Source of the DNA: Linderina pennispora
Taxonomy: Eukaryota > Kickxellomycota > Kickxellomycetes > Kickxellales > Kickxellaceae
DNA: 64,000 nt
Reading direction: 5' to 3'
NCBI RefSeq assembly: GCF_002104995.1
Contig: NW_024468259.1
Span: 558,001 to 622,000 of the forward strand
Under the pieces are notes generated by a model that made no database searches, was not told the origin of the DNA, and saw nothing but the letters and a program-made list of their open reading frames with translations. Position numbers and translations under genes: made by a program. Each line of letters opens with the position of its first letter. Position 1 is the first letter of the stretch. This document shows, piece by piece, positions 1 through 64,000 of the stretch.

Positions 1-1
1 T

Positions 2-406
2 GCTGGAGTATTGCCGGTTGACGTGCTTGGTGACATGACATCGGTCGGTACGCTATTGGCGTTCATCTTGGTCAACATAAGCGTTGTTATCATGAGGTTC
101 ACCCATCCACATGCTGAGCGCGGCTTCAAGACGCCTTTTGGTCCTTTCCTTTTGCCTGTTCCTGGAGCAATCATTGCAATCCTCTTGATCGTGCTTTCAG
201 ATGGTCCAACAATCTACCGCCTGTTCATATGGCTGGCCATCGGCAGCCTTATCTATATTGGATTTGGATACCGCCGCTCGAGAGTAGGAAACCCCGACAA
301 GTGGTCCCCCGAGGACTTGGCCTATTTTGGCGACCAAGGGCTTTTTGCCGATGCGACCACAGAGCCGTCTGATTCAGAATTTGGTGGGAAAAAGTTGGAA
401 ATATAG
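2..406 (+). CDS. Amino-acid permease, APC superfamily (C-terminal part, 5' cut by window)
   Basis: The frame is open from base 2, so the start lies before the window; about 134 residues are visible. They contain the end of a membrane domain (LPVDVLGDMTSVGTLLAFI, then a TM helix), the loop HPHAERGFKTPFGPFLLPVP, two more hydrophobic helices and a hydrophilic tail with acidic Ser/Thr residues. The 'DMTSVGTLLAF' to 'F+TP..P..P' spacing is typical of CAT-type cationic amino-acid transporters of the APC family, so uptake of basic amino acids is likely but unproven from the C-terminus alone. The stop lies 14 bp from the stop of the convergent MFS gene. Confidence 0.85.
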   Translation, partial: AGVLPVDVLGDMTSVGTLLAFILVNISVVIMRFTHPHAERGFKTPFGPFLLPVPGAIIAILLIVLSDGPTIYRLFIWLAIGSLIYIGFGYRRSRVGNPDKWSPEDLAYFGDQGLFADATTEPSDSEFGGKKLEI

Positions 407-420
407 TACACTTTGTTTTT

Positions 421-2280
421 CTATTTCATCTCAATCTCGTCGCTATGCTTTTGAAACTTTTCAAGAGCCTTGTGCTGGATACCCAGCGTAAGTAGCAGGT
501 AGACAGCAGTGAATGGAATCAGTGCAATGAATGATGAACGCATTGCCTTCATATACGCGCCAATGACGAGCCCGCGCACCTCTTCGGGGATACTCGGCGA
601 ATGTAGCTGGCTCTGGTCTTTGGCTACCGCTGATAGTTCATCAATAAACTCTGGGAACCGAGCCATGATCTCCTGGAGGAGTGGGGCGAGTGAGTTTTGC
701 ATAACCGAGCTCAGCACCGCCACTACAATGATGGCACCAACCGAACGCAGAAATAGACCCAGCGTTGTTGCCGTGGCCATATCTTTGACTGCTGCATTAG
801 CCTGCTCGACAATCGACAAAGACTGGTTCGCACAGCCAAACCCAAGACCGGTGACGAATAGCGGACCGATGATTTTAGCCAGCGATGCATTCTGGTCCAG
901 CATCACCAGCAAGCTATTTCCGATGACCAGGAGCACGCCCGACAGCCAAATTATTTCACGGTACCTGCCAGTCGATGACATAACCAAGCCACTGGCAGTA
1001 GCAGAGATGATGAGAGCGACCATCATCGGTAATAGATACAGCCCTGATTCGATGTTGCTGGCGTTCTTGACTATAATCGCCCATTGTGGAATGAACATAA
1101 TCGGACCATATACTGCAGCGCCAAAGAACAAGAACGAAAACGAGCTCAATGCAATATTGCGGCTCTTGAGCAGCCGCAGGGGCATCAGTGGTTCGCGCGG
1201 GATGCGCCATTCAACCATTACAAATGCACCAAGCATGCCAATGCCGGATACGAGGCAGCTTACAACTAGTAGCGAACCCCATGAATACTCAGTTCCTCCC
1301 CATGTCAGCGCCAGGAGAAATAGGACAATTCCTAACATCGATATGACGGAGCCTAGAAAATCGACGCGCAAGAGCTTGTCTTTTAGCGAGCCTTTGGGCT
1401 TTGGGAGCCGCAAAAGGAGGAGGATGATTGCGGTGGCAATGGCACAGATGGGGACGTTTATCCAGAATATGATGCGCCAAGTTGTGTTCCTGACGATGGC
1501 GCCGCCAATTACCGGAGCAATAGCCGAGGTCACACCCCATGTAGCAGCAAACAGACCGACCCACTTCCCGCGCTCGCGCTCGCTAAGAATATCGCCTAAA
1601 ACCACGGATACCAGTGTCATGAGGCCACCTCCACCCAGCCCTTGGACACAACGGCTGGCGATGAGCATCCCAAGAGATGTGGACATGGCGCACATGATTG
1701 ACCCGCCCAGAAACAGCACGACGGCAGCCACGATGGTCTGGACACGGCCAGTGATGTCGCTGATTTTGCCGTACAGTGGCTGGGTGGCGGTTGTGGTGAT
1801 CAGGTAACTGTTGATTATCCACTGCGCATGGTCCATAGACTGGAACTCGCTGGCAATGGTTATGTATGTGGATGCAACAATTGTCGTATCAAGGGCGGTC
1901 AGAAACATGAGGATGTTTAATGCAATCATGGCGAAAATGAGGGATGCGCCAGCGAGTGACCTTGTTTGCTGTGGTGGCTCGCTGAGCTGCTCAATGATAG
2001 TCCGCCGATGCACAGCCTTCATTGGAGTACCGAGATAATGTCGGGTTTGCGGCATCCGATAACTGTTGTTAGAATGGTTGTGTTGTGACAGCGTTACTCG
2101 GCTAGTGCCAGCTGAGGGCGAGTAAGGGGAAAACGGTGAAAAGGGGGACAAGGACGAATCGTCCCTGTGGCTGTCATCTCCCCGCAAAGTGGTCCAGCTG
2201 CTCTGTGCAATCACCTGTGGCGAGGGTACCGGGTTGCTAAGGGCCTTTTTATATGGACTAGTATTAATTTGCAAAGGCAT
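421..2280 (-). CDS. MFS transporter, DHA2 family (VBA-like, 14 TM)
   Basis: 619 residues. A Ser/Pro-rich cytosolic N-terminus of about 105 residues is followed by multiple hydrophobic helices. Visible signatures are ALDTTIVAS in TM1 (DHA2 motif), a loop 2-3 motif around YGKISDITGR, and QGLGGGGLMTL followed by GDILSERERGKW, all typical of the 14-spanner drug:H+ antiporter-2 family that includes yeast vacuolar basic amino-acid transporters (Vba) and drug exporters. The substrate cannot be read from sequence. Single exon. It converges tail-to-tail with the permease, so the 3' UTRs probably overlap. Long ORFs on the plus strand here are shadows. Confidence 0.92.
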   Translation of the reverse strand: MPLQINTSPYKKALSNPVPSPQVIAQSSWTTLRGDDSHRDDSSLSPFSPFSPYSPSAGTSRVTLSQHNHSNNSYRMPQTRHYLGTPMKAVHRRTIIEQLSEPPQQTRSLAGASLIFAMIALNILMFLTALDTTIVASTYITIASEFQSMDHAQWIINSYLITTTATQPLYGKISDITGRVQTIVAAVVLFLGGSIMCAMSTSLGMLIASRCVQGLGGGGLMTLVSVVLGDILSERERGKWVGLFAATWGVTSAIAPVIGGAIVRNTTWRIIFWINVPICAIATAIILLLLRLPKPKGSLKDKLLRVDFLGSVISMLGIVLFLLALTWGGTEYSWGSLLVVSCLVSGIGMLGAFVMVEWRIPREPLMPLRLLKSRNIALSSFSFLFFGAAVYGPIMFIPQWAIIVKNASNIESGLYLLPMMVALIISATASGLVMSSTGRYREIIWLSGVLLVIGNSLLVMLDQNASLAKIIGPLFVTGLGFGCANQSLSIVEQANAAVKDMATATTLGLFLRSVGAIIVVAVLSSVMQNSLAPLLQEIMARFPEFIDELSAVAKDQSQLHSPSIPEEVRGLVIGAYMKAMRSSFIALIPFTAVYLLLTLGIQHKALEKFQKHSDEIEMK

Positions 2281-2887
2281 TTTAAAGATCCACTAGTATG
2301 TGCAGTAATATGTGAAGGGAATAAATGTAGGGGAGCAGGAAACATCTAGGCGCATCTCATTCGGTATTTATGTGGGGAAACTTAACTGTTAGCTCTTGAA
2401 CAGCCCGTTTACGAGTCTCTAGCGCTATCCGTAAAGACGTGCTTCGTAGGTTCAGTGTCAGCAGATGTGGCTGTTCATATTCCATCTTTTTTTTTGCTAA
2501 TATACGCAGCTCTTGCACTACTTTCACAGCAAAAGTCTGCATGCAGACTTTGGCAGCTGGTGAAGGTGGGGTGTGCTGCGGAGTATGAAGCAGGTACCAT
2601 CCACAAAGACATGTAGGAACCCGAATTTTGGAATTCCTAATCCGAGGATGGAGCCGGGATAGCGCTGATTCGTGATTTGCGATGGCTTTTTATAGAAATG
2701 CCGCTATGTTAACATCGTGGCGGCTGTGCATGGGTGGCAGATTCATAGAACTACGCCTTTTTTTCTCCACAGCCAACTATCATCCACAGGTAGCGAAAAT
2801 GGAATCCGGCTTAGCTCCACCCGATCATCCTTTTTGCTTCACATATTGCTTTGATGCTGATGTTTGCATTGAAAGTACATTAAAAAT
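2281..2887. other. Intergenic, no gene recognised
   Basis: About 600 bp between the MFS start and the HPT1 stop. Only short unsupported ORFs are present; it should hold the MFS promoter. No repeat or RNA gene seen. Confidence 0.5.
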
Positions 2888-3526
2888 TTACTTGAGCTGC
2901 TGCTCGTTAGCGCGCTTCGAGTGCTCCTCGATATCGGTGGTGCAGTCCCATGGGAAGAACAGCCAGCGATCGGGAGTGGTGGCAGCCGGGAAGTAGTTCT
3001 TCATGACCTCCTCAGGCAGCTCCTCGGCCTTGGGCTTGTCCTTGTTGTACACGACAAACACGCCGAGCTCGGTGTTGGACGATCCTGGCTCCAAGCCCTT
3101 CTTGATCTCCTGGCAGCGGATATCCTTGAGGAGCTCCTGGACGGCGTAGACTAGGGTCTTGCGCGAATCATCGACCTCATCGACAATAAGGATGCGGCGG
3201 CCCAGCAGATTGGTCAGAGACTCGGATCCACCAAAGTTGAGCCACTGCGTCTTGGTGACCTGCACGCCAGGGATCTCCGGGACACCGTCCTTGCCTGCGT
3301 TCGGCAGCTCCTCATACAGCGACAGGCCGATGGCCTGGATCGGGATGTTCTTGCCTGTGGAGGCCTTCAGGAACGACCGCAGAATGCGCGCCGGGATGAA
3401 GCCACCGCCTCCAATGGCGATGCACAGATCAGGGTTGAAGCCCTCGACCATGTTGTAGGTCTTGACCGCACCTTCGATCAGCTGGTGGATCTGGTTGTAG
3501 GAAATGTGAAGCTTGTTCTCGGCCAT
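2888..3526 (-). CDS. HPT1: Hypoxanthine-guanine/xanthine phosphoribosyltransferase
   Basis: 212 residues against 221 in yeast Hpt1. The enzyme transfers phosphoribose from PRPP onto hypoxanthine or guanine (xanthine in related enzymes) in purine salvage, in the cytosol. Visible features are the N-terminal ISYNQIHQL, the PPi-loop region IAIGGGGFIPARILR, and the PRPP-binding motif RILIVDEVDDSRKTL at about residues 118-132. The C-terminal PDRWLFFPWD matches the yeast PDKWYAYPWE region. Single exon. The ATG sits about 160 bp downstream of a strong poly(dA:dT) tract. Hpt1 versus Xpt1 specificity is not decided by sequence; similarity is closest to Hpt1. Confidence 0.93.
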   Translation of the reverse strand: MAENKLHISYNQIHQLIEGAVKTYNMVEGFNPDLCIAIGGGGFIPARILRSFLKASTGKNIPIQAIGLSLYEELPNAGKDGVPEIPGVQVTKTQWLNFGGSESLTNLLGRRILIVDEVDDSRKTLVYAVQELLKDIRCQEIKKGLEPGSSNTELGVFVVYNKDKPKAEELPEEVMKNYFPAATTPDRWLFFPWDCTTDIEEHSKRANEQQLK

Positions 3527-3690
3527 GGCGCAGGGCGGTTCTTTCGGCGGTCCTCTTTTGGGATAAAGAAAGGTTGGCTAGACAAGGAAGGGGAAAGGAG
3601 ATATTTCCAAATCCCTCCAGTCATTTGGTCGTGGCCAGGCCTGAAAGCAAGCCTTTTATACCTGGCCAGACTCCGGAATTTCGCGGAAAG

Positions 3691-3707
3691 AAAAAAAAAA
3701 TTTTTTT
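3691..3707. promoter_or_regulatory. Poly(dA:dT) promoter tract upstream of HPT1
   Basis: Ten A followed directly by seven T, 165-180 bp upstream of the HPT1 ATG. Such rigid tracts commonly exclude nucleosomes in fungal promoters; the function here is inferred. Confidence 0.5.
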
Positions 3708-3875
3708 CACGGCGATTATTCCCCAAGAGTCAGCCGTCTGACCGCACCCAATAGAAGCGCAAATGGACATACCGCCGGTGGGGCGAAAGTCTTGTGCGGT
3801 ACAAAAATCCTCTAAGGGCTCGCCAGTGTTCAAAAAAATAAATATGAAAATCTGCTGAAAGGGGTGCTAACAGGC

Positions 3876-4436
3876 CTAGGAGACGATTCTGAGAACCGTC
3901 GACGCACCAGTCTGCCGGCTGGGGAAGATGACAGCCGGGCCGCTGCTATCGATCCAGACACTGAACGAGCGGCTGTTCTTGGCTGCATACTTGCAAGCGG
4001 CAGTGACATCGATAAAATCCGGCCTTGCGCTCCCACTAACATCAACGCTGCCCAGGACATTGCCTGTCGGGATGTTCGACTGGCCATTGACCAAGTCCTC
4101 ATCCCAGTCGTTTGATGCCTCCGACGCAGTCAGCATGTACGCACCGCCGGGTGAAGAGACGGGCTGCTGCAGACGGAGCTGGCACTGGCTGATCTTGTTG
4201 AGACCGGCAGGCAGATCAAAGCCGATCAGCATGCGCACGACCTCGTCGTTCTGCAGCGATGCCGCCAGCGTGTTGTCGGTGCCATGGTTGATCAGCGCGC
4301 AGGGCGAGTCGCCGCATTGCTGAAGGTTGAACACGACCGTGGCATCCTTGGAGCATCCAACGTCAGTGACCGATGCAGTGTTGCCGAGAGAGGCGAAGAG
4401 CGCGAAGCTGAAGACAATCTTGGTGAAAACGTTCAT
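3876..4436 (-). CDS. Secreted DNRLRE/CBM96-like protein, copy 1
   Basis: 186 residues with a clear signal peptide (MNVFTKIVFSFALFASLGNTA). The mature part shows the DNRLRE-type beta-sandwich pattern: RMLIGFDLP, then ISQCQLRLQ, GGAYMLTASEASNDWDED, PDFIDVTAACKYA and a terminal Ser-Gly-Pro-Ala-Val strand region. These single-domain proteins are known or presumed cell-surface or extracellular carbohydrate-associated proteins; ligand unknown. Two Cys pairs suggest disulfides. A TATA box lies 90 bp upstream of the ATG. A second copy (6961-7530, same strand) lies on the other side of DUS3; the two share the domain but have diverged strongly. Confidence 0.78.
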   Translation of the reverse strand: MNVFTKIVFSFALFASLGNTASVTDVGCSKDATVVFNLQQCGDSPCALINHGTDNTLAASLQNDEVVRMLIGFDLPAGLNKISQCQLRLQQPVSSPGGAYMLTASEASNDWDEDLVNGQSNIPTGNVLGSVDVSGSARPDFIDVTAACKYAAKNSRSFSVWIDSSGPAVIFPSRQTGASTVLRIVS

Positions 4437-4525
4437 GGCTGGAGAATAGATGGCATAAAGATATCACGCTTGAAGCTGGTGCTGAGATGTGGGAGGCATG
4501 GTTTGGTTTGCGGTGGGGGCAGCAG

Positions 4526-4533
4526 TTTATATA
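4526..4533 (-). promoter_or_regulatory. TATA box of DNRLRE copy 1
   Basis: TATATAAA on the minus strand, about 90 bp upstream of the ATG at 4436. Similar boxes precede the other secreted-protein genes in the window. Confidence 0.6.
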
Positions 4534-4790
4534 GCACCTATTGCCTTGGAGGTTCCAGCGGAGGCCAGCTCATGGTGTGGGTGTACACAGGGAAACAAAG
4601 GCAGCGTCGGTGAAGGGCTTCAGATCACAAGGGCGCGGACAAGCCCTTTGCAGCTGCAGGAGGGTTTTGTTTCTGCCAGGGCAATCAGGCACCAACGCAG
4701 AATGCAAGTCAGCCAGGCACATTGACCTAAACGAATGCTGGAATCCTTGGGCTCTTTGGTAGGAGGTTTGCAGCCTATTTGGATTTCCTG

Positions 4791-5036
4791 CTATCCATAT
4801 GCCAACCGGTATTCGTGTACATATATAGGCACTGCTAGCTGCGCATTATTAGCCGCCTCATAAGCCTCGCTGATATCAATGGGCAATACCTGATAACCGT
4901 TCACATATAGCCGAAGTGGGAGAGTGGGTGGGAATACCCTCGTTCGAGTCATAATTTGCTGCAATTCAACCACCGCCCCGTTCACACGAACACCGGACAT
5001 AGAGCCATTCTGTGTCTGGTCCCGGTTCCCACACAT
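4791..5036 (-). CDS. Possible 81-residue protein, unrecognised
   Basis: Open frame in the 730-bp gap between DNRLRE copy 1 and DUS3. The composition (VRVNGAVVELQQIMTR, PTLPLRLYVNGYQVLPIDI) looks protein-like and includes alternating hydrophobic strands, but no signal peptide, family motif or splice partner was found. It could be a remnant or chance; kept at low confidence because the rest of the gap holds nothing recognisable. Confidence 0.2.
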   Translation of the reverse strand: MCGNRDQTQNGSMSGVRVNGAVVELQQIMTRTRVFPPTLPLRLYVNGYQVLPIDISEAYEAANNAQLAVPIYVHEYRLAYG

Positions 5037-5170
5037 TATGCACAGCCCAAGTGCCGGCCGTTGATTAACTTGCGGATCTTTTTCTCCTGATCAAGCAAAA
5101 GAAAGGCGCCGCCCAACTATGCAACAGCCTTGATCCACTTTGTCTTTGCTTTTGTCTTGAATTCCCTATA

Positions 5171-6901
5171 ATGCCAGCCGTAGAAGAACCACAACAGTCG
5201 TTGCCGCCTATCGTAGAGCGCGAAAAGGGCGAGGCACCTATCAAGAAAGAATACCTGGTTGTATATCCCACTGAGCGTGCGACTGTGCCAGCAGACAAGC
5301 CCAGAGCCGAAGGCAGCAGCGAGCCCCAGCCAAAACGTCGCGAAAAGGCCAGCGGGCAAAACAAAAACCGCAAGCAAAAGAACAAGCAGGTCTACAGCGA
5401 TGCCAGCCGCCTATGTGCGCAGATCGCGCTCGGCGAAGAGTGCAAGTTTGGCGAAAAATGTACGTTTAGCCATGATGTCGACGACTTCCTGGCGCACCGC
5501 GATCCGGAGTTTGGCGACCGCTGCGTGCTGTTTGATTTGTTCGGAAAGTGTCGGTTTGGGCTGCGGTGTCGATTCTCATCAGCGCATACAACGGACAACC
5601 ACAAGCAGATCGTGGACGAAGAGAAAGCCAAGCTAAAGACAGTCTATTGCACGAACGATCTTGGCAGGGACATGCAAATTAGGCTCAGGAAGAGGCAGGT
5701 CAAGTTTCCGCGTACTGAAGAGATCACCAAGATTCTAGAAAACGAAGTGAAGGAGGGAGAGCAGCCTATAGCAGAAATCGACGAGGGTGGCGAAGATGCA
5801 GAGACCGACCGCTCTAAGCGGCACAAGGGAACGCGCGGGCACATTGACTACCGCGGCAAGACGTATCTTGCACCGCTGACTACCGTTGGCAACCTTCCAT
5901 TCCGGCGAATCTGCAAGGGCTTTGGCGTCGACATCACGTGCTCCGAGATGGCCATCGCCACCAACCTGCTTCAGGGGCAGCATACCGAGTGGGCGCTGCT
6001 CAAGCGTCACCCGTGTGAGGACTTGTTCGGCATACAGCTTGCTGGAAATCGCTCCGATGTACTGGGCCGTGCAGCCGAGATCGTCAGCCGCGAATGCGAA
6101 ACCGACTTTATCGACCTCAACATGGGATGCCCCATCGACATGGCGTATAACAACGGCGGCGGCAGTGCTCTGATGGGCCACCCCAAGAAGATCAGCAGGA
6201 TCGTGCGCACCATGCACTACGTGACTAACTGCGACGTTACTGTCAAGTTCCGTACAGGAATCAACAAGAACGACAATGTCGCGCATACGCTTATTCCACA
6301 GTTTGAGGAGTGGGGAGCCGCCTTGGGCACGCTCCATGGCCGATCGCGTCAACAGCGCTACACAAAGCTTGCAGACTGGGAGTACATTGCGCAGTGCAAG
6401 AAGACAACCAGCAGAATGCCTCTGTTTGGCGGTGGAGATGTCATGTCCTGGGAGGAGTACTGGGACCACATGGACAACCAATGCGCGGACGGAATCATGA
6501 TCGGCCGTGGCGCCCTCATCAAGCCTTGGATCTTCAAGGAAATCAATGAACGCAAGGTGTGGGATATCTCTGCCACTGAGCGTCTGGATATCCTCAAGGA
6601 CTTTACCAAATTCGGCATGGAGCATTGGGGAACGGACACTGTGGGTATCAACAATGTGCGCCGCTACTTGCTCGAGTGGCAGTCGTTTTTGCACCGCTAC
6701 ATTCCTGTCAGTCTGCTGGAGGTGCTGCCGCAGCGTATGAACGAACGGCCACCACCGTTTGTAGGCCGCAATGACCTGGAGACGCTGATGGCCAGCGACA
6801 AGGTCAGCGACTGGATCAAGATATCCGAGATGCTGCTAGGCCCAGCACCTGACAACTACACGTTCTTGCCTAAACACAAGTCAAACTCTTATGAAGGTTA
6901 A
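5171..6901 (+). CDS. DUS3: tRNA-dihydrouridine(47) synthase
   Basis: 576 residues, slightly shorter than yeast Dus3 (668). It reduces U47 in the tRNA variable loop using FMN and NADPH. A Lys/Arg-rich N-terminus precedes two CCCH zinc fingers at about residues 80-140 (CAQIALGEECKFGEKCTFSH and CVLFDLFGKCRFGLRCRF). The FMN-binding TIM barrel starts near residue 222 (YLAPLTTVGNLPFRR); the catalytic Cys is in the MGCPID motif near residue 320, with GGGSALMG and TVKFRTG after it. C-terminal Dus domain present. Single exon; it lies between the two minus-strand DNRLRE genes. Confidence 0.96.
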   Translation: MPAVEEPQQSLPPIVEREKGEAPIKKEYLVVYPTERATVPADKPRAEGSSEPQPKRREKASGQNKNRKQKNKQVYSDASRLCAQIALGEECKFGEKCTFSHDVDDFLAHRDPEFGDRCVLFDLFGKCRFGLRCRFSSAHTTDNHKQIVDEEKAKLKTVYCTNDLGRDMQIRLRKRQVKFPRTEEITKILENEVKEGEQPIAEIDEGGEDAETDRSKRHKGTRGHIDYRGKTYLAPLTTVGNLPFRRICKGFGVDITCSEMAIATNLLQGQHTEWALLKRHPCEDLFGIQLAGNRSDVLGRAAEIVSRECETDFIDLNMGCPIDMAYNNGGGSALMGHPKKISRIVRTMHYVTNCDVTVKFRTGINKNDNVAHTLIPQFEEWGAALGTLHGRSRQQRYTKLADWEYIAQCKKTTSRMPLFGGGDVMSWEEYWDHMDNQCADGIMIGRGALIKPWIFKEINERKVWDISATERLDILKDFTKFGMEHWGTDTVGINNVRRYLLEWQSFLHRYIPVSLLEVLPQRMNERPPPFVGRNDLETLMASDKVSDWIKISEMLLGPAPDNYTFLPKHKSNSYEG

Positions 6902-6960
6902 ACATGGGTATTCTTGTATTGAGCTTATTTAGAAGAACATGCTATCGTTCTTATACATCT

Positions 6961-7530
6961 TTAGTAGGTGATATCGACACTGAACTTATCCTTGTTGGCC
7001 TGGTGCGAGTAGAACGTAACAGCCGGTCCGCTGGTGTCAAGGAAAATGCTGAACTTGCCCTCAGCAGCCGCTTGGCAAGCACCAGTAATGTCAATATCGC
7101 CCGGCTTCTCGTCCTTGTCAGAAACAGACACACTGCCAACCTGTCTAACGCTAGTTATTTGGGTCTGGGCGTTGGCTGTGGCCTCGTCCCAGTTGCTGCT
7201 GGCTGAGAATGCAGTGAGACTGTAGGAGCCACTGGGCGCATCCTTGGGAGTTGGGACATGCAGAACGCACTTGGTGATTTGGGACGGGTCCTTGACCTTG
7301 CTGGGCATATCAAAGCCGAGCAGGATTCGCTCGTAGTCTCTGTTTCCCTTGAATGTCACCAGAGTGTCTTTGAGCCCCTTAGGCACCAGGGCATCAAAGG
7401 TTCCGTCGGCGTTCTGGAAGCCGTTGTAGGCGAGAGTCGTATCGCGGGCAACATCAGTGGAGACGACGTTATTACCAGACTTGGCGAAAGCGACAGTGGC
7501 GAGAGCAGAGAGAATGGCAATGACCTTCAT
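6961..7530 (-). CDS. Secreted DNRLRE/CBM96-like protein, copy 2
   Basis: 189 residues with signal peptide MKVIAILSALATVAFA. The same fold pattern as copy 1 is visible: RILLGFDMP, ITKCVLHVP, SGSYSLTAFSASSNWDEA, GDIDITGACQAAAEGKFSIF, LDTSGPAVTFYSHQ. The pairing of the 'GFDxP' and 'NWDE' motifs with a terminal 'SGPAVxFxS' strand is shared with copy 1 and supports descent from one gene. Its 3' end lies 60 bp from the DUS3 stop, in convergent orientation. Role inferred as a cell-wall or extracellular carbohydrate-associated protein. Confidence 0.78.
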   Translation of the reverse strand: MKVIAILSALATVAFAKSGNNVVSTDVARDTTLAYNGFQNADGTFDALVPKGLKDTLVTFKGNRDYERILLGFDMPSKVKDPSQITKCVLHVPTPKDAPSGSYSLTAFSASSNWDEATANAQTQITSVRQVGSVSVSDKDEKPGDIDITGACQAAAEGKFSIFLDTSGPAVTFYSHQANKDKFSVDITY

Positions 7531-7635
7531 GATAGATGTGGTATGATACTGTTTCTGAGGATTGGCTTGGTGATTATGATGGTGGTGACTGTGTTGATGG
7601 TGGATTTTGGTGTTGGTGTAGGATACCTTGGGCCA

Positions 7636-7642
7636 TTTTATA
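7636..7642 (-). promoter_or_regulatory. TATA box of DNRLRE copy 2
   Basis: TATAAAA on the minus strand, about 106 bp upstream of the ATG at 7530. Confidence 0.55.
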
Positions 7643-8596
7643 TGCGCTAGCCCACCGCTTCAGATCGGTGGTACACCCCTCTTGCCCACCCCAAATGTGG
7701 GCTGGTATTTTTATTTCTTACCCATGTCAAATGTTTGGTCCTTCCCACAACCTCACCCCAGTGTGAAATATGCACGCGACATATTTTACAATTGCTACCT
7801 TATGAAGGACTTGGTTCCTATATTTAGAAATACCTTACATTCTCACTAACATAAGCTTGTTAGGTTCTGGGCACAATAAAGGGTGGAGAGCTCCGGACCC
7901 CCACGAGTCGACCAGATACTCACGACCCCTTCTTAAGTTGGGCAAGCCAAGGAAAGCAACTTTTCGTAGCAAAACTGCGCTGCCGGCATTTTTTTCACGC
8001 CCCTTGAGGTCAGAATTAAACAAGTCTGGGAAACAACGCAATTTATGCATGTCGAATTCAATTGTCGCAGAGAGGGCTTGGTTTGTGCGAATAGGTGCGG
8101 CGCGTGTGCACAAACCTGCACAAGTGCGCATGCGCTGCGCTCTACTGCCCACCCAATGCTGGCATGCGCACCCTTCATTCGCAATAGCTGTGCAAGCACC
8201 TTTTCGCTCGGATATGCCTCGATACCCTTATGACGGATTCTCTACAGGTCAGGCCACTGTGCTAGGCAGCACCTTTCCAGTCAGCATGGTGATGTCTGCA
8301 TCGACCAGCAGAGGCCATAGGCTGCTGCTGTTTCCAACATATGTTGAAGGGAAGTGAAAGATGAGGCAGATGCTTCCTCCTTGTCGCTTGCCGGAACAAG
8401 AGGCTTTCGTTTGTGGATGTGACCTCGTGGCCAGGATCCAATGGCACTCTTCCGCCTCCTTCTAATATATACAATTTACAATGCACACAGCATCAACGGC
8501 GCTCGGCTTTGTATTCCACGGCGAGGCCCACCACTTGGCCCACGTTTCATCCGCTGGCTAAACCACCACCCTTACCCGGTGAGAGCGTCCAACATT
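7643..8596. other. Intergenic, divergent promoter region
   Basis: About 950 bp between the DNRLRE copy 2 promoter and the aquaporin TATA box. Contains runs of alternating purine-pyrimidine TGCGCATGCGC type near 8125-8140 and no convincing gene. Confidence 0.4.
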
Positions 8597-8602
8597 TATA
8601 AA
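8597..8602 (+). promoter_or_regulatory. TATA box of the aquaglyceroporin gene
   Basis: TATAAA 105 bp upstream of the chosen ATG at 8702. It supports that start over the in-frame upstream ATG at 8441, which would put the box inside the coding region. Confidence 0.55.
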
Positions 8603-8701
8603 CAAACTCGAAACCCCTCTGAAGCAGCCAGAGCTCAAAACATTCCCACACAGTATTCTTCTTCTTCCATTCTTCCTAGCATTTGCTCTCCCACTAGCCA
8701 A

Positions 8702-9472
8702 ATGTCTTCGTTCAGGAACATCGCGGCCCCTTACTGGGCCGAATTTATCGGCACCCTGGTTCTCACCACCGTGGGACTCGGTGCTACCGCGCAGAGCCTC
8801 GTCAACAAGGACAGTCAGGCCGACGCCCTGAGCAGCTCTGTGGCCTGGGGCCTTGCTGTTGCCCTCGGTATTTGGACATCTGAGCATGTCAGCGGCGGCC
8901 ACATCAACCCCGCAGTGACCATCTCCAAAGCTATCTTCCACGGCTTCTCCTGGGCACAAGTTTCCGGCTACCTGCTTGCACAGACCCTCGGAGCATTTGT
9001 CGGTGCTGTCCTTGTCTGGGCCAACTTTGCCGCCGGCCTTGCTGCTCTCAAGCCTGGAGAGGCCGGCCTCCACCCAGCCACTGGCGCCTTCATCACCTCC
9101 AACGACTTTGGACAGGGCTTCTTGGGCGAGACCATTGGCTCGGCACTCTTTGTGTTGGCCATCTACGCTGTATCGGATGCCAACAGCAGTGCCAAGAACA
9201 TCGGTCCGCTCGCTATTGGCCTGGCACTCAGCGCTGTGTCTCTTGGCTTGAGCTCCCCGCTCGGTCTGGCCCTTAACCCTGCTCGTGACTTTGGACCCCG
9301 CGTCTTCGCCGCCCTTGCCTATGACTTTAATGCTCTCACTGACAGCAGCCTGTACTTTGTCGTCCCCATTGCTGGCCCTATCGTCGGCGGCACCATCGGT
9401 GCCTTTGTTTATGAGTGGCTGGTCAAGCAAGATGCCGAATACCACCACCAGCTCGAGGCAGGCACTGCCTGA
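8702..9472 (+). CDS. Aquaglyceroporin (MIP family, GlpF type)
   Basis: 256 residues from the chosen ATG (MSSFRNIAAPYWAEFIGT), a normal MIP start; the frame is open to 8441 but that extension lacks family similarity and overlaps the TATA box. Six hydrophobic helices and both NPA half-helices are seen: GGHINPAVT and ALNPARDFGPR. The Asp after NPAR is characteristic of glycerol-conducting GlpF-type channels rather than strict water channels. Role: passive glycerol or polyol and water flux across the plasma membrane, often in osmotic adaptation. Single exon. Confidence 0.93.
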   Translation: MSSFRNIAAPYWAEFIGTLVLTTVGLGATAQSLVNKDSQADALSSSVAWGLAVALGIWTSEHVSGGHINPAVTISKAIFHGFSWAQVSGYLLAQTLGAFVGAVLVWANFAAGLAALKPGEAGLHPATGAFITSNDFGQGFLGETIGSALFVLAIYAVSDANSSAKNIGPLAIGLALSAVSLGLSSPLGLALNPARDFGPRVFAALAYDFNALTDSSLYFVVPIAGPIVGGTIGAFVYEWLVKQDAEYHHQLEAGTA

Positions 9473-9613
9473 ATATCCCCTGCCTCCTCAAGTGAGGCAA
9501 CTCACTCCGTAATATCTCTCCATAGCGTTTACTCTGTGCGACTTTTTACCCACTACTGGATAATTTGATTTTACTATCTCTACCCAGAAGTACATCATAA
9601 TACATAGAGGAGC

Positions 9614-10312
9614 TCAGCGGTCCATGGTAGGTACACCGACCAGCTTGCCGCTCCTATGTGCGGCCGCCGCCAGCTGGTGCCTGGCATCGAGTGAGTGGTA
9701 CGACTTTCTCAGTTGCTTGTACTGCTTGATGAAGTCATCACATTCGGCCAACCCAATAGTACCGTTGTGGTTTCGGAAGTTGTCCAGCACCTCGTTCGAC
9801 TTGATATCGAGCTGATTGGCCTCATCGTTCATCCGCTGAATCAGTGTTTGCGGCGAATATGGCTTCTGAAGATCAACATGCTCCTGCACCAGCTCATACA
9901 GCCGTGTTGTCAACGACCCAGCCACCGCCTGCAGCTCTGCCACCTTGTCACGCATTTTTTTCAGCTCGGGCTCCGCGGTCAGGTTGATTTCCGCAAGACT
10001 CTCGTTCTCGACCCGCAGCTCGTATTCGAGCGTCCGAGTAAGCTGCACCTGCTCAAGCCCGTCAATATGCGCCTGGAATAAATCTTCATACCGAAGCAGG
10101 TCTTCGAGGTCGTCCGCTGACTTGTTGGCAAACGTTGGGAAGTGCTCTCGCAGTAGCCGCAGCTTGTCCTCTATAATTTTCCGGTCTGATGGCAGGTTGT
10201 AGTTGTTCATGGGCTCAGGAACTCGCGAATCGTACGGCCGCAATGCAACTGGCTCCCGTGACGAATGCGGCTCAAATTCGCTGAGGTCTGTGGAATCGGT
10301 TGGAGGTGACAT
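9614..10312 (-). CDS. VPS37: ESCRT-I subunit Vps37 (Mod_r domain)
   Basis: 232 residues from the ATG at 10312 (MSPPTDSTDLSEFEPH); the frame is open further upstream, but that part reads as a Phe-rich artefact. After a disordered N-terminus, residues about 55-225 form a long helical Mod_r region (REHFPTFANKSADDLEDLL, ENESLAEINL, LQKPYSPQTLIQRM, SNEVLDNF). This is the pattern of Vps37, which with Vps23, Vps28 and Mvb12 forms ESCRT-I and sorts ubiquitinated cargo into multivesicular bodies. It faces the aquaporin gene tail-to-tail. Confidence 0.85.
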   Translation of the reverse strand: MSPPTDSTDLSEFEPHSSREPVALRPYDSRVPEPMNNYNLPSDRKIIEDKLRLLREHFPTFANKSADDLEDLLRYEDLFQAHIDGLEQVQLTRTLEYELRVENESLAEINLTAEPELKKMRDKVAELQAVAGSLTTRLYELVQEHVDLQKPYSPQTLIQRMNDEANQLDIKSNEVLDNFRNHNGTIGLAECDDFIKQYKQLRKSYHSLDARHQLAAAAHRSGKLVGVPTMDR

Positions 10313-10740
10313 TGTCCTCTGATAGCTATAAAGAAAAGAATGTGGAAATGTGAAAAAAAAAAAAAAAGCGAAGCAAAACAAAGGGAATAGCTAGTTCCAA
10401 AACGCCCAGCACTATGCCTGCTTGGCATGATGCCTCAATCACATGATCCGATCGGGCATATCAAAACAAGCCCCACATGCTCCTTCCCACAGGAACATGC
10501 CACCGAGGTAACTCAACGTCGCAATGCAGGTGTCTCAGGCTGTAGCCATACTAACAAAAGGTAGAGCTACTATGCCTGAACTCACAGTACTGCATGCTAT
10601 TCAGTGCAAAGAGGCCAAAGTAAAAGCCAAATACTCTGCAGAAAACAATGAGTACGATGAAACGCCTGGAGGACATAGTCTCCCACTCTGACACTGCATG
10701 TACGCTGATGCACACCGTACTAGCTAGTTGTAAAAATAAC

Positions 10741-11480
10741 CACTGCGTGTCACATCCCGCCTGTTTCGGAACCAACAGCAAAATAGTAAACCACCGACTC
10801 AAGCCGATGTCAACAAAAAGAGTGGAGGACCTGGGTATCGATCCCAGTGCCTCGCGCATGCTAAGCGCGCGCTCTCCCATTTGAGCTAGACCCCCTGAAT
10901 TTCGGAATCGAAGCTAATCCGATTTGACTTCCAATTTCTGATATCGCAGAAAAACAACCATACATAGAATACCGTATCAAGTGGATTGCTCATGATGAAG
11001 CGGTGAAAGCGGGGCTCACACTCTACTGCGGACTACTGATGCACCCATTCACCCAAGCTATCACTTGTATCAGTATTACCAGCTTCTCACTTGAGATTTC
11101 GTATCTGTCATTTTTTTTTTTATTTCCACCTGTTCGTGTTGACTGATTGCACAGGATAACCACTGCCCTACGATGTCGGTGTTGGCTTGAACAATTTGAG
11201 AAAGCAAGCAACTAATAGAGGATAGGTGTTTGTTTCATTTAGAGTCTAGTGAATCAAGAGCCGGATGCATGTCCCAAGTAACATACCAAGTGCAAATGTG
11301 GCTCGTACAGGTGAAACAACACAGTCCAATTCTCACATAAGATCGAGCGCCAGTGTACAGTGGGGTTATTCAATGGTATCTGCCATCAAAGGGTGGTTTC
11401 CAACTACAGAGTCAAAGTACTTTGGCACATATTTCATGTTGCAGATAGAGTTGATTAAGGAAGGAGACAATCCAGACAAA
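10741..11480. repeat. Direct repeat DR-L (about 740 bp, carries tRNA-Ala)
   Basis: Matches 32451-33189 in the same orientation. The differences I found are about eight substitutions and one small T-tract indel, i.e. about 98-99% identity. It starts at CACTGCGTGTCACATCCCGC and fades after the AAGGAGA sequence. The two copies bracket the whole inverted-repeat structure. Confidence 0.9.
10823..10895 (-). tRNA. tRNA-Ala (AGC)
   Basis: 73 nt cloverleaf on the minus strand with anticodon loop CTTAGCA, T-arm CTGGG-ATCGATA-CCCAG and D-arm GCTC/GAGC. The acceptor stem has the G3:U70 wobble that defines tRNA-Ala, and one U6:U67 mismatch. An identical copy is at 32533-32605. Confidence 0.93.
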
Positions 11481-11535
11481 TACCAGCATAGATTAACCAT
11501 GTATTCTATATTTTTTCACCTAAGATATAACTGGT

Positions 11536-11690
11536 TATCGGGTGTAGATGGAAAACACCTTTTCAAAAATCTGACTGAGGGGAGGAAGGAAAACTTATCG
11601 TCTGCCTGAGCCTTTGTACATGTGCGTTTCGACCTTGCCCATAGTGGTGCAAAGGGACTCCGGGCCATGAATATCAACATCAATAACTAA
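11536..11690 (+). mobile_element. Decayed LINE-like (reverse-transcriptase C-terminal) fragment
   Basis: About 150 bp resembling 16764-16915 (GGTTATCGGGTGTA, then GACTGAGGGGA.GAAG, then GACCTTGCCCAT.GTGG). The better-preserved copies translate to LAHGGAGGLRIPNVNSRNAL, which looks like the 'GG-G-P' segment at the end of LINE reverse transcriptases. This copy has lost the frame. It lies just beyond the left direct repeat. Confidence 0.4.
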
Positions 11691-12414
11691 ATGGTGGTTA
11701 CAGCCCTTTTATACTACGTACTAGCATAGGAAGCATAATAGTATTTTGCTAAATTTAGTTACGTATAATCCTAATTGTGAAGAGGGTGGGGTACCTAGGG
11801 GTCTTGTGGTTCAATTTGGCGTAGACTACACGGGAATCTGCTGTGCGCTGATGGTTGCATCACTCGGTCAACGCTTATTCGATGCTCCGATTTCATACTC
11901 TACGAACACTCACGCGTGTGACGTTAGCAACGGCGGCATATACACTAATGCCATCCTGAACCGAAAACCTTTCAAATGCATCAGACCAGTCCAGAAGGCA
12001 ATCTTCAGAATACTTTTGTTTCCAATCGGTGGCCAATATTGTCCAAGCCCGTGCTGGCAAAAGAAATCTGCTGATTTTTTTAAAACAAGCAAGAGCGGAA
12101 GATAGATCATAAAACTTGTGTCTACTTTTACTGGCTCATTAGGAAGCTGTATGCCGGCCATTCCTACATCACTAACCCCCAATTTGCTTGAAAACTGGGT
12201 TGACTCATTCTATTTGTTTATGACTGATAACATGCTCCGACAGTCCTTCTCGGCCCTGCCTTCGCACATACATTTTGTCTCAGACTTCAAGTAACATATA
12301 AGACTATACCTACCTTTCCTTGCGAGCCTTTCATATCCACTTTCTCAGATTTTATCTTTTCTTTCCCCTTTAAAATAATAGAATCTTTCACTGCTACTAT
12401 TCCGCGTCACTAAA
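11691..12414. other. Intergenic, no clear gene
   Basis: Holds one open frame (11746-12105) with no recognisable motif or signal; possibly a further piece of mobile-element debris. The upstream region of the 74-codon gene at 12415 lies at its end. Confidence 0.35.
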
Positions 12415-12639
12415 ATGGCTAGCAGCATCACCAACCAGCCTGAATCAATTAATTTTGCTAGGTCGTGGCTTGACCTAAGCGATGACGAAGATTATTGCAG
12501 TTCCGGGCATCTTTTCAGTTTCCTGTATATGAAGCAGACACATACCAGATCAGCCTCCCCTGAATCTCCAAAAGAGCAGACGAAGCATGATCCACTTCGC
12601 TTCCTCAAGCCCACACTCAAGATAGGGCTATTCCACTAA
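12415..12639 (+). CDS. 74-residue orphan protein, copy A
   Basis: Exactly 74 codons, the same length as a paralog at 31447-31671 on the opposite strand. The two share an acidic central motif (SWLDLSDDED here, SWLDLSDGED there), a basic or aromatic stretch (FSF) and an identical 18-residue C-terminus KHDPLRFLKPTLKIGLFH. No signal peptide, TM or known domain. Equal length plus conserved motifs across otherwise diverged codons argue for a real protein. The last 19 codons lie inside the left inverted-repeat arm; the rest lies outside. Function unknown. Confidence 0.6.
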   Translation: MASSITNQPESINFARSWLDLSDDEDYCSSGHLFSFLYMKQTHTRSASPESPKEQTKHDPLRFLKPTLKIGLFH

Positions 12640-12883
12640 AGCACTGATATCACGCCTTAAACAGCCAAGGTATACGACGCTGCACAGGTGTAATTCTACA
12701 ACCGAGCGTTTCTTTGTAACTATAATAAAAACGAAATACCTGCTACTGAGGAACAACGCTGGCGGCTTGGTTCAGACAGGCCCCCAGCACAGCGGGCGCC
12801 AGCCCCATTCTGGCGTGATTGGTGCTGCAAAAAAAAGAAAAGAAAAAAGCCAGTGCTGCCGCCGCTTGGCAGGCAAAAGAATG

Positions 12884-12955
12884 CTCTCCGACCGGGAATT
12901 GAACCCGGGTCTCCAATGTGACAGACTGGTGTACTCGCCACTATACTATCGGGGA
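12884..12955 (-). tRNA. tRNA-Asp (GUC), left-arm copy
   Basis: 72 nt including discriminator G; anticodon loop CTGTCAC, T-arm CCGGG-TTCAATT-CCCGG, acceptor TCCCCGA/TCGGAGA with a single C3-A70 mismatch. Identical copy at 31131-31202. Confidence 0.92.
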
Positions 12956-13469
12956 TCCACTCATTTTGTTGAATTTCTTGATAAATAAATCATCCATAAG
13001 CATACGGATCATGTGTACTTTGTTTAGCGGCTGCTTACTATTTGTAGGACACTGGCTTTATGCAACGGCATCCTGGCACTAATCCACGCCAATGATAAAA
13101 CAAACTTTGGGATCAACTATAGTGCTTTGTGACATGGCCAACGTGTTCTGTACGCAGCTAAATAATAGACTATATAGATATCTCGAGTAATGAATCGCAT
13201 CGATAGCTTTGACCTGAAACAAGTAGATGAATTGAGATAGTACTCCAAAGATATTGTAACTCCTAAGGATACTACAGAATATTGGTTTGCATGCATGACT
13301 TATGGAGGCCATTCATAAATATAAAAGTTTAAAGAAACTAAATATCTATTATCAGAATAACCAATTAACAAATAATAAATCAATTACTAGCAGTAGATAA
13401 ATATTTTAAAATACAGAATGTTTACCACTGGCCAAAAAGATTCAAGCAACTAGATTAATAAATAAACAA

Positions 13470-13637
13470 AGATGCCAAATATGGTGCTTCTACGAAACCC
13501 CCTTCGGCATCCTGAAAAATTTCAGTTGATACACAATTAATATGCTTCTACTGAGATAGAGGCTGCGTCCCGAGAAATCAACTGAAATTTTTCAGGATGC
13601 CAAAGGGGGTTTCGTAGAAGCACCATATTTGGCATCT
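13470..13637. mobile_element. MITE-like element with about 60-bp terminal inverted repeats (left arm)
   Basis: 168 bp. The ends are near-perfect inverted repeats about 60 bp long, starting AGATGCCAAATATGGTGCTT and reading the same inward from the other end, with a centre of about 45 bp. One mismatch was seen (CCTTCGG versus CCAAAGG region). No coding capacity. A clear target-site duplication was not found. It would fold into a very long hairpin if transcribed. Confidence 0.7.
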
Positions 13638-15480
13638 GAACAAGAAAACAATAAAAATATTAATAATTATTAAATAGCTAACCATTTCTGACTGATCTCC
13701 TATAGCAGATGCACATTCCATTATATCCATACCATTTTTTTTAATGTAAGAGCAGTAGTTATAAGTTGGCTGACAAATGCAATGTAGCCCCAACCTGCAT
13801 CAGTGATTTTTGTTAATGATTTGGAGCAACTGTGCCAAACCACCTGCTTGATTAGCAGTATTCGAGTTAACTTGAATACAAATGAATTGCAATGAATGGT
13901 TGTATAGGACAGTGGCTTAAGGGCTATTATTGTTATTAACCTAGAGGATGAATAGCCATTGAATACATATGGAAAATAGCTTTGGAAGAATGTGACAAAA
14001 GGGAAGAAGGAATACCAACAATCTTTCTGAGCATCTATATATACATTTCATCCTTGTCTACAGCTGCTAAAATTTGAGGTCCAGAGACCCCTGCACTACC
14101 ACAGACACTATGGTTCCAAATCCATATGATTTCAGGAACCTATAGATCAAGGCCCTTAGGCCATAATGGCCATCTATACTATTTCAGGCAACTGGCACTA
14201 CTACTTAGACTAGTACCTACCCTTTTCACCTGGTGATTTCCCCTTCCTTCTTTCATATAGCATATTTCATATATTTAATATATATTATAGAAAGGTGCTT
14301 AGGTATGATATACTTAGATAGACAGCCTCCTGTAGCTGTCTGGAATACATTTACTCTCTGAGACAAAATGAACAGCTCCAAACTACAGAATCAACTAGGA
14401 AATGGCATACCATAAATCACTATAAGTTACTGCTGCCCATCACAGAATATGTATCTACCTAATTTTTAGCTATGACAATAAAGCCTACTACATTATCAAT
14501 AGGATGGTTTGGCTAAGTAAATATATCTATCTAGGTATTTTATCTTATATTCACTGCATAGGTGTCTGCAAGTCCTATACTTATCATATTGCCATTTATA
14601 CCATTTCAGTTGCATTTTTATGAATAATCTGCATAGGTTTATATATGGTGCAATTTATTACTGCCCAGGATCACTCAGACATGAGATGTGTGCCCCTACA
14701 AATCAGTGGAATTATATAGATAGGTACTAAACTAGTCATAAGTGCAGTGTTGACACTTGGCACTACTAGTGTAGAAAATAGAAATAAAACAGAGGATATC
14801 AAAGTAATAGTATAGCCTATAAATGTGTGAATTGTCAGGTTGTTCGGCTAGCTATCACCCTCTTGAGCCAAACATAAACTAGGCACTATGGATCTTGAGC
14901 TTAAAGTCCTGAGAATAATGCTTTAGTGTGAGTGCATAGTATAGAAGTTATCAGAATTAGATTTTCCTTATTTCATTGTTCTATTTTCTCTTTATATTTT
15001 GCTACCTAGCCCAATACTGAACCAGATCCTTCTTGTCTTTCTTCTATATTTTTCTACTTGCTTAGTGCCTTTCTGCACTCCTTCACACTTTCTCAATATA
15101 TACATCTTTGGGTGTTTCAGCCCACTCTACACTCATATCACTTATAACCTTCTGGCAGAAGTTGTGGGAATATTATTGCAGAAATGGTATATGCCAGGGA
15201 TTGTAACTGGAAATGGCATTGTTCAGATCGATCTGTGCATTTCTGCAAGTGTGTTAAGTAGGCAAAGATGCTGCCTTATTAATAATTTGTAAGGATAGCT
15301 GCATCCACTAATGCTATCAATTGTTCTGGTGGAAAATTAATGAGGCTGGGTAAAACTGTGAGATGGTGTAGCTATGAATTAAGAAGAGTGTATCTGGTAC
15401 TGAATGAGGCAAAAAAAAAAGCCAATCATATCTAGATGCCTAGAGCATGTAGCTACGCAATGAGCATCACTTGAGGCATC
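13638..15480. other. AT-rich noncoding block of the left arm
   Basis: About 1.8 kb of strongly AT-rich DNA with no credible gene, next to the MITE. Open frames are short and compositionally biased. The mirror block is 28607-30448. Confidence 0.6.
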
Positions 15481-16217
15481 TGACCATAGCGCAATATCCG
15501 GGGGGGGGGGGGAACATGCGCTATGTACTAATAATACTCCGCAAGCTAATAATGGAATTACAAATGAGGGGTTTCTTCTCTAGGCCATGCCATCACCACA
15601 TGGCCTGCAGAGACAGCCTTTGGTGCAGAAAGGGACAGTGGTCAAGGATAATCACACTGATTTGCCCACAAAGGACACCGCTGTGTGATGATGGGAACAC
15701 AGGAAAGTGTAGGCCATGGCCCAGACCGCACAACGCCACTGCATCTGCATCCAAGCTACCCTTCAGCAAATGTGGTGTAGAAGCCACTGATTTTTTATTT
15801 TATTTTAAAAAGTCGTTTTCTCTTTCGCTTTCCTTACAGTGCTTTTATGTTTTTTTATCACGGGGATAAAGAGGGAAATACAGAGGCACACATTCGCGCA
15901 GTGCCTATCATGTACCGTAATAACGTAGGGGATTCCTGAGATAGCCCTTCTGCACAAGTCTACCGAATAGGCGTTGCAAAAGGTGGCAAACGGATCAGTA
16001 GTGCATTGCTTTGTTAGAGAAAAAGTAAAGCAAACAAGGGCAACGATTCACGGCCACTGTTACATCTGTCTATAGAAACTAATGGACATTACAGATAAGA
16101 GAATGAAGCATGCTATGGCTCTCCGATCTAGCGAGGTAAGATGTTATGAATATTCAGTGAGGATCGCATACAGTAACTCTCGCAAACATGATTTTTTACA
16201 AAAAATCAAAAAAGAAC

Positions 16218-16290
16218 AGCCCGACGGGGGGGTCGAACCCCCAACCTTGAGATTAAGAGTCTCACGCTCTGCCGATTGAGCTAGCCGGGC
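16218..16290 (-). tRNA. tRNA-Lys (CUU), left-arm copy
   Basis: 73 nt on the minus strand, acceptor GCCCGGC/GTCGGGC, anticodon loop CTCTTAA, T-arm GGGGG-TTCGACC-CCCCC. Identical copy at 27797-27869. An A/T-rich tract follows its 3' end (Pol III terminator type). Confidence 0.94.
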
Positions 16291-16763
16291 TGGATTAACG
16301 GATTTGACTCATAATCCAAGCCAATTCACCTCTGAGACCAAGAACTTTAGAATAATAATTGAATATCAGGATCTTCTGCCACGGCATCGTTGTCATGTTT
16401 ACTTGCTTCAAACATACCTTCAGCGCCTCTCTTGCTTCCTCAACCTCACCCTGCTATCAACAGTCTCTCAGTGTATATTAACGATATTCGACCAGCCCTG
16501 GTTTTCTTTTTCTTTTTCTTTTTCTTTTTTTTCTTTTACCAGGTTGCCTATCCCTTATTCAAGCATCATCAGCTAATTTCATGGTTACCATACATGCACT
16601 GACCAGAGCTGTGCGCCTACTATTAAATTTAGCGCACCTTTTCACATTTGTTTTTCTGTATTTAATGTACTATGTGGCTTCTCTCTTGTCACCTCTGTAA
16701 AATCCTGTCAGTTTCGCCAACCTACAGCCTACTGATTGGCCATTGCTAGCCTAGGGGATAGGT

Positions 16764-17060
16764 GGTTATCGGGTGTATGGAAAATTAACTTCTCAAAAAT
16801 ATGACTGAGGGGAAGAAGCAGAGCTGATCGCCTGCCTACGCCTTTGTATGTATGCATTTCGGCCTTGCCCATGGTGGCGCAGGGGGACTTCGGATCCCGA
16901 ATGTCAACAGTCGCAATGCATTAGCACAGCTCTTCAAATATACCTATCGTGGTACTCTAATATCGCCACAGGTACACATACTACTTCCATATTCCCGTCA
17001 CACCTTGCACTATAAGCCCTGCACCACATTAAAACATCTGCTATATGCCCTTTTCCTCCA
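16764..17060 (+). mobile_element. LINE-like remnant in left arm
   Basis: A conceptual translation from about 16852 contains LAHGGAGGLRIPNVNSRNAL followed by AQLFKY, resembling the C-terminal part of non-LTR reverse transcriptases. The first 150 bp match 11536-11690 at roughly 80%. No other RT motif is present, so this is a fragment. Mirror copy at 27027-27323. Confidence 0.4.
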
Positions 17061-17151
17061 ATGCAAGCATAATTACAGTACACACACCGGCCGTTTACTC
17101 ATGCACATACCATATCATTGATAGTTCAATACTAAATACATCATATTGCCT

Positions 17152-17510
17152 TCATTTCCATTCGGCATCATCGGCATTGCTGCTATACTTGCGACGAGCA
17201 AGTTGGATCCAGGTCGGGTTGAGCCGATTCCACTCAATATACTCGGTGTCCTGCTCCCATCCGCCCTTGCGGATCTCTGGCTCCGCCGTAGCATGGTGGT
17301 GCGGCGGTGGCACAATCCCAGACATGTTGCGCTGGTTGTCAGTGTACGCGTTCTGGAATGCTGCTGCATCAAACTTGTCCGGCGAAACACCCACCACATC
17401 CAAAACCGTCGTCCACGAGTACAGAAACGATGTCCGCGTCACCTTGTTCAAGAATGACGTCTTGTCTGCAACTTCACAGTCGATGCGAAACCCGTATGTG
17501 CATAGGTAGT
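17152..17510 (-). pseudogene. Arrestin-related C-terminal fragment (duplicate of the 25271-26935 gene end)
   Basis: Codes for the last about 110 residues of the arrestin-related protein (RIDCEVADKTSFLNK to the terminal DDAEWK). It is identical to the right-arm copy from 17489 downward. Upstream of 17489 the frame continues for about seven codons (DYLCTYGF) with diverged but recognisable sequence, preceded by CCCAG, a good 3' splice site. No start codon or arrestin N-terminus is present, so as it stands it is a stub. It could act as a receiving 3' end if the cassette inverts, or as an extra exon. Confidence 0.75.
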
Positions 17511-17560
17511 CCTGGGCAATGAAATGTTAAATATTTTAAATGGAAACGAACTGTTTTAGA

Positions 17561-20500
17561 TTACCATGAGGAACCTTCAACCTCAAACTTCTCAGCAATG
17601 GCGAAATACCTGGCAACCAGTTTGTGGACAGCAGGCTTCAGGTTCAAGCTGACAACAGCGTTCTGGACCTTGCTAAGGCCATGCGTCCTTACAAGTCTGA
17701 TGACCTGCTCACAAACCGGGTTCGGGTAGGCCATACTGTTGTACCATCTGTCGTGGTAAACAGTTAACCACACTACCGCATCTAATGCAGCCATTAGTGA
17801 GTCACTGCTAGAAATCGGGATGGGGTCCTCCAGGTCCTCGTTGCGAAGCCGCTCCTCGTCCTGCATATCGCTGAATGCCCCTGAGTACAGCTCCAGCAGG
17901 TGCTGCCACGCCTTTGCTGAGAATCGGATGTTGAGCGCATACTCGAAGGCCTCCTTGGCCTCTGACGGGTGGCGAAGGCGCAGCGCAAGATCTCCGAGGG
18001 CCTCCCATTCAGCCTGCGTGTGACGGAATGTGATCTGCTGGCCAGTTGCACGCAGGTTGTGCATTTCAGATCTCCAGGCGGTGTAGGCGCGCAGATCATC
18101 GAACAGGATCATGATCAGGTTGTCAAGCCAGCGCTCGCACAGCCGCTTGCGAATGAGGCCATGGCCAGAATCTTCGTCACTCTCGTCGCCATCCTGACGG
18201 ACACCGGCGTCCTCCTTTGGTTGCTTATCCGTGCCCTCATTTGCACCGCTCTGGTCATCGGCAGGGAGCACGGCCGCTTGAGGAGCTGACACAACATCAG
18301 CAACTTCCTCAGGAGGGCTCTCAGGCTCCGTGAGCTTAGTGTCCTCGCTCTTGGGTTGCTCTTCCTCGGCGTCTGAAAGCTTGATCTCCTCGAGCCCGTC
18401 CTCAATCGCAGCAGTCTTATCCTTGCTTGGCGTGTCGTTCTCACCATCAGCGGTGGCGCTAGCGTCAGCATTGGCGTCGGTTTCAGCTACAGGGGGTTCT
18501 GTCAGCTCCTCGGTGGATGCAGGCTCCAGCTGAGCAGCCTCCTTGAGGTTCTCCTTCGACTTCTTCTTGTTCTTTCTCTTCTTGTTCTTCTTGCTCTTGG
18601 AGCTGCCTCCAGGCTCGGTAGTAGTTTCCACGCCTGCATTTCCACCCTCCGTTTCGTCATTGACCGCCTCATGCTCATTCTTGGGCTTGTCATTCTTGAT
18701 AGCAGGCTCCTCTCCTGGTTCGACCGTGACCTCAGGTTCCATTTCTGACTGTGGAGAAATACCCAAGTTGTCGTCCGCATCAGCCTTGCCGTTCTCAGCA
18801 GGCTCAGCCTTATCGTCCCCAACAGGTTCAGTCTTGGTGTCCTCAACAGGCTCGGCCCTGTCGCCCTCAGTAGGCTCATTCTTAACCGTATCAGCAGGCT
18901 CCGTCACGGGTTCAGTCTCAGCAGGGGATTCAGGCTTGTGTGCTGATGGAGTATCCACAGGGGGCGCAGCGACAGGGGGAGCATCGGCAGATTCCTTAGA
19001 CTTCTGGCGCAGGGCAGCAAGAGGGAGGTCATCTTCATCATCGTCCTCGTCATCGACCGCCTGGTTTGGGTGGGCAGAGTTGCGGTATTCATCTTCCATG
19101 ACAAAGGCTTGGCTCCGGAGCTGAAGCAGCTCATCCCATCCAACAATGCTGACCATACGAGTCAGGTAATCGTACGCACGTGCGAAAGTGCCCTTGAGCG
19201 TAGGTGCTGAGAGTTTGAGCAGAATGCTGTTCTCGTTGATGGCCATCTCCTCAATTAGGCCAGGCGACTCACTCTCCATGCTAGAGCGGCTGTTGGTGGG
19301 AACGGGGCCATGGGCGTGGGTATCGTTCGAAATGTGTTCACCCAGGTTGTACTCTGCGAGGATATCGGACTTGACTGGGAAGTTAATGCGGCGGGGAGTG
19401 GGCACGCGTGGGTAGTCGCGGTCAACAAAGGTGTACATGGGGCAGGTGTTAAGAGTGAGGAGGGCACGCTGGAAGTCCTCGCAGTCAATGTAGATATCAG
19501 TGAGCTTGGCCCACGCCTGGAACTCGCTCGGTGCATACTTCACAGCCATACGCGCGATTGTCAGTGCAGCGCCAGTGTTCTTCTTACGACGCAGAAACTC
19601 TGACTGGGTATAGAGCAGTGGATAGCACGAGGGTCGCACCTTCAACGCCTGGTGCATGACCCGCACTGCCTGGACCTCCTCGTCGCACTCGACGTAAGCG
19701 TCTGCCAGCAGCGACGCGACTTCAGGGTCAACGCCCTTGAACTCTGCCGCTGGCGAGTCGATCGAGCCGCGCTGTCCGCCGAGGGGGGAGTAGGCCAGTG
19801 GTGCCAGGATTTCGGCGGCGCAGTCATCGAACCGGCCGGCATCGGCAAAGTAGCGCATGAGACCATCCACCAAAAAGTTGCGGGCATTCGACGCAACCTG
19901 GGTCTCAGCGTTGGACCCTAGCGCCCAGCCATTCCAGAATTGTTCGACGATAGCCTCCATGAACCGCGTCTCCTCGCGAGAGTTGGAGACGGGCGTCACT
20001 CGCCTGAGACCTGTTACATTGTAGGCCATCGGGTCAGCATAGAGGATCGCACGCAGCATGGCGCTGATGTAGCATTCTTTCCACATTTGCTCGGTGGCCT
20101 CCTTGCGCTCGCCCTGCGCAGTTACGACGTAGGCATCGACACCGCCAGGGATTTTCACTTGCACACGCAGGTCAACATTCGAGAACGCATTATAGCTGCA
20201 GTACGTGCCAGAGGTGATCTTCCAGCTGTTATTCGAGCCAAACCAGCCTGGGGTGTCGTTCAATGAGTACTGCAGCGAGTTGATATACGCTGCTAGTGTG
20301 GCTGAGGATGAAGTATCGACACCCAGGACATGGTGGTAGGACCCGATCTACATGTTGATGAAGGAGTTAGGAGCACATTGACCAAGAAAGCAGCTGAATG
20401 TGGATTAGCAACCACCGCAAGGGGGTTTCAGCACATTATGTTTGTTGACCTGTACTTACATCAGGCTCGTTGCGGTTGGAGCTGTGGATCTTCACGATGT

Positions 20501-20721
20501 GGCAGAGGTCGGGCGGACCGAGCTCGCGAATCATGCCTATATGTAGAAGGGCATCTTTGGGGCAAGCGTTAGCATAGGGGTGTCGCCACTTTGCCAGCCA
20601 ACTGTCAAATTCATGCGTTATGCTTCTGCTTACCGAGTCCCTCGGAGCGGGAATTCAACGACTCGCCAATCTCGTTTTCGAAGATGTCCGGGACATCTTG
20701 CAAGCAGTCGTTGTGTGCCAT
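17561..20721 (-). CDS. BCH1/BUD7: ChAPs-family exomer subunit (Bch1/Bud7/Chs6 type)
   Basis: Three exons: 20721-20634, 20554-20460 and 20347-17561, giving 989 residues. Introns of 79 and 112 bp have GTAAGC..AAAG and GTAAGT..GTAG ends. The spliced N-terminus reads IRELGPPDLCHIVKIHSS, then IGSYHHVLGVDTSSSATLAA, the hallmark start of ChAPs. TPR-like repeats follow. An acidic insertion lies at about residues 480-770, with repeated AEPVEDTKTEP-type units and a KKNKKRKNKKKSK basic patch. ChAPs bind Arf1 at the trans-Golgi and with Chs5 form exomer, exporting selected membrane proteins. The exon ends with stop at 17561 (EGSSW). A possible further splice from 17565 into the repeat arm is discussed in the findings. 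Confidence 0.93.
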
Positions 20722-21012
20722 CTTTCACTAAGCTTGTGTAAATTTGCCAAATAATGCTGCACAAAAGGGGAACTGTTGAATGTTGTTGAGATGAGCAGGA
20801 GGGGGACCAGCGAGTCCAAAACCGGTGCCTATGACGTTGTGCATGCTTCCTTCGCGACTCCAAGACACAGGCGCCGGGATAAATCAATCAAGCGCGCTTG
20901 ATTACTGATCGGCCCACGTTTCGCGTTTTGTGCCAGTGTCGTAAACAAAGCTCGTCTTCCACCTTTCTCATTCTACTAGCTGTAGCCACTATTTTCCTCT
21001 TGCTCCATTTCA
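20722..21012. promoter_or_regulatory. Divergent promoter between ChAPs and gamma-tubulin genes
   Basis: Only 291 bp separate the two ATGs, so the genes probably share a bidirectional promoter. No classical TATA box seen; a CT-rich stretch precedes the gamma-tubulin ATG. Confidence 0.6.
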
Positions 21013-22371
21013 ATGCCGCGTGAAATCATTACCATTCAGGCCGGGCAGTGCGGCAACCAAATTGGCTCCGAGTTCTGGAAGCAGCTGTGTCTCGAGCACG
21101 GAATAAACTCTGACGGGATTCTCGAGGACTTTGCCACAAATGGCACTGACCGGAAGGACGTGTTTTTCTACCAGGCGGACGACGACCACTACATTCCGCG
21201 CTCTATTCTGCTCGATCTGGAGCCACGAGTCATCGATACAATCATGAACTCGCCCTATGGCAACCTGTACAATCCGGAAAACATCTTTGTCAGCAAGGAC
21301 GGGAGCGGCGCTGGCAACAACTGGGCCAGCGGCTACAGCCAGGGCGAGAGGATCTGTGAGGATATCCTGGAGATGCTGGACCGCGAGGCCGACAACAGCG
21401 ACTCACTGGAGGGGTTCAATCTGCTGCACTCTATTGCTGGTGGTACAGGCAGTGGTCTGGGTAGCTTTCTGCTCGAGCGCCTCAGCGACCGGTACCCAAA
21501 GAAGCTGCTACAGACATACTCTGTCTTCCCTAACAACGAGGACTCATCGGACGTCATCGTTCAGCCTTACAACAGCCTGCTGACCCTAAAGCGTCTGACA
21601 AACAACGCCGATTGCGTAATGGTCCTGGACAACGCAGCGCTAACACGTATCGTCGCTGACCGCCTACACATCCAGAATCCTGATATCTCACATACGAACC
21701 GGCTGGTATCGACGGTTCTTGGGGCGAGCACGATGACGCTACGGTACCCTAGCTACATGAATAACGATCTAGCCAGCATCATCGCCCCGCTGATCCCCAT
21801 CCCCAAATGCCACTTTATTTCCACAGCATACACACCATTCACCAGCGACAACGCCGAGAAGGCAAAGGCTGTGCGCAAGACGACCGTCTTGGACGTGATG
21901 CGGCGTCTGCTGCAGAACAAGAGCCGCATGGTTTCGATCACTCCGACCAAGAGCAGCTGCTACATGTCTATCCTAAACATCATTCAGGGTGATGTCGAAC
22001 CGACGGAAGTTCACAAGTCGCTGCTGCGCATCCGCGAGCGTGGCATGGCCCAGTTTATTCCGTGGGGGCCAGCCAGCATACAGGTTGCCCTGACCAAAAA
22101 GTCTCCGTACATCCATACGCAGCATCGCGTAAGCGGCCTGATGATGGCCAACCACACCAGCACCCGCGGCCTGTTTGCCAATATCGTCAACCAGTACAGT
22201 CGCCTGCGCAAGCGCAACGCGTTCCTGGACAGCTACCGCCGCGAGGCAATGTTTGCTGACAGTTTGGAGGAGTTTGACGATGCGCGCAATACGGTGGTTG
22301 ACTTGATCAAGGAATACGAGGAGTGCGAGTCCGAGTCGTATCTGCGGCCACCAACAGCGGCTAGCAGCTAG
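21013..22371 (+). CDS. TUB4: Gamma-tubulin
   Basis: 452 residues, normal length. It starts [18 protein letters not shown], the tubulin N-terminus, with gamma-type sequence after it ([17 protein letters not shown]). The GTP-binding motif [10 protein letters not shown] is at about residues 140-149. Gamma-tubulin nucleates microtubules as part of the gamma-tubulin complex at the spindle pole body. Single exon. It is an essential single-copy gene in most fungi, which matters because it lies inside the cassette bounded by the inverted repeats. Confidence 0.98.
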
Positions 22372-22578
22372 CTCTGGATTCATTAGGATATGCAGCTGAT
22401 TGCGAATATACACAACTCCTGGGAAACCCATGCATGTGACTCCTCCCCATATAGTTGCTGAGGCGTTGTCTCGGGATACGTGACGTACATTCTAGTGGCC
22501 AGGCCGATGATGTTCATCTCCATTTATTCTCCTCTTTCACTTCTCTTGCGAGTTTTCGCCTTCAGCCTCTCCTGTAGC

Positions 22579-23683
22579 ATGGTCGTTAAGGGGATCGTCA
22601 TTGCACTTGCGCTAATAGCCCTCATTCGCTACCTCTCACGGGAAACATCGCTCGACATGATAGGGTAAGTGCAGCCATTTTTCGCGGAGAATATCTGAGC
22701 GATATTCTCCGCGCTCTACCATCTAAAAATCCTGTCCTCGGCAGCTCGAATAGGAAGGCGACACTGGCTACAAGGGCATGTGCAAGCGCACCCGTGTACT
22801 TGCTCAGAGACAGGGGAAAGCGCTCCGTAATGCCCCTATAGAGCATGGCGAGCCTTGGCCGTAGTGGCAGTGGTCGCTCAAAGCTGTCCGTTACTAGCCA
22901 TCTCTTTTCCACATTTATTTCAGCCCTTACTTACTGCGTCCCGCTCTCTCCAAATTCCTATCTTTCTTTCCGCCCGCTAGGAAGTATATTACCGACTGGT
23001 ATACCACCACGTTTACAAACAAGCAGCAGAAACAGATGAAGCTCCGGGAATCACCCATTTACCACGAGCAGCAGTGCTTCTGGCTTTGCGCCAAGCACTC
23101 CCTGAACAATGTCCTGCAGCACGAAGTGTACACCCAGGCGGACTTGGAGCGCATTGCGCGGTATCTGCACGACATACATCCGGAGCAGAGCGGGTGGCTC
23201 AAGTTCAACTCGCACAAGAACTTCCTCGGGTTCGGCGACTACGATGTCAATGTGATGATCTCGGCACTGCAGGAGCAGGGCTACGACCTTCTGTGGCACG
23301 ACAACCGCCGGGACATCGAGGAAGCGGATCTGAGTAACTGCATTGGGCTGATTATCCATATCCAGCCCGACTGGTTCTTCCGCCGTGGCCACTGGTTCGG
23401 CATCAAGTATTTCGATGAGACCTTGACCGTGCCACACGTCCCCAAGGTGTATGTTGGCCAGCCCAGAACGGCAAGGTCCGCTGCCGAGAGGGAGTCGCAC
23501 GATTATGAGACCAGGACATACGACTCTGGGTTCTGGAACCTGGACTCGAAAATTCCGCACCCCGAGCACATTGGCGACCGGCAAAAGTTGAATGAGTTCC
23601 TGCGGAACTTGTACAAAAAGAACCGCGTGCATGTCCTGCTCATTGTGCCCGTCACACACTCATCCGCCTCATCTTCGATATAA
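22579..23683 (+). CDS. Josephin-domain deubiquitinase with N-terminal membrane anchor
   Basis: Two exons, 22579-22664 and 22981-23683, joined at GG|GTAAGT...CGCTAG|GAAG; 262 residues. Exon 1 encodes MVVKGIVIALALIALIRYL, a short hydrophobic helix. Exon 2 encodes a JOSD-type Josephin domain: YHEQQCFWLCAKHSLNNVLQ with catalytic Cys at about residue 65, GHWFGIK with catalytic His at about 166, and FWNLDSKI with the third catalytic residue at about 214. This is a cysteine protease that cleaves ubiquitin chains. The known start MKLRESPIYHEQQ at 23036 would drop the anchor, but the splice junction keeps frame across 18 extra codons, favouring the longer form. Confidence 0.85.
22683..22713 (+). other. 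Perfect 13-bp hairpin within the Josephin-gene intron
   Basis: CGCGGAGAATATC, five-base loop TGAGC, then GATATTCTCCGCG. It sits 19 bp after the 5' splice site. It could affect splicing or be a small palindromic insertion. Confidence 0.6.
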
Positions 23684-24139
23684 TTGCCGCCCTCTTCCAC
23701 ATGTCTGTGTTTTTAGTGGCGTCCAGTACATTGCAGTCTGTACTTTACCATTATTTTACTCTCAGGGATAGCAAAGGAAGAGAGATAGCGAGCGAGAGTG
23801 AGAAGAGGGAGTGCCGGTGGCGCATTGCCAAATGCCGGGCTTGCTATGTAGAAACAACTTGTCCTGTACTTTTAGTATATTTGACTGTCAATAATGAGAC
23901 GCAGAAGCATGTGCAAAGTGCAAGACAAAGAAAACATGTGTAACGATTAAGACAAACGGTCTCGCCGGACCTTGCCCACTCAGAACAATGCGTATATTGA
24001 GCCTGTCGATGCAGTAGCGCCACAATATGTTCGACACCACGAGCAATGACAAATTGTCTTAGCACAACTGGATATGAACGCATGGCAAGCTGTCCAAAAA
24101 TAACTTGGCAAGCCTGTCGATGGTGTGAGATGATGCAGG
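23684..24139. other. Intergenic
   Basis: About 450 bp between the Josephin gene and the TATA box of the next gene; nothing else recognised. Confidence 0.4.
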
Positions 24140-24146
24140 TATAAAT
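24140..24146 (+). promoter_or_regulatory. TATA box of the Tyr/Lys-repeat gene
   Basis: TATAAAT about 165 bp upstream of the ATG at 24305. Confidence 0.5.
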
Positions 24147-24304
24147 GCACCGGGCGCTCCGTCGAGTTAGCTCAAGATACAGCAACTCAACAGCACATCT
24201 TCCCTCTCAACGCTACTTCAACAAACGTGCCGGCACTACTCTCGCTCTTTCCTCCGCAACAGCTAGCTCAACTCAAGCCTACTCTGACTACCATCTTCGA
24301 AAAC

Positions 24305-24904
24305 ATGAGGCTCTTCACCTGCGTCGCTCTTCTCAGTGCTGCTGCCATCCCTGGCTTCTCAGCACCCGTGTCTACGGGCTCTGTCTCGCGCCGTGGTCTG
24401 CTGGATCTGGACCTTGGCCTGTGCCTCGACCTCAGTCTGCTTGGGCTTGTCAACCTCGACATCAACAAGAGTGGCTGCTCGTCAAAGGGAACTGAGCAGA
24501 AGCCGATCAAGGTCGACAAGGAAATCTGCGGGCAGATCAGAAACAACAATGTAAACCCCGATGACATTTACGTCCATTGCGAGCAGCACTGGAGCACCAG
24601 GGAGGCCGAGCATGACAATAACAACGGATATTACAAGAGCGAGACGGGGCCTACTGGTTACGGAAATGCTGGTTACAAGTCCGTCGCCCCTGAGCACGAA
24701 AATACCGGGTACAAGACTGTCGCTCCTGAGCACGAGAATGCCGGGTACAAGACCGTCACCCCCAAGCATGAGAACACGGGATACAAGGCTGTGGTCCCCG
24801 AGTATCACAGCAAGAATGGTGCTGACTGCGACACAGCCCCCAAGCACGAGAACGCCGGATACAAGGCCGTAGCACCTGCATATGTTGCAAACCCCGCCTA
24901 CTAA
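24305..24904 (+). CDS. Secreted protein with 12-residue Tyr/Lys repeats
   Basis: 199 residues from the ATG that gives a signal peptide (MRLFTCVALLSAAAIPGFSA); the frame is open to an upstream ATG without a signal. A leucine/aspartate-rich segment (RRGLLDLDLGLCLDLSLLGL) is followed by a Cys-containing region. Residues about 118-195 hold tandem repeats of the type HENAGYKTVAPE, with four regular units and two interrupted ones. The C-terminus is AYVANPAY. The regular GYK spacing recalls cross-linkable structural or adhesive proteins, but no homologous family is recognised. Extracellular or wall location is inferred from the signal peptide. Confidence 0.7.
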   Translation: MRLFTCVALLSAAAIPGFSAPVSTGSVSRRGLLDLDLGLCLDLSLLGLVNLDINKSGCSSKGTEQKPIKVDKEICGQIRNNNVNPDDIYVHCEQHWSTREAEHDNNNGYYKSETGPTGYGNAGYKSVAPEHENTGYKTVAPEHENAGYKTVTPKHENTGYKAVVPEYHSKNGADCDTAPKHENAGYKAVAPAYVANPAY

Positions 24905-25270
24905 ACACCTATGTTTCCAGAATTCTTGCATACACTTTCCTGGTGAAAGCGGCGCGCCGATCGCAGCGGCTGTGCTTCCAAACTCTGCTTAAATTCTAAT
25001 TATCCTGCTAGCCAAGGATATGTGGTTTTACAGCAGTGTCAACAATGAGATACTTTGGTGAAGTAACAAACCAATCCCCACCCAATTCTTGGCACATGCG
25101 GAAAGCGGGCTTGGCACTTGGGGTGTGATGAGTGGATATTAGCTCTAGGAAACAATCACACCAACACAGACTCAACTTAAAAGCGCCCTTGTCAGAGTCG
25201 GGTGGGTCTTCGAGAACCACAAAAGCGGCACCCTTGATTTCCTTCCTGCTCCTTTCTTTTTGGCTCTTCA

Positions 25271-26935
25271 ATGCAAACCAAATTCAACACTACCCAACCC
25301 AGCTTTTTGCGTCGCAGGTCCGAAACTATTGGCGATATCAGTGAGATGACAGCAAGCAACAGTAACGGCAGCTTTTATATGCCACAAAATAGCCGACAGC
25401 AGCCACCTCAAGTGCCAAAGCGCTCACGGCCAACGCCTCGCCCGCCATCATCGGCGCAACATCGCCTTCAAGGTCTATCCATGTATCTGGACGAACATAC
25501 CCACTCATATGAGGCAGTACAGCCGCCAGAGGCTCCGATAGATATGAACTACAGAAGGCAGCAGACGCAGCAGCAACCCCCATACCCGCAACAAACTCAG
25601 CAGCAACCGACAGCCCGCAGGCCGTCTATCGACCTTGACAAAGCACCCACTACGGACCGCCTTGTAGAGTTTCGCCTGAGTATTCCTGACGGAGTACGCA
25701 ACATGACGCAGCACCCTGGCGACACTATTGTCGGTTCCGTTGTTGTGACTCTAACGAAGCCGACAAAGATATTCCGCATCAGTATCCAGTTCTTGGGTCG
25801 AGAGCGTGTATATCTTCGTGAGAATCCACCCAGTGCGCCTATCGCCATGCACGCCAAGACTGACTATGTTCTGTTCGACCACCGTATGACCTTGTGGGGA
25901 GAGAGAACCACAGATGGCACCCAGCAGAACAACGGGTCAAGCAGACACTGGGGGACAATGGCACCAGGAACGCATGTAATACCGTTTTCAATCTCCATTC
26001 CCAACGTCAACTACCCTTCGGCTATCAGACGCGAAAAGGTCTGCGGCGTAAAGTACACGGTCCAAGCCTTTCTAGAACGGCCCGGGAAATTCACTCTTCG
26101 CAGCACCAGCACACGGCCAGAAGATATAGTCATTGAGCCCATTGCTTACCCGCTCCGGCCGCGCAATGTTCTGCGTATCGACTGCACTATCCCCGGAAAT
26201 CCTGATAATCAGGGTATGCAGGATATCGCTGTAAGAATACAGGGTGGCATCTCCAAGCTACCTGTCGTCGCTGGCGACCGTATCCTCTACAAGCTTGAGG
26301 CATGTGCGGTAAATGACACTGGCGATGATCCACAGATCCGGTCACTCGCTAGCAACTACACCGTGAAGTACATGACCATATACATTGTAGAGTGCCTGGA
26401 GCTGAAGGGAATGATCAAAGGCATCGAGCGGTCGCAAACTCATCGCAACAACGTCCACACTGTGCGTCTGCCACCTAACAGCGATAAGCAAGAGAAGTAT
26501 TCAAATTCAGCCCCATTTTTCACGACAAGCGACTACATACGACTCCCACAAGATCTCTGCCCCTTCGACAGCAAGCTTTTGACACGCACATATGAGCTTC
26601 GCATCGACTGTGAAGTTGCAGACAAGACGTCATTCTTGAACAAGGTGACGCGGACATCGTTTCTGTACTCGTGGACGACGGTTTTGGATGTGGTGGGTGT
26701 TTCGCCGGACAAGTTTGATGCAGCAGCATTCCAGAACGCGTACACTGACAACCAGCGCAACATGTCTGGGATTGTGCCACCGCCGCACCACCATGCTACG
26801 GCGGAGCCAGAGATCCGCAAGGGCGGATGGGAGCAGGACACCGAGTATATTGAGTGGAATCGGCTCAACCCGACCTGGATCCAACTTGCTCGTCGCAAGT
26901 ATAGCAGCAATGCCGATGATGCCGAATGGAAATGA
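25271..26935 (+). CDS. Arrestin-related (alpha-arrestin) protein
   Basis: 554 residues from the first ATG (25271); an alternative ATG at 25346 lies before the domain. A Gln/Pro-rich N-terminus precedes the arrestin N-domain at about residues 125-290 (VEFRLSIPDGVRNMTQHPGD, IVGSVVVTLTKPTKIFRISI, HVIPFSISIPN). The C-domain runs to about 475 (VVAGDRILYKLEACAVNDTG, TYELRIDCEVADKTSF). Alpha-arrestins recruit Rsp5-type ubiquitin ligases to plasma-membrane transporters. The tail contains PPPHHH but no obvious PPxY. The last 113 codons lie inside the right inverted-repeat arm and are duplicated in the left arm. Confidence 0.85.
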   Translation: MQTKFNTTQPSFLRRRSETIGDISEMTASNSNGSFYMPQNSRQQPPQVPKRSRPTPRPPSSAQHRLQGLSMYLDEHTHSYEAVQPPEAPIDMNYRRQQTQQQPPYPQQTQQQPTARRPSIDLDKAPTTDRLVEFRLSIPDGVRNMTQHPGDTIVGSVVVTLTKPTKIFRISIQFLGRERVYLRENPPSAPIAMHAKTDYVLFDHRMTLWGERTTDGTQQNNGSSRHWGTMAPGTHVIPFSISIPNVNYPSAIRREKVCGVKYTVQAFLERPGKFTLRSTSTRPEDIVIEPIAYPLRPRNVLRIDCTIPGNPDNQGMQDIAVRIQGGISKLPVVAGDRILYKLEACAVNDTGDDPQIRSLASNYTVKYMTIYIVECLELKGMIKGIERSQTHRNNVHTVRLPPNSDKQEKYSNSAPFFTTSDYIRLPQDLCPFDSKLLTRTYELRIDCEVADKTSFLNKVTRTSFLYSWTTVLDVVGVSPDKFDAAAFQNAYTDNQRNMSGIVPPPHHHATAEPEIRKGGWEQDTEYIEWNRLNPTWIQLARRKYSSNADDAEWK

Positions 26936-27026
26936 AGGCAATATGATGTATTTAGTATTGAACTATCAATGATATGGTATGTGCATGAGTAAACGGCCGG
27001 TGTGTGTACTGTAATTATGCTTGCAT

Positions 27027-27323
27027 TGGAGGAAAAGGGCATATAGCAGATGTTTTAATGTGGTGCAGGGCTTATAGTGCAAGGTGTGACGGGAATATGG
27101 AAGTAGTATGTGTACCTGTGGCGATATTAGAGTACCACGATAGGTATATTTGAAGAGCTGTGCTAATGCATTGCGACTGTTGACATTCGGGATCCGAAGT
27201 CCCCCTGCGCCACCATGGGCAAGGCCGAAATGCATACATACAAAGGCGTAGGCAGGCGATCAGCTCTGCTTCTTCCCCTCAGTCATATTTTTGAGAAGTT
27301 AATTTTCCATACACCCGATAACC
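27027..27323 (-). mobile_element. LINE-like remnant in right arm
   Basis: Mirror copy of 16764-17060; encodes the LAHGGAGGLRIPNV segment on the minus strand. Confidence 0.4.
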
Positions 27324-27796
27324 ACCTATCCCCTAGGCTAGCAATGGCCAATCAGTAGGCTGTAGGTTGGCGAAACTGACAGGATTTTACAGAGGTGACA
27401 AGAGAGAAGCCACATAGTACATTAAATACAGAAAAACAAATGTGAAAAGGTGCGCTAAATTTAATAGTAGGCGCACAGCTCTGGTCAGTGCATGTATGGT
27501 AACCATGAAATTAGCTGATGATGCTTGAATAAGGGATAGGCAACCTGGTAAAAGAAAAAAAAGAAAAAGAAAAAGAAAAAGAAAACCAGGGCTGGTCGAA
27601 TATCGTTAATATACACTGAGAGACTGTTGATAGCAGGGTGAGGTTGAGGAAGCAAGAGAGGCGCTGAAGGTATGTTTGAAGCAAGTAAACATGACAACGA
27701 TGCCGTGGCAGAAGATCCTGATATTCAATTATTATTCTAAAGTTCTTGGTCTCAGAGGTGAATTGGCTTGGATTATGAGTCAAATCCGTTAATCCA

Positions 27797-27869
27797 GCCC
27801 GGCTAGCTCAATCGGCAGAGCGTGAGACTCTTAATCTCAAGGTTGGGGGTTCGACCCCCCCGTCGGGCT
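27797..27869 (+). tRNA. tRNA-Lys (CUU), right-arm copy
   Basis: Identical to the left-arm copy; anticodon loop CTCTTAA; followed by T-rich TTCTTTTTTG, a Pol III terminator. Confidence 0.94.
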
Positions 27870-28606
27870 GTTCTTTTTTGATTTTTTGTAAAAAATCATG
27901 TTTGCGAGAGTTACTGTATGCGATCCTCACTGAATATTCATAACATCTTACCTCGCTAGATCGGAGAGCCATAGCATGCTTCATTCTCTTATCTGTAATG
28001 TCCATTAGTTTCTATAGACAGATGTAACAGTGGCCGTGAATCGTTGCCCTTGTTTGCTTTACTTTTTCTCTAACAAAGCAATGCACTACTGATCCGTTTG
28101 CCACCTTTTGCAACGCCTATTCGGTAGACTTGTGCAGAAGGGCTATCTCAGGAATCCCCTACGTTATTACGGTACATGATAGGCACTGCGCGAATGTGTG
28201 CCTCTGTATTTCCCTCTTTATCCCCGTGATAAAAAAACATAAAAGCACTGTAAGGAAAGCGAAAGAGAAAACGACTTTTTAAAATAAAATAAAAAATCAG
28301 TGGCTTCTACACCACATTTGCTGAAGGGTAGCTTGGATGCAGATGCAGTGGCGTTGTGCGGTCTGGGCCATGGCCTACACTTTCCTGTGTTCCCATCATC
28401 ACACAGCGGTGTCCTTTGTGGGCAAATCAGTGTGATTATCCTTGACCACTGTCCCTTTCTGCACCAAAGGCTGTCTCTGCAGGCCATGTGGTGATGGCAT
28501 GGCCTAGAGAAGAAACCCCTCATTTGTAATTCCATTATTAGCTTGCGGAGTATTATTAGTACATAGCGCATGTTCCCCCCCCCCCCGGATATTGCGCTAT
28601 GGTCAG

Positions 28607-30448
28607 ATGCCTCAAGTGATGCTCATTGCGTAGCTACATGCTCTAGGCATCTAGATATGATTGGCTTTTTTTTTTTGCCTCATTCAGTACCAGATACACT
28701 CTTCTTAATTCATAGCTACACCATCTCACAGTTTTACCCAGCCTCATTAATTTTCCACCAGAACAATTGATAGCATTAGTGGATGCAGCTATCCTTACAA
28801 ATTATTAATAAGGCAGCATCTTTGCCTACTTAACACACTTGCAGAAATGCACAGATCGATCTGAACAATGCCATTTCCAGTTACAATCCCTGGCATATAC
28901 CATTTCTGCAATAATATTCCCACAACTTCTGCCAGAAGGTTATAAGTGATATGAGTGTAGAGTGGGCTGAAACACCCAAAGATGTATATATTGAGAAAGT
29001 GTGAAGGAGTGCAGAAAGGCACTAAGCAAGTAGAAAAATATAGAAGAAAGACAAGAAGGATCTGGTTCAGTATTGGGCTAGGTAGCAAAATATAAAGAGA
29101 AAATAGAACAATGAAATAAGGAAAATCTAATTCTGATAACTTCTATACTATGCACTCACACTAAAGCATTATTCTCAGGACTTTAAGCTCAAGATCCATA
29201 GTGCCTAGTTTATGTTTGGCTCAAGAGGGTGATAGCTAGCCGAACAACCTGACAATTCACACATTTATAGGCTATACTATTACTTTGATATCCTCTGTTT
29301 TATTTCTATTTTCTACACTAGTAGTGCCAAGTGTCAACACTGCACTTATGACTAGTTTAGTACCTATCTATATAATTCCACTGATTTGTAGGGGCACACA
29401 TCTCATGTCTGAGTGATCCTGGGCAGTAATAAATTGCACCATATATAAACCTATGCAGATTATTCATAAAAATGCAACTGAAATGGTATAAATGGCAATA
29501 TGATAAGTATAGGACTTGCAGACACCTATGCAGTGAATATAAGATAAAATACCTAGATAGATATATTTACTTAGCCAAACCATCCTATTGATAATGTAGT
29601 AGGCTTTATTGTCATAGCTAAAAATTAGGTAGATACATATTCTGTGATGGGCAGCAGTAACTTATAGTGATTTATGGTATGCCATTTCCTAGTTGATTCT
29701 GTAGTTTGGAGCTGTTCATTTTGTCTCAGAGAGTAAATGTATTCCAGACAGCTACAGGAGGCTGTCTATCTAAGTATATCATACCTAAGCACCTTTCTAT
29801 AATATATATTAAATATATGAAATATGCTATATGAAAGAAGGAAGGGGAAATCACCAGGTGAAAAGGGTAGGTACTAGTCTAAGTAGTAGTGCCAGTTGCC
29901 TGAAATAGTATAGATGGCCATTATGGCCTAAGGGCCTTGATCTATAGGTTCCTGAAATCATATGGATTTGGAACCATAGTGTCTGTGGTAGTGCAGGGGT
30001 CTCTGGACCTCAAATTTTAGCAGCTGTAGACAAGGATGAAATGTATATATAGATGCTCAGAAAGATTGTTGGTATTCCTTCTTCCCTTTTGTCACATTCT
30101 TCCAAAGCTATTTTCCATATGTATTCAATGGCTATTCATCCTCTAGGTTAATAACAATAATAGCCCTTAAGCCACTGTCCTATACAACCATTCATTGCAA
30201 TTCATTTGTATTCAAGTTAACTCGAATACTGCTAATCAAGCAGGTGGTTTGGCACAGTTGCTCCAAATCATTAACAAAAATCACTGATGCAGGTTGGGGC
30301 TACATTGCATTTGTCAGCCAACTTATAACTACTGCTCTTACATTAAAAAAATGGTATGGATATAATGGAATGTGCATCTGCTATAGGAGATCAGTCAGAA
30401 ATGGTTAGCTATTTAATAATTATTAATATTTTTATTGTTTTCTTGTTC
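28607..30448. other. AT-rich noncoding block of the right arm
   Basis: Mirror of 13638-15480. No credible genes. Confidence 0.6.
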
Positions 30449-30616
30449 AGATGCCAAATATGGTGCTTCTACGAAACCCCCTTTGGCATCCTGAAAAATT
30501 TCAGTTGATTTCTCGGGACGCAGCCTCTATCTCAGTAGAAGCATATTAATTGTGTATCAACTGAAATTTTTCAGGATGCCGAAGGGGGTTTCGTAGAAGC
30601 ACCATATTTGGCATCT
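30449..30616. mobile_element. MITE-like element (right arm)
   Basis: Mirror copy of 13470-13637, with the same about 60-bp terminal inverted repeats. Confidence 0.7.
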
Positions 30617-31130
30617 TTGTTTATTTATTAATCTAGTTGCTTGAATCTTTTTGGCCAGTGGTAAACATTCTGTATTTTAAAATATTTATCTACTGCTAGT
30701 AATTGATTTATTATTTGTTAATTGGTTATTCTGATAATAGATATTTAGTTTCTTTAAACTTTTATATTTATGAATGGCCTCCATAAGTCATGCATGCAAA
30801 CCAATATTCTGTAGTATCCTTAGGAGTTACAATATCTTTGGAGTACTATCTCAATTCATCTACTTGTTTCAGGTCAAAGCTATCGATGCGATTCATTACT
30901 CGAGATATCTATATAGTCTATTATTTAGCTGCGTACAGAACACGTTGGCCATGTCACAAAGCACTATAGTTGATCCCAAAGTTTGTTTTATCATTGGCGT
31001 GGATTAGTGCCAGGATGCCGTTGCATAAAGCCAGTGTCCTACAAATAGTAAGCAGCCGCTAAACAAAGTACACATGATCCGTATGCTTATGGATGATTTA
31101 TTTATCAAGAAATTCAACAAAATGAGTGGA

Positions 31131-31202
31131 TCCCCGATAGTATAGTGGCGAGTACACCAGTCTGTCACATTGGAGACCCGGGTTCAATTCCCGGTCGGAG
31201 AG
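31131..31202 (+). tRNA. tRNA-Asp (GUC), right-arm copy
   Basis: Identical to 12884-12955; anticodon loop CTGTCAC; discriminator G at 31202. Confidence 0.92.
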
Positions 31203-31446
31203 CATTCTTTTGCCTGCCAAGCGGCGGCAGCACTGGCTTTTTTCTTTTCTTTTTTTTGCAGCACCAATCACGCCAGAATGGGGCTGGCGCCCGCTGTGCT
31301 GGGGGCCTGTCTGAACCAAGCCGCCAGCGTTGTTCCTCAGTAGCAGGTATTTCGTTTTTATTATAGTTACAAAGAAACGCTCGGTTGTAGAATTACACCT
31401 GTGCAGCGTCGTATACCTTGGCTGTTTAAGGCGTGATATCAGTGCT

Positions 31447-31671
31447 TTAGTGGAATAGCCCTATCTTGAGTGTGGGCTTGAGGAAGCGAAGTGGATCATG
31501 CTTTACTTTATCTGTCGTTGGTATCTTCAGTTTGTGTTTTGATCTTGATTGCTTCTTGTGCCAGAAACTAAATCTCTTTTTACTTCTGGAGGCATCTTCC
31601 CCATCGCTCAGATCGAGCCATGACCCAGAAGGGTTGATAGACGTAGGTCGATCATCGGTGTTGCTTGGCAT
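31447..31671 (-). CDS. 74-residue orphan protein, copy B
   Basis: 74 codons from the ATG at 31671, matching copy A in length. It shares SINPSGSWLDLSDGED-type sequence, an FSF motif, a basic middle (KKQSRSKHKLK) and the identical C-terminus KHDPLRFLKPTLKIGLFH. The 3' part lies in the right arm and is base-identical to copy A from the KHD codons onward; the 5' part is diverged. The frame is open further upstream to 31770, but copy A's length supports the 31671 start. Function unknown. Confidence 0.6.
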   Translation of the reverse strand: MPSNTDDRPTSINPSGSWLDLSDGEDASRSKKRFSFWHKKQSRSKHKLKIPTTDKVKHDPLRFLKPTLKIGLFH

Positions 31672-32450
31672 CTCTAGACTTGAGTACTGTGTGTAGATAA
31701 TGATGCAAAGAATAGCGCGCATGAAAATTTTATGAAAAATTTGCAGGACTATTGATTCATGCATAGTCACTTATATACCCTCGTCTGAGCTCTAAGTGAA
31801 GCTGGCCATTATTAATATTCGCTATGTACCGTTCTACACTTACCAAATGTAACAAACAAACAAAATTATATTCACCAATTACAGCTTGTGAATGAGGCAA
31901 AGTGACAGAGTAGTTGGCGCAGTAGTGAGACTTTCAAATTCTAATCTTTGCAGTTTGCTTCTACGAAGAATTTCCCGAAAGGCTCCTCTCGTCTTTTCAT
32001 TCCGCTAACAAACAAATACTCAGGGCCAATTAATGGCATGCAATATCACACTGTGGCGAGGTAACAAGGGAACTCGTCATATCGTTGGTACACTCTCTCC
32101 GAAGACCGAACGAATGGCTGCGCTAGAAATAACGCATTTATAAACATAACGATGGAAATGCCGCTATTCATAGTTTTTTGGGCGTCAAAAGGATTATGTA
32201 ACTGAATGTACTATGAGCGTTGACAGTTCCTGTAGATGCATATTCGCCAACCGACATTAAACGAAGATTTGTTCCACAAAATTCATTCGTGTGTATTTTG
32301 TGGCTGGTGGATAAGAATTCGAAGAAAAATGTTCTACGAGTGTGAGTAAACGTCCTACTGCTCAGCACAGAAATAAAATTAAAAGCCGAATACAGCGCCC
32401 TCCAGGCGTTTCATCGTACTCATTGGTCTCTGCATAGTGACCTACGATGA
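31672..32450. other. Intergenic, AT-rich
   Basis: About 780 bp between the 74-codon gene and the right direct repeat; no gene recognised. Confidence 0.4.
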
Positions 32451-33189
32451 CACTGCGTGTCACATCCCGCCTGTTTCGGAACCAACAGCAAAATAGTAAA
32501 CCACCGACTCAAGCCGATGTCAACAAAAAGAGTGGAGGACCTGGGTATCGATCCCAGTGCCTCGCGCATGCTAAGCGCGCGCTCTCCCATTTGAGCTAGA
32601 CCCCCTGAATTTCGGAATCGAAGCTAATCCGATTTGACTTCCAATTTCTGATATTGCAGAAAAACAACCATACATAGAATACCGTATCAAGTGGATTGCT
32701 CATGATGAAGCGGTGAAAGCGGGGCTCACACTCTACTGCGGACTACTGATGCACCCATGCACCCAAGCTATCACTTGTATCAGTATTACCAGCTTCTCAC
32801 TTGAGATTTCGTATCTGTCATTTTTTATTTATTTCCACCTGTTCGTGTTGGCTGATTGCACAGGATAACCACTGCCCTACGATGTCGGTGTTGGCTTGAA
32901 CAATTTGAGAAAGCAAGCAACTAATAGAGGATAGGTGTTTGTTTCATTTAGAGTCTAGTGAATCAAGAGCCGGATGCATGTCCCAAGTAACATACCAAGT
33001 GCAAATGTGGCTCGTACAGGTGAAACAACACAGTCCAATTCTCACATAAGATCGAGCGCCAGTGTACAGCGGGGTTATTCAATGGTATCTGCCATCAAAG
33101 GGTGGTTTCCAACTGCAGAGTCAAAGTACTTTGGCACATATTTCATGTTGCAGATAGAGTTGATTAAGGAAGGAGAAAATCCAGTCAAA
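32451..33189. repeat. Direct repeat DR-R (about 740 bp, carries tRNA-Ala)
   Basis: Second copy of 10741-11480 in the same orientation, about 98-99% identical, offset 21.7 kb. Confidence 0.9.
32533..32605 (-). tRNA. tRNA-Ala (AGC), second copy
   Basis: Identical cloverleaf to 10823-10895, including G3:U70 and the anticodon loop CTTAGCA. Confidence 0.93.
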
Positions 33190-33862
33190 CGTCCGCTTTT
33201 ATAAGTAGCATGTAGCCTATATTTTATCCGGCAATTTAGACGTGTTTGGTTGTGTTGACCTCGAAGCAGCAGCGCATTTCAAAGCCACCATACCAAACCA
33301 ACAGAACAAAGGCTTGGCACCCTGGACCACCCACCCGGTCCCGCATTTTTCTGATCCTATCCTATTTTTCCATAAGGCTCGAGGATATTTATCCCTTCAG
33401 AAGGTTAACAGGCTGTAGTAATAGACATAGTCTCTTTAGTAAGAGCTTTTGACATTAAACTATAGCTACTAGGGAACTGAAATTCAAATTTATCCAAAGT
33501 CAGATGCCTTCCTTCTATCAGCGCTCATGGTAACCCACAAATAATAATATAGAACAACGGTAGGAGCCTAATGAGACGTTAGTTAAAGTGCCTGAGAAAA
33601 AGTACTAGGTAGCATGGTTTCCTAGTAATAAACTATGCGGGTGCTGATAAAACCAATCGTAAACGCTCACAAAAATATATTGGAAAAACCAGGATGAATC
33701 TCCGCTGCTAGGAGCCAGCTGGGGGTATTTAAGCAAATGCTGAGTGCGCATACGGAGCCCTTGAGCTAAGCCGTGTATGGCTATGGATAAAGCTACACCA
33801 CTCTCAGTGAGTACGCCGCCCCAGGTACGACGGAACAGCCCTAGGAGTATGACATTACTATT
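33190..33862. other. Intergenic
   Basis: About 670 bp without a recognisable gene; ends at the SEC7 stop. Confidence 0.4.
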
Positions 33863-36800
33863 TTAAGCAGTCTCAATCTTGTCTTCAACAATGCCAAACT
33901 CAGAGGCAGCCAGCGCCAACACGCGCTGCACATCGCCGACGATATCCAAATCCTGGGCATCTGCAGCCACGCCCAACATATCTACGAGCTCCGGCCACAC
34001 CTTCCGCACCGCCTTCTGGAACGGCTTCGGTGCCATCGGTGACTTGGCCAGCTCGGGCAGGTACTTCAGCAGAACCACAACGCACGGCCGCCATGACGAT
34101 ACAATCATCGCGCCCTTTTTGGCTGATGCGGTTCCAGCGTTCTTTGCCGAGACATCTGCGCCAGCAATATGCACGGTGCGCGAGCTATCTTCGCGGTGGC
34201 CGGGTCCACCTGCACAATACTGCTCCAATACATTCTTGGAAATAGCCGCCAGGCGGTCATCGACCTCGTCGGCAACGGCCGCCCGGTCGCTGGTGATGGT
34301 GGAGGTCTCCACGGTAATCCCAATCGCATCCGAGTTCATGCGCTGCAGAATATACAGTTCAGTCAGCATGCTCAGCGTCTCCTGCTTCAATAGACTGGGC
34401 ATGGTTGGCATGACACCCATTTCGACCAGGCGGCGACGCACCTTGCGGTTCTTGTTGAAGCGGTGCGCGAAGCTGCGCGACTGGTCGACACAGTCCAGCA
34501 GAATGAACAGGTGGTGGGCAGACATGTGCGTGTACAGCGCCTCGCTCTCAAACAGCTCGCCCAGGGTCTGAATTAGCAGCAGCTGCAGGATGCACTTCAG
34601 TGTTATATGGATGTAGTCGGCCGACTCGCTGTTCCCCTGCGCGCTGTTGGCCCTCGGCAGTGGTGTGGTTGATGGCTCTGTGGTGTCCCCATTGGTTCTG
34701 GGCTGATCGTCTTCCTCCCAGGTAGCGCCGGCGATCGAAAATAGCTCTCGGGGCTGTGACCAGTTGAACAGCCGTGCCAGGGTCTCGCACACCAGCGCCC
34801 ATGCACTCTCGTCCCATTTGGCGAAGTTGTTCTTGATCAGATCCTGCAAGCACGAGGTTCCAATCTTGCCCAGAATCTCCGACGGTTGCATGATGCACAT
34901 GCTCAGGAGTTCCAGGACTTCAGCCAGCATGCCGGACGGCAGGCTCGCTGGGTAGTACTCGGTAAATAGGGCGATCAAATGGCGCAGTGCCTTGATCAGG
35001 GTCGTCGAGAACCACAGCTCGAGATCATCCACTGTGGCAAAGCGCTTGGAAGCCGACGGATCCCGCAAATCAGCAAACATGGCAAACACCAAGTCGCGCA
35101 GAACGCTGGTCCACAGACCACGCGAGAAATGCCTGCCTTGAGTCATGATCATCTTGAAGAATGAGTCGACCGCGCGGGTGCGCACCTCAAGGTCCTCAGT
35201 ATGCATCACCACCTCGTGGAAGGCACGCAGGGCAGGCATCCATACGCGGTACAGCGGCTGGTCATCCAGGCCGATCTGTTCCGAATTCTCCATGGCCGGG
35301 TGGGCCAGAATCTGCCGACCCAGATTCACCGCCGCCGTATGCAGGGTGTCGATGGCGTGCAGGGCCAGGCGCGGGCGGCGTGTCGCAGCACCGACCGCGA
35401 ATTCGTTGAGGCAGTCGATCAGCTCGTGGAAATACTCGAGCCCAGCCACAGCCACAATCTCCACCGGCTTGCCGTCTGAGAGCCGAGGAGCCGAGGCAGT
35501 GGTCAGCAGCCACATCTGAGGGCCATGCTGCTCGGCACACTCCTTGGCCAGATGGAAACCCATCTCAGCGATTGCGTCGCTCTGATCGCGCGCAGCAACT
35601 TGGGCGACATTCAGCACGGCCTTCCAGCCCGACCGGATATGCCGTGCCGCCGCCTGCACCAGCTGGCGCACGCACCGCAGAACCATGTCCTTGACCAGGC
35701 CGTCAACCGCCACTGGTCTAGGCGCATCTGGCACTACGCCCTCGAGAATATCAGCGAACGGACGCAAGAACTCCTTTTGGAAGGCAAAGTGCGGCAGTTC
35801 CTCCTTCTCCAAAAACTTCATACTCAGCTGGCGCAGCGAATCCAGCGCAAACAGCGCCGCGCGCGTGTCCTGGTAGGCGCCGACGCGGTCAAACAGGGGC
35901 CCCAGGATTGCCCAGATCTGCGACCACTCGACACGGATACGCTCCATGTTGTAGTACGAGATCTCGACGATTTTGGTCAGCGAGAACAGCCGGGCCGGCG
36001 GCACCTGCAGCTGAGTCGATCCGCGGCGCTTGCTCGGCTGGGGGTTCTCGATGCGGTATGTGGTGGCAATCTCACTCCACGCAACACTCGACAGGGCACG
36101 TACAAAGTCGGTAATGCCCGACCCCGACAGGTGAACCGATGACGTAAACAGCCGGTCAACTGTGACCACAAGCACCTGCGAGTTCGTCTCCAGCTTGGCC
36201 AGCTCGGCCACAGACACCACCGAGTTTCCGGATGCCGACCCGGCAAGAGCCCGAGCCGAGATGCTCTGCTGGCTCTGCTGCACATACCCTTGGTCGGCAC
36301 TGGTGCGCGGATCCGAGCCTTGCGTCAGTAGCTGTAGGCGCTCGAGCTGCGACACACACTGCAGCACGTCCAGCCAGCTCTCACACAGCCCGTCGCCTAC
36401 ATCCGCCCTGCTCGCCGCCACCTCGACTAGCGCTCGGATCGCCTCGACATGCTTGCGCTTCATCTCGGCCAGGTTCTGCAGCTGCGTGAAGTTCCGCAGT
36501 GTCGTCACAAACGTCGCCCGCTCCAGGGGCATCCGGAACCGGCACGCCAGCGCAATGCCGCACTGGAAGCCCGTCAGACAGGCGGAGATCACATGCGGAT
36601 CTGCTGCCGTCTGCATTGGCGACGATAGTGCGGCTAGAAGCGCGGCCCAGATCGTGCCGAACATAGGCGCGATGTGGTCACTGCGCGTGGCATGCAGGAA
36701 GTCCGACATGTCCAGCAGCATCGCCCATGTATCGAGCGTTGCCAGGGATGGTGCCTGCGACGCTGCCTGCTGCTCCTCCTGCGCGGAACTGTTGAGGGTG

Positions 36801-39800
36801 TTGCTAACAACCGAGATCGACGGCCGGCGGACAGCCCGTCTGCGGCGCATCTTGGTCATGCTGCGCAGCGACTGCTCGCTCTTGGCTGCCATTTCGGCGC
36901 TGGCGTGTGCTTGTTGCTCGCGGATGCGTGTCGCTGGGCCATTGCCCCACAGGTCAAACAGCGGGCCGGTGTGCTGTGTGTTGTCGACCTTGCCCTCAAG
37001 CGGATCGTCCTTGAGCTTGATCTCGTCAGCCACAATCTGGTCGAAAATCTGATTCAGCAGGTCGGGCTCCAGGTTCTTGCCGTCGTTGATGCCGCGGTTG
37101 TTGTTGATAAACTCCTGCCGCGTCATGCGGTTCTTGACCTGCGGTGAGTGCTGGTCCGTGTTCAGAAGGATTGTCGAGTATGCGAGCACATAGGCGGCAT
37201 CTGCGTTGGCAAAACCAGCCCCTGGGTTGCCCATCAGGTAGCGCTCGGCAAACTTGAGCATGAACCGATCGATCTTCTGCGCTTCCCCGGGCAGCCGGAA
37301 TGACTGCAGGAAAAGGCGCAGCGCATCGACAAACTGCATGTCGTTGAAGTTCATCATGTCGACAAACGCATGCATGATGGCGATGTTGTGGGCATCGCCC
37401 TCGCCCAAGTACTCGCCCAGCTGCATCTTGTCGATGCCCGTGTTGCTCGAGAAGAACCTGGCAATCTCCACCGGGTCGTTGGACTTTATCAGCCCACCCT
37501 TCTTCCAAGCCTCAATGCCCTTCTTGGGCTTCCACGCAAACAGCTTGCGGCCCTCCTCGAACCGCTCCTTGCGGTGCTTGATCGACGACAGCTCCTCGGG
37601 GTCATCTGCTGGCGCATCGGATTTCCGCGGCACCGGCGTCTCGGAGTCGGTCCGGTCTACCTGCGACTCCTCGGGTGTCTGCTCCGCATGTATTGTTGGG
37701 CCTGCCATCCGGTCACTCCACACAACCATGCTCTGCAGCATTGCCGCCAGCGCATCCAGCGCTGACTGCCGCACTACGTAGTCATCGATGACAGTGCTAC
37801 CGGCCTGTTTCTCGCTGGCAGAGTAGTTGAGCCCGCCGTACATCATATGGTTGACACTGCTGGACTGGCTGCTGATCGAGAATGTGCGCGACGGCCGACC
37901 CACCTCGGTACCCAGCGACTCGGTGCTATTCAAGCCAGTAGTGCGAAGAGCCTGGGACACAGGCATATTGAACACTGTCTGCTTCTGCTGCACTGCATGC
38001 CACGCAGCACTCGACATTGCGGCGCCCTCGCCGGACTCGGCATTGACCAGAAAATGCGGACTATTCTTGATCACGCTGACATAGTTGCCGCCCAGCTTAC
38101 ACAGGACCTCAGCCAGGCGCTGGAACACATTGACGCTCGAGTCCTCGGCGCAGTCATAGTTGAGGTACAGCTCGACCACCAATGCTGGCTGGCTCAGCAG
38201 CCGCACCAGCGTCTGCACAACACGGCCGCGCTGGTACAGGGATGCCGGGCTCTTGCTCTCCAGCACTGGCAAAAGAATCTCGCGGAAAATCACCTCCAGC
38301 TCGCGCTTCATGTACATGCGCATGTGCTGTACTGCCAGCTCCCAGACCGCCAGCCCGAGATCAAGCACCATGGGGTTTGGAGACACCAGGTTGTGGCTAA
38401 GCGACAGCGACAGGCTCTGCCGCAACACCGCAATCAGCGGCACCGCCACTGTCGATGGCGTCTCAGTAGGCGACCCCTCGCCGTCCTGCTGCTGCTCCCG
38501 CGCCGTCTGCACAATCTGTGCGGAAATCGCTCTGTCCGGGCCCTCTGTGTCGAACTCGTCGCCTGCGTCGGTGCTCTCCTGCTCAGCTCCGTGGACTGAC
38601 CGCAGGTAGACGTACGAGCTGACAAACACCTCGGTGTGCTCGCTCAGCGCCAATCTGATCAGATTCAGTGCCAGGCTGCGCGCGCGCAGCTGCGGTGCCC
38701 GCGGGTCCAGGTCATTAGGGATCTTGCGCATCGATAGCTTGCACAGCGATCGCAGGAGCAGGAACGCGTCACGTGCGGCACCGTCGTTGGCCTTCTGCAT
38801 GCCCTCGTCCTCGTCGGTCTCCACTGGCACGCGCTGTAGCACCAGATGCACCATCTGTGTCAGTGTGCCTTGCGAGATCGTCTGGTTGCCGGTGTTCCGT
38901 GCCAGCACAAACACATTGAACGTCGTGCGGATCGCCGCCAGCATCGCCGCCTGTCGCACCGGTAGCCGGTCAGACGAAATCAGTGCAAACAGCGCCTTGA
39001 CTATCTGCAGCTGCACGGGGTCTGCCGTTCCCTCGCCCAGACACCGCGACACCATTGTGACCAGCCGGTCCGCCACGCTGCGGAAATACCCCATGCGCAG
39101 CTGCTCGGCCTCTGCCCGCGCCTCCCATTGGATCTGCTCATCGTCAGCCTGGTCGCCGCGGTTCGACCGGATCCGCTGCGCAACCGACTCCTGCGTTGCC
39201 AGGCCAGAAATGCTGTCGAAATAGTGGAATGACACGAGCTTCTCGACACAGTCCAGGGCTATTGCAACCGTCGGTGCGCTGTGCTGCGGGCTGCATGCCA
39301 TGTCCATGGCCTCTAGGATTGTCTCCATGTCCTCCTTGCCGAGCCCGTGGCCCACTGCCTGCGGCGCATTGAGCGGCTTCAGGATGTTCACTGCCTTGTC
39401 CAGTGCCGATTTCATGTCCTTGCGCTTGCCTTCGCGCGTCCCCAATAACTTCTCCAGTGCCCCGATAATGAACACTAGCCCAGGCAGAGGCGTCGGTGGT
39501 GTCTGTGGTGAGGCACGTGTTTCTATGCGGTCTTGTGGCTGAGTTGTCGCTGTGGCTGCCTCTGCTGATGCGCTGGCTTCTGGCTGTTCGCATGAGGTCA
39601 TGGTGGGCTCCTGCACAGACTCTGCTTTGGCCAGGGTGTCCCCCGTCTGTGGTTGGCCGGTGTGGCCCTCATCGATAGTTTGTTCTTCAACAGGGTGCTC
39701 AATCTGCGTCTCTTCGTTCTGTTGTTGCTCGGCAGGTTTGTCACCGACAGACTCTGCCTCGTCAACTGCCTGCCCATCTGCATCTGCCAAATTGGTCTCC

Positions 39801-39892
39801 TCAGAAACTGCCTGCTCTTCAACCGAATCGCTGAATTCCTCCAACGGACTATGCACCGGAGGTAGCTCGCCAGCTTTCTCTGTCTCTGTCAT
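33863..39892 (-). CDS. SEC7: Sec7/BIG-family Arf guanine-nucleotide exchange factor
   Basis: 2009 residues in one exon, similar to yeast Sec7 (2009). An acidic Glu/Gln-rich N-terminus (residues 1-130) is followed by the DCB-HUS region, whose HUS box lies near the NYDCAEDSSVNVFQRL sequence. The Sec7 domain is at about residues 780-960, with the catalytic glutamate finger in FRLPGEAQKIDRF near residue 867 and the AYSTILLNTDQHSPQVK motif. HDS repeats fill the C-terminal half (HFAFQKEFLRPF; VRTRAVDSFFKMI). Sec7 activates Arf1 at the trans-Golgi network; ChAPs, encoded 13 kb away, bind the Arf1-GTP it produces. Confidence 0.96.
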   Translation of the reverse strand: MTETEKAGELPPVHSPLEEFSDSVEEQAVSEETNLADADGQAVDEAESVGDKPAEQQQNEETQIEHPVEEQTIDEGHTGQPQTGDTLAKAESVQEPTMTSCEQPEASASAEAATATTQPQDRIETRASPQTPPTPLPGLVFIIGALEKLLGTREGKRKDMKSALDKAVNILKPLNAPQAVGHGLGKEDMETILEAMDMACSPQHSAPTVAIALDCVEKLVSFHYFDSISGLATQESVAQRIRSNRGDQADDEQIQWEARAEAEQLRMGYFRSVADRLVTMVSRCLGEGTADPVQLQIVKALFALISSDRLPVRQAAMLAAIRTTFNVFVLARNTGNQTISQGTLTQMVHLVLQRVPVETDEDEGMQKANDGAARDAFLLLRSLCKLSMRKIPNDLDPRAPQLRARSLALNLIRLALSEHTEVFVSSYVYLRSVHGAEQESTDAGDEFDTEGPDRAISAQIVQTAREQQQDGEGSPTETPSTVAVPLIAVLRQSLSLSLSHNLVSPNPMVLDLGLAVWELAVQHMRMYMKRELEVIFREILLPVLESKSPASLYQRGRVVQTLVRLLSQPALVVELYLNYDCAEDSSVNVFQRLAEVLCKLGGNYVSVIKNSPHFLVNAESGEGAAMSSAAWHAVQQKQTVFNMPVSQALRTTGLNSTESLGTEVGRPSRTFSISSQSSSVNHMMYGGLNYSASEKQAGSTVIDDYVVRQSALDALAAMLQSMVVWSDRMAGPTIHAEQTPEESQVDRTDSETPVPRKSDAPADDPEELSSIKHRKERFEEGRKLFAWKPKKGIEAWKKGGLIKSNDPVEIARFFSSNTGIDKMQLGEYLGEGDAHNIAIMHAFVDMMNFNDMQFVDALRLFLQSFRLPGEAQKIDRFMLKFAERYLMGNPGAGFANADAAYVLAYSTILLNTDQHSPQVKNRMTRQEFINNNRGINDGKNLEPDLLNQIFDQIVADEIKLKDDPLEGKVDNTQHTGPLFDLWGNGPATRIREQQAHASAEMAAKSEQSLRSMTKMRRRRAVRRPSISVVSNTLNSSAQEEQQAASQAPSLATLDTWAMLLDMSDFLHATRSDHIAPMFGTIWAALLAALSSPMQTAADPHVISACLTGFQCGIALACRFRMPLERATFVTTLRNFTQLQNLAEMKRKHVEAIRALVEVAASRADVGDGLCESWLDVLQCVSQLERLQLLTQGSDPRTSADQGYVQQSQQSISARALAGSASGNSVVSVAELAKLETNSQVLVVTVDRLFTSSVHLSGSGITDFVRALSSVAWSEIATTYRIENPQPSKRRGSTQLQVPPARLFSLTKIVEISYYNMERIRVEWSQIWAILGPLFDRVGAYQDTRAALFALDSLRQLSMKFLEKEELPHFAFQKEFLRPFADILEGVVPDAPRPVAVDGLVKDMVLRCVRQLVQAAARHIRSGWKAVLNVAQVAARDQSDAIAEMGFHLAKECAEQHGPQMWLLTTASAPRLSDGKPVEIVAVAGLEYFHELIDCLNEFAVGAATRRPRLALHAIDTLHTAAVNLGRQILAHPAMENSEQIGLDDQPLYRVWMPALRAFHEVVMHTEDLEVRTRAVDSFFKMIMTQGRHFSRGLWTSVLRDLVFAMFADLRDPSASKRFATVDDLELWFSTTLIKALRHLIALFTEYYPASLPSGMLAEVLELLSMCIMQPSEILGKIGTSCLQDLIKNNFAKWDESAWALVCETLARLFNWSQPRELFSIAGATWEEDDQPRTNGDTTEPSTTPLPRANSAQGNSESADYIHITLKCILQLLLIQTLGELFESEALYTHMSAHHLFILLDCVDQSRSFAHRFNKNRKVRRRLVEMGVMPTMPSLLKQETLSMLTELYILQRMNSDAIGITVETSTITSDRAAVADEVDDRLAAISKNVLEQYCAGGPGHREDSSRTVHIAGADVSAKNAGTASAKKGAMIVSSWRPCVVVLLKYLPELAKSPMAPKPFQKAVRKVWPELVDMLGVAADAQDLDIVGDVQRVLALAASEFGIVEDKIETA

Positions 39893-41532
39893 TTAATACG
39901 AACTACGGGAGGATAGGGCACAGATAAAATTAAAAAAACGTTGAATTTGAGTAAACAGGGAGAGTATGAGTGAGTTCTGTGCGAGTCGGCTGGTCCACAG
40001 AAAAAAATCCGCTTCATCAGCGCCTGAAGGATGCGATTTCGAAAGGGCTTCCCCCCACCAAGAATGCCACTGCTGTGTTGCGGCTGATCGTCCTTCAGCA
40101 CAGGTTTCCTCCCCGCTCATTTATCGAGACCAGGTGCGGACTCTGATGGGCTGAGCAAAAGCACGCACTCGTGCCTGTGGTGGTCTCCCCGCTAACAGCC
40201 TTCCACGTCTTAATCCACAGATATAATAAGGGTACCCAGAATATATCCGGTTCTCAGCACGACCTGCAGTCTCCTACCAACAAGCGCCGTGGAGCTCACG
40301 GGACCTCTACGTCACCACTCTATGTAGAGGATTGGGGGCAGCGCCCACATATGCGGAAACGGCATCGATTTCCACATTCCAATGTCAGCAGGTAGGGATG
40401 ACTTCTTCCGGGGGGCAAGCACCGGCATTTGCAATAAAGGACACTTTGGTGTTTGCAAGTAATGCACGCCTGGCAGACAGAAAGAGATAGAGTTGCCACC
40501 CCAAAATTTCTCTCCCTTTCGGCAATTGAAAGCACACCCCTCTCGACAAGGTGGCAACAATGAACTACTAATTCGTCCTTCTGTTCATGAAAGCCTGCCG
40601 TGAGAACTACCCGGAGAGCCACACCTTCTAGAGCACCCGCCTCTACTGGCGTCCTTGGTTAAATCGCTAAACCAGCAGGTATTGTATTCGGGTCCTTTAT
40701 ACCTACATTATTCAGAGGAACAGGCAGCAGCAAGTCATGGGCTGGAAAAAAGTATGTACGAATCTTTATTACATTGACCAAGTAGCTACAATAAGGGTAG
40801 TGCCGAGACTTCATTTCAAGCAGAAGTCCGGTTTGCCAAACCGGCGTGTTAGTCCACGAGCTATACAGAAAAGTGGGCGAGGATCCTTGCTAGGTGTCCT
40901 ACGAGCGTGGTGCTCATAGCTGCATACTCAAGGTCCAGCGACAGGGCTTTACTCGCTGCGCAGCGAGAATCCGTGCGGAGTGCCAGGCGTGTTGATGAGA
41001 CGGAAGTTCAGGTTCTGGGTGTACATTTTCCACAGCAGTTGCTTTATAACAAAAAAAAAAAACAGAGTGCAAGGGGGTGCTGTTTAGTTTCTTTTAGAAG
41101 AAAAGTGGGTGAGGAAAAAACTGGTATAGAGGGAAGAAGCGCGCTTCTTGGGTGTCACGTCTCTCCATTCATATATACTGAGCCCCTCCACAGGTCAGAT
41201 GAGAGCTCAATGCAGAGAGCGCAGATCACCCTCCTTTTTATTGTCGTCCTTCAGGCATCAGTCTTCGCACATCTCACCTCCTGTGTCCGTTGCCGCTACT
41301 AGGGGCTTTCCTGCCCTCCAAACCTCCACCCAAAAAACACATTAGTGGCAGGGCTCTGTCGAAACTCGGAAATGATCGCCCGCGTCAGAGTTGCTTTTCC
41401 GCCTCAGTCCATACTCAAACAATTGCGGCTCGCATATTGGTAGTGCCTCCAAGCATGATAGCGACATGGAAATGTGAAGCAAATTAATGATTTATTTGCG
41501 ACATAACCGGACGTGTCCCAAACAATAACAGC
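39893..41532. other. Intergenic, no gene recognised
   Basis: About 1.6 kb. The first part should hold the SEC7 promoter. Open frames are short and lack signals or motifs; a run of 12 A lies near 41050. Nothing else can be supported. Confidence 0.4.
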
Positions 41533-42034
41533 TCAAGAGAGTTGGGACAGCGAGCTGATGCCAAGGATGGTCAGAATCGACTGGGGGCTCTTCAGGATAG
41601 CCTCGATGCACTGCGGGTTGGCCAGAAGGGTCTTGAGCAGCGCTGGCACCTGCTTGATTTTCTCCAGGAGCTCTGGGCTTGAGATGATCTTCACCACGTT
41701 CTGCACGTTCTGCACGATCTCATCCGCACTCAGCTGCAGCTTCACGCCGTCGGCATCAACATGCACATTGGCGTCGACTGGACCATCGACTTTGGCATTG
41801 ATACCTTTGGCGCTGACATCTCCGTCGATGTGCACGGGGCCGACATTGAGTTGTCCGTCAATGCCCTTGGTGTTGGCGTGCACTGCGCCGTTGATGGGGC
41901 CAGCAGAGATGTGGCCGTTGATACCGTTGAGGTTGGCGTTGACACCGAGGTTCGGCTCAAGCAACGATGTTGTCGAGGCTGGCGGGGAGAGCAGAGGCAA
42001 GGGTAAGGAAGAGCGAGGCAGTGAAGAAGCGCAT
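41533..42034 (-). pseudogene. Small secreted protein, paralog 1 (single frameshift)
   Basis: The ATG at 42034 starts a signal peptide (MRFFTASLFLTLASALPA) whose frame ends in TGA at 41957. One extra base near GTTGCTTGAG separates it from a long open frame in the next phase. That frame encodes a Gly/Val/Ile-rich repeat region with units such as GINGHISAGPINGAVHA and GIDGQLNVGPVHIDG. A helical tail follows (IVQNVQNVVKIISSPELLEK ... QSILTILGISSL). No intron signals fit the gap, so it is a recent pseudogene, a sequence error or a recoded gene. TATA box at 42178. Lineage-specific family; function unknown. Confidence 0.6.
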
Positions 42035-42177
42035 CTTGAGGGGTAGTAATCGTAAGATTATGAATTGGCAAAAGAGGGGGATGTAGAAGAAGGGCGTGAG
42101 GGAGGATTGAGGTAAATGTAGGCAGGAAAGAGTGTTTGCTGATGAAAACATCTAGCAGGTGCCGGACCGCGGGCCAG

Positions 42178-42185
42178 TTTATATA
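42178..42185 (-). promoter_or_regulatory. TATA box of secreted paralog 1
   Basis: TATATAAA, 144 bp upstream of the ATG at 42034; paralog 4 has the same box at the same spacing. Confidence 0.6.
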
Positions 42186-42755
42186 TGAATGCGGTTTGGC
42201 TACGGAAAAGAGGAGCACATTTATCAACTATTGCACCATTAGGCTTTTTGCTCAGCTTCAGCGTTTTTTCGGGCTCTCGCACCGCTGACGAGCGATGTCA
42301 TATTCACAGGATTCCCCGCTTGTCCCAAAATGGCGACAGACCCGGTCTTGTTGGGCGAAGTGAATTCCATGTGGTGGATTTACGCTTATCTCTTCCTGAG
42401 CCAAATACCGAAAGGCGCGTACAGCCGATTGGCGCATGCTTTTGGAAAACTAAAGCTTGCATCAGCTTTTGTTTGTTGCTTGTCATCTATTGCTCCATAC
42501 ACAATTCTGTCCTTGCATCTGAAGTTTGCATAGTCCGGGAACACGAAATAAAAACAACGATTTCCCTTCTGACACCCCCAGACGCTGATAGAGAGTTGTC
42601 AAGTGTATGAGTCAGTGAGGTGTCCGGTATGGGCTGGATCAATATGAATGTGCCAATAACGATGTATTCTTTGCAAATGGAGGCTGAACGTGAGAGCTGG
42701 AAAGTATCATAATGCATTCCAGCGGATCAGCAGCAAATAAAGAAGAACGTGGGTG
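42186..42755. other. Intergenic between secreted paralogs 1 and 2
   Basis: About 570 bp; no supported gene. Confidence 0.4.
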
Positions 42756-43587
42756 CTAGGCGTTGGTGCTGGGAGTTTCCAGGAAGCTCTTGAGTCTAGT
42801 CACGGCGTCTGCGACCAACTGCGGGTTAAGCATGTACTTTGTGAACAGGTCTGGTGTGCAATAGTCCATGGTATTTGCTGTCGAGCGAAACAGCTGTTTG
42901 GCAAACGCAAACAGGTTTTGTACACTCTTTCCCGCGAGAATATCGGAAGGGTTGACCACCTGTATCAGTGACTTTAGGTTCTCGTCGGAACCAACGGCAA
43001 TTGACAAGAGGCAGTTGTCAATATCGGCTGTGCTGGAATCTTCTGTAGATTGGCCACTAGACACAGGAGCATTGTCCAGATGTAGTATCAGAACCAGCAG
43101 GATTGGCTGCATCAGTGGAGTTAACAGGTATCAGCAGAACTAACAGTATCAGCAGGACTAACGGTATCAGCAGGGTTAACGGTATCAGGCAGGGCTAGCT
43201 GCATCAGCGGAGTTGGCCGAACCAACAGGACTAGCTGCCATAGCGAGACTAGCTACCCTAGCAGGACTAGCTCTACTAGCAGGACTAGCTCTATCAGCAG
43301 GACTAGCTCTATCAGCAGAGTTAGTCACACCAGAAGGGCCAACTGCACCAGAGTTGGCCGCTCTAGCAGGCTTGGCTGTATCAGGAGGAATAGCTCTATT
43401 AGCTGAGTTAACTCCACCACCGAGATTAGGCGCGCCGCCAAGGTTAGTTACACCGTCTGCATGGTTGGTGCTTAAGCCAGTATTGGAAAAAACGCGGTTC
43501 TGGGCAAAACCAAGGATGCCACCAGGACCGAAGAGGCGACGCCGTAGTGAAGACAACAAGGAAAAGCGAGACAGCAAAGGGACGCAT
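42756..43587 (-). pseudogene. Small secreted protein, paralog 2 (multiple frameshifts)
   Basis: The signal peptide MRPFAVSLFLVVFTTASP begins at 43587. A one-base shift just after it (near 43535) moves the coding phase to FGPGGILGFAQNRVFSNTGL and an Ala/Ser/Pro/Asp-rich repeat region ending at 43185. At least two further shifts (near 43190 and 43130) lead through ADTVSPADTVS-type repeats into a helical C-terminal part (SDILAGKSVQNLFAFAKQLF ... YMLNPQLVADAVTRL). Order of parts (signal, repeat, helical tail) matches paralog 1. Four frames are needed to read it, so it is most likely dead or badly sequenced. Confidence 0.55.
43100..43330. repeat. Short tandem repeat (about 18 bp) in paralog 2
   Basis: Runs of AGCAGGACTAGCTCTATC-like units encode the Ala-Asp-Arg-Ala-Ser-Pro repeats; a variant ADTVSP unit continues to about 43110. 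Two of the frameshifts lie in or beside this array, consistent with slippage. Confidence 0.6.
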
Positions 43588-44056
43588 CTTAGAGAAATAG
43601 GTAGCCGTGCTAAATGAATTACCGACAGTTTGAACGGAATATATATCAGCAAGATGAAAAAGCCAAGTGTGACAACCGGAGGGAAGGAGGGAAGGAAAGG
43701 GTATATTGGTGTACATTAGCAGACCTATATTTCTGTGCCAAGCCTCAGACCGTTTCATATTTTGTTCAAGACTGGGTGGCGGAGCTGTGCAATAGTCGTC
43801 AAGAGGCGCATTGATCAAAAGTGGGCATCAATACGAGTATGTATTGTGGCGCTATATGCGCAGTTTGTTGATACTTGCCAATTAACCGATATATATACTG
43901 CAGCCCACCAGTAAATGGGTAGATGGAAAAGACAGCTGTTTCATTGACTCAAGAAAACGTCGGGTTTCTTTTCATGGCAAACCCAAGAGTCCTTCTAAGC
44001 CAGTATCATTCGACGAGGAACAAGGAATCAGAATTAAAAAAAACTGCTAAGAAAGC

Positions 44057-44366
44057 TTAGGCTAGACTGATGCCAAGAACAGTCAGGATCATCTGTGGAT
44101 TCTCCTAGAGCCAGCCTGATCATCTGAGAGTTTCTCCACGGGGGGTTTAATAAGAGAAAGGACTTTCTGAATCTTTTCAAACAGTTCGGGATTGGAGATG
44201 ATCTTGATCATGTTGTGGATGTTTGTTTGGAAAGAATCAGTGCCAGCTGACCCTCATTGTCGCTAATCTGACCAAGGATACCACTGAAGTCGAAGAGGCT
44301 GGAGCAGGAGCATGGGTGGCATTGGCTGCAGCAGCAAGGACGAAGGAAGCGACGAAAGAAGCACAT
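44057..44366 (-). pseudogene. Small secreted protein, paralog 3 (decayed)
   Basis: A start ATG at 44366 is followed after four codons by a one-base shift into ASFVASFVLAAAANATHAPA, a signal-like segment. The repeat region is nearly absent. The helical tail is recognisable (NMIKIISNPELFEKIQKVLS compared with NVVKIISSPELLEKIKQVPA in paralog 1). The last codons are shifted again and carry stops before the terminal LGISLA-like end at 44057. Confidence 0.6.
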
Positions 44367-45403
44367 AATGGTGTGACTAGTAAGAAGGAGGGGGGTCCGG
44401 AATTATTGAATATGAGGGAAACTGGAGGTGGGAGGAGTATCAAGCTGCCTTAGAGGTGAAGACACACTTGTCTGACATCTGCAACTGACTGGTCTTTTAT
44501 AGGAATTAAACGACTGTGACTCCTTTAAAATGAGATGTCCAGTGAATCTGCTGGCCACCACAAGCATGCTCTCTTTCTGGACTCACATATGCCAAGTTTG
44601 CTCCTATCTTTTAGTTTAAGCATGTACCAGATGTCTCATGGTAGGTCCCTCGCAGTAGTCTCAGCATTGCTTGCAACCTATGCAACAACATGTGCATATC
44701 CAGCTTTTGGCAGCAGAAAGTTCCGTGGTGTTGTTTGCTGTCATGGTATAATCTTCTATAAAAGATCCACTTCAAAACCAGCTCATTCTGGCTATGGCCT
44801 TAAGATGCACTGCGAATGATGTATTTTCCATAGTTCCAAAAGCAGCAGATGGCCGATTTGTGTGCACACTAGACAGGAGCCCAAATGCAAATTTTGCTGC
44901 TCTTTAGTATGCTGCTCTTTGCAGCTGGCTTTTCGCTCTCATGGATAATTTCTGCTCTAGGTTTGACAGCATTGACACTCCTCCCTGAACTTCAGACAGA
45001 GAATCCTAAATCGCAGCCACAATAGCTACAATTCTCGATCCACTTATTTGTAAATACTCCACATACCAAATGGCACAACGTATAGTCAAAGTGAATATTT
45101 CTTGTGTAAGCAGCACATTGGGGAATGGTTCAAACTGTTGAGATAAGACTATAAATCGTGTACCAATCTACTTGATCATTGGTCGCGATTTGAGCCCCTA
45201 GTATAGATCTGGGGTCTGGCTAATGTGGCTATGAATGACTACAGGACCTGCTCTCTGAGTCTCCCATCATTCTCCAATATCCTCAATACGCTGCTACATT
45301 GTACTTAAACCAGCTATGTATATTAACCGATTGACCCTTATCACTGATTAGGAAATAGCTTGTATTAGCATTATTCAGAAATGTTCATCTGTACGTGGAT
45401 GTG
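44367..45403. other. Intergenic
   Basis: About 1 kb without a supported gene. Confidence 0.4.
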
Positions 45404-45688
45404 TCAAGACAATATCGTACGTAGAATTGCTACATCCAGTATCAGATATGTGTACAGTATCACAAGCGAATTCTTGTCGCTGATCCAGCTGCGCGTAGTA
45501 GCTGCGTGGACAGGGGGAGCCGAGGCAGAAGCAGTATCAGAGGTGGCAACAGCAGCCGCATGGCCTGCGTTGGCAGCAGAATCGTTCGAGGAGGTACTAG
45601 CAACAATATTGGTGATGTCAGCAGGGTTACCGAGCTCAAGGGGCATGGCAGTGGCGGCAAGAAAGAACGAGGCAACGAAGAAATGCAT
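45404..45688 (-). CDS. Small secreted protein, paralog 4 (lacks C-terminal domain)
   Basis: 94 residues, in frame. The signal peptide MHFFVASFFLAATAMPLE resembles those of paralogs 1 and 3. An Ala/Ser/Thr/Asp-rich segment follows (SSNDSAANAGHAAAVATSDT). The helical NPELFEKI-type tail found in the others is missing; the last about 25 residues are hydrophobic and look like read-through into noncoding DNA. TATA box 144 bp upstream. It could be a functional short form or a truncated copy. Confidence 0.45.
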   Translation of the reverse strand: MHFFVASFFLAATAMPLELGNPADITNIVASTSSNDSAANAGHAAAVATSDTASASAPPVHAATTRSWISDKNSLVILYTYLILDVAILRTILS

Positions 45689-45831
45689 ATTGGGTCCAAA
45701 GTCGTGACTAGAAAAGGGGAAGGGAGGTATTAGCGTAAGAGGAGAGTGTGCGTAATTGCAGAAAGGGAGAACGTGTAGAGCAATCTGTAGATGTGGTGTT
45801 TGGTTGGCCTAGTTCCTGGACCGTGAAGTCG

Positions 45832-45839
45832 TTTATATA
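45832..45839 (-). promoter_or_regulatory. TATA box of secreted paralog 4
   Basis: TATATAAA, 144 bp upstream of the ATG at 45688, same spacing as paralog 1. Confidence 0.6.
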
Positions 45840-46765
45840 TGCGACCGGTACCGATTCATTTGCACCGGAAACTGTTGGGGAACACCTAGCATAGTGCACA
45901 CATTTGTGGTTCATTTGGAAGGCTATAGTTAAGCTGTGTTCATTGTATGCGAATATGACGTTTAGCGCATAAACAGAAGAAGACAAGGAGACCGTTTTTT
46001 GCATGGAGAGATCGGCGTCTATAGCACCAAGGTTCGTTCTATAAGCAAACGCCAGTCCCGATAGGAAACACACACACACACACCAATACCAGACAAGTAC
46101 TGAAGGGCTGGTCGACATGCCGACACCACTCAGCCGTCGGTTTTAGCTGTACTTTAGCATCCACGTCATATTTTGCTGGTATTCGGGCTGCATATGGCAA
46201 AGTCAAATAAGCTTGTGCAGACGCTGGCTCACTTTATTTCTCTGACCAAACAAGGAGCTGCAGTTCTGAGCAGGCTAGTTGCAAATAGAGATTGTGATTC
46301 TCGCTAGTTTAGACTTTTGTTGTTTTGGCCTGCTGGTCGCTCCGTATACGAGAGGCGGCTAAAGGGGGCAGGATGTTTAAAACGGATGTGGCCCGGTCTG
46401 GTGGAGTAGCAATCGATGCAGGCTGGCATCTCACCATGCAAGTGTTTTGCTGTGCAAATGTCGTCACTATCGACTGGTGTCAGATACTTGTGAGCTGGAA
46501 AGAGTAGAAAAATGGTGGCCATTCTGCCTTGCAAATCCCTAGTGGTGCATTCTGCTTCAGCCAGGTGACGACGAGCTACAGACAAAGTAGGTTCTTTTGG
46601 CTACTGAACCTCTCACACACAACAAGCAGCCCATGTCGTTGTGGCATTTTGGAGGTATATATATTTGCCAAATTTCCTCAGAAGAGTTAGAGATATTGGA
46701 GCGCTGTGACAACGCCAGCAGCTCACAGACATGCAGAGTAACGTGGTTGGAATATGAGGCGCTGT
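45840..46765. other. Intergenic
   Basis: About 930 bp; a (CA)n run lies near 46070-46082. No supported gene. Confidence 0.4.
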
Positions 46766-48191
46766 CTATCCGGGCGCCTGCCTCCGGGTCCACGCATGTG
46801 AGTCCCGGGGCTTGCTGCCCGAGAGCATGTCGTGGTCCTGCTCATACATCTGCTCAATCAGCTCGTGAGGTGGTACAAATGTCTTTGGGATCTTCCTGAT
46901 CGTCTCCTCTCGCCTCTGGTTCATCTTGCGCTCCTCGAGGCGCTTGTTGTATTCACGGCGGCTCAGCGACGAGCCTCCTGCCAAGCTGGCGCTCATCAGC
47001 GGGATCTGCATAGGCAGCGAGCCAACAATTGCATTGGCAGTGATGCTGGGAGCATCGGTGCGCTGGGGCATGTTCAGGCCAGGCGAACCAAAGTGGCCAA
47101 AACCGCGCTCCTCGGCAGCAGCAATTGACGAGTCATCATCAGCATCTGGATCTTCCGAGAAATCGTCAGACTGGTGGCTCGTGTTGCGGCGGCCGAATCC
47201 AGGAATCGCCGAGTGATACTGCTGCCCAGGTGTCTGGAAATCATCATCTAGATCAAACACATCGTGGTCATCGACCTCGACAGATGGAATGCTGCCGAGG
47301 GCACCGCGGCTACCTATATTGCGCGGTCCGGTGCGCCCCAGTGTGCTGCTCAGTCCGCTTGGGCCACCTTTGCTGTTTCCACGCAGGATGGCTGACAGTC
47401 CAGACGACCCAACTGATCCCCTGCGTGCAGAGGTGGGTAGTGTGGGCGACTGGGGGTTGATGCGGTTGACCAGCTCGGCCACGATAGCACACTCGCTCCA
47501 GGCGCGGTTGCTGAGTTTGTCAAATGCTTCATCCTGCTTGCTCGTAAACTCGCGGATCCGCTCATACTTTGCCGACTCCTCGCTTTTCAGGTACTCCTGG
47601 GTACTGCTCTTGATGTCGAGAGGGATGTGGATATTGGGGTTGGGGCGTACGTCGCCTATAATTTTGGGCGTCAGAAGCATACCAAAGGCAGGCGAGTAGT
47701 CTGCCAGCTTTTCTGCCTCCTCGACCTGATTGGGGGTCTACGTAATATAGTGATGGCAGTAAAGGGAAGCAGGGTGTTGAGTTGGCAGGTTGCTGGTACA
47801 ATAGACGAGGTGGTTTGTGTGGAGTTATTGTTGCTCGCAGACTTACCATTGCCCCGCTGTCCAGGAACACAGGGCTCCCGGTCAATGGGAGTTTTGCTTG
47901 CTGCTGGCCTAACGATATGACCGATGATGACAGGGTCGGCTGCGGGATTCGGAAATAGATGACCGGCGATTTGCACACCAGGCACCGAATGACGCTGATG
48001 CTGCGGTCAATTGATGATGCCGGCTTGATCTCCAGCAGCTTTCCCTGAGCGACCTGCACTGCTTTTGTGGCAAGGCGGCACTCCCGGACCCCAGTAATAT
48101 CCTCCAGCGATGTCTGCTGCTCGGCGATGCTGGCTGCGTGTATGCGCACATTGAGGCAGGCACAGCTGTAAATGCGCTGTGGCTGGTCCAT
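46766..48191 (-). CDS. Unrecognised spliced protein with CxC/CxxC motifs
   Basis: Two exons, 48191-47847 and 47737-46766; 438 residues. The 109-bp intron has GTAAGT...ACGTAG ends and splicing keeps frame (SGAM|TPNQVEEAEKLADYSPAF). The N-terminal part has YSCACLNVRIHAASI and RCLVCKSPVIYF, a possible zinc or redox Cys pair set, in a beta-rich region. The middle has a helical ARRGSVGSSGLSA-type Ser-rich linker and acidic patches. The C-terminal REYNKRLEERKMNQRREETI and FVPPHELIEQMYEQDHDML look conserved. I do not recognise the family. Three well-defined sub-regions and a clean intron make it a real gene. Transcribed divergently from the polyQ gene. Confidence 0.7.
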
Positions 48192-49348
48192 GGCTGACGG
48201 GGTATTCGAATTAGAAATGCAAAAAATTGAGAGTATAATTCTGAGGATTGTGAAGAGACAAGCCAAGAAAGTCACACCAGTCGGAGCCAAAAAGCGAGCA
48301 AATGCGAGATGCCCACACCAGTTGGGATCAGGGGAGGGTTGGATCAGCATATCAAATCAAAACCGAGGATGAGCAGGGTGTGGGAGCCAACGGGATGTGG
48401 GCCAGTTTTCTGCGTCTCCTCCCTGGGATCCATGTAGAAAGAGTCGGCGTGGTAGAAACCAGCATGGCTGGCAGCCTTGGCAGCTGCATAAAAGTGCGGC
48501 CGAAACATAGCCAGCGATCGTCCGGGTGCAAGGCCATTTCCATTTGTGCTTGCAGGCATGGTGGTCCAAGCAGCAGAAAAGCAAAGAGGGACCACCATGC
48601 ACTGGATGGTGATAATTGGCGATTATCCACCACCACCACAACATGGAAAAATTAAGCCATGTGCGAGCATGTACGAATGGGGTCAACTGCGAAGGCATTT
48701 TCCACAGCCTATGCTGGCTGCCAGCCTGTGTACCCACGAGGGGCCAGTGCATCGACAGCTTTTGTCTTTCTGGAAAGCTCGGCCTGGCCCTTCGCTACCG
48801 GAAGCACCGAAAGCAAAAGGGCCAGCAGGCGCTTGCTTGCTGGGGCACGGCCAGCAAGTACATGTTTTCCGGAGTGGAGACCACTGCCCTGCTTGGCAAC
48901 AGCAGCCCATTCAGGCACGTATTCTCCGAGTAAGAAAAAATACAGCAGCAGCTGGGGACAAACACGCGTCATGTAATATCTGCTGGCAGGCATCGTCCAT
49001 GGGATGTACGGTTTTCTAGAAGGTCGTGCCGGATTGTGCGTTTTGGCAAAAGGAGGAAAACAATTTATGTGGCTCGCGAACAAGTGACACGGATGCTTTT
49101 TTTTACTGCTTTCGGTGCCTCACAACTTTCTTTGCGTTTAAAAGAGCAGTGTTCAGCACCCATCAGAAAAACCATTCGAGCACTTCTTCCCTGCACCCTC
49201 GTTTCTTCTGAAATATTCGCGTGTACCCTTCCTTCCATTTTCCCGGAAACTACTGAAAAATACCAGCATTTTTCATCGCCTCCGTGTTTAGTGTTTCGAA
49301 ACAGCTTTCCATCTTTGGGAACAACCCGCACCCCCTTAAAATCCATAC
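48192..49348. other. Intergenic, divergent promoter region
   Basis: About 1.15 kb between two divergent genes. Several overlapping open frames on both strands have no recognisable content. Confidence 0.4.
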
Positions 49349-51279
49349 ATGAGTTCAGTTGCGGAAATACAGAGCAACCTCTTGACCCGCGAGGGCGGGG
49401 TGACCGTTTCCGCAGGACCCGCCATTGTAGGCTCGCAGGCATTTGTAACCCAGTCACCGGTCATAGTGTCATCCAACTCATCACCACACCAACGCACATC
49501 GCCAGCGCAGCGGCAAGGTAATGGGCGCGCCACGTTGATGGACCTACCAATCACCACGCATTTCTGCTCGTCGTGCAAGAAGCGCATGCCGTTCGATGCC
49601 TTCCAACGCAGACAGAACGGCAGCCTGTACAATACGTGCATCAGCTGCCTGACAAAGACCAAGCAGCGCAAAGGACAGCAGGCCCGGGCTAGCTCTAATG
49701 GTGCATCACAGCAGCGTCAACAGCAGCAGCAACAGCCACAACAGCAACAGCAACAGCAACAATCTCAACAGCAGCAGCAGCAGCAGCAGCCACAACAGGT
49801 AGCGGGGATTAGCGTAATGGGGGACGACTCTGTGCTGGCCGATCAGCCGCGACACCAGTTAACACCTGAGGAGATAGCGCTGTCATCGACCACTGCCGCA
49901 GCCATCCAACAAGGTAAGCGATCTTAGGTGTGTTGTTGGGTGCAGCACCGAAAGTATGACAAGCTGATCCCGAACTCCTTTCACCTCCTTGGAATGTTCG
50001 GGCCGTCTGGGCACAGAAAACGGATGTGAAAAATGGCGCTCAGCAGCACGATTTTCAGTGTCCTCCTCTCCCTCCCTTTTCTGTGTTGTTGAGCTCGAAT
50101 ATGTTCAGCAACTGGATATGTCCTTTTACGAAGAGGCTGCTGTTGCTGAAAATCCATCCCTCCACTATTCGCCTTCAGACTTGCTGACCAAAGGGGGATC
50201 TGCATCCTGTCTGCACATGATGGCAACAGCAGCAAAGAAATATTTGCGAAGGAATTGCCGGACAGGCTGATATGATTTGTGCTCCGACACGGCGACATGA
50301 CCGAGGCAGCGCATAAATACCGGATTTAAACACACACATGCATACATACATACAAATCAATCCTCATGTAGATGGGCTTGTTGCCGCCGCCGCGATTGCT
50401 GCAGCTGCAGCCGCCAACACCCACACAGTGCAGGCGCTTCAGAGAGCTGGCCTCTCAATGGACACGTCGCCCGCAACGACCACCACAGCAGGGTTTACAG
50501 CACAGCCCACGCAGCTTGCATTTGCCCGAACCCCGTCCTCGCATACTGACAGCGCCTACCGCGCCGCACGCGCAATGGCCAATATCCCTGCCACCACGGC
50601 AACCGACGAACTGGGGATCACGACATCTGTCGGTGAATCGTCGATTATGAGCGCCCAGCGGATGCTCGGGCCCTCGCCAAATACTGCAGCGATCGCCGAC
50701 TGGTCGTCTGGGTCGCCGCAACTATCTGTGCCGCAGTCGCTGCCGCTGCGTCAGACGCTGTCGGCGCAGGCTACTAACTCGGCTTTCGGTATGATGTCCG
50801 GCTCTGCAGGCGAAGTGAACACACTGGGCGTCCCATCGACCCCTGCTGGCCAGCCACCGGCAAAAAGGCTTCGGTCTTCGACCGCCAATGCAGAGCAGCG
50901 ATCGCAGTCTCTGACGCAGCAGCAGCAGCAGGCAGTGTTACTCAGCTCAGTTACTGCTAATGGTGCATCGCCAGAGGCATCTGGTTTGCCGTTTGGGCGT
51001 CGCGACTCGCTGGGTACAAGTGGGCTTATTCTGCCAGACGCGTATGTGCAGCTCGAGTACCAGCGGCTGGAGCTGGAGCGGCAGCGACTGGCCCTGGACC
51101 AGGAGCGGTGGCGCGAGGAGCGAGCCGAGCGGATACGGTGGGAGACCATGTACAGAGAGCAGTGGCAGGAGGACCGCGAGGAGCGCCGGGCATTCCGTGA
51201 GCGTGAGCAGCATATCTGGAAGATCCTGCTGTCCGTACGTAGTGGCACCGACATTAATGGCATCGCCCAGAGTATGTAA
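49349..51279 (+). CDS. PolyQ protein with CxxC...CxxC zinc motif and coiled coil
   Basis: Two exons, 49349-49913 and 50372-51279; 490 residues; the intron of 458 bp has GTAAGC...CATGTAG ends and the junction codon is G|AT. Residues about 70-105 contain FCSSCKKRMPFDAFQ and NTCISCLTKTKQRK, a four-Cys zinc-binding module seen in fungal regulatory proteins. A glutamine-rich stretch follows (residues about 120-150), then an Ala-rich segment at the exon 2 start, Ser/Thr-rich linkers and a C-terminal charged coiled coil (EYQRLELERQRLALDQERW). Likely a nuclear regulator; function inferred only. Confidence 0.75.
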
Positions 51280-51319
51280 TTTGTTACTGTTATTTTTGCG
51301 TCTTTACTCCTAATTAACT

Positions 51320-52897
51320 TTATATGTGCGAAAGTACCACCAGACAGTCGCGCTCTGGCCGTGTCGGGTTCATGGTCATATGCGTCTTGTGCGGAATGTC
51401 GGGCACCCTTCCAGCCAAAACCTCCGACTCACCATCCTGCTGTCGGCTGCTGACCTCCGATTTTGCAATCCTCACATTATATCGCAGCAGCAGGTTGCTC
51501 AGCACCACATGCAGCTCGACTAGCGCCAGGTTCTTGCCAATGCACGCCCGCACGCCAGTCGAGAACGCCAGCATATTCGCAGGCTTCTTCTCGCCCAAAA
51601 ACCGCTCAGGATCAAATGCACTCGGCTGCGGGAACACAGACGGGTTCATGTGCAGCGCCCCAATAGCGCAGCAGATCCATGTACCAGCCGGCAGAAAATA
51701 TCCGCCTAGCCGCACGCCGTCAGCAGGTGCCAGACGCGGTAGCATGCCAGGCGCTGGTGGCATAATGCGGAGCGATTCAGTAATGACCGATGTCAGATAT
51801 GGCAGCTGCTGGCGACAGTCGGAGAAGGAAATGACGTGGTCCTGCGGAAACTCGCTGCGCAGCTCACTGACGACTCGTCTCAGAATGTGCGGATTATATA
51901 ACAGTAGCATCAAAGTCCACGTCAGCCCCGAAGAAGTAGTGTCAACCCCTGCCAGCAGCTGCACAAGGTTTTCAGAGGCGATCTGGGAATCGCTCATCGG
52001 CTGGCACTGGTCTCCTGGAACTGTTCCAGCGTTAATCAGGTGCTGCAGGATATCGGGAACTGGAATCTGCTCTTGTGCACGTCTCTCGATAACCGCACTA
52101 TGGGCAAAATCGAGAACCTTTGAAATGGTCGTCAGCCTCCACCCAACCAGCCTCGGGATCTGCTTCAGCCACGGAAACGCCATGGTAACATAGCTGAGGA
52201 CCCGCACACGGTTCAGCAGTGGAACTAGCTCATGCATCTCGTTCTTTAACGCATGGAAATTGCGTCCGAACGCCAATATCCCAATGGTATCGAGCGAAAT
52301 CAGCGAGAACCACGAGTAGATGTTTACCACAACCTGCCCCTTGTTGTCAGCCGCTTCAGCCAACTTGGCATCAAGCTTCTCCCGCACGGACAGAACTGTC
52401 GCTTCGAAAATCTTGTCCTGCATGCCAGTCAAGTTGCGGTGCGAAAAAGCGGCCCCTATCTGTCTGCGCCTATGCGTGCTGAGCTCCGGAGATTGTGTCG
52501 AAAATGCATTGGCTTCAATCCCCTCGGGCATCTCATAGCTGGGCGTCTTCCTGAACGTGTGCGAGCCAAGAACATGCCTGATAATGTCCGGGTCGGCAAC
52601 CGATACGCGCTGAGGTGAAATCCGTACTATCGGTCCAAACTTCTGGTGCAGCTTCAGCAAAAACTCTGGCAAGTCGCCTCGTATCATATGGTACCGCATC
52701 GGAATGCTGGTTATCGAGTGAACGATTTGTCCAGGCACAGCCGACAGCGGCGTCACACACCGCTCGTAGAGAATCTTGAACAGGACAAGAATAACTGCGA
52801 GCGTTATCACTGCAAACACAATGCTGCCCATTGGTGATCCGGGGTAGTCGTCGTCGTCAAACAAAAGCCGAGTAGAGTTGCCTCCAGCACCATTCAT
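51320..52897 (-). CDS. Cytochrome P450 monooxygenase
   Basis: 525 residues with an N-terminal membrane anchor (GSIVFAVITLAVILVLFKIL). Hallmarks: I-helix AGVDTTSSGLTW at about residue 317, ExxR motif ESLR at about 373, PERF motif FDPERFL, and the heme-binding loop FSTGVRACIGKN with axial Cys at about residue 451. ER-bound monooxygenase; the substrate cannot be read. Single exon. Its stop lies 40 bp from the stop of the polyQ gene, in convergent orientation. Confidence 0.95.
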   Translation of the reverse strand: MNGAGGNSTRLLFDDDDYPGSPMGSIVFAVITLAVILVLFKILYERCVTPLSAVPGQIVHSITSIPMRYHMIRGDLPEFLLKLHQKFGPIVRISPQRVSVADPDIIRHVLGSHTFRKTPSYEMPEGIEANAFSTQSPELSTHRRRQIGAAFSHRNLTGMQDKIFEATVLSVREKLDAKLAEAADNKGQVVVNIYSWFSLISLDTIGILAFGRNFHALKNEMHELVPLLNRVRVLSYVTMAFPWLKQIPRLVGWRLTTISKVLDFAHSAVIERRAQEQIPVPDILQHLINAGTVPGDQCQPMSDSQIASENLVQLLAGVDTTSSGLTWTLMLLLYNPHILRRVVSELRSEFPQDHVISFSDCRQQLPYLTSVITESLRIMPPAPGMLPRLAPADGVRLGGYFLPAGTWICCAIGALHMNPSVFPQPSAFDPERFLGEKKPANMLAFSTGVRACIGKNLALVELHVVLSNLLLRYNVRIAKSEVSSRQQDGESEVLAGRVPDIPHKTHMTMNPTRPERDCLVVLSHI

Positions 52898-53915
52898 AGT
52901 GTGAAAAAACTATAAGACTAGTGTTGAGCAAAGGAGGCAATGCAGCACGACCACAGGGTTGCTTTCACTTCCTGAAGGTTGGGGTATAGCGTGTTTTGCT
53001 ATTGTGGCAGTAAATGCCAATAACCTATTGTATAGCTTTGTGTTTTACTTGTATGTAGTAGAGATTGGAAAAGGGGTTGTGGCCAACATGTCTCAGCAAC
53101 TTTCATAAGGCTAGATAGCCAGCATGGCTAGGGTATTTTTAGTCAAGTCTGCTAGCGACAGCTGAAAACATGCAATGTTAGGCAAGGATGCTAGAGTCCA
53201 GGACGTAGGTTGTCACAATTATAGCTGCTGCCTCTATACCTATAGCAACTGGGGCACTAAGCTTAGTTGACGATATCAACACTACTATTGTTCTAACCTC
53301 CATCACTCATGCTGTTTACTAGTGCCTAGTGTGCAACTAAAAAGTGATATATCTACAGCATAGTACTGGCAGCACCTTAATTACTTGTTCTTGAAAGAAT
53401 ATAGCCAAATACTAGGAACCTACAAATGTATAGCCCTACCCAGTAACTGCCCAGATGGCCTATGACTAGATGGTGTGGTGCAAAATAATTGCAGTGTGAG
53501 ATGTGGACTAACCACTCAACAGATCTTAAGGTTAGGAGGCATAGTTTAAGGCTTTTCTCTAGGGGCATAGTATTGGTAAATAATGCCGAGGCAGTGATCA
53601 TCTCAGTGTGGGCATTGCAGGCAAGTATATGGTTGCTCAAAATGGACCGGATGGACTAGATAGGCATGCAGATCACTTGGGTTGATATGGTGGTCTCAAT
53701 GTGCACATGACAGAGTCCTGTCTTGAGTTAGGCAAAACCATAGATAAAGCTGAATCTGCTGCGCAATGCAGTAAAAGGCAAATGCGAATTGAACTGAAGC
53801 CAAACAGATTAATTTGCAATAGTGGCACATTATCATAAATCGCAGACCGTTTCAGCTGAACACAGCTTTTATTCTGTTCGAAATTAAGCTTATGTGTGAA
53901 CTTCAATAGAGGCTA
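52898..53915. other. Intergenic
   Basis: About 1 kb, AT-rich, P450 promoter side; one minus-strand open frame (53377-53640) lacks support. Confidence 0.4.
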
Positions 53916-54686
53916 TTAGCGGACCTGACTTGCTGCCTCCTCAACACCCAGCTGCACAGACATGGCTAGGTCCGAATGCTTGAATGCCTGGCGTGTGAAC
54001 TGAATACCTGAAAATAACCCAAACACAAGCGTGCTAAATGTATACTGCAGCTGTGTGCTCAGTCTCATCGTATGCGGCTCGCGGCGCCTGTATCTGCGAC
54101 AAGCTAGGAACATAACGATGGCCTCGGCGCTGTGCACCAAGATCAGTGACCCGAGCATGAAGCGGAAAAGCCTTTGTGGCAGCACCCAGTAAACCCACAG
54201 AGTGACCAGGTTCTGCTGGTTGGTGTATGCGAAATACCACAGAGCCAGAAATCCACCGATGGTGGCTACAACGATAGGCATGGGTGGTAGCTTGAACACA
54301 ATTGGTGTACGTTCATCCTTAGAGCTCAGTTCACGCACACGTCGCATCAGCAGTGCACGGTGTGCATCATGTGCCATATCCATGACTCGGCGCATGGTAG
54401 TCGCTGGACCCCACTGCTTGTTAATGTCAAACTTGCGCGTTTCCTTGCAAGTCACGTCGCCGTTTTTCCACGACCACTCAATAGTTATTGTGTCAATGTC
54501 GAGGTCGAGGACATGCGCACACTGCGCCTCTGGGCAGCAGCCGTAATAGCGGACAAAATCCAGGATGTCGCGGTCATAGTGGTCATTGAGTCGGTCCAGA
54601 ACATGGTCCTTCTCGGCGCTCAATGAACCATTGCTCCTGGGGTGTGATTTGTCACTATGAACCCCGTTTGTTAGTTCAGGTGTCAT
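53916..54686 (-). CDS. DUF2470-like membrane protein
   Basis: 256 residues. The N-terminal half resembles DUF2470 (DRLNDHYDRDILDFVRYYGC ... HVLDLDIDTITIEW), a fold related to heme-utilisation proteins. The second half has three to four TM helices (PIVVATIGGFLALWYFAY, LGSLILVHSAEAIVMFLACR, LQYTFSTLVFGLFSGIQF). The DUF2470 plus TM arrangement is known in fungal membrane proteins of unknown function. Single exon. Confidence 0.7.
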   Translation of the reverse strand: MTPELTNGVHSDKSHPRSNGSLSAEKDHVLDRLNDHYDRDILDFVRYYGCCPEAQCAHVLDLDIDTITIEWSWKNGDVTCKETRKFDINKQWGPATTMRRVMDMAHDAHRALLMRRVRELSSKDERTPIVFKLPPMPIVVATIGGFLALWYFAYTNQQNLVTLWVYWVLPQRLFRFMLGSLILVHSAEAIVMFLACRRYRRREPHTMRLSTQLQYTFSTLVFGLFSGIQFTRQAFKHSDLAMSVQLGVEEAASQVR

Positions 54687-56272
54687 GGAAAAATGATAGT
54701 TTTGTATGTATCTGAAGGAGATTGCACTGAAGAAAAGTACAGGTGCAAATCGGGATAAAAGATAGAAGGGAGTCTATGCTAGCAGAGAAAGGGCTGATTT
54801 GTAAAATATAGCGTGCTGCAGAAATACATGATGAGTTTCTAAAAACGAGCATTGAATTCGCAATATTCTGCTGCCATCATTACTACTGCAAACAAATTTA
54901 CCTTGCTGCTCACCTGTAAATTTAGCTGGGACATCTTATTCGAGTGGCCTCACTAGTTTACGGCCATGACGCCACATCGTCTGCCCTCACCAAAGCAATA
55001 TATGAAAAATGCAGTTTCCGCCATGTGTTTTTTGCTATATCGATGTGTTAATCGCTGATATTACATGGCTGTGTAGTTGGGAATTAATCGAGGCAAGTTA
55101 ACATAGGAATATAAATGGTCTGCTGACAAGCAAGCACGTGGAGTTAAAGTCGTCTTTGCCAAGCCTAATCGACACTGTCAGTGCAGCAGCGCCGACGCAC
55201 CCGCAAAATAAAGGGTCCTGAAACCTCTTCAACAAAAGTAGTGACCACTTCAGATGGATATAACGAATAGCCGATGCCTCTGATCCGACGTATAAGACAA
55301 GTCATGGCAGTCCTCCTTCCTGCAGGAGATGAAAATGAGGGTATGGCTAGTGGCAGAGCCAACTCAAAATCCAAGTGGCAGAACTGCAACCACAGCGAGT
55401 GGTGCAGGCGATGCGAATGCTTCAGGAACTCCACGTGTCCTGGTTTGTATTAATGCCTCAGGCTATTTTAGGGTCTCAGGTACTGGAAATGCACTAACCG
55501 CATGGTGTGCATCAGCCACGAGTAATACACAGGCCACAGGGAACGCACCAGCTACTGTAATCTGTATCCTAAGCATTTGTATATATCGTAGGAGATACTA
55601 TCTGCAACTAGGAGCTATCAGTCAGGCTCTTATTACCCTTTGTTTCAGGCAGTATACGGGCACCTTCCATGGTGATCTCTTAGGTGCCGTATTCAAGGGT
55701 GCAGCAGATTTCGCAGAAAAGAAAAGAGAGCAATAAGGAAGTAAGAGCCAGACCTTGCAAGTGCACGTATTTTGCAAACAGAAGCAACCTTAGTGAACAG
55801 TGCGGAATGGCCGAAGAGTGGGCTTCATTGCGAGTCCGACAGAGTGAGCCATGCGGCCTTATGTCGGGGCTTAGTCGTGAAAGTCTACTAAGAAAACCCT
55901 TTGGACGTAACACAAAGGCCGTCGGCTGTCCGACAACTTCGATCCCCTACCCTTTCAGGAGAGTGCTATCGACCCAAAGAAGGCAGGTACTAGCGAGTGC
56001 AAAGGTATCGGCGACATTCCTTGGACTTCTGGGAACACTGTGGCTATTGCTGCTTGCTCATCACCGATGTTTCCAGTAATTCATTGGCGGGCCCTGTTTT
56101 CCACAGGATCCATTAATAAGCATGGAATGAAGCAGTGCACATGGCTTCTGAAAGAATCATATACTGGTACGTCCGGGCACAGGTATAAAAGAAGCCATGC
56201 ACAATCGTGGGGGGGGGGGAGCATGAAACAAAGAGCTATATCAATCTTTGACCAGATCCAGAAGTATCCAAA
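54687..56272. other. Intergenic with one doubtful open frame
   Basis: About 1.6 kb. The open frame 55329-55736 (plus) has Ser/Thr/Ala/Gly-rich segments such as TATTASGAGDANASG resembling linkers of secreted proteins, but no signal peptide and a poor composition afterwards. It may be a decayed secreted-protein gene. A run of nine or more G lies near 56210. Confidence 0.3.
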
Positions 56273-57021
56273 ATGTCAAACTCACGCATCAATATCCACA
56301 TTCTGGCGAACAAGTTCTCGCCCGGTGGTCTTGCAAGCCTCGACAACTTTAAAATCGCCACAGAGCCAGATCCTACCAAGTACTCGCTGAGGGAGAACCA
56401 AGTACTGATTCGCACCCTGTATCTCTCCATTGATCCGTACCAACATGGCCGTCTGACCGGCGAAACCGACAGCTACGTCCTTCGCTATGAGATTAACGAG
56501 CCGATCAGCAACTTGGCTCTGCTGCCGTCGAGGCATCAACTAGTGCTGGTTTGGCAGAGGGCGATATTGTCAGTACGCCAGGTGCCAACTAGGAGAGCTT
56601 TTCGGTAGTCGATGCTGCTACTGTGCGCGAGGTTCTGATGGACTCCAGTACTGGCGCGCGCGACGCTGTGGCTATCTTCAGCCTGCCGTAGTTTGCTGCA
56701 TATACTGGGCTGATGGAGGTCGGAAAGCCCAAGGCTGGTGAGACCATCCTGGCCTCTTCAGCATCGGGCACTGTTGACCAGATTGTTGTTCAGCTCGCCA
56801 AGGCTCGCGGTCTGCGTGTTATTGGTGTTGCTGGCTCTGACGACAAGGTCGGATGTACCAAGTGCCTGGGTGCTGATGCTGCCTTCAACTACAAGACATG
56901 CGGAAACTTTGTCGAGGCGATCAAGAGGGTAGCTCCTGAGGGAGTTGACATCTACTATGACAATGTGGGTGGCGAGTTCCTGGACGCTGCTCTTGCCAAC
57001 ATCAACACTGGTGCGCCCTAA
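56273..57021 (+). pseudogene. MDR-family NAD(P)H-dependent oxidoreductase, broken
   Basis: The start is good (SNSRINIHILANKFSPGGLA ... ENQVLIRTLYLSIDPYQHGR), matching the leukotriene-B4 dehydrogenase/YfmJ-like branch of zinc-free medium-chain reductases. A frameshift near 56530 moves the code to AGLAEGDIVSTPGAN. In-frame stops occur at 56590 (where a Trp is usual) and 56689. The Rossmann part resumes with KPKAGETILASSASGTVDQI and EGVDIYYDNVGGEFLDAAL, then ends prematurely at 57021; the C-terminal third is absent. Confidence 0.88.
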
Positions 57022-57227
57022 AAAACGTGTAAATGCGCCTTCATTTCCACTAGAGCCTTTTGCAGTCTACTTTACAATTCACGTTCTTCAACCCGCAGCT
57101 TTACTTGTTATATTGCCGCATATCCTGCTGGCAACATCAGAGACCATGTCAATATCGTGTATGACTGAATGCATGCAGTGTACTTGCGTACACATACAGA
57201 AAGCGGCAATCTTGTTAGAAAAAAGGG

Positions 57228-57869
57228 TCAACCGAAATACTGCACAATAAAGTAAATGCCCACACACGTAGCCAGCATACCTGCTGCCAGAATAATCTTA
57301 TCCTGGGTCGTCCGCCGGTTGATATACGTGATAACTGACTTTGACAGCCCTAGAGTACTATCGGCGTTCAGGATCCTCTTATGCGCGCCCTGCAGCATCC
57401 CGCGCTGCTCACGCAAATTGCCCAGCGACGCCACACCCTGAGCGATGTAGTTGTCTAGTGCCAACTCGCTACGCTGATAAAACGCATCCTCGCCTTGCGG
57501 GCCATCCATAGTAATCGCCGTATCCATGGGCTGTGAGGCGTTTGGTCGCTGGAACAGCTCAGCGCGCTCGTGAGAGTATGTGGTTTGGTTCTGCTTGTGC
57601 TGCTTTATCTTCTCAACGCGTCGTTTGAGGTTCTCGTGGTCGTCGGCCATGGCAGTTGCCCGGTCAATCATCATGCGGCGCTTGCGCTCGTTGGTGTCTT
57701 GGCGGGCCAGAATGCGGTATTCGGCAATTTTCTTGCCAAGCGTCTGCAGGTCTTGGGCAATACCGGCCTGGAGGACCTGGGAGTCGGTGCGTGTGTCCAG
57801 TTCAAACTCGCTGACATTCTGCTTGATCTTGTGCAGAAGCCGCTGGGCGGCGTTGTACTCGCTGGTCAT
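57228..57869 (-). CDS. BOS1: Golgi Qb-SNARE Bos1/membrin
   Basis: 213 residues from the ATG at 57869 (MTSEYNAAQRLLHKIKQN). An N-terminal three-helix region is followed by the SNARE motif at about residues 130-190 (YIAQGVASLGNLREQRGMLQ; AHKRILNADSTLGLSKSVI), with the zero-layer Gln in REQRGML. The C-terminal TM anchor is KIILAAGMLATCVGIYFIVQ. Bos1 is the Qb-SNARE of ER-to-Golgi vesicle fusion. The frame is open to an upstream ATG, but the family starts here. Confidence 0.92.
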   Translation of the reverse strand: MTSEYNAAQRLLHKIKQNVSEFELDTRTDSQVLQAGIAQDLQTLGKKIAEYRILARQDTNERKRRMMIDRATAMADDHENLKRRVEKIKQHKQNQTTYSHERAELFQRPNASQPMDTAITMDGPQGEDAFYQRSELALDNYIAQGVASLGNLREQRGMLQGAHKRILNADSTLGLSKSVITYINRRTTQDKIILAAGMLATCVGIYFIVQYFG

Positions 57870-58054
57870 TGCTATATAAAGAGTGCAAGGGTGCAAGAAA
57901 TGAGCATCCTTCCTACTGTTTGGCCGTGTGACTTGCTGGGATTTCACCACATGTCTGTGCAGCCTCCCGTTGTGGGAAGCGAGGATCTCTGGGAAACATT
58001 CGGAGATTTGCCATTTCTGGTATCGAATAGGGAGTACAAATTTAGAGAAATGCG

Positions 58055-59225
58055 TTAGATGCCAGTCGTGGTAGCAGCTGCCATGGGCTTGGGCTCTGCT
58101 GGCTGATGGCCACCGCTTGTAAGCCCGCTGAGCTCAAGCCCGAACTGTTTCTGCACGTGCTCCCGCCACCTCTCCTCAGCAACAGGTGGCATTGCGTACG
58201 TATGGATGCCCTCGACAGGGAACTGGCGGCTCTTCACATCCACATCATACTCCTGGATGGCATCGGCCATGCGCGGACCCAGATCAGCATAGCTCTGGCA
58301 GAATTTGGGCGTGAACCGGTCAAAGAACCCGACCATGTCTGATAGCACCAAGACCTGGCCGGAGGTGGCTGAGCCAGCGCCAATGCCAATAGTCGGGATT
58401 CGCAGCAGCTTGGTGATCGTCTCAGCAACCAGCGACGGCATCGCCTCGAGCACCATGGCGAAGCACCCGGCCTGCTGCAGAGCCAGCGCATCGTCGACCA
58501 GGGCCTGCGCCTTGGCCACCGACTTGCCTTGCACGCGGAACCCGCCCAGCGCCACGGCAGTCTGCGGCGTCAGTCCTATATGGCCCACGACAGGGATGCC
58601 AGCGCCATTGACGATTGCGTCGATTTTGGGCGCGCCGCGCCGGCCAATCTCCAGCTTGACGGCCTCAGCGCGGCCCTCTTTGACCATGCGGATGGCATTG
58701 TTGACGGCAGTCGCCTCGTCGTTCTGGTAGGAGCCAAAGGGCAGGTCGGCGACCTGGAAGCACGACTGCTGGCCGCGTGCCACGGCCTTGCTGTGGTGCA
58801 CCATCTCGTCCATGGTGATCTGGGATGTGTCGGTGTGGCCCAGGGCTACCATAGCCAGGGAGTCGCCGACAAGCGTCATATCGATCTGCGCACGCTCACA
58901 TGCCACGGATGTCGGGTAGTCGTAGGCAGTCATCATGCTGATCGGCTTATTGTCTTTGTACATCTTGCGGATCGTCTGCACGGTGACCTTTGGACGGTCT
59001 ATTGTGAAGGGGCCTGCATGTTAGTTGGGATTCGGCGGGGAGATAGGGGTGGGAATATTTTGTTTGGTGAGAAGGGAAATTTCTCTTACCTGCGGTGTCA
59101 CGGGCGATTGGCCGTGCGCTGTATGCACGCATGCCAAGCAGTGCGGGTAGGTTGCGGGTGTACGGCGCCGCGGCCATACCCAGGGCCGATTTTCTGGCAG
59201 TAGCTGCGGTAAGTGGGAAAGCCAT
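58055..59225 (-). CDS. ECM31: 3-Methyl-2-oxobutanoate hydroxymethyltransferase
   Basis: Two exons, 59225-59090 and 58998-58055; 359 residues; the 91-bp intron has GTAAGA...CAATAG ends. Exon 1 encodes a mitochondrial-type presequence (MAFPLTAATARKSALGMAAA, Arg/Ala/Ser-rich). Exon 2 gives the PanB fold: ISMMTAYDYPTSVACERAQI, DMTLVGDSLAMVALGH, QVADLPFGSY, KLEIGRRGAPKIDAIV and VVGHIGLTPQTAVALGGFRV. It makes ketopantoate from 2-oxoisovalerate and methylene-THF, the first committed step of pantothenate/CoA synthesis. Confidence 0.95.
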
Positions 59226-59716
59226 TCTGCTTAATTATGTGCGTGTGCGTGACTCTTTCTGGGAAAATCAAGGCTGAACTGCTGGTGGAGGTTGTGCAGG
59301 TTCGCGTGAACAAAAAATGGCTGCTTATCAATGCGGGCCGAATAGAATGCGCTGGAGATAAGGGAGGAATTCACCGTCGATTCCGTCGGCAGAGATAACG
59401 ACAAGGGTATGCAGAAAAGAAAAATGTAGGCTGTAAAGGAGAAAAAGCAAGGAAGGACGGTGCTCTATTTATGCCCAGGAGCTTTTTTCATAGATGCTCG
59501 GGCCCAGTAGGACAAAAAACCACCGCCTGTTTCTTTTTCAGGTGCTGTCTGCCTTGCCCCCAGCTGCCGACTAAAATCGGTCGATCCAGTTGGTTCAAAT
59601 CCCTCCGGCCACAGGCAGGCCGGGTAGGGCGAAGGTTTCCGTTGTATGAGAAAATTTATTAAATTCCACCGCCACGATAGCTGTCCAACAAAACACGAGC
59701 ATGTCCCTCCAATCGT
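59226..59716. other. Intergenic
   Basis: About 490 bp between the ketopantoate enzyme and the xylulokinase 3' end. A B-box-like GGTTCAAATCCC lies near 59592, but its T-stem does not pair, so no tRNA is called. Confidence 0.4.
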
Positions 59717-61367
59717 TTACTTCCAGTTTGCAGCAACATTGCGAAGGAACTCGAAATCGACCATCGCCTTTTCATACACTTCGCAGCGCTCCTTATCTGG
59801 GTGGCACACTGGCATAACCGCGTACTTGGCATTGTCCGCATGTCTTGGCATGGCGCGGATAGCGCCGCCGTACGCCGGCATTGCAGGGCTCTTTGCAGTA
59901 AACGTGCCATTGTCGATGATGCCAAGCGTATATACGGGAGTGCCAAACACATCAGCGATTATCTGCCGCAGAACCGGGTTCTGTGAAGCGCCACCAGTAA
60001 CAACGATGGTTGAGGGCAGTTGGCGGGATTTGCGCCGAAAGTCGAGACGCATGCTCATTGCCTGCGACTCCAGAATCATGCGCGCATCGGCAGATGTCTC
60101 GGCTGTTACGGCGAACCGGTTACTGGACTGTGGGCTCACCAGATCACCAGAATCGGAGCGCACGAACCGGTACGTGCCCTTAGTCTTGGGCAGAATCTCT
60201 GTGGCTAGGTAAAAGAACCCGAACCTGTCTGGCATCGGCAGGTTCGGCAGCCATATCATTGAACTGCTGCCAGGAGCCACCGGCGGAGATGCTATTGCGG
60301 ATGTGCTCGCGTGCCAGCGACCCGTTCTTATAGCACAGCATTGCCATATACCGGTCAGGGTCAGTTGGATGTTGTAGCACATGGCCGTCCGTAAACGACG
60401 CACTGGTGGGTTTGCCGGCGCCGTAAGGGTACGTGTCGAGCGACGACAGCACAGTATCGCTCGTGCCGAGGCTGATCACCATGGCGGAGCTGCGGGCGCC
60501 GGAAAGCAGCGACTCGAATCCAGCAAATGCAGACGGATTATCGCCTGTAAATGCAACAACGGGACATGGCGGCATCCCGTATTTTGCTCTAAAATACTCA
60601 GCAAGCGTGCCAATCTGTGCATCGGCCATCACGGGATGCGGCCCAAGCTTGGCACTTAACCCTTGGTCAACGCTATTGCAGAGGTGTTCAGACCACGCCA
60701 TCTGGCCAATATCGTAGAGGTTGGTGCCCGAGGCGTCGCTGGCGTCGATGGGCGCGAGTTTGCCAATTATAAGCGAGGCGGCAAACGACGATACTAGGGA
60801 AATATGAGCCACCTGGGACCAGCGGTCCGGGTCGGTCTGCTTGATTTTCGCAATCTGCGCACCCGTGAACCGCTCGAAGGCAACGGACCCAGAGATCCGG
60901 GCCAGATTAGCTGCGCTGCCCGCCGCTTGCTCCAGGCCCTTGCACTGCACAGCGGTGCTCGAATCCTCCCAGATCGGCGAGTCCATGACAGCAAAGGCAT
61001 TCTGGAGCTGCTCCTTCAGGGCCGCTTTCGAATCAAGCCTGGCAAGCGACTCTACGCCCTGCTGGGTCCAGTACACACTGCCGTGCTGCTGAGCGGCGCC
61101 GCTGATTCCACAAATCCGGGATGCGTAGCCTGAGCTGCAGAGCTCGCTGAACAGTCTGTCGATGGCTTCGACCCAGAGGAGCACGGGAGTCGTGGCAGTG
61201 TCGTTGCGGATGTGGCGGCCGTTGGTGGTGGCATAGGTGGGGAAGGCAGTGTCGAATGGAATGGTGGCTTCGTGGATGATGTCGCCGGCAGAAGTAACGA
61301 GGATTCCCTTGAGCTGCTGCGTGCTGAGATCCAACCCCAGGAACAGAGGGTCCGACGATGTCGTCAT
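59717..61367 (-). pseudogene. XKS1: D-xylulokinase with one frameshift
   Basis: The start ATG at 61367 gives MTTSSDPLFLGLDLSTQQLK, the FGGY-kinase N-terminus (phosphate-1 loop). It continues through GISGAAQQHGSVYW, DSPIWEDSSTAVQC, FTGAQIAKI and SAMVISLGTSDTVL. At about 60231-60240 the frame shifts by one base. The C-terminal domain then runs in the other phase (FGFFYLATEILP, VTGGASQNPVLRQIIADVFG) to 59717. Everything else is intact, so this is a very recent lesion or a sequence error. Xylulokinase phosphorylates D-xylulose to feed pentose into the pentose-phosphate pathway. Confidence 0.85.
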
Positions 61368-61549
61368 TGCAAAGTACGAGTCGGAATAGCGGATTAGTAA
61401 TCGACCGGGAAATATAGCTCCAGCTCGCGTCGATGGGCATAAAGGCGGCGCCATCGGGCAAGGGCAGTTTATGGACCAAGCACACCTTTTCTTTTTGTTT
61501 TCTTCAGCATAAACTATTTCTTGAACCCGGAAATTCAGCAACGTTTGCA
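61368..61549. promoter_or_regulatory. Divergent promoter between xylulokinase and CCS1
   Basis: Only 182 bp separate the two ATGs, so the genes share one promoter region. No clear TATA box seen. Confidence 0.6.
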
Positions 61550-62293
61550 ATGTCTATCAAGGTAGAATTTGCAGTGGACATGACGTGCCAGAGCTGCGTC
61601 GATGACATCGGCCAGATCCTCAGCAGCACAGCAGGCGTCACCGCCTACGACATCTCGCTGGCGGACAAAACGGTGTTGGTCTCGGGCACGGCCAGCCCGA
61701 CACAGCTGCTCAATGCGTTCAAGGACTCTGGGCGGTCAGCCGTGGTGCGCGGGGCCGGATCAACCAACGGCAATATTGGAGCGGCTGTGTGCATTTTTGA
61801 AGAGGGCCGCAGGCTGACCGACCGGACCAAGGGCCTGGCGCGGTTTGTCCAGGTCAGCGACTCGCTGTGCTTTGTGGATATTACGGTCAGCGGAATCCCC
61901 GACGGCGACCACGGCGTGGCGATTCATGCAGCAGGCGACCTGAGCAATGTGCCCGAGTCCTGCGGCCCGCATTGGAACCCGGACAATAAAGAGCATGGCG
62001 GCAGGGATGCGGGCCACCGGGGCGACCTCGGGAACATCACGGTCAAGGACGGGTGGGGTGATTTGACGTTCGAGACGGATCGGTTCAAGGTCTGGGAGAT
62101 CATTGGCCGGTCGATGGTCATTGCTGAGGGCAGAGACGACCTGAAGAGCGAGGGCAGCAGCGGCAGGGGCATTTTGGCCGGCGTGGTGGCCCGCAGTGCT
62201 GGGCTGTTTGAGAACGATAAGCAGGTCTGTGCGTGCTCGGGCAACACGCTGTGGACTGAGCAGCGCCTGGTCGACGAGGGCCGCCGGTTGTAG
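61550..62293 (+). CDS. CCS1: Copper chaperone for Cu/Zn superoxide dismutase
   Basis: 247 residues, similar to yeast Ccs1/Lys7 (249). Domain 1 is a heavy-metal-associated fold with copper-binding MTCQSC at residues 11-16. Domain 2 is SOD-like (FVDITVSGIPDGDHGVAIHA; HWNPDNKEHGGRDAGHRGDL; FKVWEIIGRSMVIAEG) and lacks some SOD metal ligands, as usual. Domain 3 carries the CxC motif in VCACSGNTLW near the end. It delivers copper and forms the disulfide in Sod1. Start chosen because the family begins at this Met; the frame is open further upstream. Confidence 0.95.
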   Translation: MSIKVEFAVDMTCQSCVDDIGQILSSTAGVTAYDISLADKTVLVSGTASPTQLLNAFKDSGRSAVVRGAGSTNGNIGAAVCIFEEGRRLTDRTKGLARFVQVSDSLCFVDITVSGIPDGDHGVAIHAAGDLSNVPESCGPHWNPDNKEHGGRDAGHRGDLGNITVKDGWGDLTFETDRFKVWEIIGRSMVIAEGRDDLKSEGSSGRGILAGVVARSAGLFENDKQVCACSGNTLWTEQRLVDEGRRL

Positions 62294-62479
62294 ATGCACG
62301 TGACTTTGTCTAAAATAAACACCGCTCTAGGGGCGGAGGCTAACTCGCTCCGCATGACAGTTGCCAAGGCAACAGGGCCGCGGTGGGGTCAGTTCCTTGA
62401 CAAACTGAGGGGTTCTCGCCTTGTCTTTGCTTCAATTACCCTCTTTATTTGCATTTCACAAACACTGTATTTTCTCGAA

Positions 62480-64000
62480 ATGTCCTTCAAGTTTACGGCC
62501 AAGGCGCATCTAGCGTACACGAAATCGAAGCCCGATGAGGTTGGCCTGACGCCCGGCGACACACTCAATGTGACGAATGATGAGCACGGCGAGTGGTGGG
62601 TGGGGGTGAACACGACGACCGGCGAGTCTGGGTGGTTCCCGGCGAACTACGTCAGCAAGGTGGAGGAGCACCGGACGCCGCCGCCGGCACGTCGGCCCAA
62701 GAAGCCGAAGCGCATGGCGCGCGCGCTGCAGTCCTTCGAGGCGGTCGAGGACGACGACCTGGCCCTGCAGCCCGGCGACATAGTCGAGATCATCCAGGAG
62801 ACGGACGGCTGGTGCCTGGGCAAGAACAACGGCAGTACTGGTATGTTCCCGGCCGACTTTGTCGAGGAAATCGCAAATGAACCGGCTGCCCATCCGCTGC
62901 CGCCGATTCCTCCGCGTGCTGCCACCACGACGTCGCTGCCGCCGCTGCCGAAAAGGACTGCGACGCAGCCGGCGGGCGGGCTGCCGGCACCACCGGTGCA
63001 GAGTCCGCCGCTGCCGCCAAGGGCCTCGGTTGACCAGGAGAGGAAGCATGAGGAGGAGAAGAAGGATAAGCACAAGTCGAAGCGCATAAGCAGGCTGTTT
63101 AGCACCAAGAAGACCAAGTCCAAGGAGCACGAGCACGAACACCAGCACCAGCACAAGCACCAGCCGCTGCACAAGGTGCCCAGCACCGAGGGCCCTAGCG
63201 TCAGAAGCGTGCCCAGTGCTCAGAGCGCGGGTGCTGTGGATTCGTCGTCCATCCCTGATGAGGTAACATGTCACGTGGAAAGGGGTTTTTGGAGGGGGAT
63301 GACGACACTGCATTTCTATTGCATATTCAAGGAACTCGCCGGCCAAGGTTTCTTGTTTCCTAAACGCTTTTTTGTTGCTTTTATTTCTTAGGAGCCCGAG
63401 GAGAGCACTACGTCGCCTGCCATGCCTAGCCGCCCGCTGCCACAGCCCAGTACCAACCCGTTTACCGGCAGACCTGCTCTGCCGCAACTGCCCAAGGTGC
63501 CGCCAGCTCCGTCGGCCGCAGTTCCGCCGCCGCCACCAGCTGGAGCTGCACCCCCCATGCTCGGCGTGTCTCTTTCCATGCAGCCGCTTCCCGCTGGAGG
63601 TATCCCTCTGGGCGCTCCGCCTGTCCTGCCGGTGCGCCGCCCATCTGCATCGTCAGTGGCCAGTGGCACCTCAAGTGTCCGTGAGGGATCAGTGCCGCTG
63701 CCGCCGCTGCCGCAGGTGCAGCAGGTGCCCAAGACTGTCGATGAAGAGGGAGCTTCGGATGAGGGGGATGACGCAGACAAGCCCCAGAAGGAGGATGAGG
63801 CGGGTTCAGAAAAGGACGACCAGGAGGAGGGGGCGGATGAGGGTGGCAAGGATGCGGAGAGCACCGCGCCGGCCAGCAAGCCGCGCGGGGACCCGAAGCT
63901 GGCCAAGATCATCGAGGACTACGAGGCGACATCGAACGAGGAACTGAATCTGATTTCCGGTGATGTAGTCACAATCATCCATCGAGGCACAGACGGCGAG
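62480..64000 (+). CDS. Multi-SH3 adaptor protein (3' end cut by window)
   Basis: Two exons seen, 62480-63262 and 63392 onward; the 129-bp intron has GTAACA...TCTTAG ends and keeps frame (IPDE|EPEESTTSP). 464 residues visible. SH3-1 at about residues 3-60 (YTKSKPDEVGLTPGD, GWFPANYV). SH3-2 at about 79-135 (ARALQSFEAVEDDDLALQPG, GMFPADFVEEI). Proline-rich segments follow (PLPPIPPRAA; SAAVPPPPPAGAAPP), then a Lys/His-rich region. A third SH3 starts at about residue 429 (IIEDYEATSNEELNLISGD) and runs off the window. The tandem plus third SH3 layout recalls CIN85/CD2AP and Sla1 endocytic adaptors, binding Pro-rich partners at actin patches. Confidence 0.88.

Follow-up and report, generated by a model that had tools for sequence, protein, structure and literature searches.

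A 4.9-kb inverted repeat around a gene cassette in the fungus Linderina pennispora: arms alike within each haplotype, very probably through gene conversion

What keeps the two arms of a long inverted repeat alike, and whether the genes between them are turned round by recombination, are the questions raised by a locus of Linderina pennispora, a saprotrophic mould of the Kickxellaceae. A first-pass annotation had described there a near-perfect 4.9-kb inverted repeat around a 9.1-kb gene cassette and had read it as a flip-flop locus of the kind known from mating-type inversion. The genome examined comprises 26,172,285 bases in 222 contigs; the window, i.e., the whole stretch of 64,000 bases that was analysed, corresponds to bases 558001-622000 of contig C13 (772,781 bases), and all coordinates without a prefix are window positions. 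The locus is very probably an inverted duplication whose arms have been held alike by repeated gene conversion within each haplotype.

Comparison of the window with itself by BLAST paired 12583-17501 with 31503-26586 over 4,920 columns at 99.88% identity, with three mismatches and three one-base gaps, which confirms the repeat as first described. The left arm (12583-17501, forward strand; self-BLAST and four-arm alignment) and the right arm (26586-31503, reverse strand; self-BLAST and arrestin relatives) enclose a unique spacer of 9,084 bases (17502-26585), the cassette, whose sequence was found by genome search at two places only, on C13 and on contig C180. The arms had been said to differ only by three homopolymer lengths. 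The one-base gaps do fall within homopolymers (T near 13735, A near 15410, G near 15500). To them must be added three substitutions, at positions 17490, 17492 and 17494; since these crowd into the last 12 bases of the left arm, at its inner end, the strict match in the C13 haplotype stops at about 17489. Their position would be explained if conversion tracts rarely reach the end of an arm. Two other 10-kb pieces of the genome (L016 and L017) showed no internal repeat at E 1e-10. A chance origin of the inverted repeat is ruled out by its length and identity.

The cassette is occupied by five closely packed ORFs, four of them with Pfam families. The ChAPs ORF (17561-20263, reverse strand; PF09295) has its stop codon 59 bases from the left arm and agrees with the L. 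pennispora protein P0055 at 876 of 900 positions; 22 of the remaining positions form a single gap, probably an intron read through in the ORF. The other four lie on the forward strand: a tubulin ORF (21013-22371; PF00091 and PF03953), which we take, as did the first-pass annotation, to be gamma-tubulin; a Josephin ORF (23036-23683; PF02099); an ORF with short tandem repeats and without a Pfam family (24278-24904; ORF list and Pfam scan); and an arrestin-domain ORF (25271-26935; PF00339 and relatives), whose last 350 bases lie inside the right arm. The arrestin gene does cross the inner end of that arm, as had been noticed, and its C-terminal codons are present in the left arm as well (17152-17501, reverse strand), where they constitute a gene fragment because the frame meets stop codons on the cassette side. 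The outer ends of the arms are crossed by two 74-codon ORFs (12415-12639, forward strand, and 31447-31671, reverse strand), each with its last 57 bases within the arm, and the sharing of 3' codons that had been reported for them extends over their final 18 codons.

Each arm carries two tRNA genes, tRNA-Asp (12883-12955) and tRNA-Lys (16217-16291) on the reverse strand of the left arm, and tRNA-Lys (27796-27870) and tRNA-Asp (31131-31203) on the forward strand of the right arm. A 398-bp dispersed element is found at 13303-13702 in the left arm (left-arm genome search and four-arm alignment) and at 30382-30783 in the right arm (four-arm alignment), with approximate ends in both cases. The non-coding part of the arms is AT-rich (GC 0.40). 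No Pfam family was detected at E 0.1 in 10 unspliced ORFs chosen in or at the arms, both 74-codon ORFs included; to judge from unspliced ORFs and Pfam, the arms thus have no recognisable complete protein-coding gene of a known kind.

When the window was inverted in silico, the arrestin ORF and both 74-codon ORFs were kept letter for letter. This result agrees with two expectations formulated previously, namely that crossover between the arms would flip the cassette with the junction-crossing ORFs unbroken, and that the flip changes neighbours and not proteins. Self-BLAST and in silico inversion together establish that the inverted arms are long and near-identical and that the block of genes which they enclose survives inversion. 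The further step, by which the intact coding joints were regarded as the design of a flip-flop locus, does not follow; with identical arms, and with no gene extending across an arm from end to end, the joints survive automatically. The 3' ends of the ChAPs, arrestin and both 74-codon ORFs point toward or into the arms, so that a flip would swap no promoter of these junction genes, only their downstream neighbours. Inversion would consequently be nearly silent, and the orientation would drift, without regulation.

A second version of the locus made it possible to follow the history of the arms. Among the best candidates scored, a genome search with the left arm recovered the two arms on C13, a dispersed element some 400 bases long at many sites and, on C180, a further pair of arms that has diverged. 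The latter contig (49,359 bases) aligns to C13 in blocks that are 96.9-97.6% identical and in unchanged order, and to judge from this alignment it is a haplotig of the C13 region, about 97% identical outside the arms. It contains the same inverted repeat, with the same arm ends, flanks and cassette orientation. Differences are also present: positions 1169-4532 of C180 had no match in the C13 pieces compared, and about 358 bases next to the left arm of C180 are absent at that place in C13. Another part of the window matches contig C199 at 98%, and the contigs of two distant relatives of the 74-codon genes align in three blocks, of which two are about 96% alike and one is 87% alike. Taken together with the pairing of C13 and C180, these matches indicate an assembly that contains two haplotypes, at least in part.

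The alignment of the four arms comprises 4,931 columns, 4,236 of them ungapped. At 265 ungapped sites the two C13 arms agree with each other and differ from the two C180 arms, which also agree; no site separates left arms from right arms, none groups the arms crosswise, and four are singletons. Between the two arms of one haplotype there are three substitutions in C13 and one in C180. Indels behave similarly, with 13 of 17 runs following haplotype and 4 touching a single arm. The 398-bp element occupies both C13 arms and neither C180 arm; read by eye, the left arm of C180 looks like the empty site, and TAT appears to be the target duplication. A GCATCT-bounded stretch of about 260 bases likewise follows haplotype, and a genome search found it in the two C13 arms only. 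Each arm is therefore closer to its partner in the same haplotype than to the arm at the corresponding position in the other (265 informative sites against none), i.e., the arms are homogenised inside each haplotype. Concerted evolution of inverted repeats is thus clearly seen in an early-diverging fungus. The two haplotypes of this one assembly share arm ends and flanks, so the duplication predates their separation, after which the arms have overwritten each other. The process is most simply explained by gene conversion, which, repeated between the arms of each haplotype, would keep them alike.

The 74-codon genes have His as their last codon on C13, left and right alike, and Gln on C180. A single codon change is thus common to two otherwise different 74-codon genes of a haplotype.

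Divergence between haplotypes is unevenly distributed along the arm. The 3' codons of the arrestin gene differ at 3 of 338 sites and the two tRNA genes at none of 148, whereas the non-coding arm sequence between the two coding ends differs at 262 of 3,830 sites (6.84%). The functional pieces of the arm are, on these counts, conserved and the remainder free to change. The arm value exceeds that of the nearest non-coding flanks (5.23% and 4.16%) and is roughly double the average over every non-coding stretch compared (3.19%; 425/13,322). Raised diversity is predicted by the theory of converted duplicates. The excess fits this theory and equally a higher local mutation rate, and no weight is put on it here.

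The direction in which the arm was copied can be proposed from its ends. The right arm is judged to be the original because the end of the whole arrestin ORF sits there, and because the C-terminus that it encodes is conserved in arrestin relatives of Martensiomyces, Dipsacomyces and Coemansia (10 aligned of 27 found). At the outer ends, weak likeness continues beyond the repeat in the related 74-codon genes, which are 52% identical when the shared end is counted and have a 35-base DNA match at 80%. For the inner ends, where 500 bases to each side were compared at high sensitivity, only a 15-base match at chance level (E 0.36) was obtained. The right arm would thus have been copied in inverted form to the left. 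Of the two junctions, one would fall within related 74-codon genes and one in unrelated sequence next to ChAPs, which is the pattern expected of break repair that starts by homology and finishes by end joining. One homologous and one non-homologous junction suggest such repair-associated copying, from right to left.

Whether conversion has ever been accompanied by inversion of the cassette is less certain. A minority of conversion events would be expected to end as crossovers and to flip the 9.1-kb cassette. Against this, conversion could proceed without crossover, the arms being homogenised while the cassette never or hardly inverts and its orientation stays fixed in the species; we consider this a real possibility, although somewhat short of an even one. 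In its favour, the orientation is identical in the two haplotypes of the one assembly and an inverted molecule was not seen. The linkage of the genes in relatives also favours it. Protein searches were run with arrestin, Sec7 and ChAPs (120 of 382 ChAPs matches being listed), and a shared contig was read from equal contig size. Among the matches listed, arrestin and ChAPs lie on equal-sized contigs in 10 of the 14 relatives that appear in both listings; for arrestin and Sec7 this holds in 2 of 10 (Martensiomyces and Coemansia sp. RSA 1813), besides a near-equal pair of contigs from the sister strains RSA 2598 and RSA 2599. In the other eight, the contigs of arrestin and Sec7 are of unequal size, which speaks against linkage; most of them are short, but in C. 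reversa they measure 104,804 and 421,206 bases. In C. interrupta the contig size of 16,848 bases is common to Sec7 and ChAPs, with no arrestin among the matches listed. These counts are weakened by the fact that some entries for relatives are clusters of several contigs; they nevertheless indicate that the gene block is old. On the other side, two haplotypes are a tiny sample, and about 4% of conversions are said to end as crossovers (PMC9731477). Weighing both sides, occasional silent inversion is plausible, and the chances are about equal that this cassette has or has not inverted at some time in the species.

The remaining explanations fare far worse. That one arm is a false copy, or that the assembler made the arms alike, might be suspected because arms of 4.9 kb are long for some read sets and because one-base gaps in homopolymers resemble sequencing errors. 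However, C13 and C180 share the structure and have different arm sequences, different outer flanks and the 9.1-kb unique spacer between the arms. An assembly artefact, which the first-pass annotation had named as an outcome fatal to its reading, is accordingly very unlikely, since C180 carries the same repeat with an arm sequence of its own; a slight chance persists that consensus polishing made the arms, known here from assembled sequence, falsely alike. It is similarly improbable that the locus is a structural element, such as a centromere or a chromatin boundary, whose function would favour similar, tRNA-bearing arms by selection. Such elements have parallels in yeast, and the AT-rich arms with two tRNA genes each would suit this interpretation, but its centre would be the five closely packed ORFs, four with Pfam families.

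Still less probable is a dedicated flip-flop switch, in which regulated inversion alters the expression of a gene, as in the mating-type inversion of Ogataea. Near-identical arms, a short spacer and joints that remain intact after inversion are what such a switch would display. It is opposed by the single orientation of both haplotypes and by the 3' ends of the junction genes facing the arms, which leave their own promoters unswapped. No mating-type family was recognised by Pfam among the 20 window ORFs or the 10 ORFs in or at the arms, and the ORFs scanned thus gave no mating-type gene at or beside the arms, where a mating-type locus would have it. A genome-wide search, confined to the HMG-box among mating-type families, gave no support either; its nearest matches on C13 (C13:415939-417562) are about 153 kb from the left arm. 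The mating-type-like flip-flop originally envisaged found no support in these results, and a regulated flip-flop is unsupported. Finally, if the arm had been duplicated recently and separately in the two haplotypes, with no conversion, the arms would likewise be alike within and unlike between haplotypes. This would require two events with identical inner and outer ends, and in both haplotypes the left arm is joined to the same flanks and contains the same truncated piece of arrestin, which makes it scarcely credible.

Conversion of an old inverted duplication within each haplotype is therefore the preferred reading, and it places an early-diverging fungus among the few cases in which inverted repeats that flank ordinary genes overwrite each other. 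No paper on this Linderina locus was found in the open-licence literature. The two haplotypes, the 265 marker sites and the mobile-element tag make both orientation and conversion readily testable.

Among known systems, Ogataea (Hansenula) polymorpha is similar in form only, with long identical inverted repeats (IR1 and IR2) around an interval that can flip. There, starvation induces the flip, which carries mating-type genes from an active to a repressed location or back (PMC4238957), whereas in Linderina no promoter would be exchanged and a mating-type gene was not found in the ORFs scanned. The FLNA/EMD inversion of the mammalian X chromosome (HsInv0389) is a second parallel after Saccharomyces, in that inverted repeats surround a small gene block and gene conversion has been proposed for their likeness (PMC3961182; PMC9731477). 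Recurrent inversion is reported there, in contrast to the one orientation seen in two of two Linderina haplotypes.

The closest system is the flip/flop region of Saccharomyces chromosome XIV, whose 4.2-kb arms start at a tRNA gene and show homogenisation within strains, for which the same mechanism has been argued (PMC9731477). Both loci have arms of similar length with tRNA genes in them, homogenisation within strain or haplotype and ordinary genes enclosed; they belong to different phyla and the spacer measures 24 kb in Saccharomyces and 9.1 kb in Linderina. Both orientations are documented in many Saccharomyces strains, unlike the single one seen in two of two haplotypes here. No change of orientation was recorded in about 53,800 mitoses and 950 meioses of Saccharomyces (PMC9731477), and by analogy inversion in Linderina may be very rare too. 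The Saccharomyces arms hold two complete sporulation genes each, and the reason for their homogenisation is left open in that paper (PMC9731477). The Linderina arms have no recognised complete gene for a known protein, so their likeness can be explained without a requirement for two identical proteins, and protein identity need not be the general reason why such arms are homogenised. A wider proposal would see in Linderina a flip/flop region outside the mating-type loci of an early-diverging fungus, homogenised without a need for identical proteins, in which the tRNA genes, two in each Linderina arm and one in each Saccharomyces arm, cause forks to stall and breaks to be repaired from one arm to the other, and so lead to recurrent silent inversion across fungal phyla; it is offered as a doubtful but specific extension of the parallel between the two regions.

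Outside the arms of the 4.9-kb inverted repeat, one copy on each side, lies a direct repeat of 780 bp (window 10741-11517 and 32451-33228), each of these two copies holding a tRNA-Ala; the repeat also occurs twice in C180, the haplotig of the window's contig C13 (16915-17647 and 37634-38364). By sequence comparison the copies are ~97% alike within C13 and likewise within C180, whereas C13 and C180 copies compared from opposite sides share 92-94% identity, so that this repeat has perhaps been partly homogenised too, like the arms.

Adjoining the left arm of C180 are ~355 bases (18470-18822) that are missing from the matching place in C13 and are an inverted relative of window 33501-33855 (75-77%). 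Farther out, C180 1169-4532 (~3.4 kb) matches neither the window nor C13:548001-558000; either C13 would have lost this stretch by deletion, or it would be an insertion specific to one haplotype.

The short ORFs of ~74 codons crossing the outer arm ends (window 12415-12639 and 31447-31671) belong to a small family, matched by no Pfam family, whose two other members are distant (35-36%) and lie on a different pair of contigs (C1:862953-863156 and C150:17796-17993). The ~400-bp dispersed element present in both C13 arms (left-arm copy, window 13303-13702) contains a fold-back of 168 bp and has further copies elsewhere, at least dozens in the genome, many of them 94-98% identical; it is probably a young non-autonomous mobile element.
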